This document shows, piece after piece, positions 1 through 41,961 of a stretch of 41,961 nucleotides of DNA (positions are counted from its first letter, which is position 1; each line of letters begins with the position of its first letter). Both the position numbers and the translations under genes were made by a program. Under the pieces are notes generated by a model that saw only the letters and a program-made list of their open reading frames with translations, had not been told where the DNA came from and searched no databases. The DNA is from Bacteroidales bacterium Phil12 (GTDB lineage: Bacteria > Bacteroidota > Bacteroidia > Bacteroidales > P3), in NCBI GenBank assembly GCA_002633275.1, contig NWBO01000090.1:1-41961 (forward strand), given 5' to 3'.

Positions 1-24
1 GACCTCGTTGGTGTCCGTTATAGA
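1..24 (+). repeat. Left copy of 24-bp terminal inverted repeat
   Basis: The first 24 bases are the exact reverse complement of the last 24 bases of the window (41938-41961); the match ends at base 25 (g here, a in the other copy). The left copy lies in frame within the wecA-like gene and encodes DLVGVRYR, part of the conserved DD-containing motif of that family. It could be a recombination site, a shared sequence where an assembly broke, or a chimera junction; the sequence alone cannot say. Confidence 0.9.
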
Positions 25-786
25 GCCAAATTCGTCGTCCAAATATTGTGCGGTATCTTACTTGTTGCCGGTGGCATTTGGGTAAATGATCTACATGGAG
101 TTTTATGGATTCACCAAATACCTGCATGGATAGGCTATCCTTTAACGATACTACTTGTTGTATTTATCATAAATGCTATCAATTTAATAGACGGCATTGA
201 CGGTTTGGCGTCAGGCTTATGTGGTATTGCGTGTTTATGTTTCGGAATAATATTCTTTACCATTCATCAATATATCTTCGCCATTATTGCTTTCGCCTCC
301 TTCGGCGTACTTATACCTTTCTTTTACTACAACGTTTTCGGTAATCCAAAAAAACATAAGAAAATATTTATGGGCGATACCGGAAGCCTTACTGTTGGTG
401 TAATTCTTTGTATGCTTAGCATTAAACTCGTAACCTGCGATTCTCAATTTGCAGAATTTTCTATCAACCCGATGGTCGTGGCATTCTCCCCATTACTCAT
501 CCCTTGTTGTGATGTCATAAGAGTTTATCTGCATCGTGTCAGAAATGGTAATAATCCTTTTCTGCCCGACAAAAACCATATTCATCATAAATTGCTCGCC
601 ATAGGTATGAAACAACGTACTGCCATGATTACTATTGTCGCACTCTCGGTAATTTTTACACTATTAAATTCTTTGCTCGCTTATCTGAAAATAAATGTCA
701 ATAGCATCTTCGCTGCCGATATTATCATCTGGACCATCGCTAATATCATACTCTCCAAAATCAAAAATAATATATATAAACTTTAA
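1..786 (+). CDS. wecA: WecA-like UDP-GlcNAc:undecaprenyl-phosphate GlcNAc-1-phosphate transferase (5' partial)
   Basis: Membrane enzyme of the MraY/WecA family, which moves a HexNAc-1-phosphate (GlcNAc in WecA) from UDP onto undecaprenyl phosphate and so starts polysaccharide repeat units. The frame is open from base 1, so the N-terminus is missing; the window starts inside the family's DD motif. Visible motifs, counted from base 1, are NLIDGIDGLASG (about 60-71), MGDTGS (about 124-129) and the His-rich PDKNHIHHKL (about 189-198). Between them are several hydrophobic spans, including the C-terminal one. About 261 residues remain of the usual 330-370. wecC follows 31 bases downstream. Family is certain; the exact donor sugar is inferred from wecB, wecC and wecG in the same locus. 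Confidence 0.9.
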   Translation, partial: DLVGVRYRAKFVVQILCGILLVAGGIWVNDLHGVLWIHQIPAWIGYPLTILLVVFIINAINLIDGIDGLASGLCGIACLCFGIIFFTIHQYIFAIIAFASFGVLIPFFYYNVFGNPKKHKKIFMGDTGSLTVGVILCMLSIKLVTCDSQFAEFSINPMVVAFSPLLIPCCDVIRVYLHRVRNGNNPFLPDKNHIHHKLLAIGMKQRTAMITIVALSVIFTLLNSLLAYLKINVNSIFAADIIIWTIANIILSKIKNNIYKL

Positions 787-817
787 GTTTATTTACGCAA
801 ATCAATTATTTAGAATA

Positions 818-2023
818 ATGAAAGCATGTTTTATGGGCTTGGGCTATATCGGACTGCCCACAGCCATTATCGCCGCTAAACACGGCGTACAGATTATCGG
901 TGTTGATATAAACCCGAAAGTTGTTGAAATGACCAATCAAGGTCATCTTCATATCATCGAACCCGGCATTGAGGAAATGCTAAAAGAAGTTGTGGCTAAC
1001 GGTATGCTCAAAGCATCTACAACTCCCGAAGAAAGCGATGCCTATTTTATGGTAGTACCTACACCGTTCAAAGGTAATCACGAACCCGATGTCAGCTATG
1101 TTGAAGCAGCAACACGTGCCGTTATTCCATTCTTGAAGAAAGGCGACCTTTATGTAATCGAATCAACTTCTCCTGTCGGCACTACCGAGATGATGACAAA
1201 GATTATTTTCTCAGAACGCCCCGAACTTGAAGGCCAAATCTACATTGCCTATTGTCCCGAACGCATTCTGCCCGGTAATGTTATCTACGAACTGGTTCAC
1301 AACGACCGTGTTATCGGTGGCACGAACCCTGAATCGTCCGACAAGGCCATCGAGTTCTATTCGCAATTTGTCACCGGCACACTCCACAAGACCAACTGTC
1401 GCACGGCTGAGATGTGCAAACTGACTGAAAATTCCAGTCGCGACGTGCAGATTGCTTTTGCCAACGAACTCTCACTCATTTGCGACAAGGCAGGGATTAA
1501 TGTATGGGAACTTATCAATCTTGCAAACAAGCACCCGCGCGTCAATATCCTGCAACCGGGCTGCGGCGTGGGCGGACATTGCATAGCGGTCGATCCTTAT
1601 TTCATCACTGCGGAGTTCCCTGCCGAATCGAAGATCATCGCCAACGCCCGCGAAATCAACAATTACAAGGCATTCTGGTGTGCCGAAAAGGTGAAAAACG
1701 CTATGCTCGAATTTGAGTTGAAGAACCACCGCAAACCGATTGTCGCCATGATGGGCTTGGCATTCAAACCTGATATAGACGACCTCCGCGAAAGTCCAGC
1801 AAAATACATCTCCACAAAGGTTATGCAGAGTTGTAACAACGCCGATATACTTGTCGTTGAACCAAATATCAAGGAGCACAACGTCTTCAAACTTACCGAC
1901 TACCTTGAAGCCTACGACAAAGCCGATATTGTTGTATTCCTTACTGCCCACACACCTTTCAAGTCTTTGGAATGGAGTGATGACAAGGTAATTCTCGACT
2001 TCTGCGGAATATTTAAAAGATAA
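818..2023 (+). CDS. wecC: UDP-N-acetyl-D-mannosamine dehydrogenase
   Basis: Oxidises UDP-ManNAc to UDP-ManNAcA with two NAD+ in the cytoplasm; it belongs to the UDP-glucose/GDP-mannose dehydrogenase superfamily. I start it at ATG 818 (MKACFMGLGYIG), which puts the dinucleotide-binding GLGYIG at residues 7-12; the open frame runs further upstream but into wecA. The catalytic Cys is about residue 255 in GVGGHCIAVDPYF. 401 aa is normal. The family is clear from sequence; the ManNAc assignment rests on similarity to WecC and on WecB and WecG being encoded at the far end of the same run of genes. A UDP-GlcNAc dehydrogenase (WbpA type) is the main alternative. Confidence 0.88.
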   Translation: MKACFMGLGYIGLPTAIIAAKHGVQIIGVDINPKVVEMTNQGHLHIIEPGIEEMLKEVVANGMLKASTTPEESDAYFMVVPTPFKGNHEPDVSYVEAATRAVIPFLKKGDLYVIESTSPVGTTEMMTKIIFSERPELEGQIYIAYCPERILPGNVIYELVHNDRVIGGTNPESSDKAIEFYSQFVTGTLHKTNCRTAEMCKLTENSSRDVQIAFANELSLICDKAGINVWELINLANKHPRVNILQPGCGVGGHCIAVDPYFITAEFPAESKIIANAREINNYKAFWCAEKVKNAMLEFELKNHRKPIVAMMGLAFKPDIDDLRESPAKYISTKVMQSCNNADILVVEPNIKEHNVFKLTDYLEAYDKADIVVFLTAHTPFKSLEWSDDKVILDFCGIFKR

Positions 2024-2027
2024 TACA

Positions 2028-2138
2028 ATGAAAGAAATCTTTGAGTATATACGCTCTGATTATTACCGATATACACTCGATTGGTTCTCGAAACAAACAT
2101 TGTGGTCAGAAATCCTACCAAATGGAATTCAAACTTAA
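2028..2138 (+). pseudogene. Remnant of a serine acetyltransferase-like gene
   Basis: ATG 2028, five bases after the wecC stop, opens a 36-codon frame starting MKEIFEYIRSDYYRYT. This resembles the N-terminus of serine O-acetyltransferase-type hexapeptide enzymes common in Bacteroidota polysaccharide loci. After about 16 residues the similarity I recognise ends and the frame soon stops at 2136. No hexapeptide repeats follow in any frame. I read it as the 5' stub of a gene lost by recombination; it could instead be a short translated leader. Confidence 0.5.
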
Positions 2139-2271
2139 CAAAGTAACAACAATACCACTGCAACACACAGTCCGCAAATCGCCAGTTTTGCGGCTAATTT
2201 ACGATGAGAATCACTCGCCTGACAGGTAATATGCCCAAACTTTCAATCAATATAAGCGAATAGCAAAGAAA
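2139..2271 (+). other. Non-coding junction with a second possible gene stub and a small hairpin
   Basis: This stretch between the stub at 2028 and wzx has no long frame. It holds a 7-bp hairpin, CCGCAAA at 2172-2178 and TTTGCGG at 2187-2193, without a T tract after it. At 2231-2263 there is a ten-codon frame reading MPKLSINISE then stop; MPKxSxxIP is a very common start of GT2 glycosyltransferases, so this may be the stub of another lost gene. The evidence for that is only a few residues. Confidence 0.35.
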
Positions 2272-3591
2272 ATGGTGGATACAATCAAAAAAATACGTCA
2301 AAGAATTGAAAATTCTGACATAGGTCGTAGAATGGTTTCAGGGGCTTTTTGGAGTTTCTCAGGCACAGCTATAGCTAAGTTTATTGTATTGGTGGCAAGT
2401 ATTCTATGCGCTCGTATATTGGGTAAAACTGAATACGGTGAATTTGGTATGATACGTTCTACAATCAATATGTTTGTTGTCGTTGGTACAGCAGGTATGG
2501 GACTAACCGCAACAAAGTACATTTCCGAATATAGAAAAGTAAAAAAAGAACGTATTGGCAGTATATTTGTTTTAACCAATAGTTTTGCCATTTTTATGGG
2601 TTTAATTGTGTCCTTGATTATATTGTTTGCTGCTCCATATTTAGCTGAGCATACACTTAAAGCCCCTCATTTGGTAAATGGCTTACGCTTAGGTGCTTTA
2701 TTGCTATTTATTTCCATACTCAATGGGGCGCAAAATGGGACTTTGGCAGGATTTGAAAATTTTCGGTCTATTGCACTTAATACACTCTATGGAAGTATAG
2801 CCGAAGCTTCTTTTATGCTAGTTGGGGCTTGGTTGTATGGGGTATCAGGAGCAATATTAGGTTTTGGCTGTGGATTCGTTGTACTTTTCATTTGCAATCG
2901 TTTTTCCATACATCGTACTATGCAAAAAGAAGGTATCTCTATTTCATATTCTTCTTTTCGGCGTTCCGATTTATCTTTGTTTTACAAGTTCAGTTTACCT
3001 GCGGCTCTTTCTTCTCTAATGGTTACTCCTACATTTTGGATAGTTCGATCCTTGCTTGTCCGTCATAATGGTTTTGATGAATTAGCCATATTTGAAGCTG
3101 CTGATCAATGGAAAGTAATCATCCTTTTTATTCCCAGTGCAATAAGCCAAGTTGTACTACCTATTCTTTCCGGAACTATTGCTGAGGGAGGAAATAAGTT
3201 TTGGAAGGTCTTAAAAATAAATCTTATGCTTAATGGAGGCGTGGCTTTTACATTGGCTATTGTCGTTTCTTTGCTTAGTCCTTGGATAATGCAAATGTAT
3301 GGCTCTAATTTTGTGGATTATTATACCTTGATATACTTGGCAGTTTCAACAATATTTACTGCTTTGGCTAATGTGGTAGGATTATCCATATCCAGTCGTG
3401 CCAAAATGTGGGTTGGATTTGGCTTTAATTTGCTTTGGGCAATTATGACCATTATATTTAGTTTATTGTTTGTAAGTAATGGCTTAGGGGCATCGGGAAT
3501 TGCATTGGCATTGCTTTGCGCTTATGCTGTTCATACTTCATTACAATTATGCTATTTGAGGCATATAACAAAACAGAATCTCCATCTATAA
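2272..3591 (+). CDS. wzx: Wzx-type polysaccharide flippase
   Basis: Integral membrane protein of the MATE/MOP polysaccharide transporter family, expected to move undecaprenyl-PP-linked repeat units across the inner membrane. The 439 residues show about a dozen hydrophobic spans, and the start has the family look: GAFWSFSGTAIAK at about 25-37 and ARILGKTEYGEFG at about 50-62. Length is normal for Wzx. It is followed 15 bases later by the Wzy-like gene, as expected for a Wzx/Wzy-dependent locus. Its base composition is visibly more AT-rich than wecC just upstream, as is usual for serotype-specific genes. A second, different flippase is encoded at 40072-41520. Confidence 0.9.
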   Translation: MVDTIKKIRQRIENSDIGRRMVSGAFWSFSGTAIAKFIVLVASILCARILGKTEYGEFGMIRSTINMFVVVGTAGMGLTATKYISEYRKVKKERIGSIFVLTNSFAIFMGLIVSLIILFAAPYLAEHTLKAPHLVNGLRLGALLLFISILNGAQNGTLAGFENFRSIALNTLYGSIAEASFMLVGAWLYGVSGAILGFGCGFVVLFICNRFSIHRTMQKEGISISYSSFRRSDLSLFYKFSLPAALSSLMVTPTFWIVRSLLVRHNGFDELAIFEAADQWKVIILFIPSAISQVVLPILSGTIAEGGNKFWKVLKINLMLNGGVAFTLAIVVSLLSPWIMQMYGSNFVDYYTLIYLAVSTIFTALANVVGLSISSRAKMWVGFGFNLLWAIMTIIFSLLFVSNGLGASGIALALLCAYAVHTSLQLCYLRHITKQNLHL

Positions 3592-3606
3592 CATTGAGCT
3601 AACATA

Positions 3607-4920
3607 ATGACAAAACTGATAGAAGGAAAACATAAAAGCATTTACGTATATCTTCTCCTCGCCTTAATGCTTGGTAGTCTAATGTTGGGTTATATCCATA
3701 CATTAGTAGTGGCAACAATATTTATATTGTACTTTTTTGTTATTTTGAACAAGTACGAAAAAGGTGTTGTATGTGCATTTTGCTTATGTAGTCTTTTAGG
3801 TTTTTTTTTGATATTGTGGAAAATCCCACTACCAGGAACGGTAATATCTTTTGTTATACTTTTGTTGTTTGTCCGCAAGGATGTTTTGAGTATGTTCAGA
3901 AACAATCTTTCCCTGCGTTCGTTTCTGTATCCTGTTTACATTCTGTTTGTGTTGTTCATATTATATCTTCTTACCGGTAGAACAGAATATTCCGATGAAA
4001 AGATGCGAGTAATGATAGTAAATTTCATTGTATCTGGAATCGGTTTATTGCTCTTGGTATCTTTTAAGAATATCAATATGCAGAAACTTGCTCCTATATT
4101 TTTCATTGAATCGTGTTTTTGGATAGTTTTTGGTATTGATACATTTAGAAACTTTCAACCGTCTAATTTATTTGATTTCTCTTTCTTCCGTAAAATGTGT
4201 ACTTCTACAAGCACAGATGATGTTTTATCCATTTCGTACCATACTGTCGGTTTGGCATCTCTTTCTGCCTTATCTTATTTTCTTTGTGGTAAAAAGAAAT
4301 TGAAAACGGCAGATTACATATTTGTCTTATTGTGTTTTTGGGTTATGCTAATTTCCGGAGCGCGTCAGGCTATTTTTGGCGGATTCTTAGTGTTATTTGT
4401 CTATATAACCACAAGCAAAGGCAGTTTCAAAATATCAAGATTGATACTATCAATACTTTTTCTATGCGTAGCTTATTATATTTTGCAATCTTTACAGATA
4501 GATTATTTGCAAGATATATTTTCTTCTTCCAAGGATTTTGACAGTCGATTAAATAGAAATTACGATTATCCATTGGATATTATCCGAAACAATTTTCTGT
4601 TTGGCGTAGGTTTCGGTAACTATTACAACCCTTTTACCGAAGAGATATATCCGCATAATATCTTCTTAGAAATTTTTTGTGAGTTCGGCTTTATCGGTTT
4701 CTGTCTATTAATGCTTCCTATCGTATTTTTTATATCAAGCCGCAGATTCTGTTTGAGGAATAAATTGGCAAATGATGCATCGGGGCTAATTCTGTGGATG
4801 CCGTTTTTAGTACGAGCCTTGATTAGTGATGATTTGAGTGGAAATATAGTAGTGTTTTCCTCATTCTTTATCTTTTTCTATAATAGTGGTATTTCTCAGA
4901 GAAAAATATCTGGACTATGA
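3607..4920 (+). CDS. wzy: O-antigen ligase/polymerase (Wzy-like) membrane protein
   Basis: 437-residue polytopic membrane protein with many hydrophobic spans and, in the C-terminal half, the features of the O-antigen ligase/polymerase (Wzy_C) group. SGARQAIFGGFLV is followed by a long extramembrane loop with GVGFGNYYNPF and YPHNIFLEIFCEFG; a His in a PHN context in this loop is typical. Expected role: periplasmic polymerisation of repeat units delivered by Wzx. It cannot be told from a ligase by sequence alone; the position after wzx favours polymerase. There is a run of nine T at 3801-3809. The last four bases overlap the next gene (ATGA). Confidence 0.75.
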   Translation: MTKLIEGKHKSIYVYLLLALMLGSLMLGYIHTLVVATIFILYFFVILNKYEKGVVCAFCLCSLLGFFLILWKIPLPGTVISFVILLLFVRKDVLSMFRNNLSLRSFLYPVYILFVLFILYLLTGRTEYSDEKMRVMIVNFIVSGIGLLLLVSFKNINMQKLAPIFFIESCFWIVFGIDTFRNFQPSNLFDFSFFRKMCTSTSTDDVLSISYHTVGLASLSALSYFLCGKKKLKTADYIFVLLCFWVMLISGARQAIFGGFLVLFVYITTSKGSFKISRLILSILFLCVAYYILQSLQIDYLQDIFSSSKDFDSRLNRNYDYPLDIIRNNFLFGVGFGNYYNPFTEEIYPHNIFLEIFCEFGFIGFCLLMLPIVFFISSRRFCLRNKLANDASGLILWMPFLVRALISDDLSGNIVVFSSFFIFFYNSGISQRKISGL

Positions 4921-6074
4921 ATTTAATATATGTATGTAGTGGTGATGTTTCTGTGTTTGAATCTCAGGTTTTAGAATTGTTGGTTCAACTACAAAGGGAG
5001 CAAATACAAGTATCATTGCTTTTGGGTTATAAGAACTTGGAAGAAAAAGAGAGTTTGCGTAAGAAAATAGCGAATTATCCCAGTATTCCTGTATATTGGA
5101 AGAAATCTTATCCTTGTTATCCTTTTTTTGAAAGATCAGCGATTTCGTCTCTTTACAAAGGATTGCTCCAAATTCCGAACTTCTCAAACTCTGTAATACA
5201 CGTACGTTCTGAAATGACAGGCTATGTGTTGAAGAAAATATTGCTTAAAAAGAATTTGACGAATAGGGTTGTTGTCGATATACGTGGATTGGTATTAGAG
5301 GAGTTGAGATATATAATACACTCGTGTTCCGTTTCTGCGTTTCGGAAATTTGTAAGTAAAATACAAATCGGCTACTTTAAAAAAGTATATGCAAAATTTT
5401 TTGCACCGGATAATCAATGCAATATGGCAATAACCTCTGTTTCTCCATTAATCAACAAATACATACAAAAGCATTACCCTTCTTGTAATTATACATTATC
5501 TTTTCATCCTAACGTTGGAGGTTCTCGATTTGTTTATAATATTGCAGCCCGTAAGAAAATTCGTACAGAATTAGGAGTTAGAGATGACGAACTAATGGCA
5601 ATTGCATCATCAGGTGGAGGAAGTGTATGGCAAAAGGACTTTATGTTAATTAAGCATCTAAGTAAAATGAGTATTTTTATATTAAATCTTTCCAAAAATG
5701 ATTGTGGAGTAAATAATGTCATGACCAAAACAATTCCTTTCGCTCAAATGCCCGATTATTTATCTGCTGCCGATATGGCAATTTTGTGGCGTGATGATGT
5801 GTTGATGAATAACGTTGCATCGCCCTCCAAATTTAGTGAGTTTGCAGTAATGGGATTATATGTTATTCATAATAAATCTGTGGCAGTGGCTACAAATTAT
5901 ATACGTCTAACTCATAACGGTTTATTGTTAGACGATGTAAAAGAACTTACCGATGAAATGCTTAATAAAAATGATATTTTTCTACAACGTCAAAAACGAA
6001 TTGATGAAGGTCGTGAGTATTTTTCTGTGGAAAACATAGTGAAATCTTACATAGCAATGTATAAAAATTCTTAA
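4917..6074 (+). CDS. Glycosyltransferase, GT4-like
   Basis: 385 residues, start ATG overlapping the previous stop by four bases, so translationally coupled. The N-terminal half begins MNLIYVCSGD and carries a Rossmann-like pattern. The C-terminal half has the shape of a GT-B donor domain, with QMPDYLSAADMAILWR (about 276-291) and SKFSEFAVMGLYVI (about 302-315), where GT4 enzymes bind the nucleotide sugar. The usual EPFG-type Glu motif is degenerate (KFSEF). Donor and acceptor are unknown; it should add one sugar to the repeat unit made by the left locus. It is the last gene before the repeat array and the HU genes. Confidence 0.72.
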   Translation: MNLIYVCSGDVSVFESQVLELLVQLQREQIQVSLLLGYKNLEEKESLRKKIANYPSIPVYWKKSYPCYPFFERSAISSLYKGLLQIPNFSNSVIHVRSEMTGYVLKKILLKKNLTNRVVVDIRGLVLEELRYIIHSCSVSAFRKFVSKIQIGYFKKVYAKFFAPDNQCNMAITSVSPLINKYIQKHYPSCNYTLSFHPNVGGSRFVYNIAARKKIRTELGVRDDELMAIASSGGGSVWQKDFMLIKHLSKMSIFILNLSKNDCGVNNVMTKTIPFAQMPDYLSAADMAILWRDDVLMNNVASPSKFSEFAVMGLYVIHNKSVAVATNYIRLTHNGLLLDDVKELTDEMLNKNDIFLQRQKRIDEGREYFSVENIVKSYIAMYKNS

Positions 6075-6458
6075 AAGAGTATTAACCGCTTTTCTGTCTT
6101 ATCTTCCCGACATTCTTCCACGTTTCATCGCGAAAACCCTTTATCTTATTTTCGTTTTGCCTTATGGTAAGAGTGAATTTGCTTTATGGTAGATATGAAA
6201 AACCTTAGGTTTTTAGGGCGAAACTTTACTGCAAAAATTAGGAATATCGCTCATAAAATGAAAAACATCGTTCCTAAATTCGAAAACATCAATGCGGAAA
6301 GGTCAAAAAGTCCCGACTTTTTAGGGTGAAAAGTCCCGTCTTTTTGTGGTGAAAAGTCCCGACTTTTTAATACCTCCCAATGCGTTTTTCTGAATTTACA
6401 AAGTGCTTTTCCTAATTTGCACACCCTTTTTCGGTCAAATCAAACACTTGGATGTATT
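6075..6458 (+). promoter_or_regulatory. 384-bp intergenic region with palindromic repeats, upstream of HU triplet
   Basis: No gene fits here. The stretch holds one isolated palindrome (6198-6214, AAAAACCTTAGGTTTTT, 8-bp arms) followed by a tandem array at 6305-6368. The part around 6240-6322 resembles the region upstream of pglF read on the minus strand: both share the 17-mer GAAAACATCAATGCGGA (6283-6299; 21076-21092 on the + strand), and both contain GGAAAGGTCAAAAAGTCC. It therefore belongs to a dispersed non-coding element family. A leader or regulatory role for the HU genes is inference. Confidence 0.6.
6305..6368 (+). repeat. Tandem 23-bp palindromic repeats (3 units)
   Basis: Three units spaced exactly 23 bp (GTCCC begins at 6310, 6333 and 6356). 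Each is an A-tract/T-tract palindrome, with AAAAAGTC-CC-GACTTTTT as the best copy at 6305-6322, joined by spacers of the form xGGGTG/xTGGTG. The middle unit has an imperfect right arm (GTCTTTTT). The spacer and period match the arrays at 37511-37597 and 21099-21137, although the palindrome core differs from the one at 37511. The copies on one helical phase suggest a protein-binding array or strong transcript hairpins. Confidence 0.85.
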
Positions 6459-6890
6459 ATGGAACTTGAAATCATAAAGCGAGAAGTGTTCATTACTGAC
6501 GCACAAACCACTCAAACTAAGTACGTGCTTGCCCTACCGCGTAAAAATGCGTGGGATATGGAGACGGTGAGCGGGTTGATTGCAGGACGCACAACGCTAT
6601 CCAAAGCCGAAGTGGAGTTCGTACTCAGAGAGTTGGAAGATGTGATGGTCGAAGCCTTGCAACTCGGTGCAGGTGTGGAACTTGGCGCACTCGGTAAGGT
6701 CGAACCCTCCCTGAGCAGTGCCGCCGTCGATACGAAAGACGATATAAGTCTCGAAAATATCAGAAAAGTCAATCTTATATATAAACCCTCTAAGCGTATC
6801 AAACGCATTCTCAAAGGTTTGAACTTTGAAATAAATCGCCGCAAGCCTTTATCGGATAATGATAATAAAGGTAGCAAAAGCGAAAAATAA
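6459..6890 (+). CDS. HU/IHF-family DNA-binding protein, first of left triplet
   Basis: 143 residues from ATG 6459; an upstream in-frame TTG at 6417 would extend it but the matching gene at 36970-37377 does not support that extension. The HU fold is recognisable: a helix pair (VSGLIAGRTTLSKAEVEFVLRELEDV), then GAGVELGALGKVEP, then LENIRKVNLIYKPSKRIKR, with a basic C-terminal tail. HU/IHF proteins bend and compact DNA. Three such genes in a row directly after a repeat array and before polysaccharide genes occur again, on the other strand, at 36034-37377. A local regulatory or architectural role is inferred; in Porphyromonas gingivalis an HU gene is known in the capsule locus. Confidence 0.82.
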   Translation: MELEIIKREVFITDAQTTQTKYVLALPRKNAWDMETVSGLIAGRTTLSKAEVEFVLRELEDVMVEALQLGAGVELGALGKVEPSLSSAAVDTKDDISLENIRKVNLIYKPSKRIKRILKGLNFEINRRKPLSDNDNKGSKSEK

Positions 6891-6935
6891 TTTTATGAAC
6901 AATTAACTGCTTTATCCGTGTGTAAGAACAAATTT

Positions 6936-6943
6936 TATATTTG
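6936..6943 (+). promoter_or_regulatory. Possible -7 promoter box for the second HU gene
   Basis: TATATTTG at 6936-6943 fits the Bacteroidota -7 consensus TAnnTTTG and lies about 40 bases before the start at 6983 in the 92-base gap between the first two HU genes. No convincing TTTG -33 box is found about 20 bases upstream, so the call is weak. Confidence 0.35.
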
Positions 6944-6982
6944 GATAAGGCTCATTTACAAATAATTAAAACCATTTAGATT

Positions 6983-7387
6983 ATGGCGTACATTTATAAA
7001 AAAGTTAAGAAAAAGATTTCTGTCGGCAAAAATCCGGGTGAAAAATATTTTGCCGCAATGGTAAGCGAGGGAAAAGCAAGCAGCAAGCAGGTTTGCGAAC
7101 TTATCGACAAAGACTCAACAATTTCGGCAGCCGATGCGGAACTTCTTTTCCGTGCCTTAGGCGAAGTAGTAAGCGAAAACATAGAAATGGGTCGCGGAGT
7201 GAATTTGGAGGGTCTCGGAGTATTCTCTCCCAATCTGAAAACGCAGGGACAATCTACGGCTGATGAAGTTACGGTTGACGATATCAAGAAAGTAACGGTC
7301 AATTTCCGCCCTTCCTCCACGTTGAGAAAGGCTATGGAGCAAGCACCGGTGAAAGAAAGTTCAAGGTTTAATTTAATGCACGTTTAA
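6983..7387 (+). CDS. HU/IHF-family DNA-binding protein, second of left triplet
   Basis: 134 residues starting MAYIYKKVKKKISVGKNPGE. This N-terminal extension before the HU core is typical of the HU-like group of Bacteroidota. The core runs from about residue 32, with STISAADAELLFRALGEVV, GRGVNLEGLGVFSPN and IKKVTVNFRPSSTLRKAM. It is clearly the counterpart of the gene at 36426-36830 (MAYEYRKVKRKISLGKDPGE), sharing the same start, core and KESxxxxxxH(V/I) tail. It is separated by four bases from the third HU gene, so the two are probably co-translated. Expected to bind DNA as a dimer, possibly with its neighbours. Confidence 0.85.
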   Translation: MAYIYKKVKKKISVGKNPGEKYFAAMVSEGKASSKQVCELIDKDSTISAADAELLFRALGEVVSENIEMGRGVNLEGLGVFSPNLKTQGQSTADEVTVDDIKKVTVNFRPSSTLRKAMEQAPVKESSRFNLMHV

Positions 7388-7390
7388 GAG

Positions 7391-7786
7391 ATGATACAAT
7401 ATACGGTAGAAAAAAGAATAAATCCGATGGATAAATTAAATCCGAAGTTTTATCCTAAGATAGTGCGCGCCGCAACGCTTCAAACCGATGAAATTGCCAA
7501 CCTTTTGCAGAGCCGTACGACATTGGATAAGAGCGAAGTGTATTCGTTCCTTAAAGCCTTTGCAAATGCGGTGCAGTTCCTTATCACGCACTCATATACG
7601 GTGGAAGTTGAGGGTCTTGGTATTTTCACTCCCGCAATCAAAGCCAAAGCGGTCGATGATTTGGGGGATTTGACGGCAAAGACAATACTGAAAAAAGGCG
7701 TCAATTTCCGTCCGACAGCCAAGATGACCACGCGACACAAATCCATCGGCTTTGAAAAAGCCAATTTGGACGTGGAACATATATAA
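7391..7786 (+). CDS. HU/IHF-family DNA-binding protein, third of left triplet
   Basis: 131 residues starting MIQYTVEKRI. HU-like core with FYPKIVRAATLQTDEIANLL, SRTTLDKSEVYSFLKAF, YTVEVEGLGIFTPAIKAKA and TAKTILKKGVNFRPTAK. The gene at 36034-36423 has the same EVEGLGIFTPAIKAKAV and TAKTILKK blocks, so the two are close paralogues. Gene order (long, MAY-type, MIxYT-type) is the same in both triplets. The different N-termini of the three proteins in each set suggest distinct, conserved roles rather than recent tandem copies. Confidence 0.85.
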   Translation: MIQYTVEKRINPMDKLNPKFYPKIVRAATLQTDEIANLLQSRTTLDKSEVYSFLKAFANAVQFLITHSYTVEVEGLGIFTPAIKAKAVDDLGDLTAKTILKKGVNFRPTAKMTTRHKSIGFEKANLDVEHI

Positions 7787-7827
7787 GGAACGAGAAAAAG
7801 AACCGCCGTGGGAAAGTGTAAAGCAGG

Positions 7828-7860
7828 CAGCAATAGAGCGGATTTTCTACTCTATTGCTG
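7828..7860 (+). promoter_or_regulatory. Strong hairpin between HU genes and glycosyltransferase
   Basis: CAGCAATAGAG (7828-7838) pairs perfectly with CTCTATTGCTG (7850-7860) around an 11-base loop. An outer pair CCGCC (7803-7807)/GGCGG (7864-7868) could extend it. No T run follows, so it is not a classical terminator. It lies in the 96-base gap before the GT start, inside the apparent operon; an attenuator, processing site or protein-binding element are all possible. Confidence 0.6.
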
Positions 7861-7882
7861 CAAGGCGGTAACAAAATTGGTT

Positions 7883-8944
7883 ATGAACGTAAAAATGAAA
7901 AATAAAATTATATTCTTTGGAGGTACGGGAACTAACAAAGATTTTGGAGGAGAACTAACAAAGAATAAAGAAATTATCGCCAGACTTTGTGAGTTAGGAT
8001 GCAATGTAACGGTGATAGATTCATATAAATCCCGAGCAAGCAAAACAAAGCTGTTGAAAGTATGTTTGAAATTCTTCGCTTCTGTGCTGACGTACCCAAA
8101 GGCGACTTACATATTTTCAACTTCTTTTGGCAATACGTATCCTTTGCTCAAAATCTTGTACCGATTGCCTCATAAACTACATATCGCGTATTGGGTAATC
8201 GGAGGTAATTTGGCGGAACGTATTGTGGAGGGCGCGTATGATAGGAAATACCTGAAAATAGTGTCGCTTTTTATTGTTGAAGGTACGCAGATGAAACAAC
8301 GTATGGCGGAAGCGGGATTTGATAATGTGTTGTACAGACCTAACTTCAAAACCGTAGGAAAATTGCCAACAATAAAAAAAGCGAATGACGGAAAAATACA
8401 TTTCTATTTCCTTTCTCGCATTATGCCCGACAAAGGTTGCAGATATATTTTGCAAAGCGTGGAAGCGTTGAATCGAAAAGATCTGTCGGATAGATACGTG
8501 GTTGATTTCTATGGTGGTGTTGATGATGATTACAAAGCCGAATTCAATAAAGAGGTAAATCGTTATTCAAATGTGAACTATTGTGGAAGTCTACAATTGC
8601 AAGATGAAAGGAATTACGAGGTTCTGGCGAAATATCATTATATGTTATTCCCGACTTATTGGATTGGAGAGGGTTTTCCTGGCGTAGTCATCGATGCCTA
8701 CAAAGCGGGAACACCTATTATCGGTTCGGATTGGAACCTAAATTCGGAGTTTATAAAGGACGGAAAAACCGGTATCGTTGTCCCTACTCATTCCGTGCAG
8801 CGGCTTACGGATGCAATGGAAGATGTTATTTTGGGGAAATGCAACACAGACGAGATGTCGGCAAACTGCCAAAAAGAACTGGAGAAATTCAATACCAAAT
8901 ATGTCGTTAATGAAAGTCTTGTTGAATCAATAATCAAAAAATAA
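7883..8944 (+). CDS. Glycosyltransferase, GT4 family
   Basis: 353 residues from ATG 7883 (MNVKMKNKIIFFGGTG). The open frame extends upstream to 7808, but that would run through the hairpin at 7828-7860; ATG 7895 is another possible start. N-terminal Rossmann-like start; C-terminal GT-B donor domain with FYFLSRIMPDKGCRYIL, then YHYMLFPTYWIGEGFPGVVIDAYKAGTPII, whose GEGFPGVVIDA block is the GT4 nucleotide-sugar site with its conserved Glu. Retaining cytoplasmic enzyme; sugar unknown. First gene after the HU triplet, seven bases before the capK-like gene. Confidence 0.88.
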   Translation: MNVKMKNKIIFFGGTGTNKDFGGELTKNKEIIARLCELGCNVTVIDSYKSRASKTKLLKVCLKFFASVLTYPKATYIFSTSFGNTYPLLKILYRLPHKLHIAYWVIGGNLAERIVEGAYDRKYLKIVSLFIVEGTQMKQRMAEAGFDNVLYRPNFKTVGKLPTIKKANDGKIHFYFLSRIMPDKGCRYILQSVEALNRKDLSDRYVVDFYGGVDDDYKAEFNKEVNRYSNVNYCGSLQLQDERNYEVLAKYHYMLFPTYWIGEGFPGVVIDAYKAGTPIIGSDWNLNSEFIKDGKTGIVVPTHSVQRLTDAMEDVILGKCNTDEMSANCQKELEKFNTKYVVNESLVESIIKK

Positions 8945-8950
8945 TACATA

Positions 8951-10225
8951 ATGAATGCATCTTACAAGATAAAATATTATTTGCGAGAATTGGTGAAATT
9001 TACGCCAGTGTACAAGTCTGCATATCGCAATATAAGAATGGAAGAAAGTAAAGAAAAACAATTAGAACAGGTAAAGGAAGTTGTTTATTATGCAATCAAG
9101 AATGTACCATTCTATCAGAATTATTCTTCTTATATAAAAGACGAATTTGATATTAAAAAACTTCCAATAATACATAAGGAGGATTTGGTTCGCTCGGGGG
9201 AGTTGATGATTTCTCGCAAGTACAACAAAAAGCATTTGATTATGGTAAGTACGGGAGGAACCACTGGACCTTCGGTAAATGTTTATCAGAGTTTTAGAGA
9301 ATCGGTAATTGGATATGCTTATACGAACTACCGTTTTTATTTGCTGGGAGATAATCTTGAAATATGCACGATTAGAGAACACGATTTGACTGAAAATGAA
9401 ACTTATCGTCATTTCGGCAATAGGCTAATGTTGGCTCCAAATAAAATAAAGATTGAAACAATAGAGTATTACGTTTCTTTGATGCAGAAATATAAGGTCA
9501 ATTGTTTGCATTGCTATCCGACATCCTTACAGGCATTATGCAAATTAATAGAGAAAAAATATGGGCATAACATTCCCGATATACCGATAAAAGGTATTTT
9601 GGTTAGTTCAGAGATTTTTTCCGATGAAGTAAAGAGACTTGCCAAAAGAATATTCCCAAATGCCAAGATATTGAATTTCTATGGACAGACAGAGTTGGTA
9701 GGGCAGGCAATAGGAATTGATTTTGAACCGATACGATTTATCAAATCTTTTTCATACGTTGAATTTATGGATGTTGACGTACAACAAAATGGCAATAGAG
9801 TTGCCGAAATAGTGTGTACAGGATTTAAGAAAAGTATGCCGTTGATAAGGTATGCCACCGGGGATTATGTAGAGATTGATGCCACCGGAAATATAGTATC
9901 GATTATTGGAAGAACGTCTGATTTCCTAATCGGTAAAAATGGTGAGGTTATTCCTTGTATAATTGTAAATCGGGAAGATACAATGAAAAATGTTACATTG
10001 GTGCAATTCTATCAGGATGAACCAGGAAGGTTTATATACAATGTGGTAGGTAATGATAAGTTCGGGGATGAGGATATTAAAGCAATCAATGAAGATATTG
10101 AATTGAATTTTGGCGATACTATGAAATGGGAAGTTGTGCAAGTTGATAAAATAGAAAAGACCAAGAGGGGTAAGCATAGAAAGATTATTCAGAAATTGGA
10201 TGTTGATTACTATCTAAACAAATAA
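8951..10225 (+). CDS. CapK-like adenylate-forming enzyme (PaaK family)
   Basis: 424 residues of the phenylacetate-CoA ligase/CapK branch of the AMP-binding superfamily. Seen: the P-loop-like STGGTTGP (about 100-107), NFYGQTELVGQ in the middle, TGDYVEID and IIGRTSDFLIGKNGEVI where the hinge to the small C-terminal domain lies, and the C-terminal KTKRGKHRKI with the likely catalytic Lys. CapK-type proteins are common in capsule loci and are thought to activate a carboxylic acid. Next to an AAC(3)-type acyltransferase this suggests an unusual acyl or amide group on the glycan; that is inference. Close coupling to the GT before it. Confidence 0.85.
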   Translation: MNASYKIKYYLRELVKFTPVYKSAYRNIRMEESKEKQLEQVKEVVYYAIKNVPFYQNYSSYIKDEFDIKKLPIIHKEDLVRSGELMISRKYNKKHLIMVSTGGTTGPSVNVYQSFRESVIGYAYTNYRFYLLGDNLEICTIREHDLTENETYRHFGNRLMLAPNKIKIETIEYYVSLMQKYKVNCLHCYPTSLQALCKLIEKKYGHNIPDIPIKGILVSSEIFSDEVKRLAKRIFPNAKILNFYGQTELVGQAIGIDFEPIRFIKSFSYVEFMDVDVQQNGNRVAEIVCTGFKKSMPLIRYATGDYVEIDATGNIVSIIGRTSDFLIGKNGEVIPCIIVNREDTMKNVTLVQFYQDEPGRFIYNVVGNDKFGDEDIKAINEDIELNFGDTMKWEVVQVDKIEKTKRGKHRKIIQKLDVDYYLNK

Positions 10226-10229
10226 TTAT

Positions 10230-10343
10230 ATGTTGAACGCAATTTTATTTTACTGCATATCGCGGTGGTGCTATTTGCGTTTTATTTATTCAAAGCCTTA
10301 CACTGACAACTTTGGAATTGTTGTTGATTGGTCATATAAATAA
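10230..10343 (+). other. Small open frame of 37 codons, unknown
   Basis: In the 130-base gap between the capK-like gene and the acetyltransferase, ATG 10230 opens 37 codons (start MLNAILFYCISRWCYLRF) and stops at 10341-10343. It begins five bases after the preceding stop with a hydrophobic N-terminal segment. I do not recognise it. It could be a small membrane peptide, a gene remnant like those at 2028-2263, or chance. Confidence 0.25.
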
Positions 10344-10355
10344 CGTATTAAGTAT

Positions 10356-11228
10356 ATGTCGAATATAATGTATTACATCAAGCATTACTTGAAAAGCGTA
10401 ACATCTGCGAGGTTTAGGACAAAGATTAAACGAGAAAAACGGCATCTGCGACTATTGTTTTCCACGAATAAGAAAACATCTTTGGAAGACTTTCGTAAAT
10501 TGCTTACAGATACTCTCGGAATTAAGAAAGGAGATTGGCTATTGGTGTCATCAAGTTTTGGAAATTTGAATGCAGATTTTTCTCCACAAGAAGCAATAGA
10601 ACTATTGCAATCAATTGTTACAAAAGAAGGACTTGTAATGATGCCCTATTATCCTCCAATGAATTCCACCGAATGGGCAGAGAAAGACAATGTGTTCGAT
10701 ATGACGGAAACCAAATCCGGTATGGGTGTATTGACTAATGTGTTTTCAAAAATGCCTGACGTACATAAAAGCACGCATCCAACCAAGGCGATTTGTTACT
10801 GGGGAGAGGTAAAACTCGCAATAGATCAGCACTTTAATTCTACAACGCCTTTTTATTGGGATTCTCCGTATGGCGAGTTGTTAAAGCATGGTTCAAAGTC
10901 TCTATGTTTGGGATTGAAGAATATTCCTATTTTCCATGCTTTTGAAGATATTCTATCAGAACATTATTATGATTATTATCATCCGGAAAAGAAGAAGCTA
11001 AAAATACGACTGCCTGATAGGACTGAAATAGAAGTGTCCACCTATGTTCACAATCCGGATATAATAGATCATTGTATTCCAGCAGGAGACTACGTAAGGC
11101 AAATAAATCCTCCGACCTATCAACGTGTGCCATTCGGGACAAAATATGTGGTGGTAGTTGATAATAAATGTCTATTTGATACTGTGAAAGAAAATTTTAG
11201 AAAAGGGAATACAAGGTTGATAAAATAA
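10356..11228 (+). CDS. AAC(3)-family acyltransferase, probably acting on a sugar
   Basis: 290 residues of the aminoglycoside 3-N-acetyltransferase (Antibiotic_NAT) fold. Seen: LGIKKGDWLLVSSSFG (about 51-66), EAIELLQSIVTKEGLVMMPYYP, MGVLTNVFSKMPDVHKSTHPTKAI (the family's x-HP block) and DSPYGELLKHGSKSLCLGL. The family uses acetyl-CoA to acetylate amines. Inside a polysaccharide operon, after a CapK-like enzyme, a role in N-acylating an amino sugar of the repeat unit is far likelier than drug resistance; that is inference. A paralogue is encoded at 32534-33487. Confidence 0.82.
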   Translation: MSNIMYYIKHYLKSVTSARFRTKIKREKRHLRLLFSTNKKTSLEDFRKLLTDTLGIKKGDWLLVSSSFGNLNADFSPQEAIELLQSIVTKEGLVMMPYYPPMNSTEWAEKDNVFDMTETKSGMGVLTNVFSKMPDVHKSTHPTKAICYWGEVKLAIDQHFNSTTPFYWDSPYGELLKHGSKSLCLGLKNIPIFHAFEDILSEHYYDYYHPEKKKLKIRLPDRTEIEVSTYVHNPDIIDHCIPAGDYVRQINPPTYQRVPFGTKYVVVVDNKCLFDTVKENFRKGNTRLIK

Positions 11229-11310
11229 AAGTTTGCTTAAATGTTTCACATTATTTAGTGCTATCAATACAAATATTCATAAATGCACTACGAATAATTC
11301 TAAAATTTGA

Positions 11311-12357
11311 ATGAAAAAACTGATTCTGACACTCGATTACGAACTTTATGGCAATGGTTCGGGCAACGTGTTTCGTCATATCATAGAACCAACAGAAAAG
11401 ATACTAGCCATTGCGGAACGCTATAATGCCAAGATTACCATTTTTTTTGAAGTGATAGAATATTGGAAACTAAAAGAGGAATGGAAAAAAGGCAATCGGA
11501 TGGGATATGAGCGTAATCCTGTAGCTGCCATAGAAGAGCAATTGAAATGGGCGTATTCTAAAGGGCATGATATTCAATTACATTTACACCCACAGTGGGT
11601 CGATGCAATTTGGACCGAGAACTGTTGGAAAGTGAATATGAATAAGTGGCGATTGGGAGACTATGAAGGTGTTGGAGACAATTCATTGGTGAATTTATTA
11701 AAAAGAGGAAAAGAGACTATAGAAGTATTGATAGGCAATGGTTATCAATGCGAAGTATTGCGAGCAGGAGGATATAATGTACAGCCATCTCAGGCTTTGG
11801 TAAAAGCGATGCGTGAGGCTGGTCTGAAAATTGACTCTTCCATATATCCCGGTGGAAAAGAAACAGGTTCTTTATCAAAGTACGATTATACAACTATAAA
11901 TGCTGATTTAGGCTTTTGGTATTGCGATAAAACTCTTGAAACTGTTTGTGCCGGAAAATCTGATGTGATTGAAATGCCTATTGTTGCTTTGCCTATTTTA
12001 CGTTTGCAGAAATATTTGTCTATGGATAGAATTAAATCTCTTTTGCAAAATAGACAATCTGCGAAAAGTGCATTTGATGCAAAAACAAGTCAAGGCAAAA
12101 AGTGCAGTATGGGAAAAGTGCAGTATTTCTTTCAGAAAGAATGGCAGACTTGGGATTATTGCCTTTTCTCAAAAGGTATGCACAATAAATTTCTTAAACA
12201 TATAGAAAAACAAACAGAAAGAGATCTCTTTGTCCTTGTAGGACATCCTAAAAGTTTTGTTTCAAGTTCAGGTCTGGAGTTTCTATGTAAAAAGGCTCAG
12301 AATAAATATCTATTTGACAGTATCTCCAATTATTTGAACTCATGCAATTTGAAATAA
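11311..12357 (+). CDS. NodB-like polysaccharide deacetylase-family protein
   Basis: 348 residues with a (beta/alpha)-barrel look of the carbohydrate esterase 4/NodB type: LTLDYELYG at residues 6-14, HDIQLHLHPQW at 86-96 with His86, His91 and His93 as likely metal ligands, LRAGGYN at about 150-156, and LVGHPKS near the end. Note that the usual TFDD motif is LDYE here, with only one Asp. The family removes N- or O-acetyl groups using a divalent metal. There is no signal peptide, so it may act on a lipid-linked or nucleotide-linked intermediate in the cytoplasm. Its last 16 bases overlap the next gene. Confidence 0.75.
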   Translation: MKKLILTLDYELYGNGSGNVFRHIIEPTEKILAIAERYNAKITIFFEVIEYWKLKEEWKKGNRMGYERNPVAAIEEQLKWAYSKGHDIQLHLHPQWVDAIWTENCWKVNMNKWRLGDYEGVGDNSLVNLLKRGKETIEVLIGNGYQCEVLRAGGYNVQPSQALVKAMREAGLKIDSSIYPGGKETGSLSKYDYTTINADLGFWYCDKTLETVCAGKSDVIEMPIVALPILRLQKYLSMDRIKSLLQNRQSAKSAFDAKTSQGKKCSMGKVQYFFQKEWQTWDYCLFSKGMHNKFLKHIEKQTERDLFVLVGHPKSFVSSSGLEFLCKKAQNKYLFDSISNYLNSCNLK

Positions 12358-13538
12358 TTAAATCGTTTATTTCACTGAAATCCTACTGCGAGCAGGTGCA
12401 ATTCAAGGGTTGGGATCCGTATGACGGATTAAATTCACGAGTGTTTCAGGCTCTGCCTTTCTTGAAGAACTCGGCTTTGTGCCGGTTGGTAGTGATACAG
12501 GGATTTAAGCGTTGCCCTATCAATCTGCGGAAGATAGCTCTTGTGCCGAAAGAGTATAATGCCAAAGGTATCGGATTGTTCCTCTCTGGATATTGCAATT
12601 TGTATAAGGCGGTGGAAAAGCATCACGAATGGGGGAAGGAGTTGGGGGCTTTGGAAGAAATAAAAAAGCAAATAGAAGAGTTGGCAGAGTTGCTGATTTC
12701 CCTGCAATCCAAAGGTTATAGCGGTGCTTGCTGGGGCTATAATTTTGACTGGCAGGCTCGGCGGTTGTTCCTTTTTCCAAAGAATACGCCCACGGTTGTG
12801 GCTACTAATTTCTGTGCCACGGCTTTGATGGAAGCATACGAGATAACTAAAAACGAGACTTACTTGAAAACGGCTTTGTCGGCAGCGGATTTTGTAATCA
12901 AGGATTTACATCGCACTTCCTATAAAGACGGTTTCCTTTTTTCATACAGTCCATTGAAAGGTAACAATACGGTATTCAATGCTTCATTGTTAGGTTCACG
13001 GTTGTTGAGTTTTTGTTATCACTATACAAAGAAAGAGGAATACAAAACTTTGGCAGAACAAAGTGTTAAGGCTTGCTGTGAAGGACAACGCGAGGACGGG
13101 GCTTGGGTGTATGGCATGCTTCCTGTACAGAGTTGGGTAGACAGTTTCCATACGGGATATAACTTAGATGCGTTGATTGCATATCAGGAACTGACGAAAG
13201 ACACATCGTATTCGGAATATATACAGAACGGTTTTGACTATTACATCCGCAATTTCTTTGAGACGGATGGCACGCCAAAGTATTACGACAATAAGACATA
13301 TCCTATTGACATCCATTGTCCGGGACAATTGCTAATCACATTGTCGCGTTTGCACAAAATGTCTGAGCATAAAGATTTGGCTGAAAAGGTGCTGCATTGG
13401 ACTCTCCGAAATATGCAAGACAAGAAGGGGTACTTCTATTATCAGTTAAAACCAGGCATCAGTTCCAAAATATCCTATATGCGCTGGAGCAATGCTTTTA
13501 TGTTCAATGCAATGAGTCATTATCTGTTATCAAAATAA
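12342..13538 (+). CDS. Alpha/alpha-toroid (six-hairpin-like) protein of polysaccharide locus
   Basis: 398 residues. From about 110 onward it shows repeated helical-hairpin patterns: CWGYNFDWQAR (about 130-140), TVVATNFCATALMEAYEITK, NNTVFNASLLGSRLLSFCYHYTK, DGAWVYG and SFHTGYNLDALIAYQEL, which resemble alpha/alpha-barrel glycan-active proteins (polysaccharide lyases, epimerases, GH-type). No signal peptide. Overlap of 16 bases with the deacetylase-like gene suggests the two act together. Related proteins in Bacteroidota are often given misleading names; I do not assign a reaction. A hydrolase, lyase or sugar epimerase role are all open. Confidence 0.55.
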   Translation: MQFEIIKSFISLKSYCEQVQFKGWDPYDGLNSRVFQALPFLKNSALCRLVVIQGFKRCPINLRKIALVPKEYNAKGIGLFLSGYCNLYKAVEKHHEWGKELGALEEIKKQIEELAELLISLQSKGYSGACWGYNFDWQARRLFLFPKNTPTVVATNFCATALMEAYEITKNETYLKTALSAADFVIKDLHRTSYKDGFLFSYSPLKGNNTVFNASLLGSRLLSFCYHYTKKEEYKTLAEQSVKACCEGQREDGAWVYGMLPVQSWVDSFHTGYNLDALIAYQELTKDTSYSEYIQNGFDYYIRNFFETDGTPKYYDNKTYPIDIHCPGQLLITLSRLHKMSEHKDLAEKVLHWTLRNMQDKKGYFYYQLKPGISSKISYMRWSNAFMFNAMSHYLLSK

Positions 13539-13555
13539 CATTCCAATAAAATATT

Positions 13556-14254
13556 ATGAATAAACTTTCTTTGAACGGGGTCGAAATTTATCCTTTCGAA
13601 TCCGAACAGCAATTGTTGTCTTTTGTCGATGTGCATAAGGGTATTCTCGTGGCTATCAATGCCGAAAAGATATTGCACGCCACAGAACAGACTCGTGCCA
13701 TTATCAATAGGAATATCGGGTACTGCGATGGTGCAGGAGCGCAATTGGCTTTGAAGCAAAAAGGTTATGAAAACGCCTGCAAGATACCGGGATGTGAATT
13801 GTGGCTGAAAATCATAGCTCGTTTCTATAAGGAAAAAACATTTTATCTGGTGGGCGGCAAACAGCAGGTGATAGAGGAAACGGTGGAGAAACTTCAAAGG
13901 GAGTTTGAGGGAATACAAATAGTTGGTTATCGCAACGGTTATCTGAAATCTGACGAAGAACAGCAAATCTTGATTAACGATATAGCAGAAAAGAAGCCTG
14001 ATGTTGTATTCGTTGCAATGGGGTCTCCTAAACAGGAGTTGCTAATGGAGGAGATTCAAAAACGGCACAATGCGATTTTTCAAGGATTGGGCGGCAGTTT
14101 CGATGTTTATACAGGTCATGTTCAACGTGCGCCAAAATGGTGGGTGGAGCATAATATGGAGTTTGCTTACCGCCTTATAAAAGAACCAAAAAGAATCAAA
14201 CGACAGATACACCTAGTAAAATATGCTTGGTGGTTAAGTTACAAAAAATTATAA
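13556..14254 (+). CDS. wecG: WecG/TagA/CpsF-family (GT26) glycosyltransferase
   Basis: 232 residues, the normal length for this family. Seen: [11 protein letters not shown] (about 34-44), [13 protein letters not shown] (about 55-67, with the likely catalytic Asp58), [35 protein letters not shown] and [21 protein letters not shown]. Members add ManNAc or ManNAcA to undecaprenyl-PP-GlcNAc at the inner membrane face. With WecA, WecB and WecC all in this locus, transfer of ManNAcA as the second sugar is the natural reading. It ends eight bases before wecB. Confidence 0.9.
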
Positions 14255-14262
14255 AGAAATAT

Positions 14263-15411
14263 ATGAAACGAGTAATGTTAGTTTTCGGGACGCGTCCCGA
14301 GGCGATTAAAATGGCTCCGCTTGTGAAGGAGTTCGAAAAACACCCCAAAAACTTTGAGACTATCGTTTGCGTAACAGGGCAGCATAGGGAAATGCTTGAC
14401 CAAGTATTGCAGATATTCGACATCAAGCCTGACTATGATTTGAACATTATGAAGCAGGGGCAAGACCTATATGATGTTACCTCCCGCGTTTTGACAGGTA
14501 TGCGTGATGTATTGAAAGAGGCGAAGCCTAATGTGGTGCTTGTTCATGGCGATACGACTACCTCCACGGCTACTGCATTGGCTGCTTTCTATCAGCAAAT
14601 TCCTGTTGGTCATGTTGAGGCGGGATTACGTACAAATAACATATACAGCCCTTGGCCGGAGGAGATGAATCGCCAAATTACAGGACGCATTGCTACATAT
14701 CACTTTGCCCCGACAATGTTAAGTAAGAAAAATCTATTGTCGGAGGGTATCAGTGAGAAAAATATTTTCGTTACGGGTAATACAGTTATCGATGCCCTAC
14801 ACATAGTTGTGGAGAAGATAAAGCAAGACGCACATTTACAAGAGCAACTTGCAAGTGTTTTACAACAGTCGGGGTACGACACAAACAGACTTCAAGGCAT
14901 TAAAAAGTTGGTGCTGATAACAGGACACCGTCGTGAGAATTTCGGTGACGGTTTTATCAATATGTGTACTGCTATCAAGGATTTGACTGCGAAATATCCC
15001 GATGTGGATTTCGTTTATCCGATGCACCTTAATCCTAATGTTCGTAAACCTATTCACGAGGTGTTTGGCGAGGATTTGAATAATTTGGGCAATATGTTTT
15101 TTATTGAACCTTTGGAGTATTTGAGTTTTGTATTCTTAATGGAAAAAGCCTCTATCGTTTTGACCGACAGCGGTGGTATTCAGGAGGAGGCACCCGGTCT
15201 TGGCAAACCTGTACTTGTTATGCGAGATACGACAGAACGTCCCGAAGCTTTGGAGGCTGGAACTGTAAAACTTGTCGGCACAGACTATAACAAGATTATG
15301 AGCGAAGTTTCCATTTTGCTTGACTATAAAGAGGCTTACAATAAGATGAGTAAGGCTGTCAATCCTTACGGCGACGGTAAAGCCTGCCAAAGGATAGTTT
15401 CAATTCTTTAA
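14263..15411 (+). CDS. wecB: UDP-N-acetylglucosamine 2-epimerase (non-hydrolysing)
   Basis: Converts UDP-GlcNAc to UDP-ManNAc, the substrate of WecC. 382 residues from ATG 14263 ([20 protein letters not shown]); the longer frame from 14227 would overlap wecG and adds a basic tail not found in the family. Seen: GTRPEAIKM (about 9-17), [42 protein letters not shown] and [22 protein letters not shown] near the C-terminus. Last gene of the left operon; a strong terminator follows 29 bases later. Confidence 0.95.
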
Positions 15412-15440
15412 TACGGTAACCGACATCAACAACAAAACTA

Positions 15441-15480
15441 AAAGGAGCAAAACGCTAAATTGCGTTTTGCTCCTTTTTTT
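15441..15480. terminator. Bidirectional rho-independent terminator
   Basis: AAAGGAGCAAAACGC (15441-15455) pairs with GCGTTTTGCTCCTTT (15462-15476) around a six-base loop, followed by more T to 15480. A-rich sequence before the left arm gives a weaker T tract on the other strand. It sits between convergent wecB (+) and the OmpH-like gene (-), so it probably serves both. Confidence 0.92.
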
Positions 15481-15497
15481 GGCGATTAAAAAATATG

Positions 15498-16205
15498 TTA
15501 TTTATTCTTTTTTACTTGGTCGTACTCTTCGTTCAAACCTTTGACTATCTCATTGGTGATGTCCATACCTGCATCAATGTATAATGTCGGACCGTTATAA
15601 CGCGATGTACTCAATATGATATTGTATTTGTCGTGCTTTGCGTTATAATCCTTAACGAAAGCCAACACAGCATTCAATAATTTCTCGTTTTGCTTAGCTA
15701 TCTCTTGCTGAAACTGGGCAGGCTGTTGCTGCATATCCTGAGACAGTTGCTGCTCTCTTTGTTTGAAATCTTTTTCCTTAGCTTGTTGCTGGCTCAAAGT
15801 AAGGTTCTGTCCTGTCTTTAAGTACTCCTGTTCTTCTTTTTGAAGTTGGTTGTATTTGTTACGCAAAGATGTTTCAAGTTGCGACTGACGAGCGGATAAT
15901 TCCTTTTGCATTTCAACAGCCATATTGTACTTCGCCATTATGGTGTCGGTGTTGATATACGCTATTTTCAAGTTGCCCGTTTGAACAATCTTACCTGCCT
16001 TTGCAGGAGTTTGAGGCTCTTCGCTACCCTTTTTAAACAAACCGATTATGCTTATAACCAACGCAGCACAAGCAATCGTAAATATTGCTATGATAAGCAA
16101 GTCGTTAGATTTTTTCGGGGTATTGTTATTAGCCGTCATCGGTGTCTCGGGCTGATTTGAAGTCGGGATAACTTCCGTAGGGTTGATGTTATTATTCTCT
16201 TCCAT
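15498..16205 (-). CDS. OmpH/Skp-like protein with N-terminal membrane anchor
   Basis: 235 residues. Residues 1-33 are polar and rich in Asn, Pro and Thr; about 34-58 is a single hydrophobic segment (LLIIAIFTIACAALVISIIG), so it is likely a membrane anchor with the N-terminus in the cytoplasm. From about 77 comes the OmpH/Skp domain: LKIAYINTDTIMAKY, a long Gln- and Glu-rich coiled-coil region (about 95-170), then YNIILSTS...LYIDAGMDITNEIV. Skp-type proteins are periplasmic chaperones for outer membrane proteins; an anchored form with a polar N-terminal tail differs from the usual soluble protein with a signal peptide. It is transcribed from a promoter divergent with the peptidase gene. Confidence 0.85.
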   Translation of the reverse strand: MEENNNINPTEVIPTSNQPETPMTANNNTPKKSNDLLIIAIFTIACAALVISIIGLFKKGSEEPQTPAKAGKIVQTGNLKIAYINTDTIMAKYNMAVEMQKELSARQSQLETSLRNKYNQLQKEEQEYLKTGQNLTLSQQQAKEKDFKQREQQLSQDMQQQPAQFQQEIAKQNEKLLNAVLAFVKDYNAKHDKYNIILSTSRYNGPTLYIDAGMDITNEIVKGLNEEYDQVKKNK

Positions 16206-16230
16206 TATTATTTTTTCATTAAATTTGTTG

Positions 16231-16259
16231 CAAATTTACAAAATAAAGTTGAATACCAA
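16231..16259 (-). promoter_or_regulatory. Promoter of the OmpH-like gene
   Basis: On the minus strand the -7 box TAAATTTG (16238-16231) and a TTGG (16259-16256) as -33 box are separated by 17 bases, matching the Bacteroidota promoter pattern. The start codon is about 25 bases downstream. Confidence 0.55.
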
Positions 16260-16261
16260 CC

Positions 16262-16288
16262 GTTGATGAGTATTTTTTTGTATTTTTG
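16262..16288 (+). promoter_or_regulatory. Promoter of the M49-type peptidase/gpsA operon
   Basis: TATTTTTG at 16281-16288 fits the Bacteroidota -7 consensus TAnnTTTG, with GTTG at 16262-16265 as a poor -33 box at slightly short spacing. It lies 39 bases before ATG 16328 and is back to back with the promoter on the other strand. Confidence 0.5.
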
Positions 16289-16327
16289 CACTTCATTTGA
16301 AATAAATAATAATCTAAACATATATAA

Positions 16328-17968
16328 ATGATGAAAAAGATAACGATATTGTGCATGGCAGTTGCGGCATTATTTGCATCGTGTGGCACTAAGCAAAAAC
16401 AAGAAAAAGATATGGCAACGGAACTGACGGTTGAGCAAAAGGTAAAACAATATGCAGAGGTTGAATTGACAACAGACCTTTCGTTTTTATCCGATAGCGA
16501 GAAAGAAGTGTTGGGAATTATGATAGATATCGCCAAGATTATGGACGATATTTATTGGATTCAAGCCTACGGCGACAAGAATGAAATGCTCGCTTTGACA
16601 GATCCGTGGGAAAAAGAGTTTGCTTTGATAAACTATGGCCCTTGGGACAGAATGGCTGATTGGAAACCGTTCGTTAAAGGTGCAAAAGCGAAACTACCGG
16701 GAGTTAATTTCTATCCTGCCGATATGACAAAGGAAGAGTTTGAAGCATTAAAAGACGAAAACAAAAATTCTCAATATACGGTTATTCGTAGAGACAAGGA
16801 CGGCAAATTATTCGTCAAAGGCTATTACGAAGAGTACAAAGAGCATTTGGATAAAGCCATAACCTTAATGGAAAAAGCCGTTCAAACGACAGAAAACAAG
16901 CAATTGAAGAATTATTTGCAAAAGCGTATCGTTGCGTTGAAGACTAACGATTATTTTGAAAGTGATATGGCGTGGATGGATATGAAGGACTCAAACTTGG
17001 ATTTCGTTGTCGGACCGATAGAAAACTATGACGACGAATTGTTTGGTTTGAAGACGTCTTTTGAATCTTTTGTCTTGGTTAAAGACCCTGAGTGGAGCAA
17101 AAAACTTGCAAAATTCGTTAAATACTTACCTGAACTGCAAAAGAATCTACCTGTTGATGCGAAATACAAACAAGAAAAACCTGGAACTGATTCGGATTTG
17201 AACGTTTATGATGTTCTTTATTACGGTGGCGATTGCAACGCAGCGGGTAAAACAATAGCAATCAACTTACCTAATGATGAAAAAGTTCAATTAAAGAAAG
17301 GTTCTCGTCGTTTGCAGTTGAAAAATGCAATGCAAGCCAAGTTTGACGCAATCGTTTTGCCTATCGCCAAACAAGTGATGAACCCTGAACAATTGAAATT
17401 GATTAATTTCGATGCGTTCTTCTCTAACGTAACATTCCACGAAGTTGCTCACGGTTTGGGAATCAAAAACGTTTTAGGCTCAACAACACCTATCCGTAAG
17501 GCTTTGGGTAACGAATATTCGGCATACGAAGAGGCGAAAGCCGATGTATTGGGTCTTTATATGGTAAGCGAATTAATCAAGAAAGGCGAAATAACCGAAA
17601 TAACCGAAGAGCAAGCCATAGCCACTTACATCGCAGGTTTGTTCCGTTCAATTCGTTTCGGTGTTACCGAGGCTCACGGCAGAGCAAACATATTATGCTT
17701 TAACTGGTTCGAGAAAAACGGAGCCTTTACAAGAGATGACAAAGGCATATACACCATTGATTTTGCCAAAACCAAACAATGTATAAAGACTTGGAGCAGT
17801 TTCATAATCACAATGGAAGGTAACGGCGATATTTCGGCAGCAAAGAAATATTCTAAGGCTAACGCTGTCATTTCCGACGTACTACAAAAGGATTTGGACA
17901 ACATCAATTCAAAGAATATCCCTGTTGATGTTCGCTTCAAACAAGGAAGAGAAGTTTTAGGTTTATAA
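16328..17968 (+). CDS. Dipeptidyl-peptidase III-type (M49) lipoprotein metallopeptidase
   Basis: 546 residues. Lipoprotein signal peptide: basic MMKK, hydrophobic core, and lipobox LFASC with Cys19. The C-terminal third has the zinc site HEVAHGLG (His371, Glu372, His375) and the second Glu motif EEAKADVLGLY (about 401-411), then FGVTEAHGRANILCFNWF, all matching the M49-like family often seen in Bacteroidota. Classical DPP III has HExxxH; here it is HExxH, as in the bacterial branch. Expected to be an exopeptidase anchored to a membrane in the cell envelope. gpsA follows nine bases later. Confidence 0.82.
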   Translation: MMKKITILCMAVAALFASCGTKQKQEKDMATELTVEQKVKQYAEVELTTDLSFLSDSEKEVLGIMIDIAKIMDDIYWIQAYGDKNEMLALTDPWEKEFALINYGPWDRMADWKPFVKGAKAKLPGVNFYPADMTKEEFEALKDENKNSQYTVIRRDKDGKLFVKGYYEEYKEHLDKAITLMEKAVQTTENKQLKNYLQKRIVALKTNDYFESDMAWMDMKDSNLDFVVGPIENYDDELFGLKTSFESFVLVKDPEWSKKLAKFVKYLPELQKNLPVDAKYKQEKPGTDSDLNVYDVLYYGGDCNAAGKTIAINLPNDEKVQLKKGSRRLQLKNAMQAKFDAIVLPIAKQVMNPEQLKLINFDAFFSNVTFHEVAHGLGIKNVLGSTTPIRKALGNEYSAYEEAKADVLGLYMVSELIKKGEITEITEEQAIATYIAGLFRSIRFGVTEAHGRANILCFNWFEKNGAFTRDDKGIYTIDFAKTKQCIKTWSSFIITMEGNGDISAAKKYSKANAVISDVLQKDLDNINSKNIPVDVRFKQGREVLGL

Positions 17969-17977
17969 ACTACAACG

Positions 17978-18964
17978 ATGAATATAGCAGTTTTAGGCGG
18001 TGGCTCTTGGGCTACCGCTATTGTTAAGATACTTACAACAACTCACGACAGAGTTTTTTGGTGGGTTCGTGAGAGAGAAATAAAACACGGCGTCCAAACG
18101 GAGGGCTACAATCCGTTATATCTAAGCTTTTGTGAGTTGGAAAACAAAAAAATCTACGTCTCCAACGATATTCACGAGATAATTTCCAAAGCCGATATAT
18201 TGTTCTTTGTCATTCCTGCGGCTTTCTTGGAGATTTCTTTAAGTGATATTGATAAAACGGAGTTTAACAATAAAAAAATAGTCTCTGCAATTAAGGGAAT
18301 AGTTCCTGCATCTAATGAGATAGTGTCGGACTTCTTTCATCGAAAATTCGATATATCTTTTACCAATCAAGCCGTTATAAGCGGACCTTCACACGCCGAA
18401 GAGATTGCAGCGGAGCGTTTAACCTACTTGACTTGTGCAAGCGAGAATGAGCAGTTTGCACAAGAAGTTTCTTCGATTATCGGTTGCAAATTCGTCAAGA
18501 CAGTTTTGAGCGATGACATCGCAGGAATAGAATATGGGGCGGTAATGAAAAACATCTACGCTTTGGCTGCGGGCATTGCCAAGGGTATGAACTATGGCGA
18601 CAATTTCATCGCCGTTTTGATAAGCAACGCAATCCAAGAAATGGAGCGATTTCTTGACACCATAGCCCCAAAACAAAGAAATGTCAAGCGATTGGCGTAC
18701 CTTGGCGACTTATTGGTTACGGCTTATTCACAGCATTCTCGCAATCGCACTTTTGGTCAGATGATTGGGCAAGGCTATTCCGTCAAGTCGGCACAGTTGG
18801 AGATGCAGATGATAGCCGAGGGTTATTATTCGGCACAGAGCATACACAAATCGAACCTTACGCACAATGTTCATCTACCGATAGCCGATGCTGTTTATGG
18901 CATTCTTTACGAGGGCAAAAATCCTAAACTTGAATTTTTATCGCTTTTGGATAAATTCAATTAA
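17978..18964 (+). CDS. gpsA: NAD(P)-dependent glycerol-3-phosphate dehydrogenase
   Basis: Reduces dihydroxyacetone phosphate to sn-glycerol-3-phosphate for phospholipid synthesis. 328 residues, normal. Rossmann motif LGGGSWATAI (about 6-15), VISGPSHAEEIA (about 134-145), the catalytic-Lys block IEYGAVMKNIYALAAGIAKGM (about 187-207), and DLLVTAYSQHSRNRTFG (about 248-264) are all present. A housekeeping gene, it marks the centre of the window as ordinary chromosome rather than serotype-specific DNA. A terminator follows 27 bases after the stop. Confidence 0.95.
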   Translation: MNIAVLGGGSWATAIVKILTTTHDRVFWWVREREIKHGVQTEGYNPLYLSFCELENKKIYVSNDIHEIISKADILFFVIPAAFLEISLSDIDKTEFNNKKIVSAIKGIVPASNEIVSDFFHRKFDISFTNQAVISGPSHAEEIAAERLTYLTCASENEQFAQEVSSIIGCKFVKTVLSDDIAGIEYGAVMKNIYALAAGIAKGMNYGDNFIAVLISNAIQEMERFLDTIAPKQRNVKRLAYLGDLLVTAYSQHSRNRTFGQMIGQGYSVKSAQLEMQMIAEGYYSAQSIHKSNLTHNVHLPIADAVYGILYEGKNPKLEFLSLLDKFN

Positions 18965-18990
18965 GATTTTAAGTATTTGGAGCCAATAAC

Positions 18991-19025
18991 AAAAAAGACC
19001 GAACCCTTTTGGGGTTCGGTCTTTT
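18991..19025. terminator. Bidirectional rho-independent terminator
   Basis: AAAAGACCGAACCC (18993-19006) pairs with GGGTTCGGTCTTTT (19012-19025) around a five-base loop; the A run before it and T run after it make it work on both strands. It lies between convergent gpsA (+) and pglF-like (-). Confidence 0.92.
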
Positions 19026-19048
19026 ATTGTTTGTCGCCTTAGTTTTCT

Positions 19049-20953
19049 TTACTTGTCTAAGGCTTCATATACCGAGTGTTTGCTTTTGAACTCGGGGACG
19101 ATTTGTTTCATTTTGCGAACAATCTCCATATCAGGTTCGCCGATAGATGCACGAACAAGATTGTCGATGTCGCGCTTTACATCTTCATAAACGTATTCCC
19201 TCACTTTGGCAATCTTAATTTTAGGGTGGAATGTCGGCTTGGTCGTCTCCTTTTCGTTCAAAACCTCTTCATAAAGTTTTTCGCCGTCTCTCAATCCCGT
19301 AAATTCTATCTTTATATCCTTAACACCGCTCAAACGTATCATCCTCTCGGCCAAATCCACAATCTTCACAGGCTCACCCATATCGAAAACGAAAATTTCT
19401 CCGCCCTTACCACGAGTTCCTGCCTCCAAAACCAACTTGCAAGCCTCAGGGATAAGCATAAAATAACGTACAATGTCCTTATGTGTTACCGTCAAAGGAC
19501 CACCACGTTTTATCTGTTCCTTAAACAGCGGGATAACCGAACCGTTTGAGCCAAGCACATTGCCAAATCGCGTTGTAACGAACTGCGTTACGCCTTTGAT
19601 TTTACCCTCCTTAATGGCTTTGTCCAAACTTTGCACATATATCTCGCAGATGCGCTTCGAGCAACCCATGACATTGGTAGGATTTACCGCCTTGTCGGTC
19701 GAGACCATCACAAATTTCTTCACTTTGTACTTCACCGCAAGGTCTGCAATCACGCGAGTGCCATCAACGTTGTTGCGAACACTCTCTCCGGGATTGTCTT
19801 CCATCATCGGCACGTGCTTGTACGCCGCAGCGTGAAAGACATAATCGGGAGTGTGTATTCGGAAAATCTCCTCCATTCGCTCTTTCATACAGATATTGCT
19901 CACTATCGTCTCCGCCTCAACATCCGCCCACTGCCGTTGCATCATAAGGCGTACATCGTGAAGCTGGGTTTCCGCATGGTCAATCAAAATCAGTTTCTTG
20001 GGAGCAAACTGTGCCACCTGTCGCACAATCTCACTGCCTATACTTCCCGCAGCTCCAGTAATCAAAATGCTTTTGCCTGAAAGCTGCTCGCGAACCTCAT
20101 CCATATCCACTTCGATTTTCTCTCTCGGCAAGAGGTCTTCTATTTCAATCTCTTTGAGCTGCGTGTGGTCTATATTCTCCTTGCCGTCCCATTCCTGCTC
20201 CTGCGGAATGAGAAGTATCTTTATTCCCGCCTTTATCAGGTTCTCGACCATTTGCGTGTTGTTGCGTATCGCCTCATTTTTAAGCGGCGAGACCAAAAGC
20301 GTCTTTGCTCCTTTTTCAATCATCGTCCCTGCAATCGTCTCGTCATTGCGATAAACCTTTACGCCCATAAGCAAACGTCCGTGCATATCCTGAGCATCGG
20401 AGATAAAGCCGCAAAGAACGTATGAGGAATGTTCGCCATTTCGTATGCTCTTTGCAAGTCCCACGCCGCCCGCCTTGACGCCGTAGATAAAGACTTTTTC
20501 GCCGCGTATTCTTTGAAACACAGAATCATAAAGGTACTTAACCGACACTCTTACAGCCCACAGCAAAGCCGTCGCAAGCAGTGCCGCAAGTCCGATGTCC
20601 CTCATACGTATTTGTTTGAGCCAAGAATCCGAACCCAAACCGTATTTGAAAAATGCCGTCAAGACCAAGCCTGTCAGCATTGCAAATCCAACGCGCTGCA
20701 AATCAATGAAAGATGAATAACGGATTATGCCCGAATAGGTGTGGAACAATCGAAAACCGATGATATAAAACATCAAATAGACGCAGAACGTTCCCAATAG
20801 TGGTGCAAACTCCCGAGCCGTTGTCGTAAAGCCGTTATTGAGCGCATACACAAGCATATCCGCTCCCAAAACAATCAGACAATCCAAAAAGAACAAGCCC
20901 CAAAACGGCAATGCTCTCTTGGAAAAATACCAATCAACTATTCGTTTTATCAT
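19049..20953 (-). CDS. pglF: Membrane-bound UDP-GlcNAc 4,6-dehydratase (PglF/CapD/WbpM type)
   Basis: 634 residues, normal for the long form. N-terminal part (about 15-140) has four hydrophobic spans; a first nucleotide-binding domain begins at GEKVFIYGVKAGG (about 151-163); the catalytic SDR domain begins at ILITGAAGSIGSE (about 296-308). The active-site block STDKAVNPTNVMGCSK (about 418-433) has Met429 where most SDR enzymes have Tyr, the known state in this family, and Lys433. It makes UDP-4-keto-6-deoxy-GlcNAc, first step towards UDP-bacillosamine. The aminotransferase, acetyltransferase and phosphoglycosyl transferase of that pathway are encoded just upstream on the same strand. Confidence 0.88.
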   Translation of the reverse strand: MIKRIVDWYFSKRALPFWGLFFLDCLIVLGADMLVYALNNGFTTTAREFAPLLGTFCVYLMFYIIGFRLFHTYSGIIRYSSFIDLQRVGFAMLTGLVLTAFFKYGLGSDSWLKQIRMRDIGLAALLATALLWAVRVSVKYLYDSVFQRIRGEKVFIYGVKAGGVGLAKSIRNGEHSSYVLCGFISDAQDMHGRLLMGVKVYRNDETIAGTMIEKGAKTLLVSPLKNEAIRNNTQMVENLIKAGIKILLIPQEQEWDGKENIDHTQLKEIEIEDLLPREKIEVDMDEVREQLSGKSILITGAAGSIGSEIVRQVAQFAPKKLILIDHAETQLHDVRLMMQRQWADVEAETIVSNICMKERMEEIFRIHTPDYVFHAAAYKHVPMMEDNPGESVRNNVDGTRVIADLAVKYKVKKFVMVSTDKAVNPTNVMGCSKRICEIYVQSLDKAIKEGKIKGVTQFVTTRFGNVLGSNGSVIPLFKEQIKRGGPLTVTHKDIVRYFMLIPEACKLVLEAGTRGKGGEIFVFDMGEPVKIVDLAERMIRLSGVKDIKIEFTGLRDGEKLYEEVLNEKETTKPTFHPKIKIAKVREYVYEDVKRDIDNLVRASIGEPDMEIVRKMKQIVPEFKSKHSVYEALDK

Positions 20954-21276
20954 ATCTACATTCTTTTTTCTTTCAACCTTTTGTTTTTTCTCTTTCGTCT
21001 GTTTTCTATCGTTTTTTTCTCTCTTAAAATCTCGCTTTTCTGCTGCTAAATTAAAAAAATTCGGCTTGTAATTTTGAAAACATCAATGCGGACTACTCAA
21101 AAAGTCCCTCTTTTTACCCCAAAAAGTCGGACTTTTTGACCTTTCCGAAGCCGACTTTTCAGATTTAGCTGCCGACTTTCCGAATTTTGGTGCGATGTTT
21201 TTAGATTTTGGAACGAAAATTTGAAAATTTACAGCCGATTTGAAGTGTTACACATTTATATATATAATGTATCGGC
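20954..21276 (-). promoter_or_regulatory. 323-bp intergenic region with palindromic element upstream of pglF
   Basis: No gene here. Read on the minus strand it contains an element related to that at 6240-6322: shared blocks are GGAAAGGTCAAAAAGTCC, AAAACATCG and AAATTCG, and on the + strand GAAAACATCAATGCGGA at 21076-21092. Between it and pglF is an A/G-rich leader of about 100 bases. The element is upstream of and in the same orientation as pglF, as the other two arrays are relative to their HU genes. No clear promoter box was identified. Confidence 0.55.
21099..21137 (-). repeat. Two palindromic repeat units, 22-bp period
   Basis: AAAAAGTCCCTCTTTTT (21099-21115) and AAAAAGTCGGACTTTTT (21121-21137), 22 bp apart; the second is a near-perfect palindrome with 8-bp arms. 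On the minus strand the spacer reads GGGGT, as in the arrays at 6305 and 37511. Two more degenerate AAAGTCGG copies follow at 21151-21180. Confidence 0.8.
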
Positions 21277-22548
21277 TCAATCGAGAATATTTTGCTTTAT
21301 CACCTCTGCGATAAACTCCGCATCGGCTTCGCTGACGTATGGACCGGCAGGAAGACACAATCCCCTCTTGAATAGTCCTTCTGATGTGCCATCGGTATAG
21401 CGTGGAGCGTTTTTATATACCGGTTGCAGGTGCATCGGCTTCCATAACGGTCGCGACTCAACGCCCGCTTTGTCCAACGCCATACGCATAGCTTCGACGT
21501 TGGCATTAGGTTCCGATTCCGTATGCAGGTTCTTTGCCGCGTGAGTTACCCCCGCTGCTCCGCCGACAGCCCCTTGCGTTGCTTTATTGTAGGCATTCTC
21601 TTCTCCATTGACGTGTAACGTCTTGTCCAAAAGCACGGTGCAAAGCCAGAAATTGCTGTCAAAATCCGTTGAAGGGTTCTCGTGAAGCGTTACGCCTTTG
21701 GTGTTTTCAAACATTCGGCGATAAACCGCCTGAATTTTCTTGTGATGAGCAATATGGTCGTTAAGTACAAGCATCTGTCCGCGACCAATCCCGGCGCAGA
21801 TATTAGACATTCGGTAGTTGTAGCCGATTTCTTCGTGCTGATAATACGGATAAGACTCGCGAGCTTGTGTGGCATAGAACATAATCTTGTTTTTGCTCTC
21901 ATTGTCGGGGCAAACCAGCGCGCCGCCGCCCGATGTCGTTATCATCTTGTTGCCGTTGAACGACAGAACGCCATACTTTCCGAACGTGCCGCAGACCTGT
22001 CCTTTGTAGCGACTGCCCAAGCCCTCCGCAGCGTCCTCAATAATCGGAATATCATACTTTTCGGCAATTGACAGAATCTCTTCAATCTTCGCCGGCATAC
22101 CGTAAAGATAAACGGGAATAATTGCCTTGGGTTTCTTGCCTGTCTTTGCGATGCGATCGTTGATAGCTTTTTCCAACAAAGCGGGCGACATATTCCACGT
22201 ATCGGGTTCTGAATCCACGAAAACAGGTGTCGCTCCGAGATAGGTTACCGGATGAGACGATGCGCAGAAAGTAAAACTCTGCACAATAACCTCGTCGCCG
22301 ACTCCAACACCGCAGGCAAGAAGTGCCAAATGCACCGCCGCCGTTCCGGCAGAAAGTGCAACGACAGTTTTTGCTGTTTTTCCCGACGTGGCACTTTTTG
22401 GCGAATTTACAAAAGCCTCCAAGTCAGCTTCAAATCCATTGACGTTCGGTCCCAAAGGCACAACCCAATTGGTATCGAACGCCTCTTTGACAAAATCAAG
22501 CTCCCGCCCGCCCATATGAGCAAGGCACAAGTATATCCGTTTATTCAT
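21277..22548 (-). CDS. DegT/DnrJ/EryC1/StrS aminotransferase (PglE-like)
   Basis: PLP enzyme predicted to aminate UDP-4-keto-6-deoxy-GlcNAc made by PglF. 423 residues. Seen: SAGTAAVHLAL (about 66-76), PIIEDAAEGLGSRY (about 168-181, Asp172 binds the PLP ring N), and SFNGNKMITTSGGGALV (about 196-212, Lys201 the Schiff-base Lys). It is longer than the usual 370-390 residues because of low-complexity insertions at about 48-61 (SPKSATSGKTAKT) and about 316-350 (EENAYNKATQGAVGG and on). 185 bases separate it from the pglD-like gene. Confidence 0.9.
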   Translation of the reverse strand: MNKRIYLCLAHMGGRELDFVKEAFDTNWVVPLGPNVNGFEADLEAFVNSPKSATSGKTAKTVVALSAGTAAVHLALLACGVGVGDEVIVQSFTFCASSHPVTYLGATPVFVDSEPDTWNMSPALLEKAINDRIAKTGKKPKAIIPVYLYGMPAKIEEILSIAEKYDIPIIEDAAEGLGSRYKGQVCGTFGKYGVLSFNGNKMITTSGGGALVCPDNESKNKIMFYATQARESYPYYQHEEIGYNYRMSNICAGIGRGQMLVLNDHIAHHKKIQAVYRRMFENTKGVTLHENPSTDFDSNFWLCTVLLDKTLHVNGEENAYNKATQGAVGGAAGVTHAAKNLHTESEPNANVEAMRMALDKAGVESRPLWKPMHLQPVYKNAPRYTDGTSEGLFKRGLCLPAGPYVSEADAEFIAEVIKQNILD

Positions 22549-22733
22549 TGTATATTAGTTTGTTTTACTTATTAAATAATCTATAAATATATGGCGTTCT
22601 CCTAATAAAAAACCTGCCAAATTGAATTCAGGGTCGGAGAGAATTTGTAAATCTTAATTCAGCAATCTACGACCTTTTTCAGCGACATCTAATATACCCC
22701 ATTATTTGACGTCATTAGAAGAACGTACTTAAT

Positions 22734-23387
22734 TTAATCATTTCTCCTAATTACTTTACAAGGAGAACCATAAGCAATCACGTTATCCGGAATATCTTTG
22801 GTAACAATAGCACCCGCCCCAATCAAACTATTTTTTCCAACCTTACATCCCAAAGTAACAATAACTCCATCATCTAAAAGGGTATTTTCTTCTATCGTTA
22901 CTCCTCCCGACAAAATAACTCCGGAAGCAATATAAACGTGGTCTTCAACCACATTGTCGTGATTAACTTGCGAACCTGTATTGACAACAACGTTATCTCT
23001 GATAACAGGTGAAGGTGTTACCAAACATCCACTTTCAATTAAAATACCACTACCCAATTTTGCCGAAGGAGATACTACCGCATCAGGATGAATAATATTA
23101 ACAGCTTCCCAGCCTTGTTCCCTAAAAAACTCAAAGACTTTCTTGCGTAACTTCATCGCACCGAAACCGATAAAAAACTTGTTAGTTCCGTACTTCTCTT
23201 TGAGGGAAACAAGTATATCCTTATCAAAATTCTTGTACGGTTCTACAATAATATCATCTATTTGGTTTCCCCAACGAGTTTCATTTTCATCGACAATGCA
23301 AGCAACTTGATAAATTCCTTGTGCTTTTATATTGTACAAAACCACACGGCAATGTTGTCCTGCTCCGACTATAACTATCTTTTCCAT
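22734..23387 (-). CDS. pglD: PglD/NeuD-type sugar O/N-acetyltransferase
   Basis: 217 residues: an N-terminal Rossmann-like nucleotide-binding part (IVIVGAGQHCRVV, about 4-16) and a C-terminal left-handed beta-helix of hexapeptide repeats from about 98 (IHPDAVVSPSAKLGSGILIE and on). VNHDNVVEDHVYIASG (about 137-152) carries the likely catalytic His. It should use acetyl-CoA to acetylate the 4-amino group of UDP-4-amino-6-deoxy-GlcNAc, giving UDP-diNAcBac. The neighbouring dehydratase, aminotransferase and phosphoglycosyl transferase support this. One base separates it from the GNAT gene. Confidence 0.87.
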   Translation of the reverse strand: MEKIVIVGAGQHCRVVLYNIKAQGIYQVACIVDENETRWGNQIDDIIVEPYKNFDKDILVSLKEKYGTNKFFIGFGAMKLRKKVFEFFREQGWEAVNIIHPDAVVSPSAKLGSGILIESGCLVTPSPVIRDNVVVNTGSQVNHDNVVEDHVYIASGVILSGGVTIEENTLLDDGVIVTLGCKVGKNSLIGAGAIVTKDIPDNVIAYGSPCKVIRRND

Positions 23388-23388
23388 A

Positions 23389-23925
23389 CTATTTTTGCAT
23401 TTTCAACCAATCTTCTCGAATGATTGATACTATATACACATCTTTCAAAGTCCCGTGCGAATAAGTCTCTTTTCTAAGTAAGCCCTCTCGAACCCAGCCT
23501 AATTTTTCTACAACCCTATGTGCAGCGTGATTATGCAATAGTTGGTACCCGTAAATTTTATTCAATCCTAATTCCCTAAATCCATAATCTACCAAAATTT
23601 TATAGACTTCGGTTCCATATCCGCCACCCCAAAACTCTTTTTCTCCTATCACTGCATGAAGTTCAGCTTTCATTTCTGGCACTTTGATATTAAAAAGACC
23701 TCCAAAACCTATATTTCGTCCATCCAATGTAAAAATTGAGAACTCCCGTCGAGACGGATCTAATACTATCTTATCAAACCATTTTTTTGTTTTAGATACA
23801 GATGTCGGTATATCATAATTCAAAGTATTTTGAACATCTGAATCATTTATCCATTTAACTCTATTAGGAATATCCTCTTCTTCGACTAACTTCAAGTATA
23901 GCCTATCTCCTTTTAACAAATCCAT
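23389..23925 (-). CDS. GNAT-family N-acetyltransferase (RimJ/RimL type)
   Basis: 178 residues of the GNAT fold. Starts MDLLKGDRLYLKLVEEEDIP; acetyl-CoA site at EFWGGGYGTEVYKILVDYGF (about 97-116); then LHNHAAHRVVEKLGWVREG, the typical C-terminal block. Located directly between pglD- and pglC-like genes, so it probably acetylates a 4-amino sugar nucleotide (as PseH or WecD do) or another part of the glycan. Having two acetyltransferases of different folds side by side suggests two different amino groups or sugars. Substrate is not readable from sequence. Confidence 0.82.
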   Translation of the reverse strand: MDLLKGDRLYLKLVEEEDIPNRVKWINDSDVQNTLNYDIPTSVSKTKKWFDKIVLDPSRREFSIFTLDGRNIGFGGLFNIKVPEMKAELHAVIGEKEFWGGGYGTEVYKILVDYGFRELGLNKIYGYQLLHNHAAHRVVEKLGWVREGLLRKETYSHGTLKDVYIVSIIREDWLKMQK

Positions 23926-24011
23926 TTCTTATTATTTTTATTTATAGTGTACAATAAACTTTCAAAATCAAACTATAATCAAATACATCATTCATCTCTA
24001 TATAGGTAATT

Positions 24012-24638
24012 TTAACTATTTTTTCCACCGTTTTCTTCTCTTTCTACATCTAAAAAGATTCCTGTTGTAACTACCGTAATATCTTTTCTTGCAAGGACAT
24101 TTTTCACAGTCTGAAACAGAATCTTCACATCCAAACAAAGTGAAAGATGTTCAACATACCAAACATCATTCTCCAACTTCTCGTCCCAGCACGAATTGTT
24201 TCTGCCATGAACTTGCGCATAGCCTGTAATACCCGGACGTACTGTATGTCGCAACTGCTCACGCTCCGTGTAATAAGGTAAATAGCGAGGCAGAAGCGGT
24301 CGAGGACCAATAAGTGCCATATCGCCTTTGAATACATTTATCAACTGTGGCAATTCGTCAATTGAGGTTTTGCGTACAAACGCTCCGACTTTTGTAAGAC
24401 GCTTGGCGTCGGGCAACAAGTTGCCGTCCTTATCCCTTTCATCAGTCATTGATTTGAACTTTATGACCTTGAAAATCTTTGCATTCTTACCGGGACGCTC
24501 CTGAAAGAAAAACGCACCTGCACCTTTATTGGCAAAATGCAACCAAACGGTAATAATAATTAACAGCCACGAAAGGCATATGAGCGCAAGCAATGACAAA
24601 ATGAAGTCAATCGCCCGCTTAAAAAAATGTTTGTACAT
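24012..24638 (-). CDS. pglC: PglC-type phosphoglycosyl transferase (initiating sugar transferase)
   Basis: 208 residues, the short form of the bacterial sugar transferase family. A single N-terminal hydrophobic helix (about 10-33) would sit in the membrane as a re-entrant helix; the catalytic block is RKTSIDELPQLINVFKGDMALIGPRP (about 89-114) with the Asp-Glu pair at 94-95, preceded by KVIKFKSM. It transfers a sugar-1-phosphate, here most likely diNAcBac-1-P, to undecaprenyl phosphate. It is thus the second priming enzyme in the window, besides WecA, so the two loci start different lipid-linked oligosaccharides. Confidence 0.9.
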   Translation of the reverse strand: MYKHFFKRAIDFILSLLALICLSWLLIIITVWLHFANKGAGAFFFQERPGKNAKIFKVIKFKSMTDERDKDGNLLPDAKRLTKVGAFVRKTSIDELPQLINVFKGDMALIGPRPLLPRYLPYYTEREQLRHTVRPGITGYAQVHGRNNSCWDEKLENDVWYVEHLSLCLDVKILFQTVKNVLARKDITVVTTGIFLDVEREENGGKNS

Positions 24639-24699
24639 AGGTTATTATGTTCTATAAGTTGTAATGCCTACAACAATCTTGTTGCAACTTAATTTGGTC

Positions 24700-25902
24700 T
24701 TATTCCTGTTCAATAATATCAGCTACATAACGGACAGTATAGTGCGAAAGCAAATAATTATGTCCAAGAACTCCCATACGTTCAATGTTCGACTTATCAT
24801 CAACGAAATATTGCATAGACGACATAAATGCTTGCAAATCGCCATTGATACACGCCTTGCCAAACCCCTTTGCCTCTGCCAACCGTCCCATATCAGTAAC
24901 GCTATCAGTAGCAAGAAGCACAGGCATAGAGTTTTCAAGATAAGATAATAAGCGCGACGGAAAATTTGGAATAGTGAAACGAGGATCAAGGAATATCAAC
25001 CCAACATCGCAAGCCCTGACAAGTTTATCATAATCCGACTTTGGTAATGCTGAAAGCAGCGTGCTATTGTTAGGCTTGTTATCTGAGAACCATTTTTTAA
25101 TTTTCGGATACTCCGTACCATTTCCCACAACCATAATATGACTTTCACTCTGAGATTCGTTCGTCTCAATTACTTTCAATAGAAAATTCAACCCCTGAGG
25201 TTTGCCAAGATTTCCTCCATAGATAAACACCGTCTTATCCGCCGAAATACTATATTTTGAAAGAATTTTTTCACGTTCTTCCGATGTCAATTTGCATTGT
25301 TCTATTGGCTCTATGGCATTAGGGCAAAGTTCTACTTTCTCGGGTTTAACTTCCGTATTGTTATCAATGATGTATTGACAATTAGCCAAAGACATACAGC
25401 CTATACGGTCAGAAAGTTGGTAAAGTCTGCGTTCTTTTTTTCTGAACATACGATGCAATAAACTTCCCTCTTTCATCATACCAAGATCTACGGCATTTTG
25501 AGGGAAAATATCTTTAAGCATTAGATAACTTCTCGCAGCGCACCGTTTTTTAATTCCTGCAATAACCTTGTTAAACGTAATAGGCGGAGTGGAATAAATA
25601 ACAAGGTCAAATTTTACATCTCCCAAATACTTCTTTATTGCACAGTCAAACTGTGGCTCCAATAACAATATTCCAATACCCTTTTCAATAATATTGGTCT
25701 TCTGAATATTGAGTGTGCGGATTTTCAGTATCTCGGCCCCCTTATCGTGAATGATATGTGTTGCTTTACCAAGACGCCTCTCTGTTGGACTTGCCACATA
25801 AATATGATGCCCGCGTTTGGCTAATTCCCGCATTAAATCGGGGTATATACCTCTTGCCGACAAAGATGTAAAATCACTTATTGTCAGAAACAGAATATTC
25901 AT
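24700..25902 (-). CDS. wbuB: WbuB-like glycosyltransferase (GT4), probable L-FucNAc transferase
   Basis: 400 residues, GT-B fold. N-terminal half: MNILFLTISDFTSLSARGIY, RGHHIYVASPTERR, IYSTPPITFN and LKDIFPQNAVDLGMM, a combination typical of WbuB-type enzymes of O-antigen loci. C-terminal half: VFIYGGNLGKPQGLNFLL and FLDPRFTIPNFPSRLLSYLENSMPVLLA. It begins directly after the fnlC stop. WbuB is known to transfer L-FucNAc; the three UDP-L-FucNAc genes just upstream make that the best guess, with the PglC product as acceptor. Confidence 0.85.
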   Translation of the reverse strand: MNILFLTISDFTSLSARGIYPDLMRELAKRGHHIYVASPTERRLGKATHIIHDKGAEILKIRTLNIQKTNIIEKGIGILLLEPQFDCAIKKYLGDVKFDLVIYSTPPITFNKVIAGIKKRCAARSYLMLKDIFPQNAVDLGMMKEGSLLHRMFRKKERRLYQLSDRIGCMSLANCQYIIDNNTEVKPEKVELCPNAIEPIEQCKLTSEEREKILSKYSISADKTVFIYGGNLGKPQGLNFLLKVIETNESQSESHIMVVGNGTEYPKIKKWFSDNKPNNSTLLSALPKSDYDKLVRACDVGLIFLDPRFTIPNFPSRLLSYLENSMPVLLATDSVTDMGRLAEAKGFGKACINGDLQAFMSSMQYFVDDKSNIERMGVLGHNYLLSHYTVRYVADIIEQE

Positions 25903-27081
25903 TTATTCTTTCCTCCACACCATTTTATTTACCACTCCCGTGTAGGACTGGATTATTTTGACGACTTTGGTTGAGACGTTTTCTTCGATGTAGTCGGGGA
26001 CGGGGATACCGTAGTCGCCTGCGGCGTTAAGGCTTACCGCCGTATCAACAGACTGCAACAATCCTTTTTCATCTATTCCAGAAAGGATGAAACACGCTTT
26101 GTCCAATGCCTCGGGACGCTCAGTAGAAGTGCGTATGCAAACAGCAGGGAAAGGTTTTCCGATACTTGTGAAGAAACTGCTTTCTTCGGGTAGCGTTCCG
26201 CTATCAGAAACTACTGCAAAAGCATTCATTTGAAGACAATTGTAGTCGTGAAATCCCAAAGGCTCGTGCTGAATGACACGTTTGTCAAGTTCAAAACCGC
26301 TGGTCTCTATACGCTTGCGGCTTCTTGGGTGGCAGGAGTAAAGAATCGGCATATCGTACTTGCGTGCCATTTGGTTTATGGCGTTGAAAAGGCATAGGAA
26401 GTTCTTTTCCGTGTCGATATTCTCTTCGCGATGAGCAGAAAGCAGTATGTAGTTGCCTTTCGTTAGTCCGAGGCGGCTGTGAATATCGCTTGCCTCAATC
26501 TCGGCAAGGTTGTTTCTCAAAACCTCCGCCATTGGAGAACCTGTAACGTAAGTTCTTTCCTTCGGCAGCCCGCAGTCGGCAAGATAGCGGCGTGCGTGTT
26601 CCGAATATGCCATATTCACATCCGAGATAATATCCACTATTCTGCGGTTCGTCTCTTCCGGCAAACATTCGTCCTTGCAACGGTTACCTGCTTCCATATG
26701 GAAAATCGGGATGTGCAGACGCTTTGCCCCGATAACTGAAAGGCAGGAGTTTGTATCTCCAAGCACCAAGACCGCATCTGGCTTTGTCGCAACCATAAGT
26801 TTATAACTCTGTGCGATAATGTTGCCGCAGGTCTCGCCCAAGTCTTCGCCCACAGCGTCCAAATACACTTCGGGCTCGGCAAGTTTCAAATCCTTGAAGA
26901 AAACTCCGTTCAGGTTATAATCATAATTCTGCCCCGTATGAGCAAGAATGGTATCAAAATATTTGCGACACTTGTCGATAACTGCCGCAAGACGGATTAT
27001 TTCCGGGCGTGTGCCTACGATGATAAGCAGTTTCAATCTGCCATCTTCTTTGAACTTTATGTCGTTGTAATTTGTCTGCAT
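25903..27081 (-). CDS. fnlC: UDP-L-FucNAc-forming 2-epimerase (FnlC/CapG/WbjD)
   Basis: Last step of UDP-L-FucNAc synthesis: C2 epimerisation of UDP-L-PneNAc. 392 residues of the non-hydrolysing UDP-GlcNAc 2-epimerase fold: IVGTRPEIIRL (about 21-31), HTGQNYDYNLNGVFF, LGDTNSCLSVIGAKR, HMEAGNRCKDECLPEETNRR, SAHREENID and SDSGTLPEES. It is quite different from the WecB at 14263-15411 (for example HMEAGNRC against HVEAGLRT), in line with a different substrate. The frame starts at 27081, 11 bases after fnlB. Confidence 0.9.
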   Translation of the reverse strand: MQTNYNDIKFKEDGRLKLLIIVGTRPEIIRLAAVIDKCRKYFDTILAHTGQNYDYNLNGVFFKDLKLAEPEVYLDAVGEDLGETCGNIIAQSYKLMVATKPDAVLVLGDTNSCLSVIGAKRLHIPIFHMEAGNRCKDECLPEETNRRIVDIISDVNMAYSEHARRYLADCGLPKERTYVTGSPMAEVLRNNLAEIEASDIHSRLGLTKGNYILLSAHREENIDTEKNFLCLFNAINQMARKYDMPILYSCHPRSRKRIETSGFELDKRVIQHEPLGFHDYNCLQMNAFAVVSDSGTLPEESSFFTSIGKPFPAVCIRTSTERPEALDKACFILSGIDEKGLLQSVDTAVSLNAAGDYGIPVPDYIEENVSTKVVKIIQSYTGVVNKMVWRKE

Positions 27082-27092
27082 TGCTATTCTTT

Positions 27093-28289
27093 TTATACTT
27101 TCTCGAAAAAGGTGTCGGGTCTTTCGGGGTCAAATTGCTCGTTTGCCCACATAAGTGTTACAAGGTTTTCGGTTTCCGACAGGTTAATGATGTTGTGAGT
27201 ATATCCCGGTAGCATATGCACTGCCTCAATCTTGTCTCCCGAAACATAAAAGTTTAACACCTCGTCTGTACCGATTTTGCGCTCCTGTATCAACCCGCGA
27301 CCCGATACTACAATGAAAAACTCCCATTTCGAATGGTGCCAGTGCTGTCCCTTTGTGATGCCAGGCTTCGATATATTGACGCTGAACTGTCCGCACTTGG
27401 CTGTCTTTAATAGTTCTGTGAAACTTCCCCTGTCGTCGCAGTTCATATTCAACTCAAACGCTACCTTTTCTTTTGGCAGATAACTCAAATAAGTACTGTA
27501 CATCTTCTTTGCAAAACTGCCGTTGGCAATCTCGGGCATAAGAAGTGTTTGCGGTTGGGATTTGAAACTGTCAAGTAACTCAACTATCTCGCCAAGTGTT
27601 GCCTTGTGTGTCGTCGGTGCGGCGCAGTATTTGCCTACTTTTGTAGGCACAGACTTTATTCCCTCAAACTCACAGCGGTGTTCTTTACCCTCCAAAGCAT
27701 CAAGCATCTCCGACACAAGGTCATCGATATATAACAGTTCCAATTCCACGCTCGGGTCATTAACCTGTATCGGCAAGTCGTTTGCGATATTGTTGCAGAA
27801 CGTCGCAACAGCCGAGTTATAATTCGGGCGACACCATTTGCCAAAGAGATTCGGAAAACGATACACCAATACCTTTGCACCGGTCTGTTTTGCATAATCG
27901 AACATCAGTTCTTCTCCCGCTTTCTTGCTTCGTCCGTAATCGCTATCGTATCGTCCGATGCAGGTCGCTTGAATGGAAGATGACAACATTACAGGGCAAG
28001 TGTTGGAATGCTTTTTCAAGGTTTCGAGAAGCGTCTCGGCAAATCCGAAGTTACCCTGCATAAACTCCGATTGCTCTTTCGGACGATTGACACCTGCAAG
28101 GTTAAACACGAAATCACATTCCTTGCAGTAGCGGTCTAACTCCTCGGCGGAAGAATCCACATCGTACTCAAACACTTCTTCTATCGAAAGTGCGGGACGT
28201 GTTCTGTCTTTTCCGCTTTGTATATTCCTAAGTGATGCACACAGGTTCTTACCAACGAATCCCTTTGCACCCGTTACCAATATCTTCAT
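27093..28289 (-). CDS. fnlB: CapF/FnlB bifunctional epimerase-reductase for UDP-L-FucNAc
   Basis: 398 residues with two domains. SDR domain at 1-about 265: MKILVTGAKGFVGKNL, FNLAGVNRP, and YGRSKKAGEE with the YxxxK pair. Cupin domain from about 270: QHWHHSKWEFFIVVSGRG (metal-binding His and Glu) and MLPGYTHNIIN. CapF proteins convert the FnlA product to UDP-L-PneNAc by C3 epimerisation in the cupin and C4 reduction in the SDR domain. 164 bases separate it from the fnlA stop; that gap has an A/T-rich region but no clear terminator or promoter. Confidence 0.92.
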   Translation of the reverse strand: MKILVTGAKGFVGKNLCASLRNIQSGKDRTRPALSIEEVFEYDVDSSAEELDRYCKECDFVFNLAGVNRPKEQSEFMQGNFGFAETLLETLKKHSNTCPVMLSSSIQATCIGRYDSDYGRSKKAGEELMFDYAKQTGAKVLVYRFPNLFGKWCRPNYNSAVATFCNNIANDLPIQVNDPSVELELLYIDDLVSEMLDALEGKEHRCEFEGIKSVPTKVGKYCAAPTTHKATLGEIVELLDSFKSQPQTLLMPEIANGSFAKKMYSTYLSYLPKEKVAFELNMNCDDRGSFTELLKTAKCGQFSVNISKPGITKGQHWHHSKWEFFIVVSGRGLIQERKIGTDEVLNFYVSGDKIEAVHMLPGYTHNIINLSETENLVTLMWANEQFDPERPDTFFEKV

Positions 28290-28453
28290 AAATAAATCTG
28301 TGTTGTTTTATTTGGGTTCTACGTTTCAACCGTTGTTTTCTATAAAAATGAAACGGCGTTTTGTCTGCGTGAAATTAAGAAAGATTTTCACGGTTTTAAG
28401 AAACAATCTGACGAAATCAAGAAATAATTTTCGCCAATTAAATTCCTGATAAT

Positions 28454-29503
28454 CTATCTTGCTAGATTCTCTTTTCCCGATAACTCATTTTGGATATATT
28501 CCAAGGCCGCTATCTTTGCCTTTGTCTCTTCCAAATTCAAACGACGGGTGTTGTCGCTGTTGAACTCCTCAATCGTTACGCGCTTCACGTCGCCGTCTAT
28601 GAAGAACTTGTCGTAGTTCAAATCCCTGTTGTCGGCAGGAACACGGAAAAAGTCTCCCATATCCACCGCCTTTGCGCATTCTTCCTTAGTCAGAAGCGTC
28701 TCGTACATCTTCTCGCCGTGGCGTATGCCGATAACCTTTATATCTTCCTTCTTTCCTCCGAACAGCTCGCACACCGCCTCCGCCTGAGTCTGTATTGTGC
28801 AGGCAGGGGCTTTCTGAACCAAGATGTCTCCATTCTCTCCGTGTTCAAACGCAAACAAAACCAAATCCACCGCCTCTTCAAGGCTCATAATAAAGCGCGT
28901 CATCTTCGGCTCGGTCAAAGTAATAGGGTTACCTTTACGTATCTGTTCAATCCACAGCGGAATAACACTGCCTCGCGAACACATCACATTGCCGTAACGT
29001 GTGCAGCAAATCTTTGTCTTGCCCGAATAACGGCTCTTAGCCACCGCTATTTTCTCTTCAACAGCTTTGGTGATGCCCATAGCGTTGATAGGATATGCAG
29101 CCTTGTCTGTCGAAAGACAGATAACACATTTAACGCCTGCCTCTATTGCTGCCGTAAGCACGTTGTCCGTTCCTATCACGTTGGTTCTTACCGCTTCCAT
29201 TGGGAAGAACTCGCAAGAGGGAACCTGCTTCAAGGCTGCGGCGTGGAATATGTAATCCACTCCTGTCATAGCCCCGCGACACGACTCCAACGAGCGCACA
29301 TCGCCTATGAAAAACTTAATCTTATGCGCCACGTCCGGATATTTTACTTGGTATTCGTGCCGCATATCGTCCTGTTTCTTCTCATCACGAGAGAAGATTC
29401 TTATTTCTCCGATGTCCGTTCTGAGAAAACGATTCAATACCGCATTCCCGAATGACCCCGTACCCCCTGTTATCAAGAGGGTCTTATCCTTAAATAAACT
29501 CAT
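28454..29503 (-). CDS. fnlA: UDP-GlcNAc 4,6-dehydratase, 5-inverting (FnlA/CapE/WbjB)
   Basis: First step of UDP-L-FucNAc synthesis. 349 residues; LLITGGTGSFGNAV (about 9-22), FHAAALKQVP, and active-site STDKAAYPINAMGITK (about 131-146) with Met142 replacing the usual Tyr and Lys146, as in CapE. RHGEKMYETLLT follows at about 259-270. It is a short soluble relative of the PglF-like enzyme at 19049-20953. A long frame on the opposite strand (28490-29455) is a shadow. First gene of the fnlA-fnlB-fnlC-wbuB series, with 355 bases of non-coding DNA before it. Confidence 0.93.
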   Translation of the reverse strand: MSLFKDKTLLITGGTGSFGNAVLNRFLRTDIGEIRIFSRDEKKQDDMRHEYQVKYPDVAHKIKFFIGDVRSLESCRGAMTGVDYIFHAAALKQVPSCEFFPMEAVRTNVIGTDNVLTAAIEAGVKCVICLSTDKAAYPINAMGITKAVEEKIAVAKSRYSGKTKICCTRYGNVMCSRGSVIPLWIEQIRKGNPITLTEPKMTRFIMSLEEAVDLVLFAFEHGENGDILVQKAPACTIQTQAEAVCELFGGKKEDIKVIGIRHGEKMYETLLTKEECAKAVDMGDFFRVPADNRDLNYDKFFIDGDVKRVTIEEFNSDNTRRLNLEETKAKIAALEYIQNELSGKENLAR

Positions 29504-29858
29504 ATCGTATTGTTTAGAATTACCTTGTTTAGATTATTGCGGCAAACTCCGCTTGCCACCCGTAAAAACTATCGTCCGACAGCCTTTCGATGCCAAAAAA
29601 TGTCAAAACACTTGCTTTTCCGATGCCAAAAAAATTATTATTGTTGCCAAAAACTTTGATTTACTTGCGTTTCGCAAAAAAAGAAATTGTTGGAATATAT
29701 ATTTGACTCCATTACGAGACAATCCCCACAAGAATTTTATTACAAAATGTATTTCTAAGCGTTACACATTCTTGCTAATGCAACACTTAAAATAACTCTA
29801 CAATAAAAAATGTAACTTACTCCGACAGTCAAGCGACTGTCTAAAAAGACACTAGATA
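29504..29858 (-). promoter_or_regulatory. 355-bp intergenic region upstream of fnlA with short repeats
   Basis: No gene. It holds a repeated CGATGCCAAAAAA (29588-29600 and 29621-29633, 33 bp apart), with a third GCCAAAAA at 29646-29653. These lie about 85-150 bases upstream of the fnlA start, on the minus strand reading TTTTTTGGCATCG. They could be activator sites or an A-tract bent region. They differ from the palindromic arrays elsewhere. No confident -7/-33 pair was found for fnlA. The stretch 29700-29858 shows nothing recognisable. Confidence 0.4.
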
Positions 29859-30386
29859 TTATTTACCCACGTATTTACAAGAACCTAAACCCGACATTTT
29901 ACTTCTGTTCCATGTCTGCTCACTCAAAACAAAGAGGTCTTCTTCTGCTAATAATTCTTTGCCCCATTTTGCTTGTAGCTGCTTTCCCGCAGGTATCTTT
30001 TTTAATAACTTATTTCTTAGTCGCAAAAATAAATTTTTGTCGAATTTATCTATCAGACAAATGTACTTTATCGGTTTATCCACTTTACCTTGGCAAAATC
30101 TGTAAAGGAAAGTGTCTCTATACTTCCCGCACAAACGGTTTATCAAATCATCCAAGGCTTCTTCTTTGCACCCGTTGTTATCCTTATTCAAGGCTGAACG
30201 CTTGTCAAAGCGTTTTATTTCTATAAACAAATAGGTTTTCGGTAACTCAACAATCGCATCAACAGCTTTCATACAATGACTAAGCCCGTGAAAATGCGGA
30301 TTCGCACTATCTTGCTCGTCAAACTTGTACAATTCCAGTGCTTTTGGAAAGACAAACTCGTAATCATCTACCGTAAGCCTACTCAT
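29859..30386 (-). CDS. Small protein with PD-(D/E)xK nuclease-like pattern, partner of ATPase
   Basis: 175 residues, not a family I can name. The N-terminal half shows KAVDAIVELPKTYLFIEIKRF: Asp43, then after 12 residues Glu56-Ile-Lys58 at the end of a predicted beta strand, the layout of a PD-(D/E)xK nuclease core. A helix (EEALDDLINRLCGKYRDTFLY) and another strand (PIKYICLID) follow, which fits the fold. The start overlaps the ATPase gene by eight bases, so the two are coupled. Pairs of an ATPase and a small nuclease are typical of phage-defence modules; the activity here is inference from pattern only. Confidence 0.55.
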   Translation of the reverse strand: MSRLTVDDYEFVFPKALELYKFDEQDSANPHFHGLSHCMKAVDAIVELPKTYLFIEIKRFDKRSALNKDNNGCKEEALDDLINRLCGKYRDTFLYRFCQGKVDKPIKYICLIDKFDKNLFLRLRNKLLKKIPAGKQLQAKWGKELLAEEDLFVLSEQTWNRSKMSGLGSCKYVGK

Positions 30387-31392
30387 CGCTCAACTGTTTA
30401 TTTATCTCTTTATTCAAAAGGCTGTCAAATGCTTCGTCTATGGGATTTTTTTCTATCTTGTCAAAATTGTTTGTTTCACTGCACTCAACAGCACCTTGCT
30501 CAGAACGATAAAGTGAAAAATACTTAATAGGCGTTTCTTTTTTAGTCGCCAAGTCCATTTCTTTCAAAAAAACGTAATCGTGCGTCGTTATAAATATCTG
30601 CACTCCCATTTTTTGCAATTCCAACAATATATTGACAACAATTGCAGTCAGTTTTGGATTCAAATTTGCTTCGGGTTCGTCCCAAAACAACACACTTCCT
30701 TTTATAAGCACTTCGTTTTGTATCAGCTTATACAACAATCCCAACTTCCTAAACCCCTCTGCCAATAAAGTAAATTCCAATTCACCGGATTTATTCTTCA
30801 AAAAAAATTGTTCTTCTTTGACTATCACTTTACCCGACATGACCTTATCCAACTTTTTAAGCAAAGAGTTCTGCTGTTCATTCAAACGACCTCTTGTTGC
30901 AGGCAATAAGGATTTGTCGATAATATCCGAATAAACCTCCTCAAAATGTATATGTTTTTCGGCATACAATGAACGAAAACCGGGAGCATTTGCCAACATA
31001 TCTTTGACGGGAATAAATATAGCCGAATTTCTCCTGTCTTCATTCCATTTAGATTTTTTTACATCTACATTATTCAGTGTACTTATCGTACAGGAAATAT
31101 GTCGCTGCTGTTTGTCTTCCGATGTTCTATACACAGTTACCTTCCCTTTTGAACGACCCACACCTCGATGCACTAATCGTCCTATTGAATTTGGGAGGAA
31201 GACATTCTTCAATTTCTGTCCGAAATCTAAATCCACTCGATTATCTATAACGCTGCAAGCCGCATAAACCGCTTTCATCACGTGCGTTTTACCAGTTCCG
31301 TTTTCCCCTACAAATATGTTTATTCCGTCAGAAAAATTCAATGTCAGTTTATCAAATACTGTAAACTTATCAAAGACAACCTTGTTTATCAT
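30379..31392 (-). CDS. AAA/ABC-type ATPase (AAA_21/AAA_15-like)
   Basis: 337 residues. Walker A FVGENGTGKTHVM (GENGTGKT at 29-36), a signature-like LLAEGFRKLGLL (about 209-220), Walker B VLFWDEPEANLNPKL (about 234-248), and switch His271 in IFITTHDY. This is the SMC/RecF-like ATPase head without a long coiled coil, the type found in OLD, PARIS, Septu and many uncharacterised defence operons. MINKVVFDKFTVFDKLTLNF is the usual start. Nothing links it to sugar chemistry. It has a strong promoter box just upstream and a coupled partner downstream, so it is probably an independent cargo module inside the polysaccharide locus. Confidence 0.85.
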   Translation of the reverse strand: MINKVVFDKFTVFDKLTLNFSDGINIFVGENGTGKTHVMKAVYAACSVIDNRVDLDFGQKLKNVFLPNSIGRLVHRGVGRSKGKVTVYRTSEDKQQRHISCTISTLNNVDVKKSKWNEDRRNSAIFIPVKDMLANAPGFRSLYAEKHIHFEEVYSDIIDKSLLPATRGRLNEQQNSLLKKLDKVMSGKVIVKEEQFFLKNKSGELEFTLLAEGFRKLGLLYKLIQNEVLIKGSVLFWDEPEANLNPKLTAIVVNILLELQKMGVQIFITTHDYVFLKEMDLATKKETPIKYFSLYRSEQGAVECSETNNFDKIEKNPIDEAFDSLLNKEINKQLSDE

Positions 31393-31416
31393 AGCACTTT
31401 ATCCAATAAATTTTTG

Positions 31417-31452
31417 CAAAGATACAATAAAAAATTATATCGCCTATTCAAA
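31417..31452 (-). promoter_or_regulatory. Promoter of the ATPase/nuclease-like pair
   Basis: On the minus strand TATCTTTGCA (-7 box at 31424-31417) is a near-ideal Bacteroidota promoter element. GTTTG (TTTG at 31452-31449), 24 bases upstream, may be the -33 box at longer than usual spacing. It overlaps the end of the upstream gene and lies 25 bases before the ATPase start, so this pair can be transcribed on its own. Confidence 0.6.
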
Positions 31453-32520
31453 CGGAACATTTTTTATATCCATTAAAGCCACATCGTTTTTCTTTGTGGC
31501 GATTGGTTGAAAGTAAAGAGTATCGCTATTATTCACGCCGTTCGGAAACTTAAACACTCCAAATTGGAATATAAACGGCAAGTAGTCTTTCTTTGCCGAA
31601 TATATTTCTCGGAAACCATTCTCACAATCTCCACAATACAAATGAACACTATCGTCTTTAATTCCCGAACCTCTTTTACGATTAAACAATAATCCTTTTA
31701 AAGACTGATTTCTGCCGTCAGGTTCAACCGTAGAAGAAAGTACATATTGATTTTTCCATTTACAACCATAGATACAAGACCCAGCTATTTCACCAATCGA
31801 CCTTAACTGCAATGTATGTACATTCCATACATATATATGATTATTAGCAAAAGGCGTATCCGTTGCATACAAAAGACCTTCTTTAATTGGGAAAACAACA
31901 CAGGCTCTGTATTTTTGATTTCCGCCACATATTTTTTCAACTTTATTGAAATCATCACTAACTTTCCAAATAGCCGCCGCATCATCAAAATCCCCTGTAA
32001 ATACCCAAAGACATTCTCTGTATTTATCTGCAACTATATTATGGATATGATTTATTTCCCCCTGCGCAAATGTATGTACAACTTCCCAGTCGTTAGTACT
32101 TACACGGCGGTATATGTTAACTGGTTTTTTCATTGAATTTCCGAGATACCCACCAAACACCACACCGTCCGCAAAGCCTTTTAGCTCTTTCACATTTGTA
32201 AAAATCAGCGGTCTTATTCCGACTGGCAGTGTATATCCTTTCGATAGACTATTCTTTGAAAAACAATACTCATACAAAACATTCTTTACTGAAATAAGTA
32301 TGTTATCATCATCTAAAGCTATTGCCGTCCTAATACCCAACCTTTTGAGACGATAATATAATTTACTTTTTGCCAATACTCTTTCTTCAAAAGAAGAGAA
32401 CAACCTATATTTTCCGACAATCTTTCCTTCTTCCAACACGTACAGCATTCCATACCTATAACAAACTAAATTGCCATTAGGAAAAAAGCATATCGGACTT
32501 GTATGAGACATCTTTTTCAT
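31444..32520 (-). CDS. Unknown protein, beta-propeller-like
   Basis: 358 residues, no signal peptide, not a family I recognise. It shows a series of short beta-type blocks with aromatic residues at fairly regular intervals: PNGNLVCYRYGMLYVLEEGK, DDDNILISVKNVLYEY, GVVFGGYLGN, CLWVFTGDFDDAAAIWKV, GLLYATDTPFANNHIYVW and YVLSSTVEP. IHNIVAD and the WVFTGD block resemble sialidase- or Kelch-like propeller repeats. It sits between an AAC(3)-type gene (13 bases away) and the ATPase promoter, in a run of polysaccharide genes, so a role in glycan assembly or modification is possible but unproven. Confidence 0.45.
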   Translation of the reverse strand: MKKMSHTSPICFFPNGNLVCYRYGMLYVLEEGKIVGKYRLFSSFEERVLAKSKLYYRLKRLGIRTAIALDDDNILISVKNVLYEYCFSKNSLSKGYTLPVGIRPLIFTNVKELKGFADGVVFGGYLGNSMKKPVNIYRRVSTNDWEVVHTFAQGEINHIHNIVADKYRECLWVFTGDFDDAAAIWKVSDDFNKVEKICGGNQKYRACVVFPIKEGLLYATDTPFANNHIYVWNVHTLQLRSIGEIAGSCIYGCKWKNQYVLSSTVEPDGRNQSLKGLLFNRKRGSGIKDDSVHLYCGDCENGFREIYSAKKDYLPFIFQFGVFKFPNGVNNSDTLYFQPIATKKNDVALMDIKNVPFE

Positions 32521-32533
32521 ATTCTCAAACCAA

Positions 32534-33487
32534 TTATTTTTTAATCAAGTCTTTTTTCGCAACTACGTAAGGATATGCAGGATTGCGTTTCATCTTATCC
32601 TTGATAAAATCAAACAACTCACTAGTTTTTGTCATCAATATAGGCACTCCGTCAACCTCATAGCATTTAATTATTTTTTCATTCAGCATATCCTTATTGA
32701 AATTCGTTTCAGCATATCTCTTTGTCCATTTATGAACTCTCTCATTAAAGATTATCTCCTTTTGGAAATCTTTGTCTACTACCTTGAAGCGTCGTTTAAA
32801 GAACCAATCCTTCACAGGCCAATCTCCGCACTCTTGCAAGTTGTGGAAAATAGTCAAAAAGCCTTCAATCGGAATACCCAATCCAATATTCCATGCATCT
32901 TTCTTTACACAATAATCCCAACAAGAGCCTACGCCATGTGCGGTGATAAAGGGCATATCAATATTTCCTTTCATCATATTTTCTACATCTTTACCGATTG
33001 CAACCAATGGATTGTGTGGGCATCTACTAATGTGAGCTTCTGGTCTTTTTGTCATCACGTACGGTAAATATCCTGAGGTTATCTTTGTTTCATTAACGTC
33101 ATAAACAGAAACCTTTCCATCAAAGCTTTGGAAAATATAGTCCTCGTATGGTTCGTCCTCGGGATACTTTCTTATAGCAGGCATTGCAATCGTACCATTT
33201 GGGACTACACTTAGCAATGAATCTATGATTGATTCAGCTGTACAGCTTTTCTTGAATGGAGAATATGCAGTGTGCAGAACCATTATATCATCCTGTCTAA
33301 CACCTTTATCTTTCAAAAGTCTAACAATCTTTGCAAAATCTACTTTTTGTGTGGGCATATCCACATGATTACTTATCTTGAACCTCCTAAACACTTTGAC
33401 ATTATTCCAATACAATGTTCTCAAAGCGACCTCAAAATAAGGCGAACTATTCACTAATTTGTGATATAATGTTGAAACTATTTCCAT
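32534..33487 (-). CDS. AAC(3)-family acyltransferase, probably acting on a sugar
   Basis: 317 residues of the Antibiotic_NAT fold. Seen: LLKDKGVRQDDIMVLHTAYS (about 55-74), SIIDSLLSVVPNGTIAMPAIRKYP, ITSGYLPYVMTKRPEAHISRCPHNPLVAIG (the HP block), and AHGVGSCWDYCVKKDAWNIGLGIPIEG. It is clearly related to, but far from, the protein encoded at 10356-11228, so each locus has its own version. Expected to N-acylate an amino sugar or lipid-linked glycan. Drug acetylation is possible in principle but the setting argues against it. Nine bases separate it from the upstream GT gene. Confidence 0.8.
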   Translation of the reverse strand: MEIVSTLYHKLVNSSPYFEVALRTLYWNNVKVFRRFKISNHVDMPTQKVDFAKIVRLLKDKGVRQDDIMVLHTAYSPFKKSCTAESIIDSLLSVVPNGTIAMPAIRKYPEDEPYEDYIFQSFDGKVSVYDVNETKITSGYLPYVMTKRPEAHISRCPHNPLVAIGKDVENMMKGNIDMPFITAHGVGSCWDYCVKKDAWNIGLGIPIEGFLTIFHNLQECGDWPVKDWFFKRRFKVVDKDFQKEIIFNERVHKWTKRYAETNFNKDMLNEKIIKCYEVDGVPILMTKTSELFDFIKDKMKRNPAYPYVVAKKDLIKK

Positions 33488-33495
33488 ATCAATTT

Positions 33496-34674
33496 TTATT
33501 CTATCATACCTTTCAAATACTTATCGGCAACATTGTAGTCACTGTACGCCCGAGCAGTCTCCTTTGCTCTTTCGGACATCAGTTGTAATTCATCTGCTGG
33601 CATAGCATTGATTTTCTTTATTATTTGAATTAACTCTTCCTCGCAACCTGCTTGACATAAGAAGCCGTTATATCCATCAATTATAATACTATCCATACCT
33701 TCATTTCTTGAAGCAACCGTAATGCAACCCATTGCCATTGCTTCAAGATATACCAAGCCAAAAATCTCTCCTTTTGATACCATTATAAATACATCCGAGG
33801 ATTTCAAATAAGGTATCACCTTTTCTCTGCTAACAAAACCTGTAAATTTTACCTCTCCTTTTGTTTTTGTTCGTTCTATTGCTCCTCGCTCCGCTCCCTC
33901 TCCAACGTATGTTAGGTGAAATCCGCCATCTGGGTACGTTATATTCAAGGCTGACAATATCACACCTGGATACTTCCGTGAAATCAAAGCACCAACATAG
34001 ATGAAATTATTAATTTCTCTATCAGAAAAGCACCTTTCATAGTTTCCACTTTCAACAAATACTTTACTCACCCCTGAATATGCCATAAAGCATTTTTTAG
34101 GCGGATTGTACTTCTTCAAATAATTCTGCTTTGATGTGGTATTTCTAAAACCAAGTGCATCAAATACATTTAAGACTTGTTTAACTCCCTTGCCATGCGC
34201 TTTTTCTAAATCGAACTCATTGTTATGTAATATCAAGGCAATAGGAACTCCGATTCTTCTTTTTATCTCTGGTAGTAATTCCAATTGTGGAATATCCCAA
34301 TGTCCGATGAACCAATCAGGATTGCCATTTTGGTCGCAATAATTCTTAACCTCATTCAACACCCTTTCACATTCTCGTTTTGCTATTTTTGTATGTGGGA
34401 TTATTTTGTTTATTGGTATATGTTTTACCATTACACCATCCATAACCTCATCATACTTTTTGGACACTTGTGCCGGAGTCATTGATAACATCTTAGGAAT
34501 TTGTCGAGCAATCAGATAATAAATACTTGGAAATTTTGACTGAAGATGAAACACACAAACTTCATGTCCCATTTTCACCCATTCTTTCGCAAAATAATGA
34601 ACCACGCACGTATCCTTAAAGTAGCCCCCATCCTTATAAGTTGGGTAGATTGGAGTTAACACATATATCTTCAT
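33496..34674 (-). CDS. Glycosyltransferase, GT4 family
   Basis: 392 residues, GT-B fold. N-terminal half MKIYVLTPIYPTYKDGGYF and GHEVCVFHLQS; then FMAYSGVSKVF; C-terminal half NNFIYVGALISRKYPGVIL, VKFTGFVSREKVIPYLKSSDVFIMVSKGEIFGLVYLEAMAMGCITVAS. The GEIFGLVYLEAMA block with its conserved Glu is the GT4 donor site. Retaining cytoplasmic transferase; sugar unknown. Six bases separate it from the ugd-type gene upstream, so they are one operon. Confidence 0.88.
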   Translation of the reverse strand: MKIYVLTPIYPTYKDGGYFKDTCVVHYFAKEWVKMGHEVCVFHLQSKFPSIYYLIARQIPKMLSMTPAQVSKKYDEVMDGVMVKHIPINKIIPHTKIAKRECERVLNEVKNYCDQNGNPDWFIGHWDIPQLELLPEIKRRIGVPIALILHNNEFDLEKAHGKGVKQVLNVFDALGFRNTTSKQNYLKKYNPPKKCFMAYSGVSKVFVESGNYERCFSDREINNFIYVGALISRKYPGVILSALNITYPDGGFHLTYVGEGAERGAIERTKTKGEVKFTGFVSREKVIPYLKSSDVFIMVSKGEIFGLVYLEAMAMGCITVASRNEGMDSIIIDGYNGFLCQAGCEEELIQIIKKINAMPADELQLMSERAKETARAYSDYNVADKYLKGMIE

Positions 34675-34680
34675 ATTTTT

Positions 34681-35988
34681 TTAATCTCTTCTGAAAATGT
34701 CGCGCGTATAGACTTTGGTTTGGACGTCGTCAAGGCAGGTGTCATAACGGTTGGCGATGATTGCTTGCGACTGACTTTTGAACTCTGCAAGGTCATTGAC
34801 AACGCGACTGCCGAAGAATGTGCTGCCGTCTTCAAGCGTAGGTTCGTATATGATTATTTCCGCACCCTTTGCCTTGACACGTTTCATTACGCCCTGTATG
34901 GACGATTGACGAAAATTGTCGCTATTGGACTTCATCGTAAGGCGATACACACCTATCGTGCAATGCTTCTCGTCCTTTGGGGAATAGCTTCCTCGCTCAG
35001 CGTAATTATAATAACCCGCCTTGTGAAGCACTTGGTCTGCAATAAAGTCCTTTCGCGTGCGGTTGCTCTCAACAATTGCCGACATCATATTCTGTGGAAC
35101 ATCGGCATAATTGGCAAGCAGTTGTTTGGTATCCTTCGGGAGACAGTATCCGCCATAACCGAATGACGGATTGTTGTAATGCGTTCCTATTCGAGGGTCT
35201 AAGCCTATACCTTCGATTATCGCCGATGAATCCAAGCCCTTGACCTCTGCATAAGTGTCCAACTCATTGAAATAACTGACGCGCAACGCAAGATAAGTAT
35301 TAGCAAAGAGTTTCACCGCTTCGGCTTCTTTCATTCCCATAAACAGAGTAGGAATGTCCGTCTTTATCGCACCCTGTTGCAAAAGCCCTGCAAAGGTTTT
35401 CGCCGCCTTTTCAAGTAAATCCACATCGGCAATGCTTTTTATCGCTTCGTTTTCCTCACCGAACTCCTCTGCGTTCATCATCTTGGGATAGCCCACAATG
35501 ATACGGCTCGGATAGAGGTTGTCATAAAGGGCTTTGCTCTCACGTAGAAATTCAGGCGAGAACAAGAGATTGAACTTCTTTACTCCCTTGGCTGCATACT
35601 TGACGTAGAGACTGCGGCAGTATCCTACGGGAATAGTTGATTTTATCACCATAACCGCTTCGGGATTGACGCTGAGAATATGGTCTATAACGTCCTCAAT
35701 GCAATGCGTGTCGAAATAGTTCTTGACAGGGTCGTAGTTCGTCGGCGTTGCAATGACAATAAAGTCCGCATCCGCGTATGCCGCCCTCCCGTCAAGCGTT
35801 GCTGTAAGGTTCAACGGCTTTTCGGCGAAATACTTTTCTATGTACTCATCTTGTATCGGGGATTTACGTTGATTGATTTGTTCGACCTTCTCTGCCACGA
35901 CATCCACAGCCGTAACCTCGTTGTGCTGCGAAAGCAATGTCGCTATACTAAGTCCGACATACCCAGTGCCGGCTACTGCTATCTTCAT
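34681..35988 (-). CDS. ugd: UDP-glucose 6-dehydrogenase-type nucleotide sugar dehydrogenase
   Basis: 435 residues. [16 protein letters not shown] (GTGYVG at 7-12), IATPTNYDP (about 79-87), [10 protein letters not shown] (about 114-123), FSPEFLRE (about 143-150), and the catalytic Cys282 in [15 protein letters not shown]. The FSPEFLRES and GGYCLPKDT blocks and length favour a UDP-glucose dehydrogenase (to UDP-GlcA) over the WecC type encoded at 818-2023. It is the first gene after the right-hand HU triplet, as the GT at 7883 is on the left. The product would supply a uronic acid to the second polysaccharide. Confidence 0.88.
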
Positions 35989-36033
35989 ATTTGTCTAATT
36001 GTTTTTTCGGTTAATTCACTCGCTTGCCCCTTT

Positions 36034-36423
36034 TTACACCGTTTGTCTGAACTGGGCTTTGATGAACTTGGCATCGTTGAGTTTGTTGTCAAGTTTTATT
36101 GACGGACGGTAATTGACGCTTTTTTTGAGTATCGTCTTGGCGGTTACGTCCTCAATCACATTTACTGCCTTGGCTTTGATTGCAGGCGTGAAAATTCCCA
36201 AGCCTTCGACTTCAACGGTGTAAGAATTGGTTACATAAAACCTTATCGCCTCGGATAGCGCGATAAGAAACGCATGAACCTCGCCTTCGGTCATTGTGCT
36301 TCGTCTCTGCAACAGGTCTTCAACGTCGCTCATTTTAAGCGTTGTGGCGCGGACTATCTTCGGAAAATATATTCTTGCCTGCTTAATCTTGTCAAGCCTT
36401 GAATCTATTGTGTATCGTATCAT
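36034..36423 (-). CDS. HU/IHF-family DNA-binding protein, third of right triplet
   Basis: 129 residues starting MIRYTIDSRLDKIKQ. HU core with YFPKIVRATTLKMSDVEDLL, RRSTMTEGEVHAFLIAL, YTVEVEGLGIFTPAIKAKAV and TAKTILKKSVNYRPSIK. It shares long identical blocks with the protein encoded at 7391-7786, though the N- and C-termini have drifted. It follows the second HU gene after two bases and precedes the ugd-type gene by 45 bases. Confidence 0.85.
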   Translation of the reverse strand: MIRYTIDSRLDKIKQARIYFPKIVRATTLKMSDVEDLLQRRSTMTEGEVHAFLIALSEAIRFYVTNSYTVEVEGLGIFTPAIKAKAVNVIEDVTAKTILKKSVNYRPSIKLDNKLNDAKFIKAQFRQTV

Positions 36424-36425
36424 GA

Positions 36426-36830
36426 TTATATGTGTTGTATTTTGTTTTGAGTTGATTCCTTTACCGCTGCTTTGTCCATTGCTTTGCGCAATTCTGCCGA
36501 CGGGCGAAAATTGATTACCACTTTTTGAATGTTGTCCGTCGTAATGTCCTCAGCTTTCAACTCGCTCTTTGTCCTGATATTCGGCGAGAATGTTCCAAGG
36601 GCGTCAAGTTTCACTCCCTGCCCCGAAGAGACCGCCTCCTCAACCACTGCCGCCAAATCGCGGAACAGAATCGTAATGTCCTCTTTTGCAATCGAACTGT
36701 TGCGTTCGATGTGTTCAATCAAATCGGCGTTGGTCTTCTTTCCCGCAACCGACATAGCAGCCAGATACTTTTCACCCGGATCCTTTCCAAGACTTATCTT
36801 TCGCTTGACTTTTCTATACTCGTAAGCCAT
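36426..36830 (-). CDS. HU/IHF-family DNA-binding protein, second of right triplet
   Basis: 134 residues, the same length as its counterpart at 6983-7387. Starts MAYEYRKVKRKISLGKDPGEKYLAAM; core with NSSIAKEDITILFRDLAAVV, GQGVKLDALGTFSPN and IQKVVINFRPSAELRKAMDKAAVKES. The basic N-terminal extension is conserved between the two copies, which argues for a function. A GC-rich hairpin lies 20-41 bases before its start. Confidence 0.85.
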   Translation of the reverse strand: MAYEYRKVKRKISLGKDPGEKYLAAMSVAGKKTNADLIEHIERNSSIAKEDITILFRDLAAVVEEAVSSGQGVKLDALGTFSPNIRTKSELKAEDITTDNIQKVVINFRPSAELRKAMDKAAVKESTQNKIQHI

Positions 36831-36849
36831 AAAAATATGTTTTTTGCAC

Positions 36850-36871
36850 CGCCGCCCGAAATCCGGCGGCG
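36850..36871 (-). promoter_or_regulatory. GC-rich hairpin in the leader of the second right HU gene
   Basis: CGCCGCC (36850-36856) pairs with GGCGGCG (36865-36871) around eight bases. On the minus strand it precedes the HU start by 20 bases and is followed by TGCAAAAAA rather than a T run, so it is not a terminator for the first HU gene. It may affect translation or mRNA processing between HU genes. The left triplet has no such hairpin in the same place. Confidence 0.5.
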
Positions 36872-36969
36872 ATAGGTTAATATTCTATTATATATGTATG
36901 TCCGCACAGTGTTTTTTGATTTCCGCAACTGTGCTTTTGATATTTTCGGTTATGCGTTTTATAAGCCGA

Positions 36970-37377
36970 TTATTCTTCGTTTTTCTTGTTGTAATCGCGT
37001 TTGATTCTGAACAGCGACTCTTTCAAAGCCTCCTTAATCTTTGGCGAAGGTTTGAATATAAGTTTCATACGCTTTACGGTGTCCAAAGAAAGTTCTTCAC
37101 TTGTCTTTCGCGATTCAGCCTCAATGGATAGTTCCACCTTGCCCAACGCCCCGAGTTCTGTTCCGCGACCGTCCTCGATGTTTTCGACAACCATCTGCGC
37201 CACTTCGGTTAAAACGAACAACTCCACTTCGCCCTCCGTGAGTGTCGTCTTATGGGCAATCTGCCTACACACCTGAGCGAAATCCAACGCCCTGATTTTG
37301 CGGACTTGCAGGAAATGTATTGTCTGCTGTTCTTTTTGGAACCGCTGTGTTACCGAATGAGGTTCAAGATTTACCAT
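36970..37377 (-). CDS. HU/IHF-family DNA-binding protein, first of right triplet
   Basis: 135 residues starting MVNLEPHSVTQRFQ. HU core with ALDFAQVCRQIAHKTTLTEGEVELFVLTEVAQMV, GRGTELGALGKVELS and LDTVKRMKLIFKPSPKIKEAL, ending in a basic tail (FRIKRDYNKKNEE). Counterpart of the gene at 6459-6890, which has GAGVELGALGKVEPS and a similar basic tail. It is the gene nearest the right repeat array, 134 bases downstream of it on the minus strand. TAATTTTG lies just before its ATG but too close to be a normal promoter box. Confidence 0.83.
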   Translation of the reverse strand: MVNLEPHSVTQRFQKEQQTIHFLQVRKIRALDFAQVCRQIAHKTTLTEGEVELFVLTEVAQMVVENIEDGRGTELGALGKVELSIEAESRKTSEELSLDTVKRMKLIFKPSPKIKEALKESLFRIKRDYNKKNEE

Positions 37378-37695
37378 ATTCCAAAATTAACTTAGTTGAA
37401 TGTTTTTCGTTTTTTTGCCTGCTGTTTCGGTTTCATTGTTTGGCGTTTTCAAACCTCAGAAAAATGTTTTTATCCTTTACCTTTTTGTTTTTCGTCCTTT
37501 GCTTAGCAATAAAAAACCTTAGCTTTTTACCCATAAAACCCTAGGTTTTCACCCTAAAAACCCTGGGATTTTACCTCAAAAACCTTAGTTTTTTCACCAC
37601 TCCCCTAAGGACTTAAAACAAAAACAAAAGGTGAAAAAACAATTACCAAAGAATGAAAAACAAAAAGGTATAGTCAAAATGCGTAAATCAAAACA
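37378..37695 (-). promoter_or_regulatory. 318-bp intergenic region with palindromic repeats, upstream of right HU triplet
   Basis: No gene. Contains the four-unit array at 37511-37597 and, between it and the first HU gene, an A-rich stretch on the minus strand. The layout (Wzy or GT stop, repeat array, about 90-135 bases, first HU start) is the same as at 6075-6458. No sure promoter box was seen. Confidence 0.6.
37511..37597 (-). repeat. Tandem 22-bp palindromic repeats (4 units)
   Basis: Four units spaced exactly 22 bp: the first C after the A run is at 37517, 37539, 37561 and 37583. Units follow AAAAACCYTRGGTTTTT; the second, AAAACCCTAGGTTTT (37535-37549), is nearly a perfect palindrome. 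On the minus strand the spacers read GAGGT, AGGGT and TGGGT, like the left array. The palindrome core here (CCTAGG-like) is the one seen as a lone copy at 6198-6214 on the left, while the left array has GTC/GAC cores. Confidence 0.85.
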
Positions 37696-38859
37696 TCATT
37701 TACTCCAATATGTGCGGTAAGTCATCACAACTCCCAATATCATCCAGTGCGTGTAGGTTGTTATCCAATAGCCTGAAAACATATTCATCACCAAGCCGAA
37801 CAAACTGATTATGGCAAGGATAACGAAAATGTCGTTTCGAGACAAAAGTGAAAAAATAGTCTTGTAGAGTTTCACAAATACCAAAATCAAGAAAACCAGT
37901 CCCAAGATACCGACCTCTATGATAAAATCCAAAAACATATTGTGTGTATAAAATCCAAAGGAATAATATGCCCCTCCAAGACCGTAACCCATAAAATAGT
38001 TATCCGTTACGTAATGCCATATATTCCTCCAAAGTACGAAACGGTCGTCATCATTGAGCAGATTGGAAGAACGAGCAAATCCGGCAGCGTCCCAAAGATG
38101 CAGGTAGTTTGCAATCAATAAAAAAAGACAAACGCCCAATGTGGCTATTACGACAAGTCCCGACATTTTAATAACCTTCAAACGCAGCAACATATAACAT
38201 AGTACAATCAAATAGACAACAAGCAACACAACGCCACCGCGTCCGCCCGACAAACAACAGCCGACAGACTGAAACGGAAGACAGACTGCGCAGAGAATTT
38301 TTATGATTTTTGGTGTTGAGTCCTTGTTGATTAAAACGTAATAGGAACTGAATCCGAACAAGTACGCCAAACAATATGCAACAGTCTGATAATTCAATCC
38401 TCCCTCTACGCTCATTTGACCGTAATCCATTGCATTTTCAAGCGTTGAGACAAGCAAAAACGGAGTCAAGGCGATGCAAACCAAAGGAAGAATCTTATGG
38501 ATTGTCGAATAACTCTTCAATTTCATCAATGTCATTCCAATAAAACAAGCAGAAACACAATCTGCTCCCCAGCGAAGGAATTGTCCCTGATAACCTTCCG
38601 AAACGTAGGAATAAAAGAAGCGTGTGCAATAGTACATAAGCCCAAAGAAGAATAGCACTCCTATGACTTTTATTTCTTGGTTGGTTTTCTTGTAGATCAG
38701 ATAGAACAGAATCGAAAGAATGAATATCGTAACAAGAAAAATACGCATAAACATACCGTTCATTTCAAGACCGTTCCTGCCGAATATAACGCAGGCTATC
38801 GGCTCCCAAAAAAGGTAGAGACAGAAGAAGAGTGAAAAAAGTTTATCTTTAATCTGCAT
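37696..38859 (-). CDS. wzy: O-antigen ligase/polymerase (Wzy-like) membrane protein
   Basis: 387-residue polytopic membrane protein with about ten hydrophobic spans. CCLSGGRGGVVLLVVYL is followed by a long loop containing FVLWRNIWHYVTDNYFMGYGLGGAYYSFGFYTHNMFLDFIIEVGILGL. That GYGLGGAYYS...THNMFLDFIIE arrangement is typical of the O-antigen ligase/Wzy group and is parallel to the protein at 3607-4920 but with little close identity. Expected to polymerise the repeat units of the right-hand locus. Starts 11 bases inside the end of the GT gene upstream. Confidence 0.77.
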   Translation of the reverse strand: MQIKDKLFSLFFCLYLFWEPIACVIFGRNGLEMNGMFMRIFLVTIFILSILFYLIYKKTNQEIKVIGVLFFFGLMYYCTRFFYSYVSEGYQGQFLRWGADCVSACFIGMTLMKLKSYSTIHKILPLVCIALTPFLLVSTLENAMDYGQMSVEGGLNYQTVAYCLAYLFGFSSYYVLINKDSTPKIIKILCAVCLPFQSVGCCLSGGRGGVVLLVVYLIVLCYMLLRLKVIKMSGLVVIATLGVCLFLLIANYLHLWDAAGFARSSNLLNDDDRFVLWRNIWHYVTDNYFMGYGLGGAYYSFGFYTHNMFLDFIIEVGILGLVFLILVFVKLYKTIFSLLSRNDIFVILAIISLFGLVMNMFSGYWITTYTHWMILGVVMTYRTYWSK

Positions 38860-40075
38860 AACACATGTCGCCTATCAAATTAACGTATGCTCTCGGAGTG
38901 TCAAGCAAAAACATTGATTCCACTGTCTCGAAAGGAACGCTTTTACCCAAATTCTTCTCGATAAAAATATCAAAACGCTCAACAGCTTCGTCCATAGAGC
39001 CCGACATATTAAGCGTAAGACACAAAGGATACTTGGAAAAGGTGTTGGCATTAACATCTTGCGGATTGTCGTACAGTACAATCATAGGGTGCGAATACGA
39101 CATATACTCATAACATTTGCTGCAAATTGAATTGACATCACCAGGAAAGGAAACGAAGGCATCAACTTTGCGATAAACACTCAAAAGCTCCGCAACAGGT
39201 ACGTAGCCCGGTGATTGTATCGAACCCTTGAAGAGGGAACGCAAGGCGTTGAACCCTGTTTCGGAATATCCCTTGCTGAAAAATATCAGGTTCAACTTCT
39301 CTGCCGAGTTTGAGCGGTTAAGCATCTCAACCAATCTTGGTAAAAACTCGGGACGAACAATGCTACCAGAATACAAAATATTGATTTTCCCCTCCTTCAC
39401 TACGCTCAAATAAGAAGTTTCAACCGGCGGTATCGGACGGATTATGGACGGTATGCCCAAATAACTGCGTTTGCCGACAGCCACAGGCAAATCTCCGCGA
39501 TGCTCGTGGAATTTTGTCAAAGGATATAGAGAAATCAAACGGTCAGAGTATTTGGCAATGAAAGTCTCTAACTTTTTTTGTCTTCTTTCTGCAAATTTCA
39601 TCGGAATAACCCTCGCTGGTTTTTTGCCATAGATATTATCCCAAAAAATTACAAGAAGATTGTCTATGATATTGTGCTTTTTCAATATTGCGCCCACAAT
39701 TATGCTTTCTTCGGGATAGCATTGTGCAACAACCAAATCAAATTTCTCCTTTTCACATATAGTTTTGCAAGCCTTGTAATGAGACCAAATTCTGCAAAAA
39801 GACGAAATGGGATAAATCGGTATGGTCAATAGTATTTGAAGATGGGTCCAAAAACGACTTTTTGGAGGTTTCTTCTTCAATGGTATAGGGTGCAGAGTTA
39901 TGTTGGGAATAATTGCATAGGGCTGATGTCCTTTTTTATCTTGAATATAAGAAACGCAATGCACATCAAAGCGAGCATCCTCAGCTAACTCTTTCATTAT
40001 TTTGGTACTGCAAGCTGCACTAGCATTGTAGTAACCATAAGGATAAACGTATGTAAGAAATAAGATCTTCTTCAT
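38849..40075 (-). CDS. Glycosyltransferase, GT4-like
   Basis: 408 residues. Starts MKKILFLTYVYPYGYYNASA, a common GT4 opening with a conserved loop for the acceptor. Later INILYSGSIVRPEFLPRLVEML (about 231-252), IQSPGYVPVAELLSVYRKVDAFVSFPGD and SKCYEYMSYSHPMIVLYDN form the C-terminal donor domain, where KCYEYM takes the place of the usual EGFGL/KxxEYM block. Sugar unknown. It overlaps wzx by four bases and wzy by 11, so the three are one operon. Confidence 0.8.
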   Translation of the reverse strand: MKKILFLTYVYPYGYYNASAACSTKIMKELAEDARFDVHCVSYIQDKKGHQPYAIIPNITLHPIPLKKKPPKSRFWTHLQILLTIPIYPISSFCRIWSHYKACKTICEKEKFDLVVAQCYPEESIIVGAILKKHNIIDNLLVIFWDNIYGKKPARVIPMKFAERRQKKLETFIAKYSDRLISLYPLTKFHEHRGDLPVAVGKRSYLGIPSIIRPIPPVETSYLSVVKEGKINILYSGSIVRPEFLPRLVEMLNRSNSAEKLNLIFFSKGYSETGFNALRSLFKGSIQSPGYVPVAELLSVYRKVDAFVSFPGDVNSICSKCYEYMSYSHPMIVLYDNPQDVNANTFSKYPLCLTLNMSGSMDEAVERFDIFIEKNLGKSVPFETVESMFLLDTPRAYVNLIGDMCYAD

Positions 40076-41520
40076 CGCTTCAAAAATTTCTGTTTCAATA
40101 TGTCTTTGATGTATTCGTATGCCGACAATCTAAACACCAACGAAAGAAACACATATATCGCCACGTACAAGACACATTGCACGATTGCCACAACAAAGAC
40201 ATTGAGATGTATAAAACTGCCAACGAAATAAATAAACGTTCCAACGACTATGGATAGAACCACAAAAGGAAGAATGTCTTTGAATTGCTCTATGAAACAG
40301 TAGCCGACATACTTATCGACCAAATAAGCATTGATAACATAGACAAGCCAAGCCCCCAAGACACACATCCACAACATTCCATACATACCTGCGATAAAAA
40401 TTCCGACAACGCAAAGAACAATAGTTGAAGCTCGCTTGATTATCGTCCATTTGAAAAATATATTGCTCTTTCCGATTGCGGCTATACTGTTATTTGCAGA
40501 ACCTTGAAGACAGACTGCCAAACCAGCAACGCAAAGAATCTGTAAATACGGAACGCAGTCAAGCCATTTTGCTCCATAGACAAGCAAGACCAAAGGTTTG
40601 GCAACAACAATCACAATGCCCATAACCAACGCGGAGATATATGCAGGAATCTGAATAAATTTTTTAAGAGCCACTATCAAACGTGCCTTATCGTCTTGAA
40701 TAGACGACATAACGGGATAAGTTACCTGGTCAATTACACCGGAAACCGCAGTAGCCATAGACCCTTCCAAGCGATATGCCTGATTGTACAAGCCCAAACG
40801 TGCAGGCGAGAATATACGTCCGACAAGAAGCCCTTGTATTTCGTTGCTCAACGAACTGAACAGATTAGAAAGCAACATAAATCCACCAAACTTGAATAAC
40901 TCTCTAAACGATTGAAAAGAAAACACCGCCTTAGGCTGCCAATTTCCAACAATCCACAGCAAAACAGCCTTGAACAGACTTAGTGATATTTGTTGAATAA
41001 CAAGGCTCCAAGCCCCCAAGCCATTAAACGCCGCAATTATAGCCAAAGCCAAAGACGATACGGCAGAAACTATTTCGACAATAGACAACTTCTTAAAAAG
41101 AAGCCGTTTGCGAAGTTGGTTGCTCTGAATAATGCCAAACGCATTAAAAATCAATACAACACCCTGTACTCTCAACACCGAAGCAAGCAATGGAATACGA
41201 AAAAAACCTGCTATCAGTGGAGCACCCACGTATAAAAGGAGATATAAGACTATTGAGAAGAATACATTCCAATAAAATATGGTCGAATAATCCTCTTGTG
41301 TAGGTTCTTTCTTCTGTATCAACGCCGAACCAAAGCCGCCGTCAATGAAAGTATTGGAAAGCGTGATGAATATCATCAGCATTCCGACACATCCGAAGTC
41401 CGTCGGAGATAACAGGCGTGCAAGGATTACATTCGCCGCAAAGGTTATCGCCATTGAACTGAACCTTTGCACGGAAGTCCAAAAAACGCCTGATATGGTT
41501 TTCTGTTGTAGATGGTTCAT
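40072..41520 (-). CDS. wzx: Wzx-type polysaccharide flippase (PST family)
   Basis: 482 residues with about 12-14 hydrophobic spans. N-terminus TISGVFWTSVQRFSSMAITFAANVILARLLSPTDFGCVGML and later GFGSALIQKKEPTQEDYSTIFYWN are typical of the WzxC-like branch, which is distinct from the flippase encoded at 2272-3591. It should export the undecaprenyl-linked unit of the right-hand locus. Its start is seven bases after the stop of the broken acyltransferase upstream, so they are, or were, one operon. Confidence 0.9.
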   Translation of the reverse strand: MNHLQQKTISGVFWTSVQRFSSMAITFAANVILARLLSPTDFGCVGMLMIFITLSNTFIDGGFGSALIQKKEPTQEDYSTIFYWNVFFSIVLYLLLYVGAPLIAGFFRIPLLASVLRVQGVVLIFNAFGIIQSNQLRKRLLFKKLSIVEIVSAVSSLALAIIAAFNGLGAWSLVIQQISLSLFKAVLLWIVGNWQPKAVFSFQSFRELFKFGGFMLLSNLFSSLSNEIQGLLVGRIFSPARLGLYNQAYRLEGSMATAVSGVIDQVTYPVMSSIQDDKARLIVALKKFIQIPAYISALVMGIVIVVAKPLVLLVYGAKWLDCVPYLQILCVAGLAVCLQGSANNSIAAIGKSNIFFKWTIIKRASTIVLCVVGIFIAGMYGMLWMCVLGAWLVYVINAYLVDKYVGYCFIEQFKDILPFVVLSIVVGTFIYFVGSFIHLNVFVVAIVQCVLYVAIYVFLSLVFRLSAYEYIKDILKQKFLKR

Positions 41521-41526
41521 TATAGT

Positions 41527-41938
41527 TTATCTGCGATATATTCCGTACAGGATAGGAATATATTTCTTCACAAATAGGTTAATAGGGATAAATATCAACA
41601 AGATTAGCAAGGCTTCAACGTACAGAAGAGCACCTGACAAACGATAAATGTTCTGCAAGACTACAATTATGATCGGATGCAAGCCTAATATAATCATAGT
41701 CCCCCCCCCCTAAAATACTTATATTCAATTTTCTAAACAACTTACCCAACAAGACCGAAATAACGAATACCAAGCATGTTCCGGTAATACCTCCCAAAAG
41801 ACATAACAACAAATTGTTTCCGTAGGAACATCTATACAAGAAAACAGTGCCGTTATACTTACCGCATAGATAGGTAGGAATAGCGCATATGACAAATAGC
41901 AGTAAATACCAACCAGTTGAGCGAGAATGTAGTTTGTT
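41527..41938 (-). pseudogene. Acyltransferase-3-like membrane protein, N-terminally truncated and frameshifted at a G10 tract
   Basis: Read on the minus strand, the frame from 41938 gives about 76 residues, including GWYLLLFVICAIPTYLCGKYNG, CSYGNNLLLCLLGGITGT and LRKLNISILGGG-like sequence, up to ten G at 41710-41701. The next frame then continues TMIILGLHPIIIVV...IPINLFVKKYIPILYGIYRR to the stop at 41527. The two parts join into the C-terminal half of an acyltransferase family 3 (O-acetyltransferase-like) membrane protein. A tract of 9 or 12 G would restore one frame. Upstream, the frame meets a TAG at 41941-41939 inside the terminal repeat, so the N-terminal two thirds, with the catalytic His, are absent. 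Confidence 0.7.
41701..41710 (-). repeat. Homopolymer tract of ten C (G on coding strand)
   Basis: Ten consecutive C on the + strand lie inside the acyltransferase reading frame. With ten, the C-terminal part is out of frame and translation stops at 41617-41615; nine or twelve would join it in frame. Long G/C runs in AT-rich genes are classical slippage sites in phase-variable surface genes. An assembly or base-calling length error is the alternative. Confidence 0.85.
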
Positions 41939-41961
41939 CTATAACGGACACCAACGAGGTC
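41938..41961 (-). repeat. Right copy of 24-bp terminal inverted repeat
   Basis: Exact reverse complement of bases 1-24. Read on the minus strand it would also encode DLVGVRYR, but that frame leads into sequence unlike WecA (TNYILAQLVGI and then a stop), while the acyltransferase frame meets TAG within the repeat. The copy therefore looks out of place next to the acyltransferase, whereas the left copy is a natural part of wecA. Confidence 0.9.

Follow-up and report, generated by a model that had tools for sequence, protein, structure and literature searches.

The closest described systems are the phasomes of Campylobacter, Helicobacter and Neisseria, in which G runs lie in or upstream of surface-glycan, adhesin and restriction-modification genes, dozens of them per genome. 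In C. jejuni NCTC11168, 29 loci have tracts of at least seven, according to the accessible text of PMC4965091, and tracts of Helicobacter and Campylobacter are treated in the available portions of PMC12003011 and PMC6437147. For Bacteroides and Bacteroidales, phase variation is presented as inversion in the accessible parts of two 2025 reviews (PMC11868660, PMC12632263). Slippage was nevertheless proposed in 2010 for the acetyltransferase of B. fragilis PSI/9, whose frame is shifted by one C added to a run of four Cs (PMC3090145, portion available).

The DNA analysed here (the window, 41,961 bases) is the entire contig C90 of G000, a 2.96 Mb genome of an uncultured gut Bacteroidales assembled in 174 contigs. 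Its plus strand carries ten C at 41701–41710, that is, ten G on the coding (minus) strand, and this G10 tract is the sole G/C run of six or longer in the window. The pattern G8 has three overlapping matches in the window, against a mean of 0.26 in shuffled sequences, with three or more in only 2 of 100 shuffles. The tract and its surroundings are as follows.

41701–41710, minus strand: G10 homopolymer inside the acyltransferase gene (direct sequence and frames)
41711–41935, minus strand: upstream acyltransferase-3-like piece, open nearly to the contig end (open frame; homologue alignment)
41527–41700, minus strand: downstream piece with the C-terminus, the stop and the TMIILGLH stretch (frame; 44% identity to homologue residues 278–334)
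40072–41520, minus strand: wzx-like flippase (Pfam Polysacc_synt_3, E 1.2e-91)
37696–38859, minus strand: O-antigen ligase/polymerase-like gene (Pfam Wzy_C, E 9.6e-12)
22734–35988, minus strand: further polysaccharide genes (Pfam)
41938–41961, no strand: inverted copy of window bases 1–24, a probable assembly artefact (sequence comparison)

The initial annotation had placed the ten G exactly at the point where an acyltransferase frame breaks, and had described the gene as cut at the window end. Direct sequence and frame analysis bear out the former, and the contig end does truncate the gene. The frame on the 5′ side of the tract ends in LNISILGGG, whereas the piece on the 3′ side begins with TMIILGLHP in a different register. 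At ten G both halves are therefore open but out of register, the length of the tract setting the register, and the upstream frame as assembled runs open for 27 codons beyond the tract. The stop of the downstream piece (41527–41529) lies 6 bases ahead of the wzx ATG at 41520. Codon usage scores are highest in the acyltransferase frame both for the upstream piece (0.104, versus −0.039 and −0.036 in the other frames) and for the downstream piece (0.19, versus −0.179 and −0.005), with wzx scoring 0.25 in frame for comparison. Across the roughly 135 codons outside the suspect 24 terminal bases, the tract is the only stop or frame break.

The surrounding genes are those of a polysaccharide locus. 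Pfam matches between 22734 and 35988 on the minus strand include a PglD-like acetyltransferase, a sugar transferase, glycosyltransferases, epimerases and a nucleotide-sugar dehydrogenase, together with genes of other or unknown kinds (AAA_21, Antibiotic_NAT, no match). A search of genome contigs with wzx as the query found no relative. The search for inverted repeats in 37000–41961 (arms of at least 14 bases, at most 3 kb apart) gave six pairs, none of which brackets the tract; the promoter of the acyltransferase gene lies outside the contig. Between the Wzy_C and HU-HIG genes, at 37475–37673, an imperfect 27-base inverted repeat (89%) with arms 145 bases apart may represent an inverton or nothing more than low-complexity repeats.

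The outermost bases on the acyltransferase side, 41938–41961, are probably an assembly artefact, since the inverted 24-mer is confined to the two contig ends (no third copy was found in G000 with up to three mismatches allowed) and its copy at the beginning of the contig codes for DLVGVRYR in a wecA-like gene (Glycos_transf_4). Read in the acyltransferase frame, the 24-mer contains a stop. The tract lies only about 230 bases from this suspect end, which counts against reading it as a slippage site. A poly-G artefact of read ends was considered for the tract and rejected, because protein-homologous sequence is present on both of its flanks.

Neither fragment of the split gene was recognised by Pfam, whether singly or joined by X; only sub-threshold FUSC-like and YesK matches were returned. 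The X-joined query matched 16 of 393 genomes of the order, G000 among them. The best match outside G000, in G330, is 35% identical over query residues 10–134 (E 4.4e-19) and belongs to a 341-codon open frame, whose protein is an Acyl_transf_3 member (PF01757, Pfam E 5.6e-21). This intact homologue aligns over both halves as a single protein, and the assignment of the split gene to the acyltransferase-3 family rests on it. The conserved catalytic residues of acyltransferase-3 proteins sit in the N-terminal part, which here falls beyond the contig end; a search of the G000 assembly for the N-terminal half returned only the two known pieces at E values up to 1.

Realignment covered 10 of the 16 other matched places. 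Four open-frame homologues (L158, L159, L162 and L174) align over the tract site, where they have SVG, SNG, SKN and STG, and further on each has a Ser or Thr six residues ahead of a His. One place (L169) aligns only before the tract site, four of the ten did not reproduce, and the match at L163 is to what appears to us to be an unrelated permease. The four open-frame homologues have no tract and unrelated codons at the site, which counts against slippage. According to the initial annotation, relatives with an intact gene and unrelated codons in place of the tract would speak against a switch. Such relatives exist, but they leave the case undecided, because identity is no higher than 35% in the best of them, the four belong to other families, and the acyltransferase piece has no match at E 1e-4 in 189 other genomes of the same family. 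Given this last result, the gene was perhaps acquired.

The same lack of family matches, together with the incompleteness of the gene and its being out of register in the assembly, would also be expected of a pseudogene, permanently broken and with an accidental tract. However, some 135 codons otherwise free of stops and breaks, a coding signal on both sides and a C-terminus that aligns with that of the homologue argue against decay, and we consider this explanation quite improbable.

Tracts of this kind are widespread in the genome. In G000, 41 separate G/C runs reach a length of at least nine, with lengths of 9 (15 runs), 10 (17), 11 (6) and 12, 13 and 14 (one each). On its contig C53 (395 kb, 37% GC), 12 such runs are found, compared with about 0.035 expected under an order-3 Markov model and 0.024 under order 2. 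The counts of G/C runs on C53 for lengths 4, 5, 6, 7, 8, 9, 10, 11, 13 and 14 are 363, 43, 3, 1, 1, 4, 5, 1, 1 and 1, so that lengths 6–8 are rarer than 9–14, whereas A/T runs fall off smoothly and lack such an excess. A sister species, G013, has in 120 kb one run of six, none of seven or eight, one of nine and two of 11. In assorted Bacteroidales, 80 loci around IleS (992 kb) contain three runs of nine or longer.

Tract counts in 14 genomes of the genus are 41, 15, 12, 21, 0, 26, 1, 40, 5, 30, 3, 4, 0 and 31. By raw counts, at least one tract is present in 87 of 101 genomes (G000 and its relatives), and in a phylum sample of 392 genomes with completeness of at least 90, only 2 of the 391 others exceed 41 (58 and 57). 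By IleS, the closest relatives with a name are two metagenome genomes from roe-deer rumen (86 and 85% identity). Loss of mismatch repair was tried as a cause of the tracts and rejected, because MutS_I is present in G000 and in 12 of the 14 genus genomes in all; the two genomes that have no match do not rank with the most tract-rich ones (12 tracts in G002, 4 in G011).

Could the break simply be an error of sequencing or assembly, that is, a homopolymer miscall or a consensus of mixed lengths over a gene that is intact and fixed in the cell? The tract is close to a contig end whose 24-base repeat looks artefactual, and one other tract of the genome (C53:51987) adjoins NN. Two further tracts lie on contigs C27 and C48, whose genes look foreign to us; the honest range for G000 is therefore 38–41. 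On the other hand, so long a G run, whatever its exact length, greatly exceeds what chance would give in G000, and several tracts recur at homologous sites in separately assembled genomes. We regard a miscall as unlikely.

The positions of the tracts were scored against open reading frames of at least 100 codons. Eleven of the 41 lie within a frame; the other 30 lie outside, where genes interrupted by their tract, the acyltransferase among them, are also counted. Of random C53 positions, 379 of 2998 lie outside frames (51 of 400 in a smaller sample). The containing or next frame is on the G strand for 30 of the 41 tracts, compared with 1487 of 2998 random positions (Fisher p 0.003; the control split 1487 to 1511 in this larger sample, which was used, and 228 to 172 in the sample of 400).

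Proteins chosen in or downstream of tracts, 17 from G000 and 10 from G013, were scanned with Pfam, and 3 of the 27 had no match. Among the matches in G000 are DUF3575 (three), DUF3868, fn3 repeats (two), Wzz/GNVR, Hexapep, PagL, LRR_5 with Por_Secre_tail (524 bases from its tract), HU-HIG, FHA and WG repeats; DUF3575 and DUF3868 proteins are encoded in fimbria operons. In G013 the tract is inside the frame of N6_Mtase and Methylase_S genes, and the other matches include Cleaved_Adhesin, LRR_5, Peptidase_S8, a protein kinase and an aldo/keto reductase fusion. Tracts are found inside adhesin-like, glycan and fimbria-type genes or up to about 0.5 kb ahead of them, and others are at housekeeping genes. 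The latter, which count against a switching role, include DsbD-like and small-methyltransferase genes and, by eye, a tRNA-like stretch near IleS. Two further tracts lie near the 3′ end of the frame, at codon 821 of 835 in the Wzz/GNVR gene and at codon 379 of 390 in a PagL-like gene, and are unlikely switch sites. Some tracts may have no role at all.

Several individual tracts deserve mention in their own right. In G013, runs of G9 lie inside type I restriction-modification genes at L223 (N6_Mtase) and L209 (Methylase_S), which makes these loci candidates for a phase-variable methylation system. At four other places of that genome (L196, L198, L201 and L208), tracts lie at or near codons that by eye resemble an N-terminal signal peptide in exported-type proteins, a candidate further route to switching secretion on and off. 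In G000, an in-frame G9 at C56:190–198 (L056) lies in a hexapeptide acyltransferase-like gene, a possible second sugar-modifying gene with a tract, although its Hexapep match is at the cut-off score.

Of the 41 tracts in G000, 11 were assigned by eye to a repeated leader. It consists, in order, of a TAnnTTTG motif (11 of 11 copies), an ATG or similar start, about 20 codons, the tract and then ATTTT (9 of 11). Copies are found on G000 contigs C53, C14, C64, C101, C152 and C158 and also in the genus genomes G005 and G011 (L175–L191), some of them without a long G run, and they precede HU-HIG, BspA-like, Sel1-like (by eye) and FHA genes. A search of the 14 genus genomes with one copy gave at least 10 places in G000, 5 in G005 and 2 in G011, with 40 of 57 first-look candidates scored in G000. 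The 10 matches in G000 comprise 8 of the 11 copies recognised by eye and two places that have no long run; the other three copies were unmatched. Runs at the G005 and G011 places listed measure 9, 9, 9, 10 and 13; of the remaining places there, L179 shows a broken G-rich stretch, like L185 in G000, and L180 shows none.

A position of the tracts upstream of promoters was also considered and rejected, since a −7 motif occurs within 120 bases downstream of 7 of 41 tracts and of 24 of 171 random intergenic positions, which is no enrichment. Just downstream of promoters, the corresponding figures are 18 of 41 and 36 of 171. This signal belongs to the leader family, because only 7 of 30 tracts show it once the 11 leader copies are removed.

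Tract lengths differ at corresponding sites. A G10 tract at C53:251727 and a G13 tract of G013 (L221) sit at matching offsets between two homologous stretches, one of 1395 bp (78.6%) and one of 78 bp (75.6%), although the bases directly beside the two tracts do not align. Two DUF3575 paralogues carry, at almost the same place, a G10 in frame and a G11 out of frame. In G013, the duplicate contigs C4 and C7 (L197, L203) share at least 112,560 bp with two differences, one a SNP and the other a tract of G11 versus G12. The shared stretch contains only three tracts in 112,560 bp, so that a chance hit on a tract is unlikely. Since this difference falls only 28 bases into C7, and the contamination of G013 is rated at 9%, it could still reflect an error in the consensus where the contig begins, or a second strain.

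Length differences of this sort also bear on the idea that slippage takes place during transcription or translation. Long homopolymers can cause slippage of the polymerase or the ribosome, and in that event a G run of fixed length would yield a constant fraction of full protein. Differing tract lengths at homologous sites are instead what is expected of change at the DNA level, and we judge this explanation very improbable.

In our view, the G10 tract is likely to be a slipped-strand contingency locus, situated within the acyltransferase-3 gene that belongs to the polysaccharide locus. A single tract in a single assembly becomes believable as such through the genome-wide pattern. Poly-G slippage on an acyltransferase next to wzx, as suggested by the initial annotation, is credible because tracts of 9–14 G are enriched, in several cases lie at genes typical of contingency loci and vary in length between homologous sites. 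Replication slippage would add or remove a G and thereby move the two halves of the gene in and out of register, and some cells of a population would produce the complete membrane acyltransferase, others a product that ends 27 codons past the tract. The substrate of the complete enzyme would be a surface glycan, acylated (most probably acetylated) around the time when the adjacent Wzx and Wzy proteins export it. The assembled length corresponds to the OFF register, plausibly an OFF-state locus, in which expression of the closely spaced wzx may also be reduced by polarity.

As for the wider set, we give an even chance to the joint proposal that a poly-G phasome operates genome-wide in this genus of uncultured gut Bacteroidales, with about 40 tracts in its richest genomes. 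Such a phasome would span surface glycans, fimbria-type and adhesin-like exported proteins and type I restriction-modification, and would include the multicopy leader as a unit of promoter, short leader peptide and poly-G whose tract length would tune downstream expression. The pattern of about forty tracts suggests that these bacteria may switch surface genes by copying slips beside DNA flipping. If so, a second, recombinase-free switching layer exists in an order known for its invertons; surveys of invertons only would overlook surface diversity if G-run slippage acts at such a scale, and frame-broken genes in metagenome assemblies of this kind should not be called pseudogenes until the tract has been inspected.

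In the literature, the mechanism of slippage is known, and its scale in Bacteroidales is not described among the matches listed; by their titles and the opening of their abstracts, none of these open-licence papers deals with poly-G slippage phase variation in Bacteroidales. Terms for Bacteroidota are absent from PMC2831843, and the main text of PMC9558356, as available, has no word beginning with Bacteroid. The contrast with promoter inversion drawn by the initial annotation agrees with the accessible parts of PMC11868660 and PMC12632263, but slippage had already been proposed for the B. fragilis acetyltransferase (PMC3090145, portion available).

Compared with the phasomes of Campylobacter, Helicobacter and Neisseria, G000 has G runs at similar positions, in similar gene classes and in similar number. 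Unlike in those phasomes, the host belongs to the Bacteroidales, a repeated leader carries some of the tracts, and the set is known from assemblies alone. Phase-variable surface O-acetylation by the AT3 family, to which the split gene is assigned, is represented by oafA of H. influenzae and oafB of Salmonella in the available text of PMC9558356; there, the switching of oafB is described as epigenetic in S. Typhi, whereas the G run here lies within the reading frame. The case of B. fragilis PSI/9, as given in the accessible part of PMC3090145, concerns a far shorter run and a difference between strains, in contrast to the genome-wide set of long tracts found here. With the invertible capsule promoters of gut Bacteroidales, the expected outcome is the same, namely on/off variants of surface polysaccharide (PMC12632263, in the part available), but those promoters switch by DNA inversion through an invertase, and slippage is proposed here instead.
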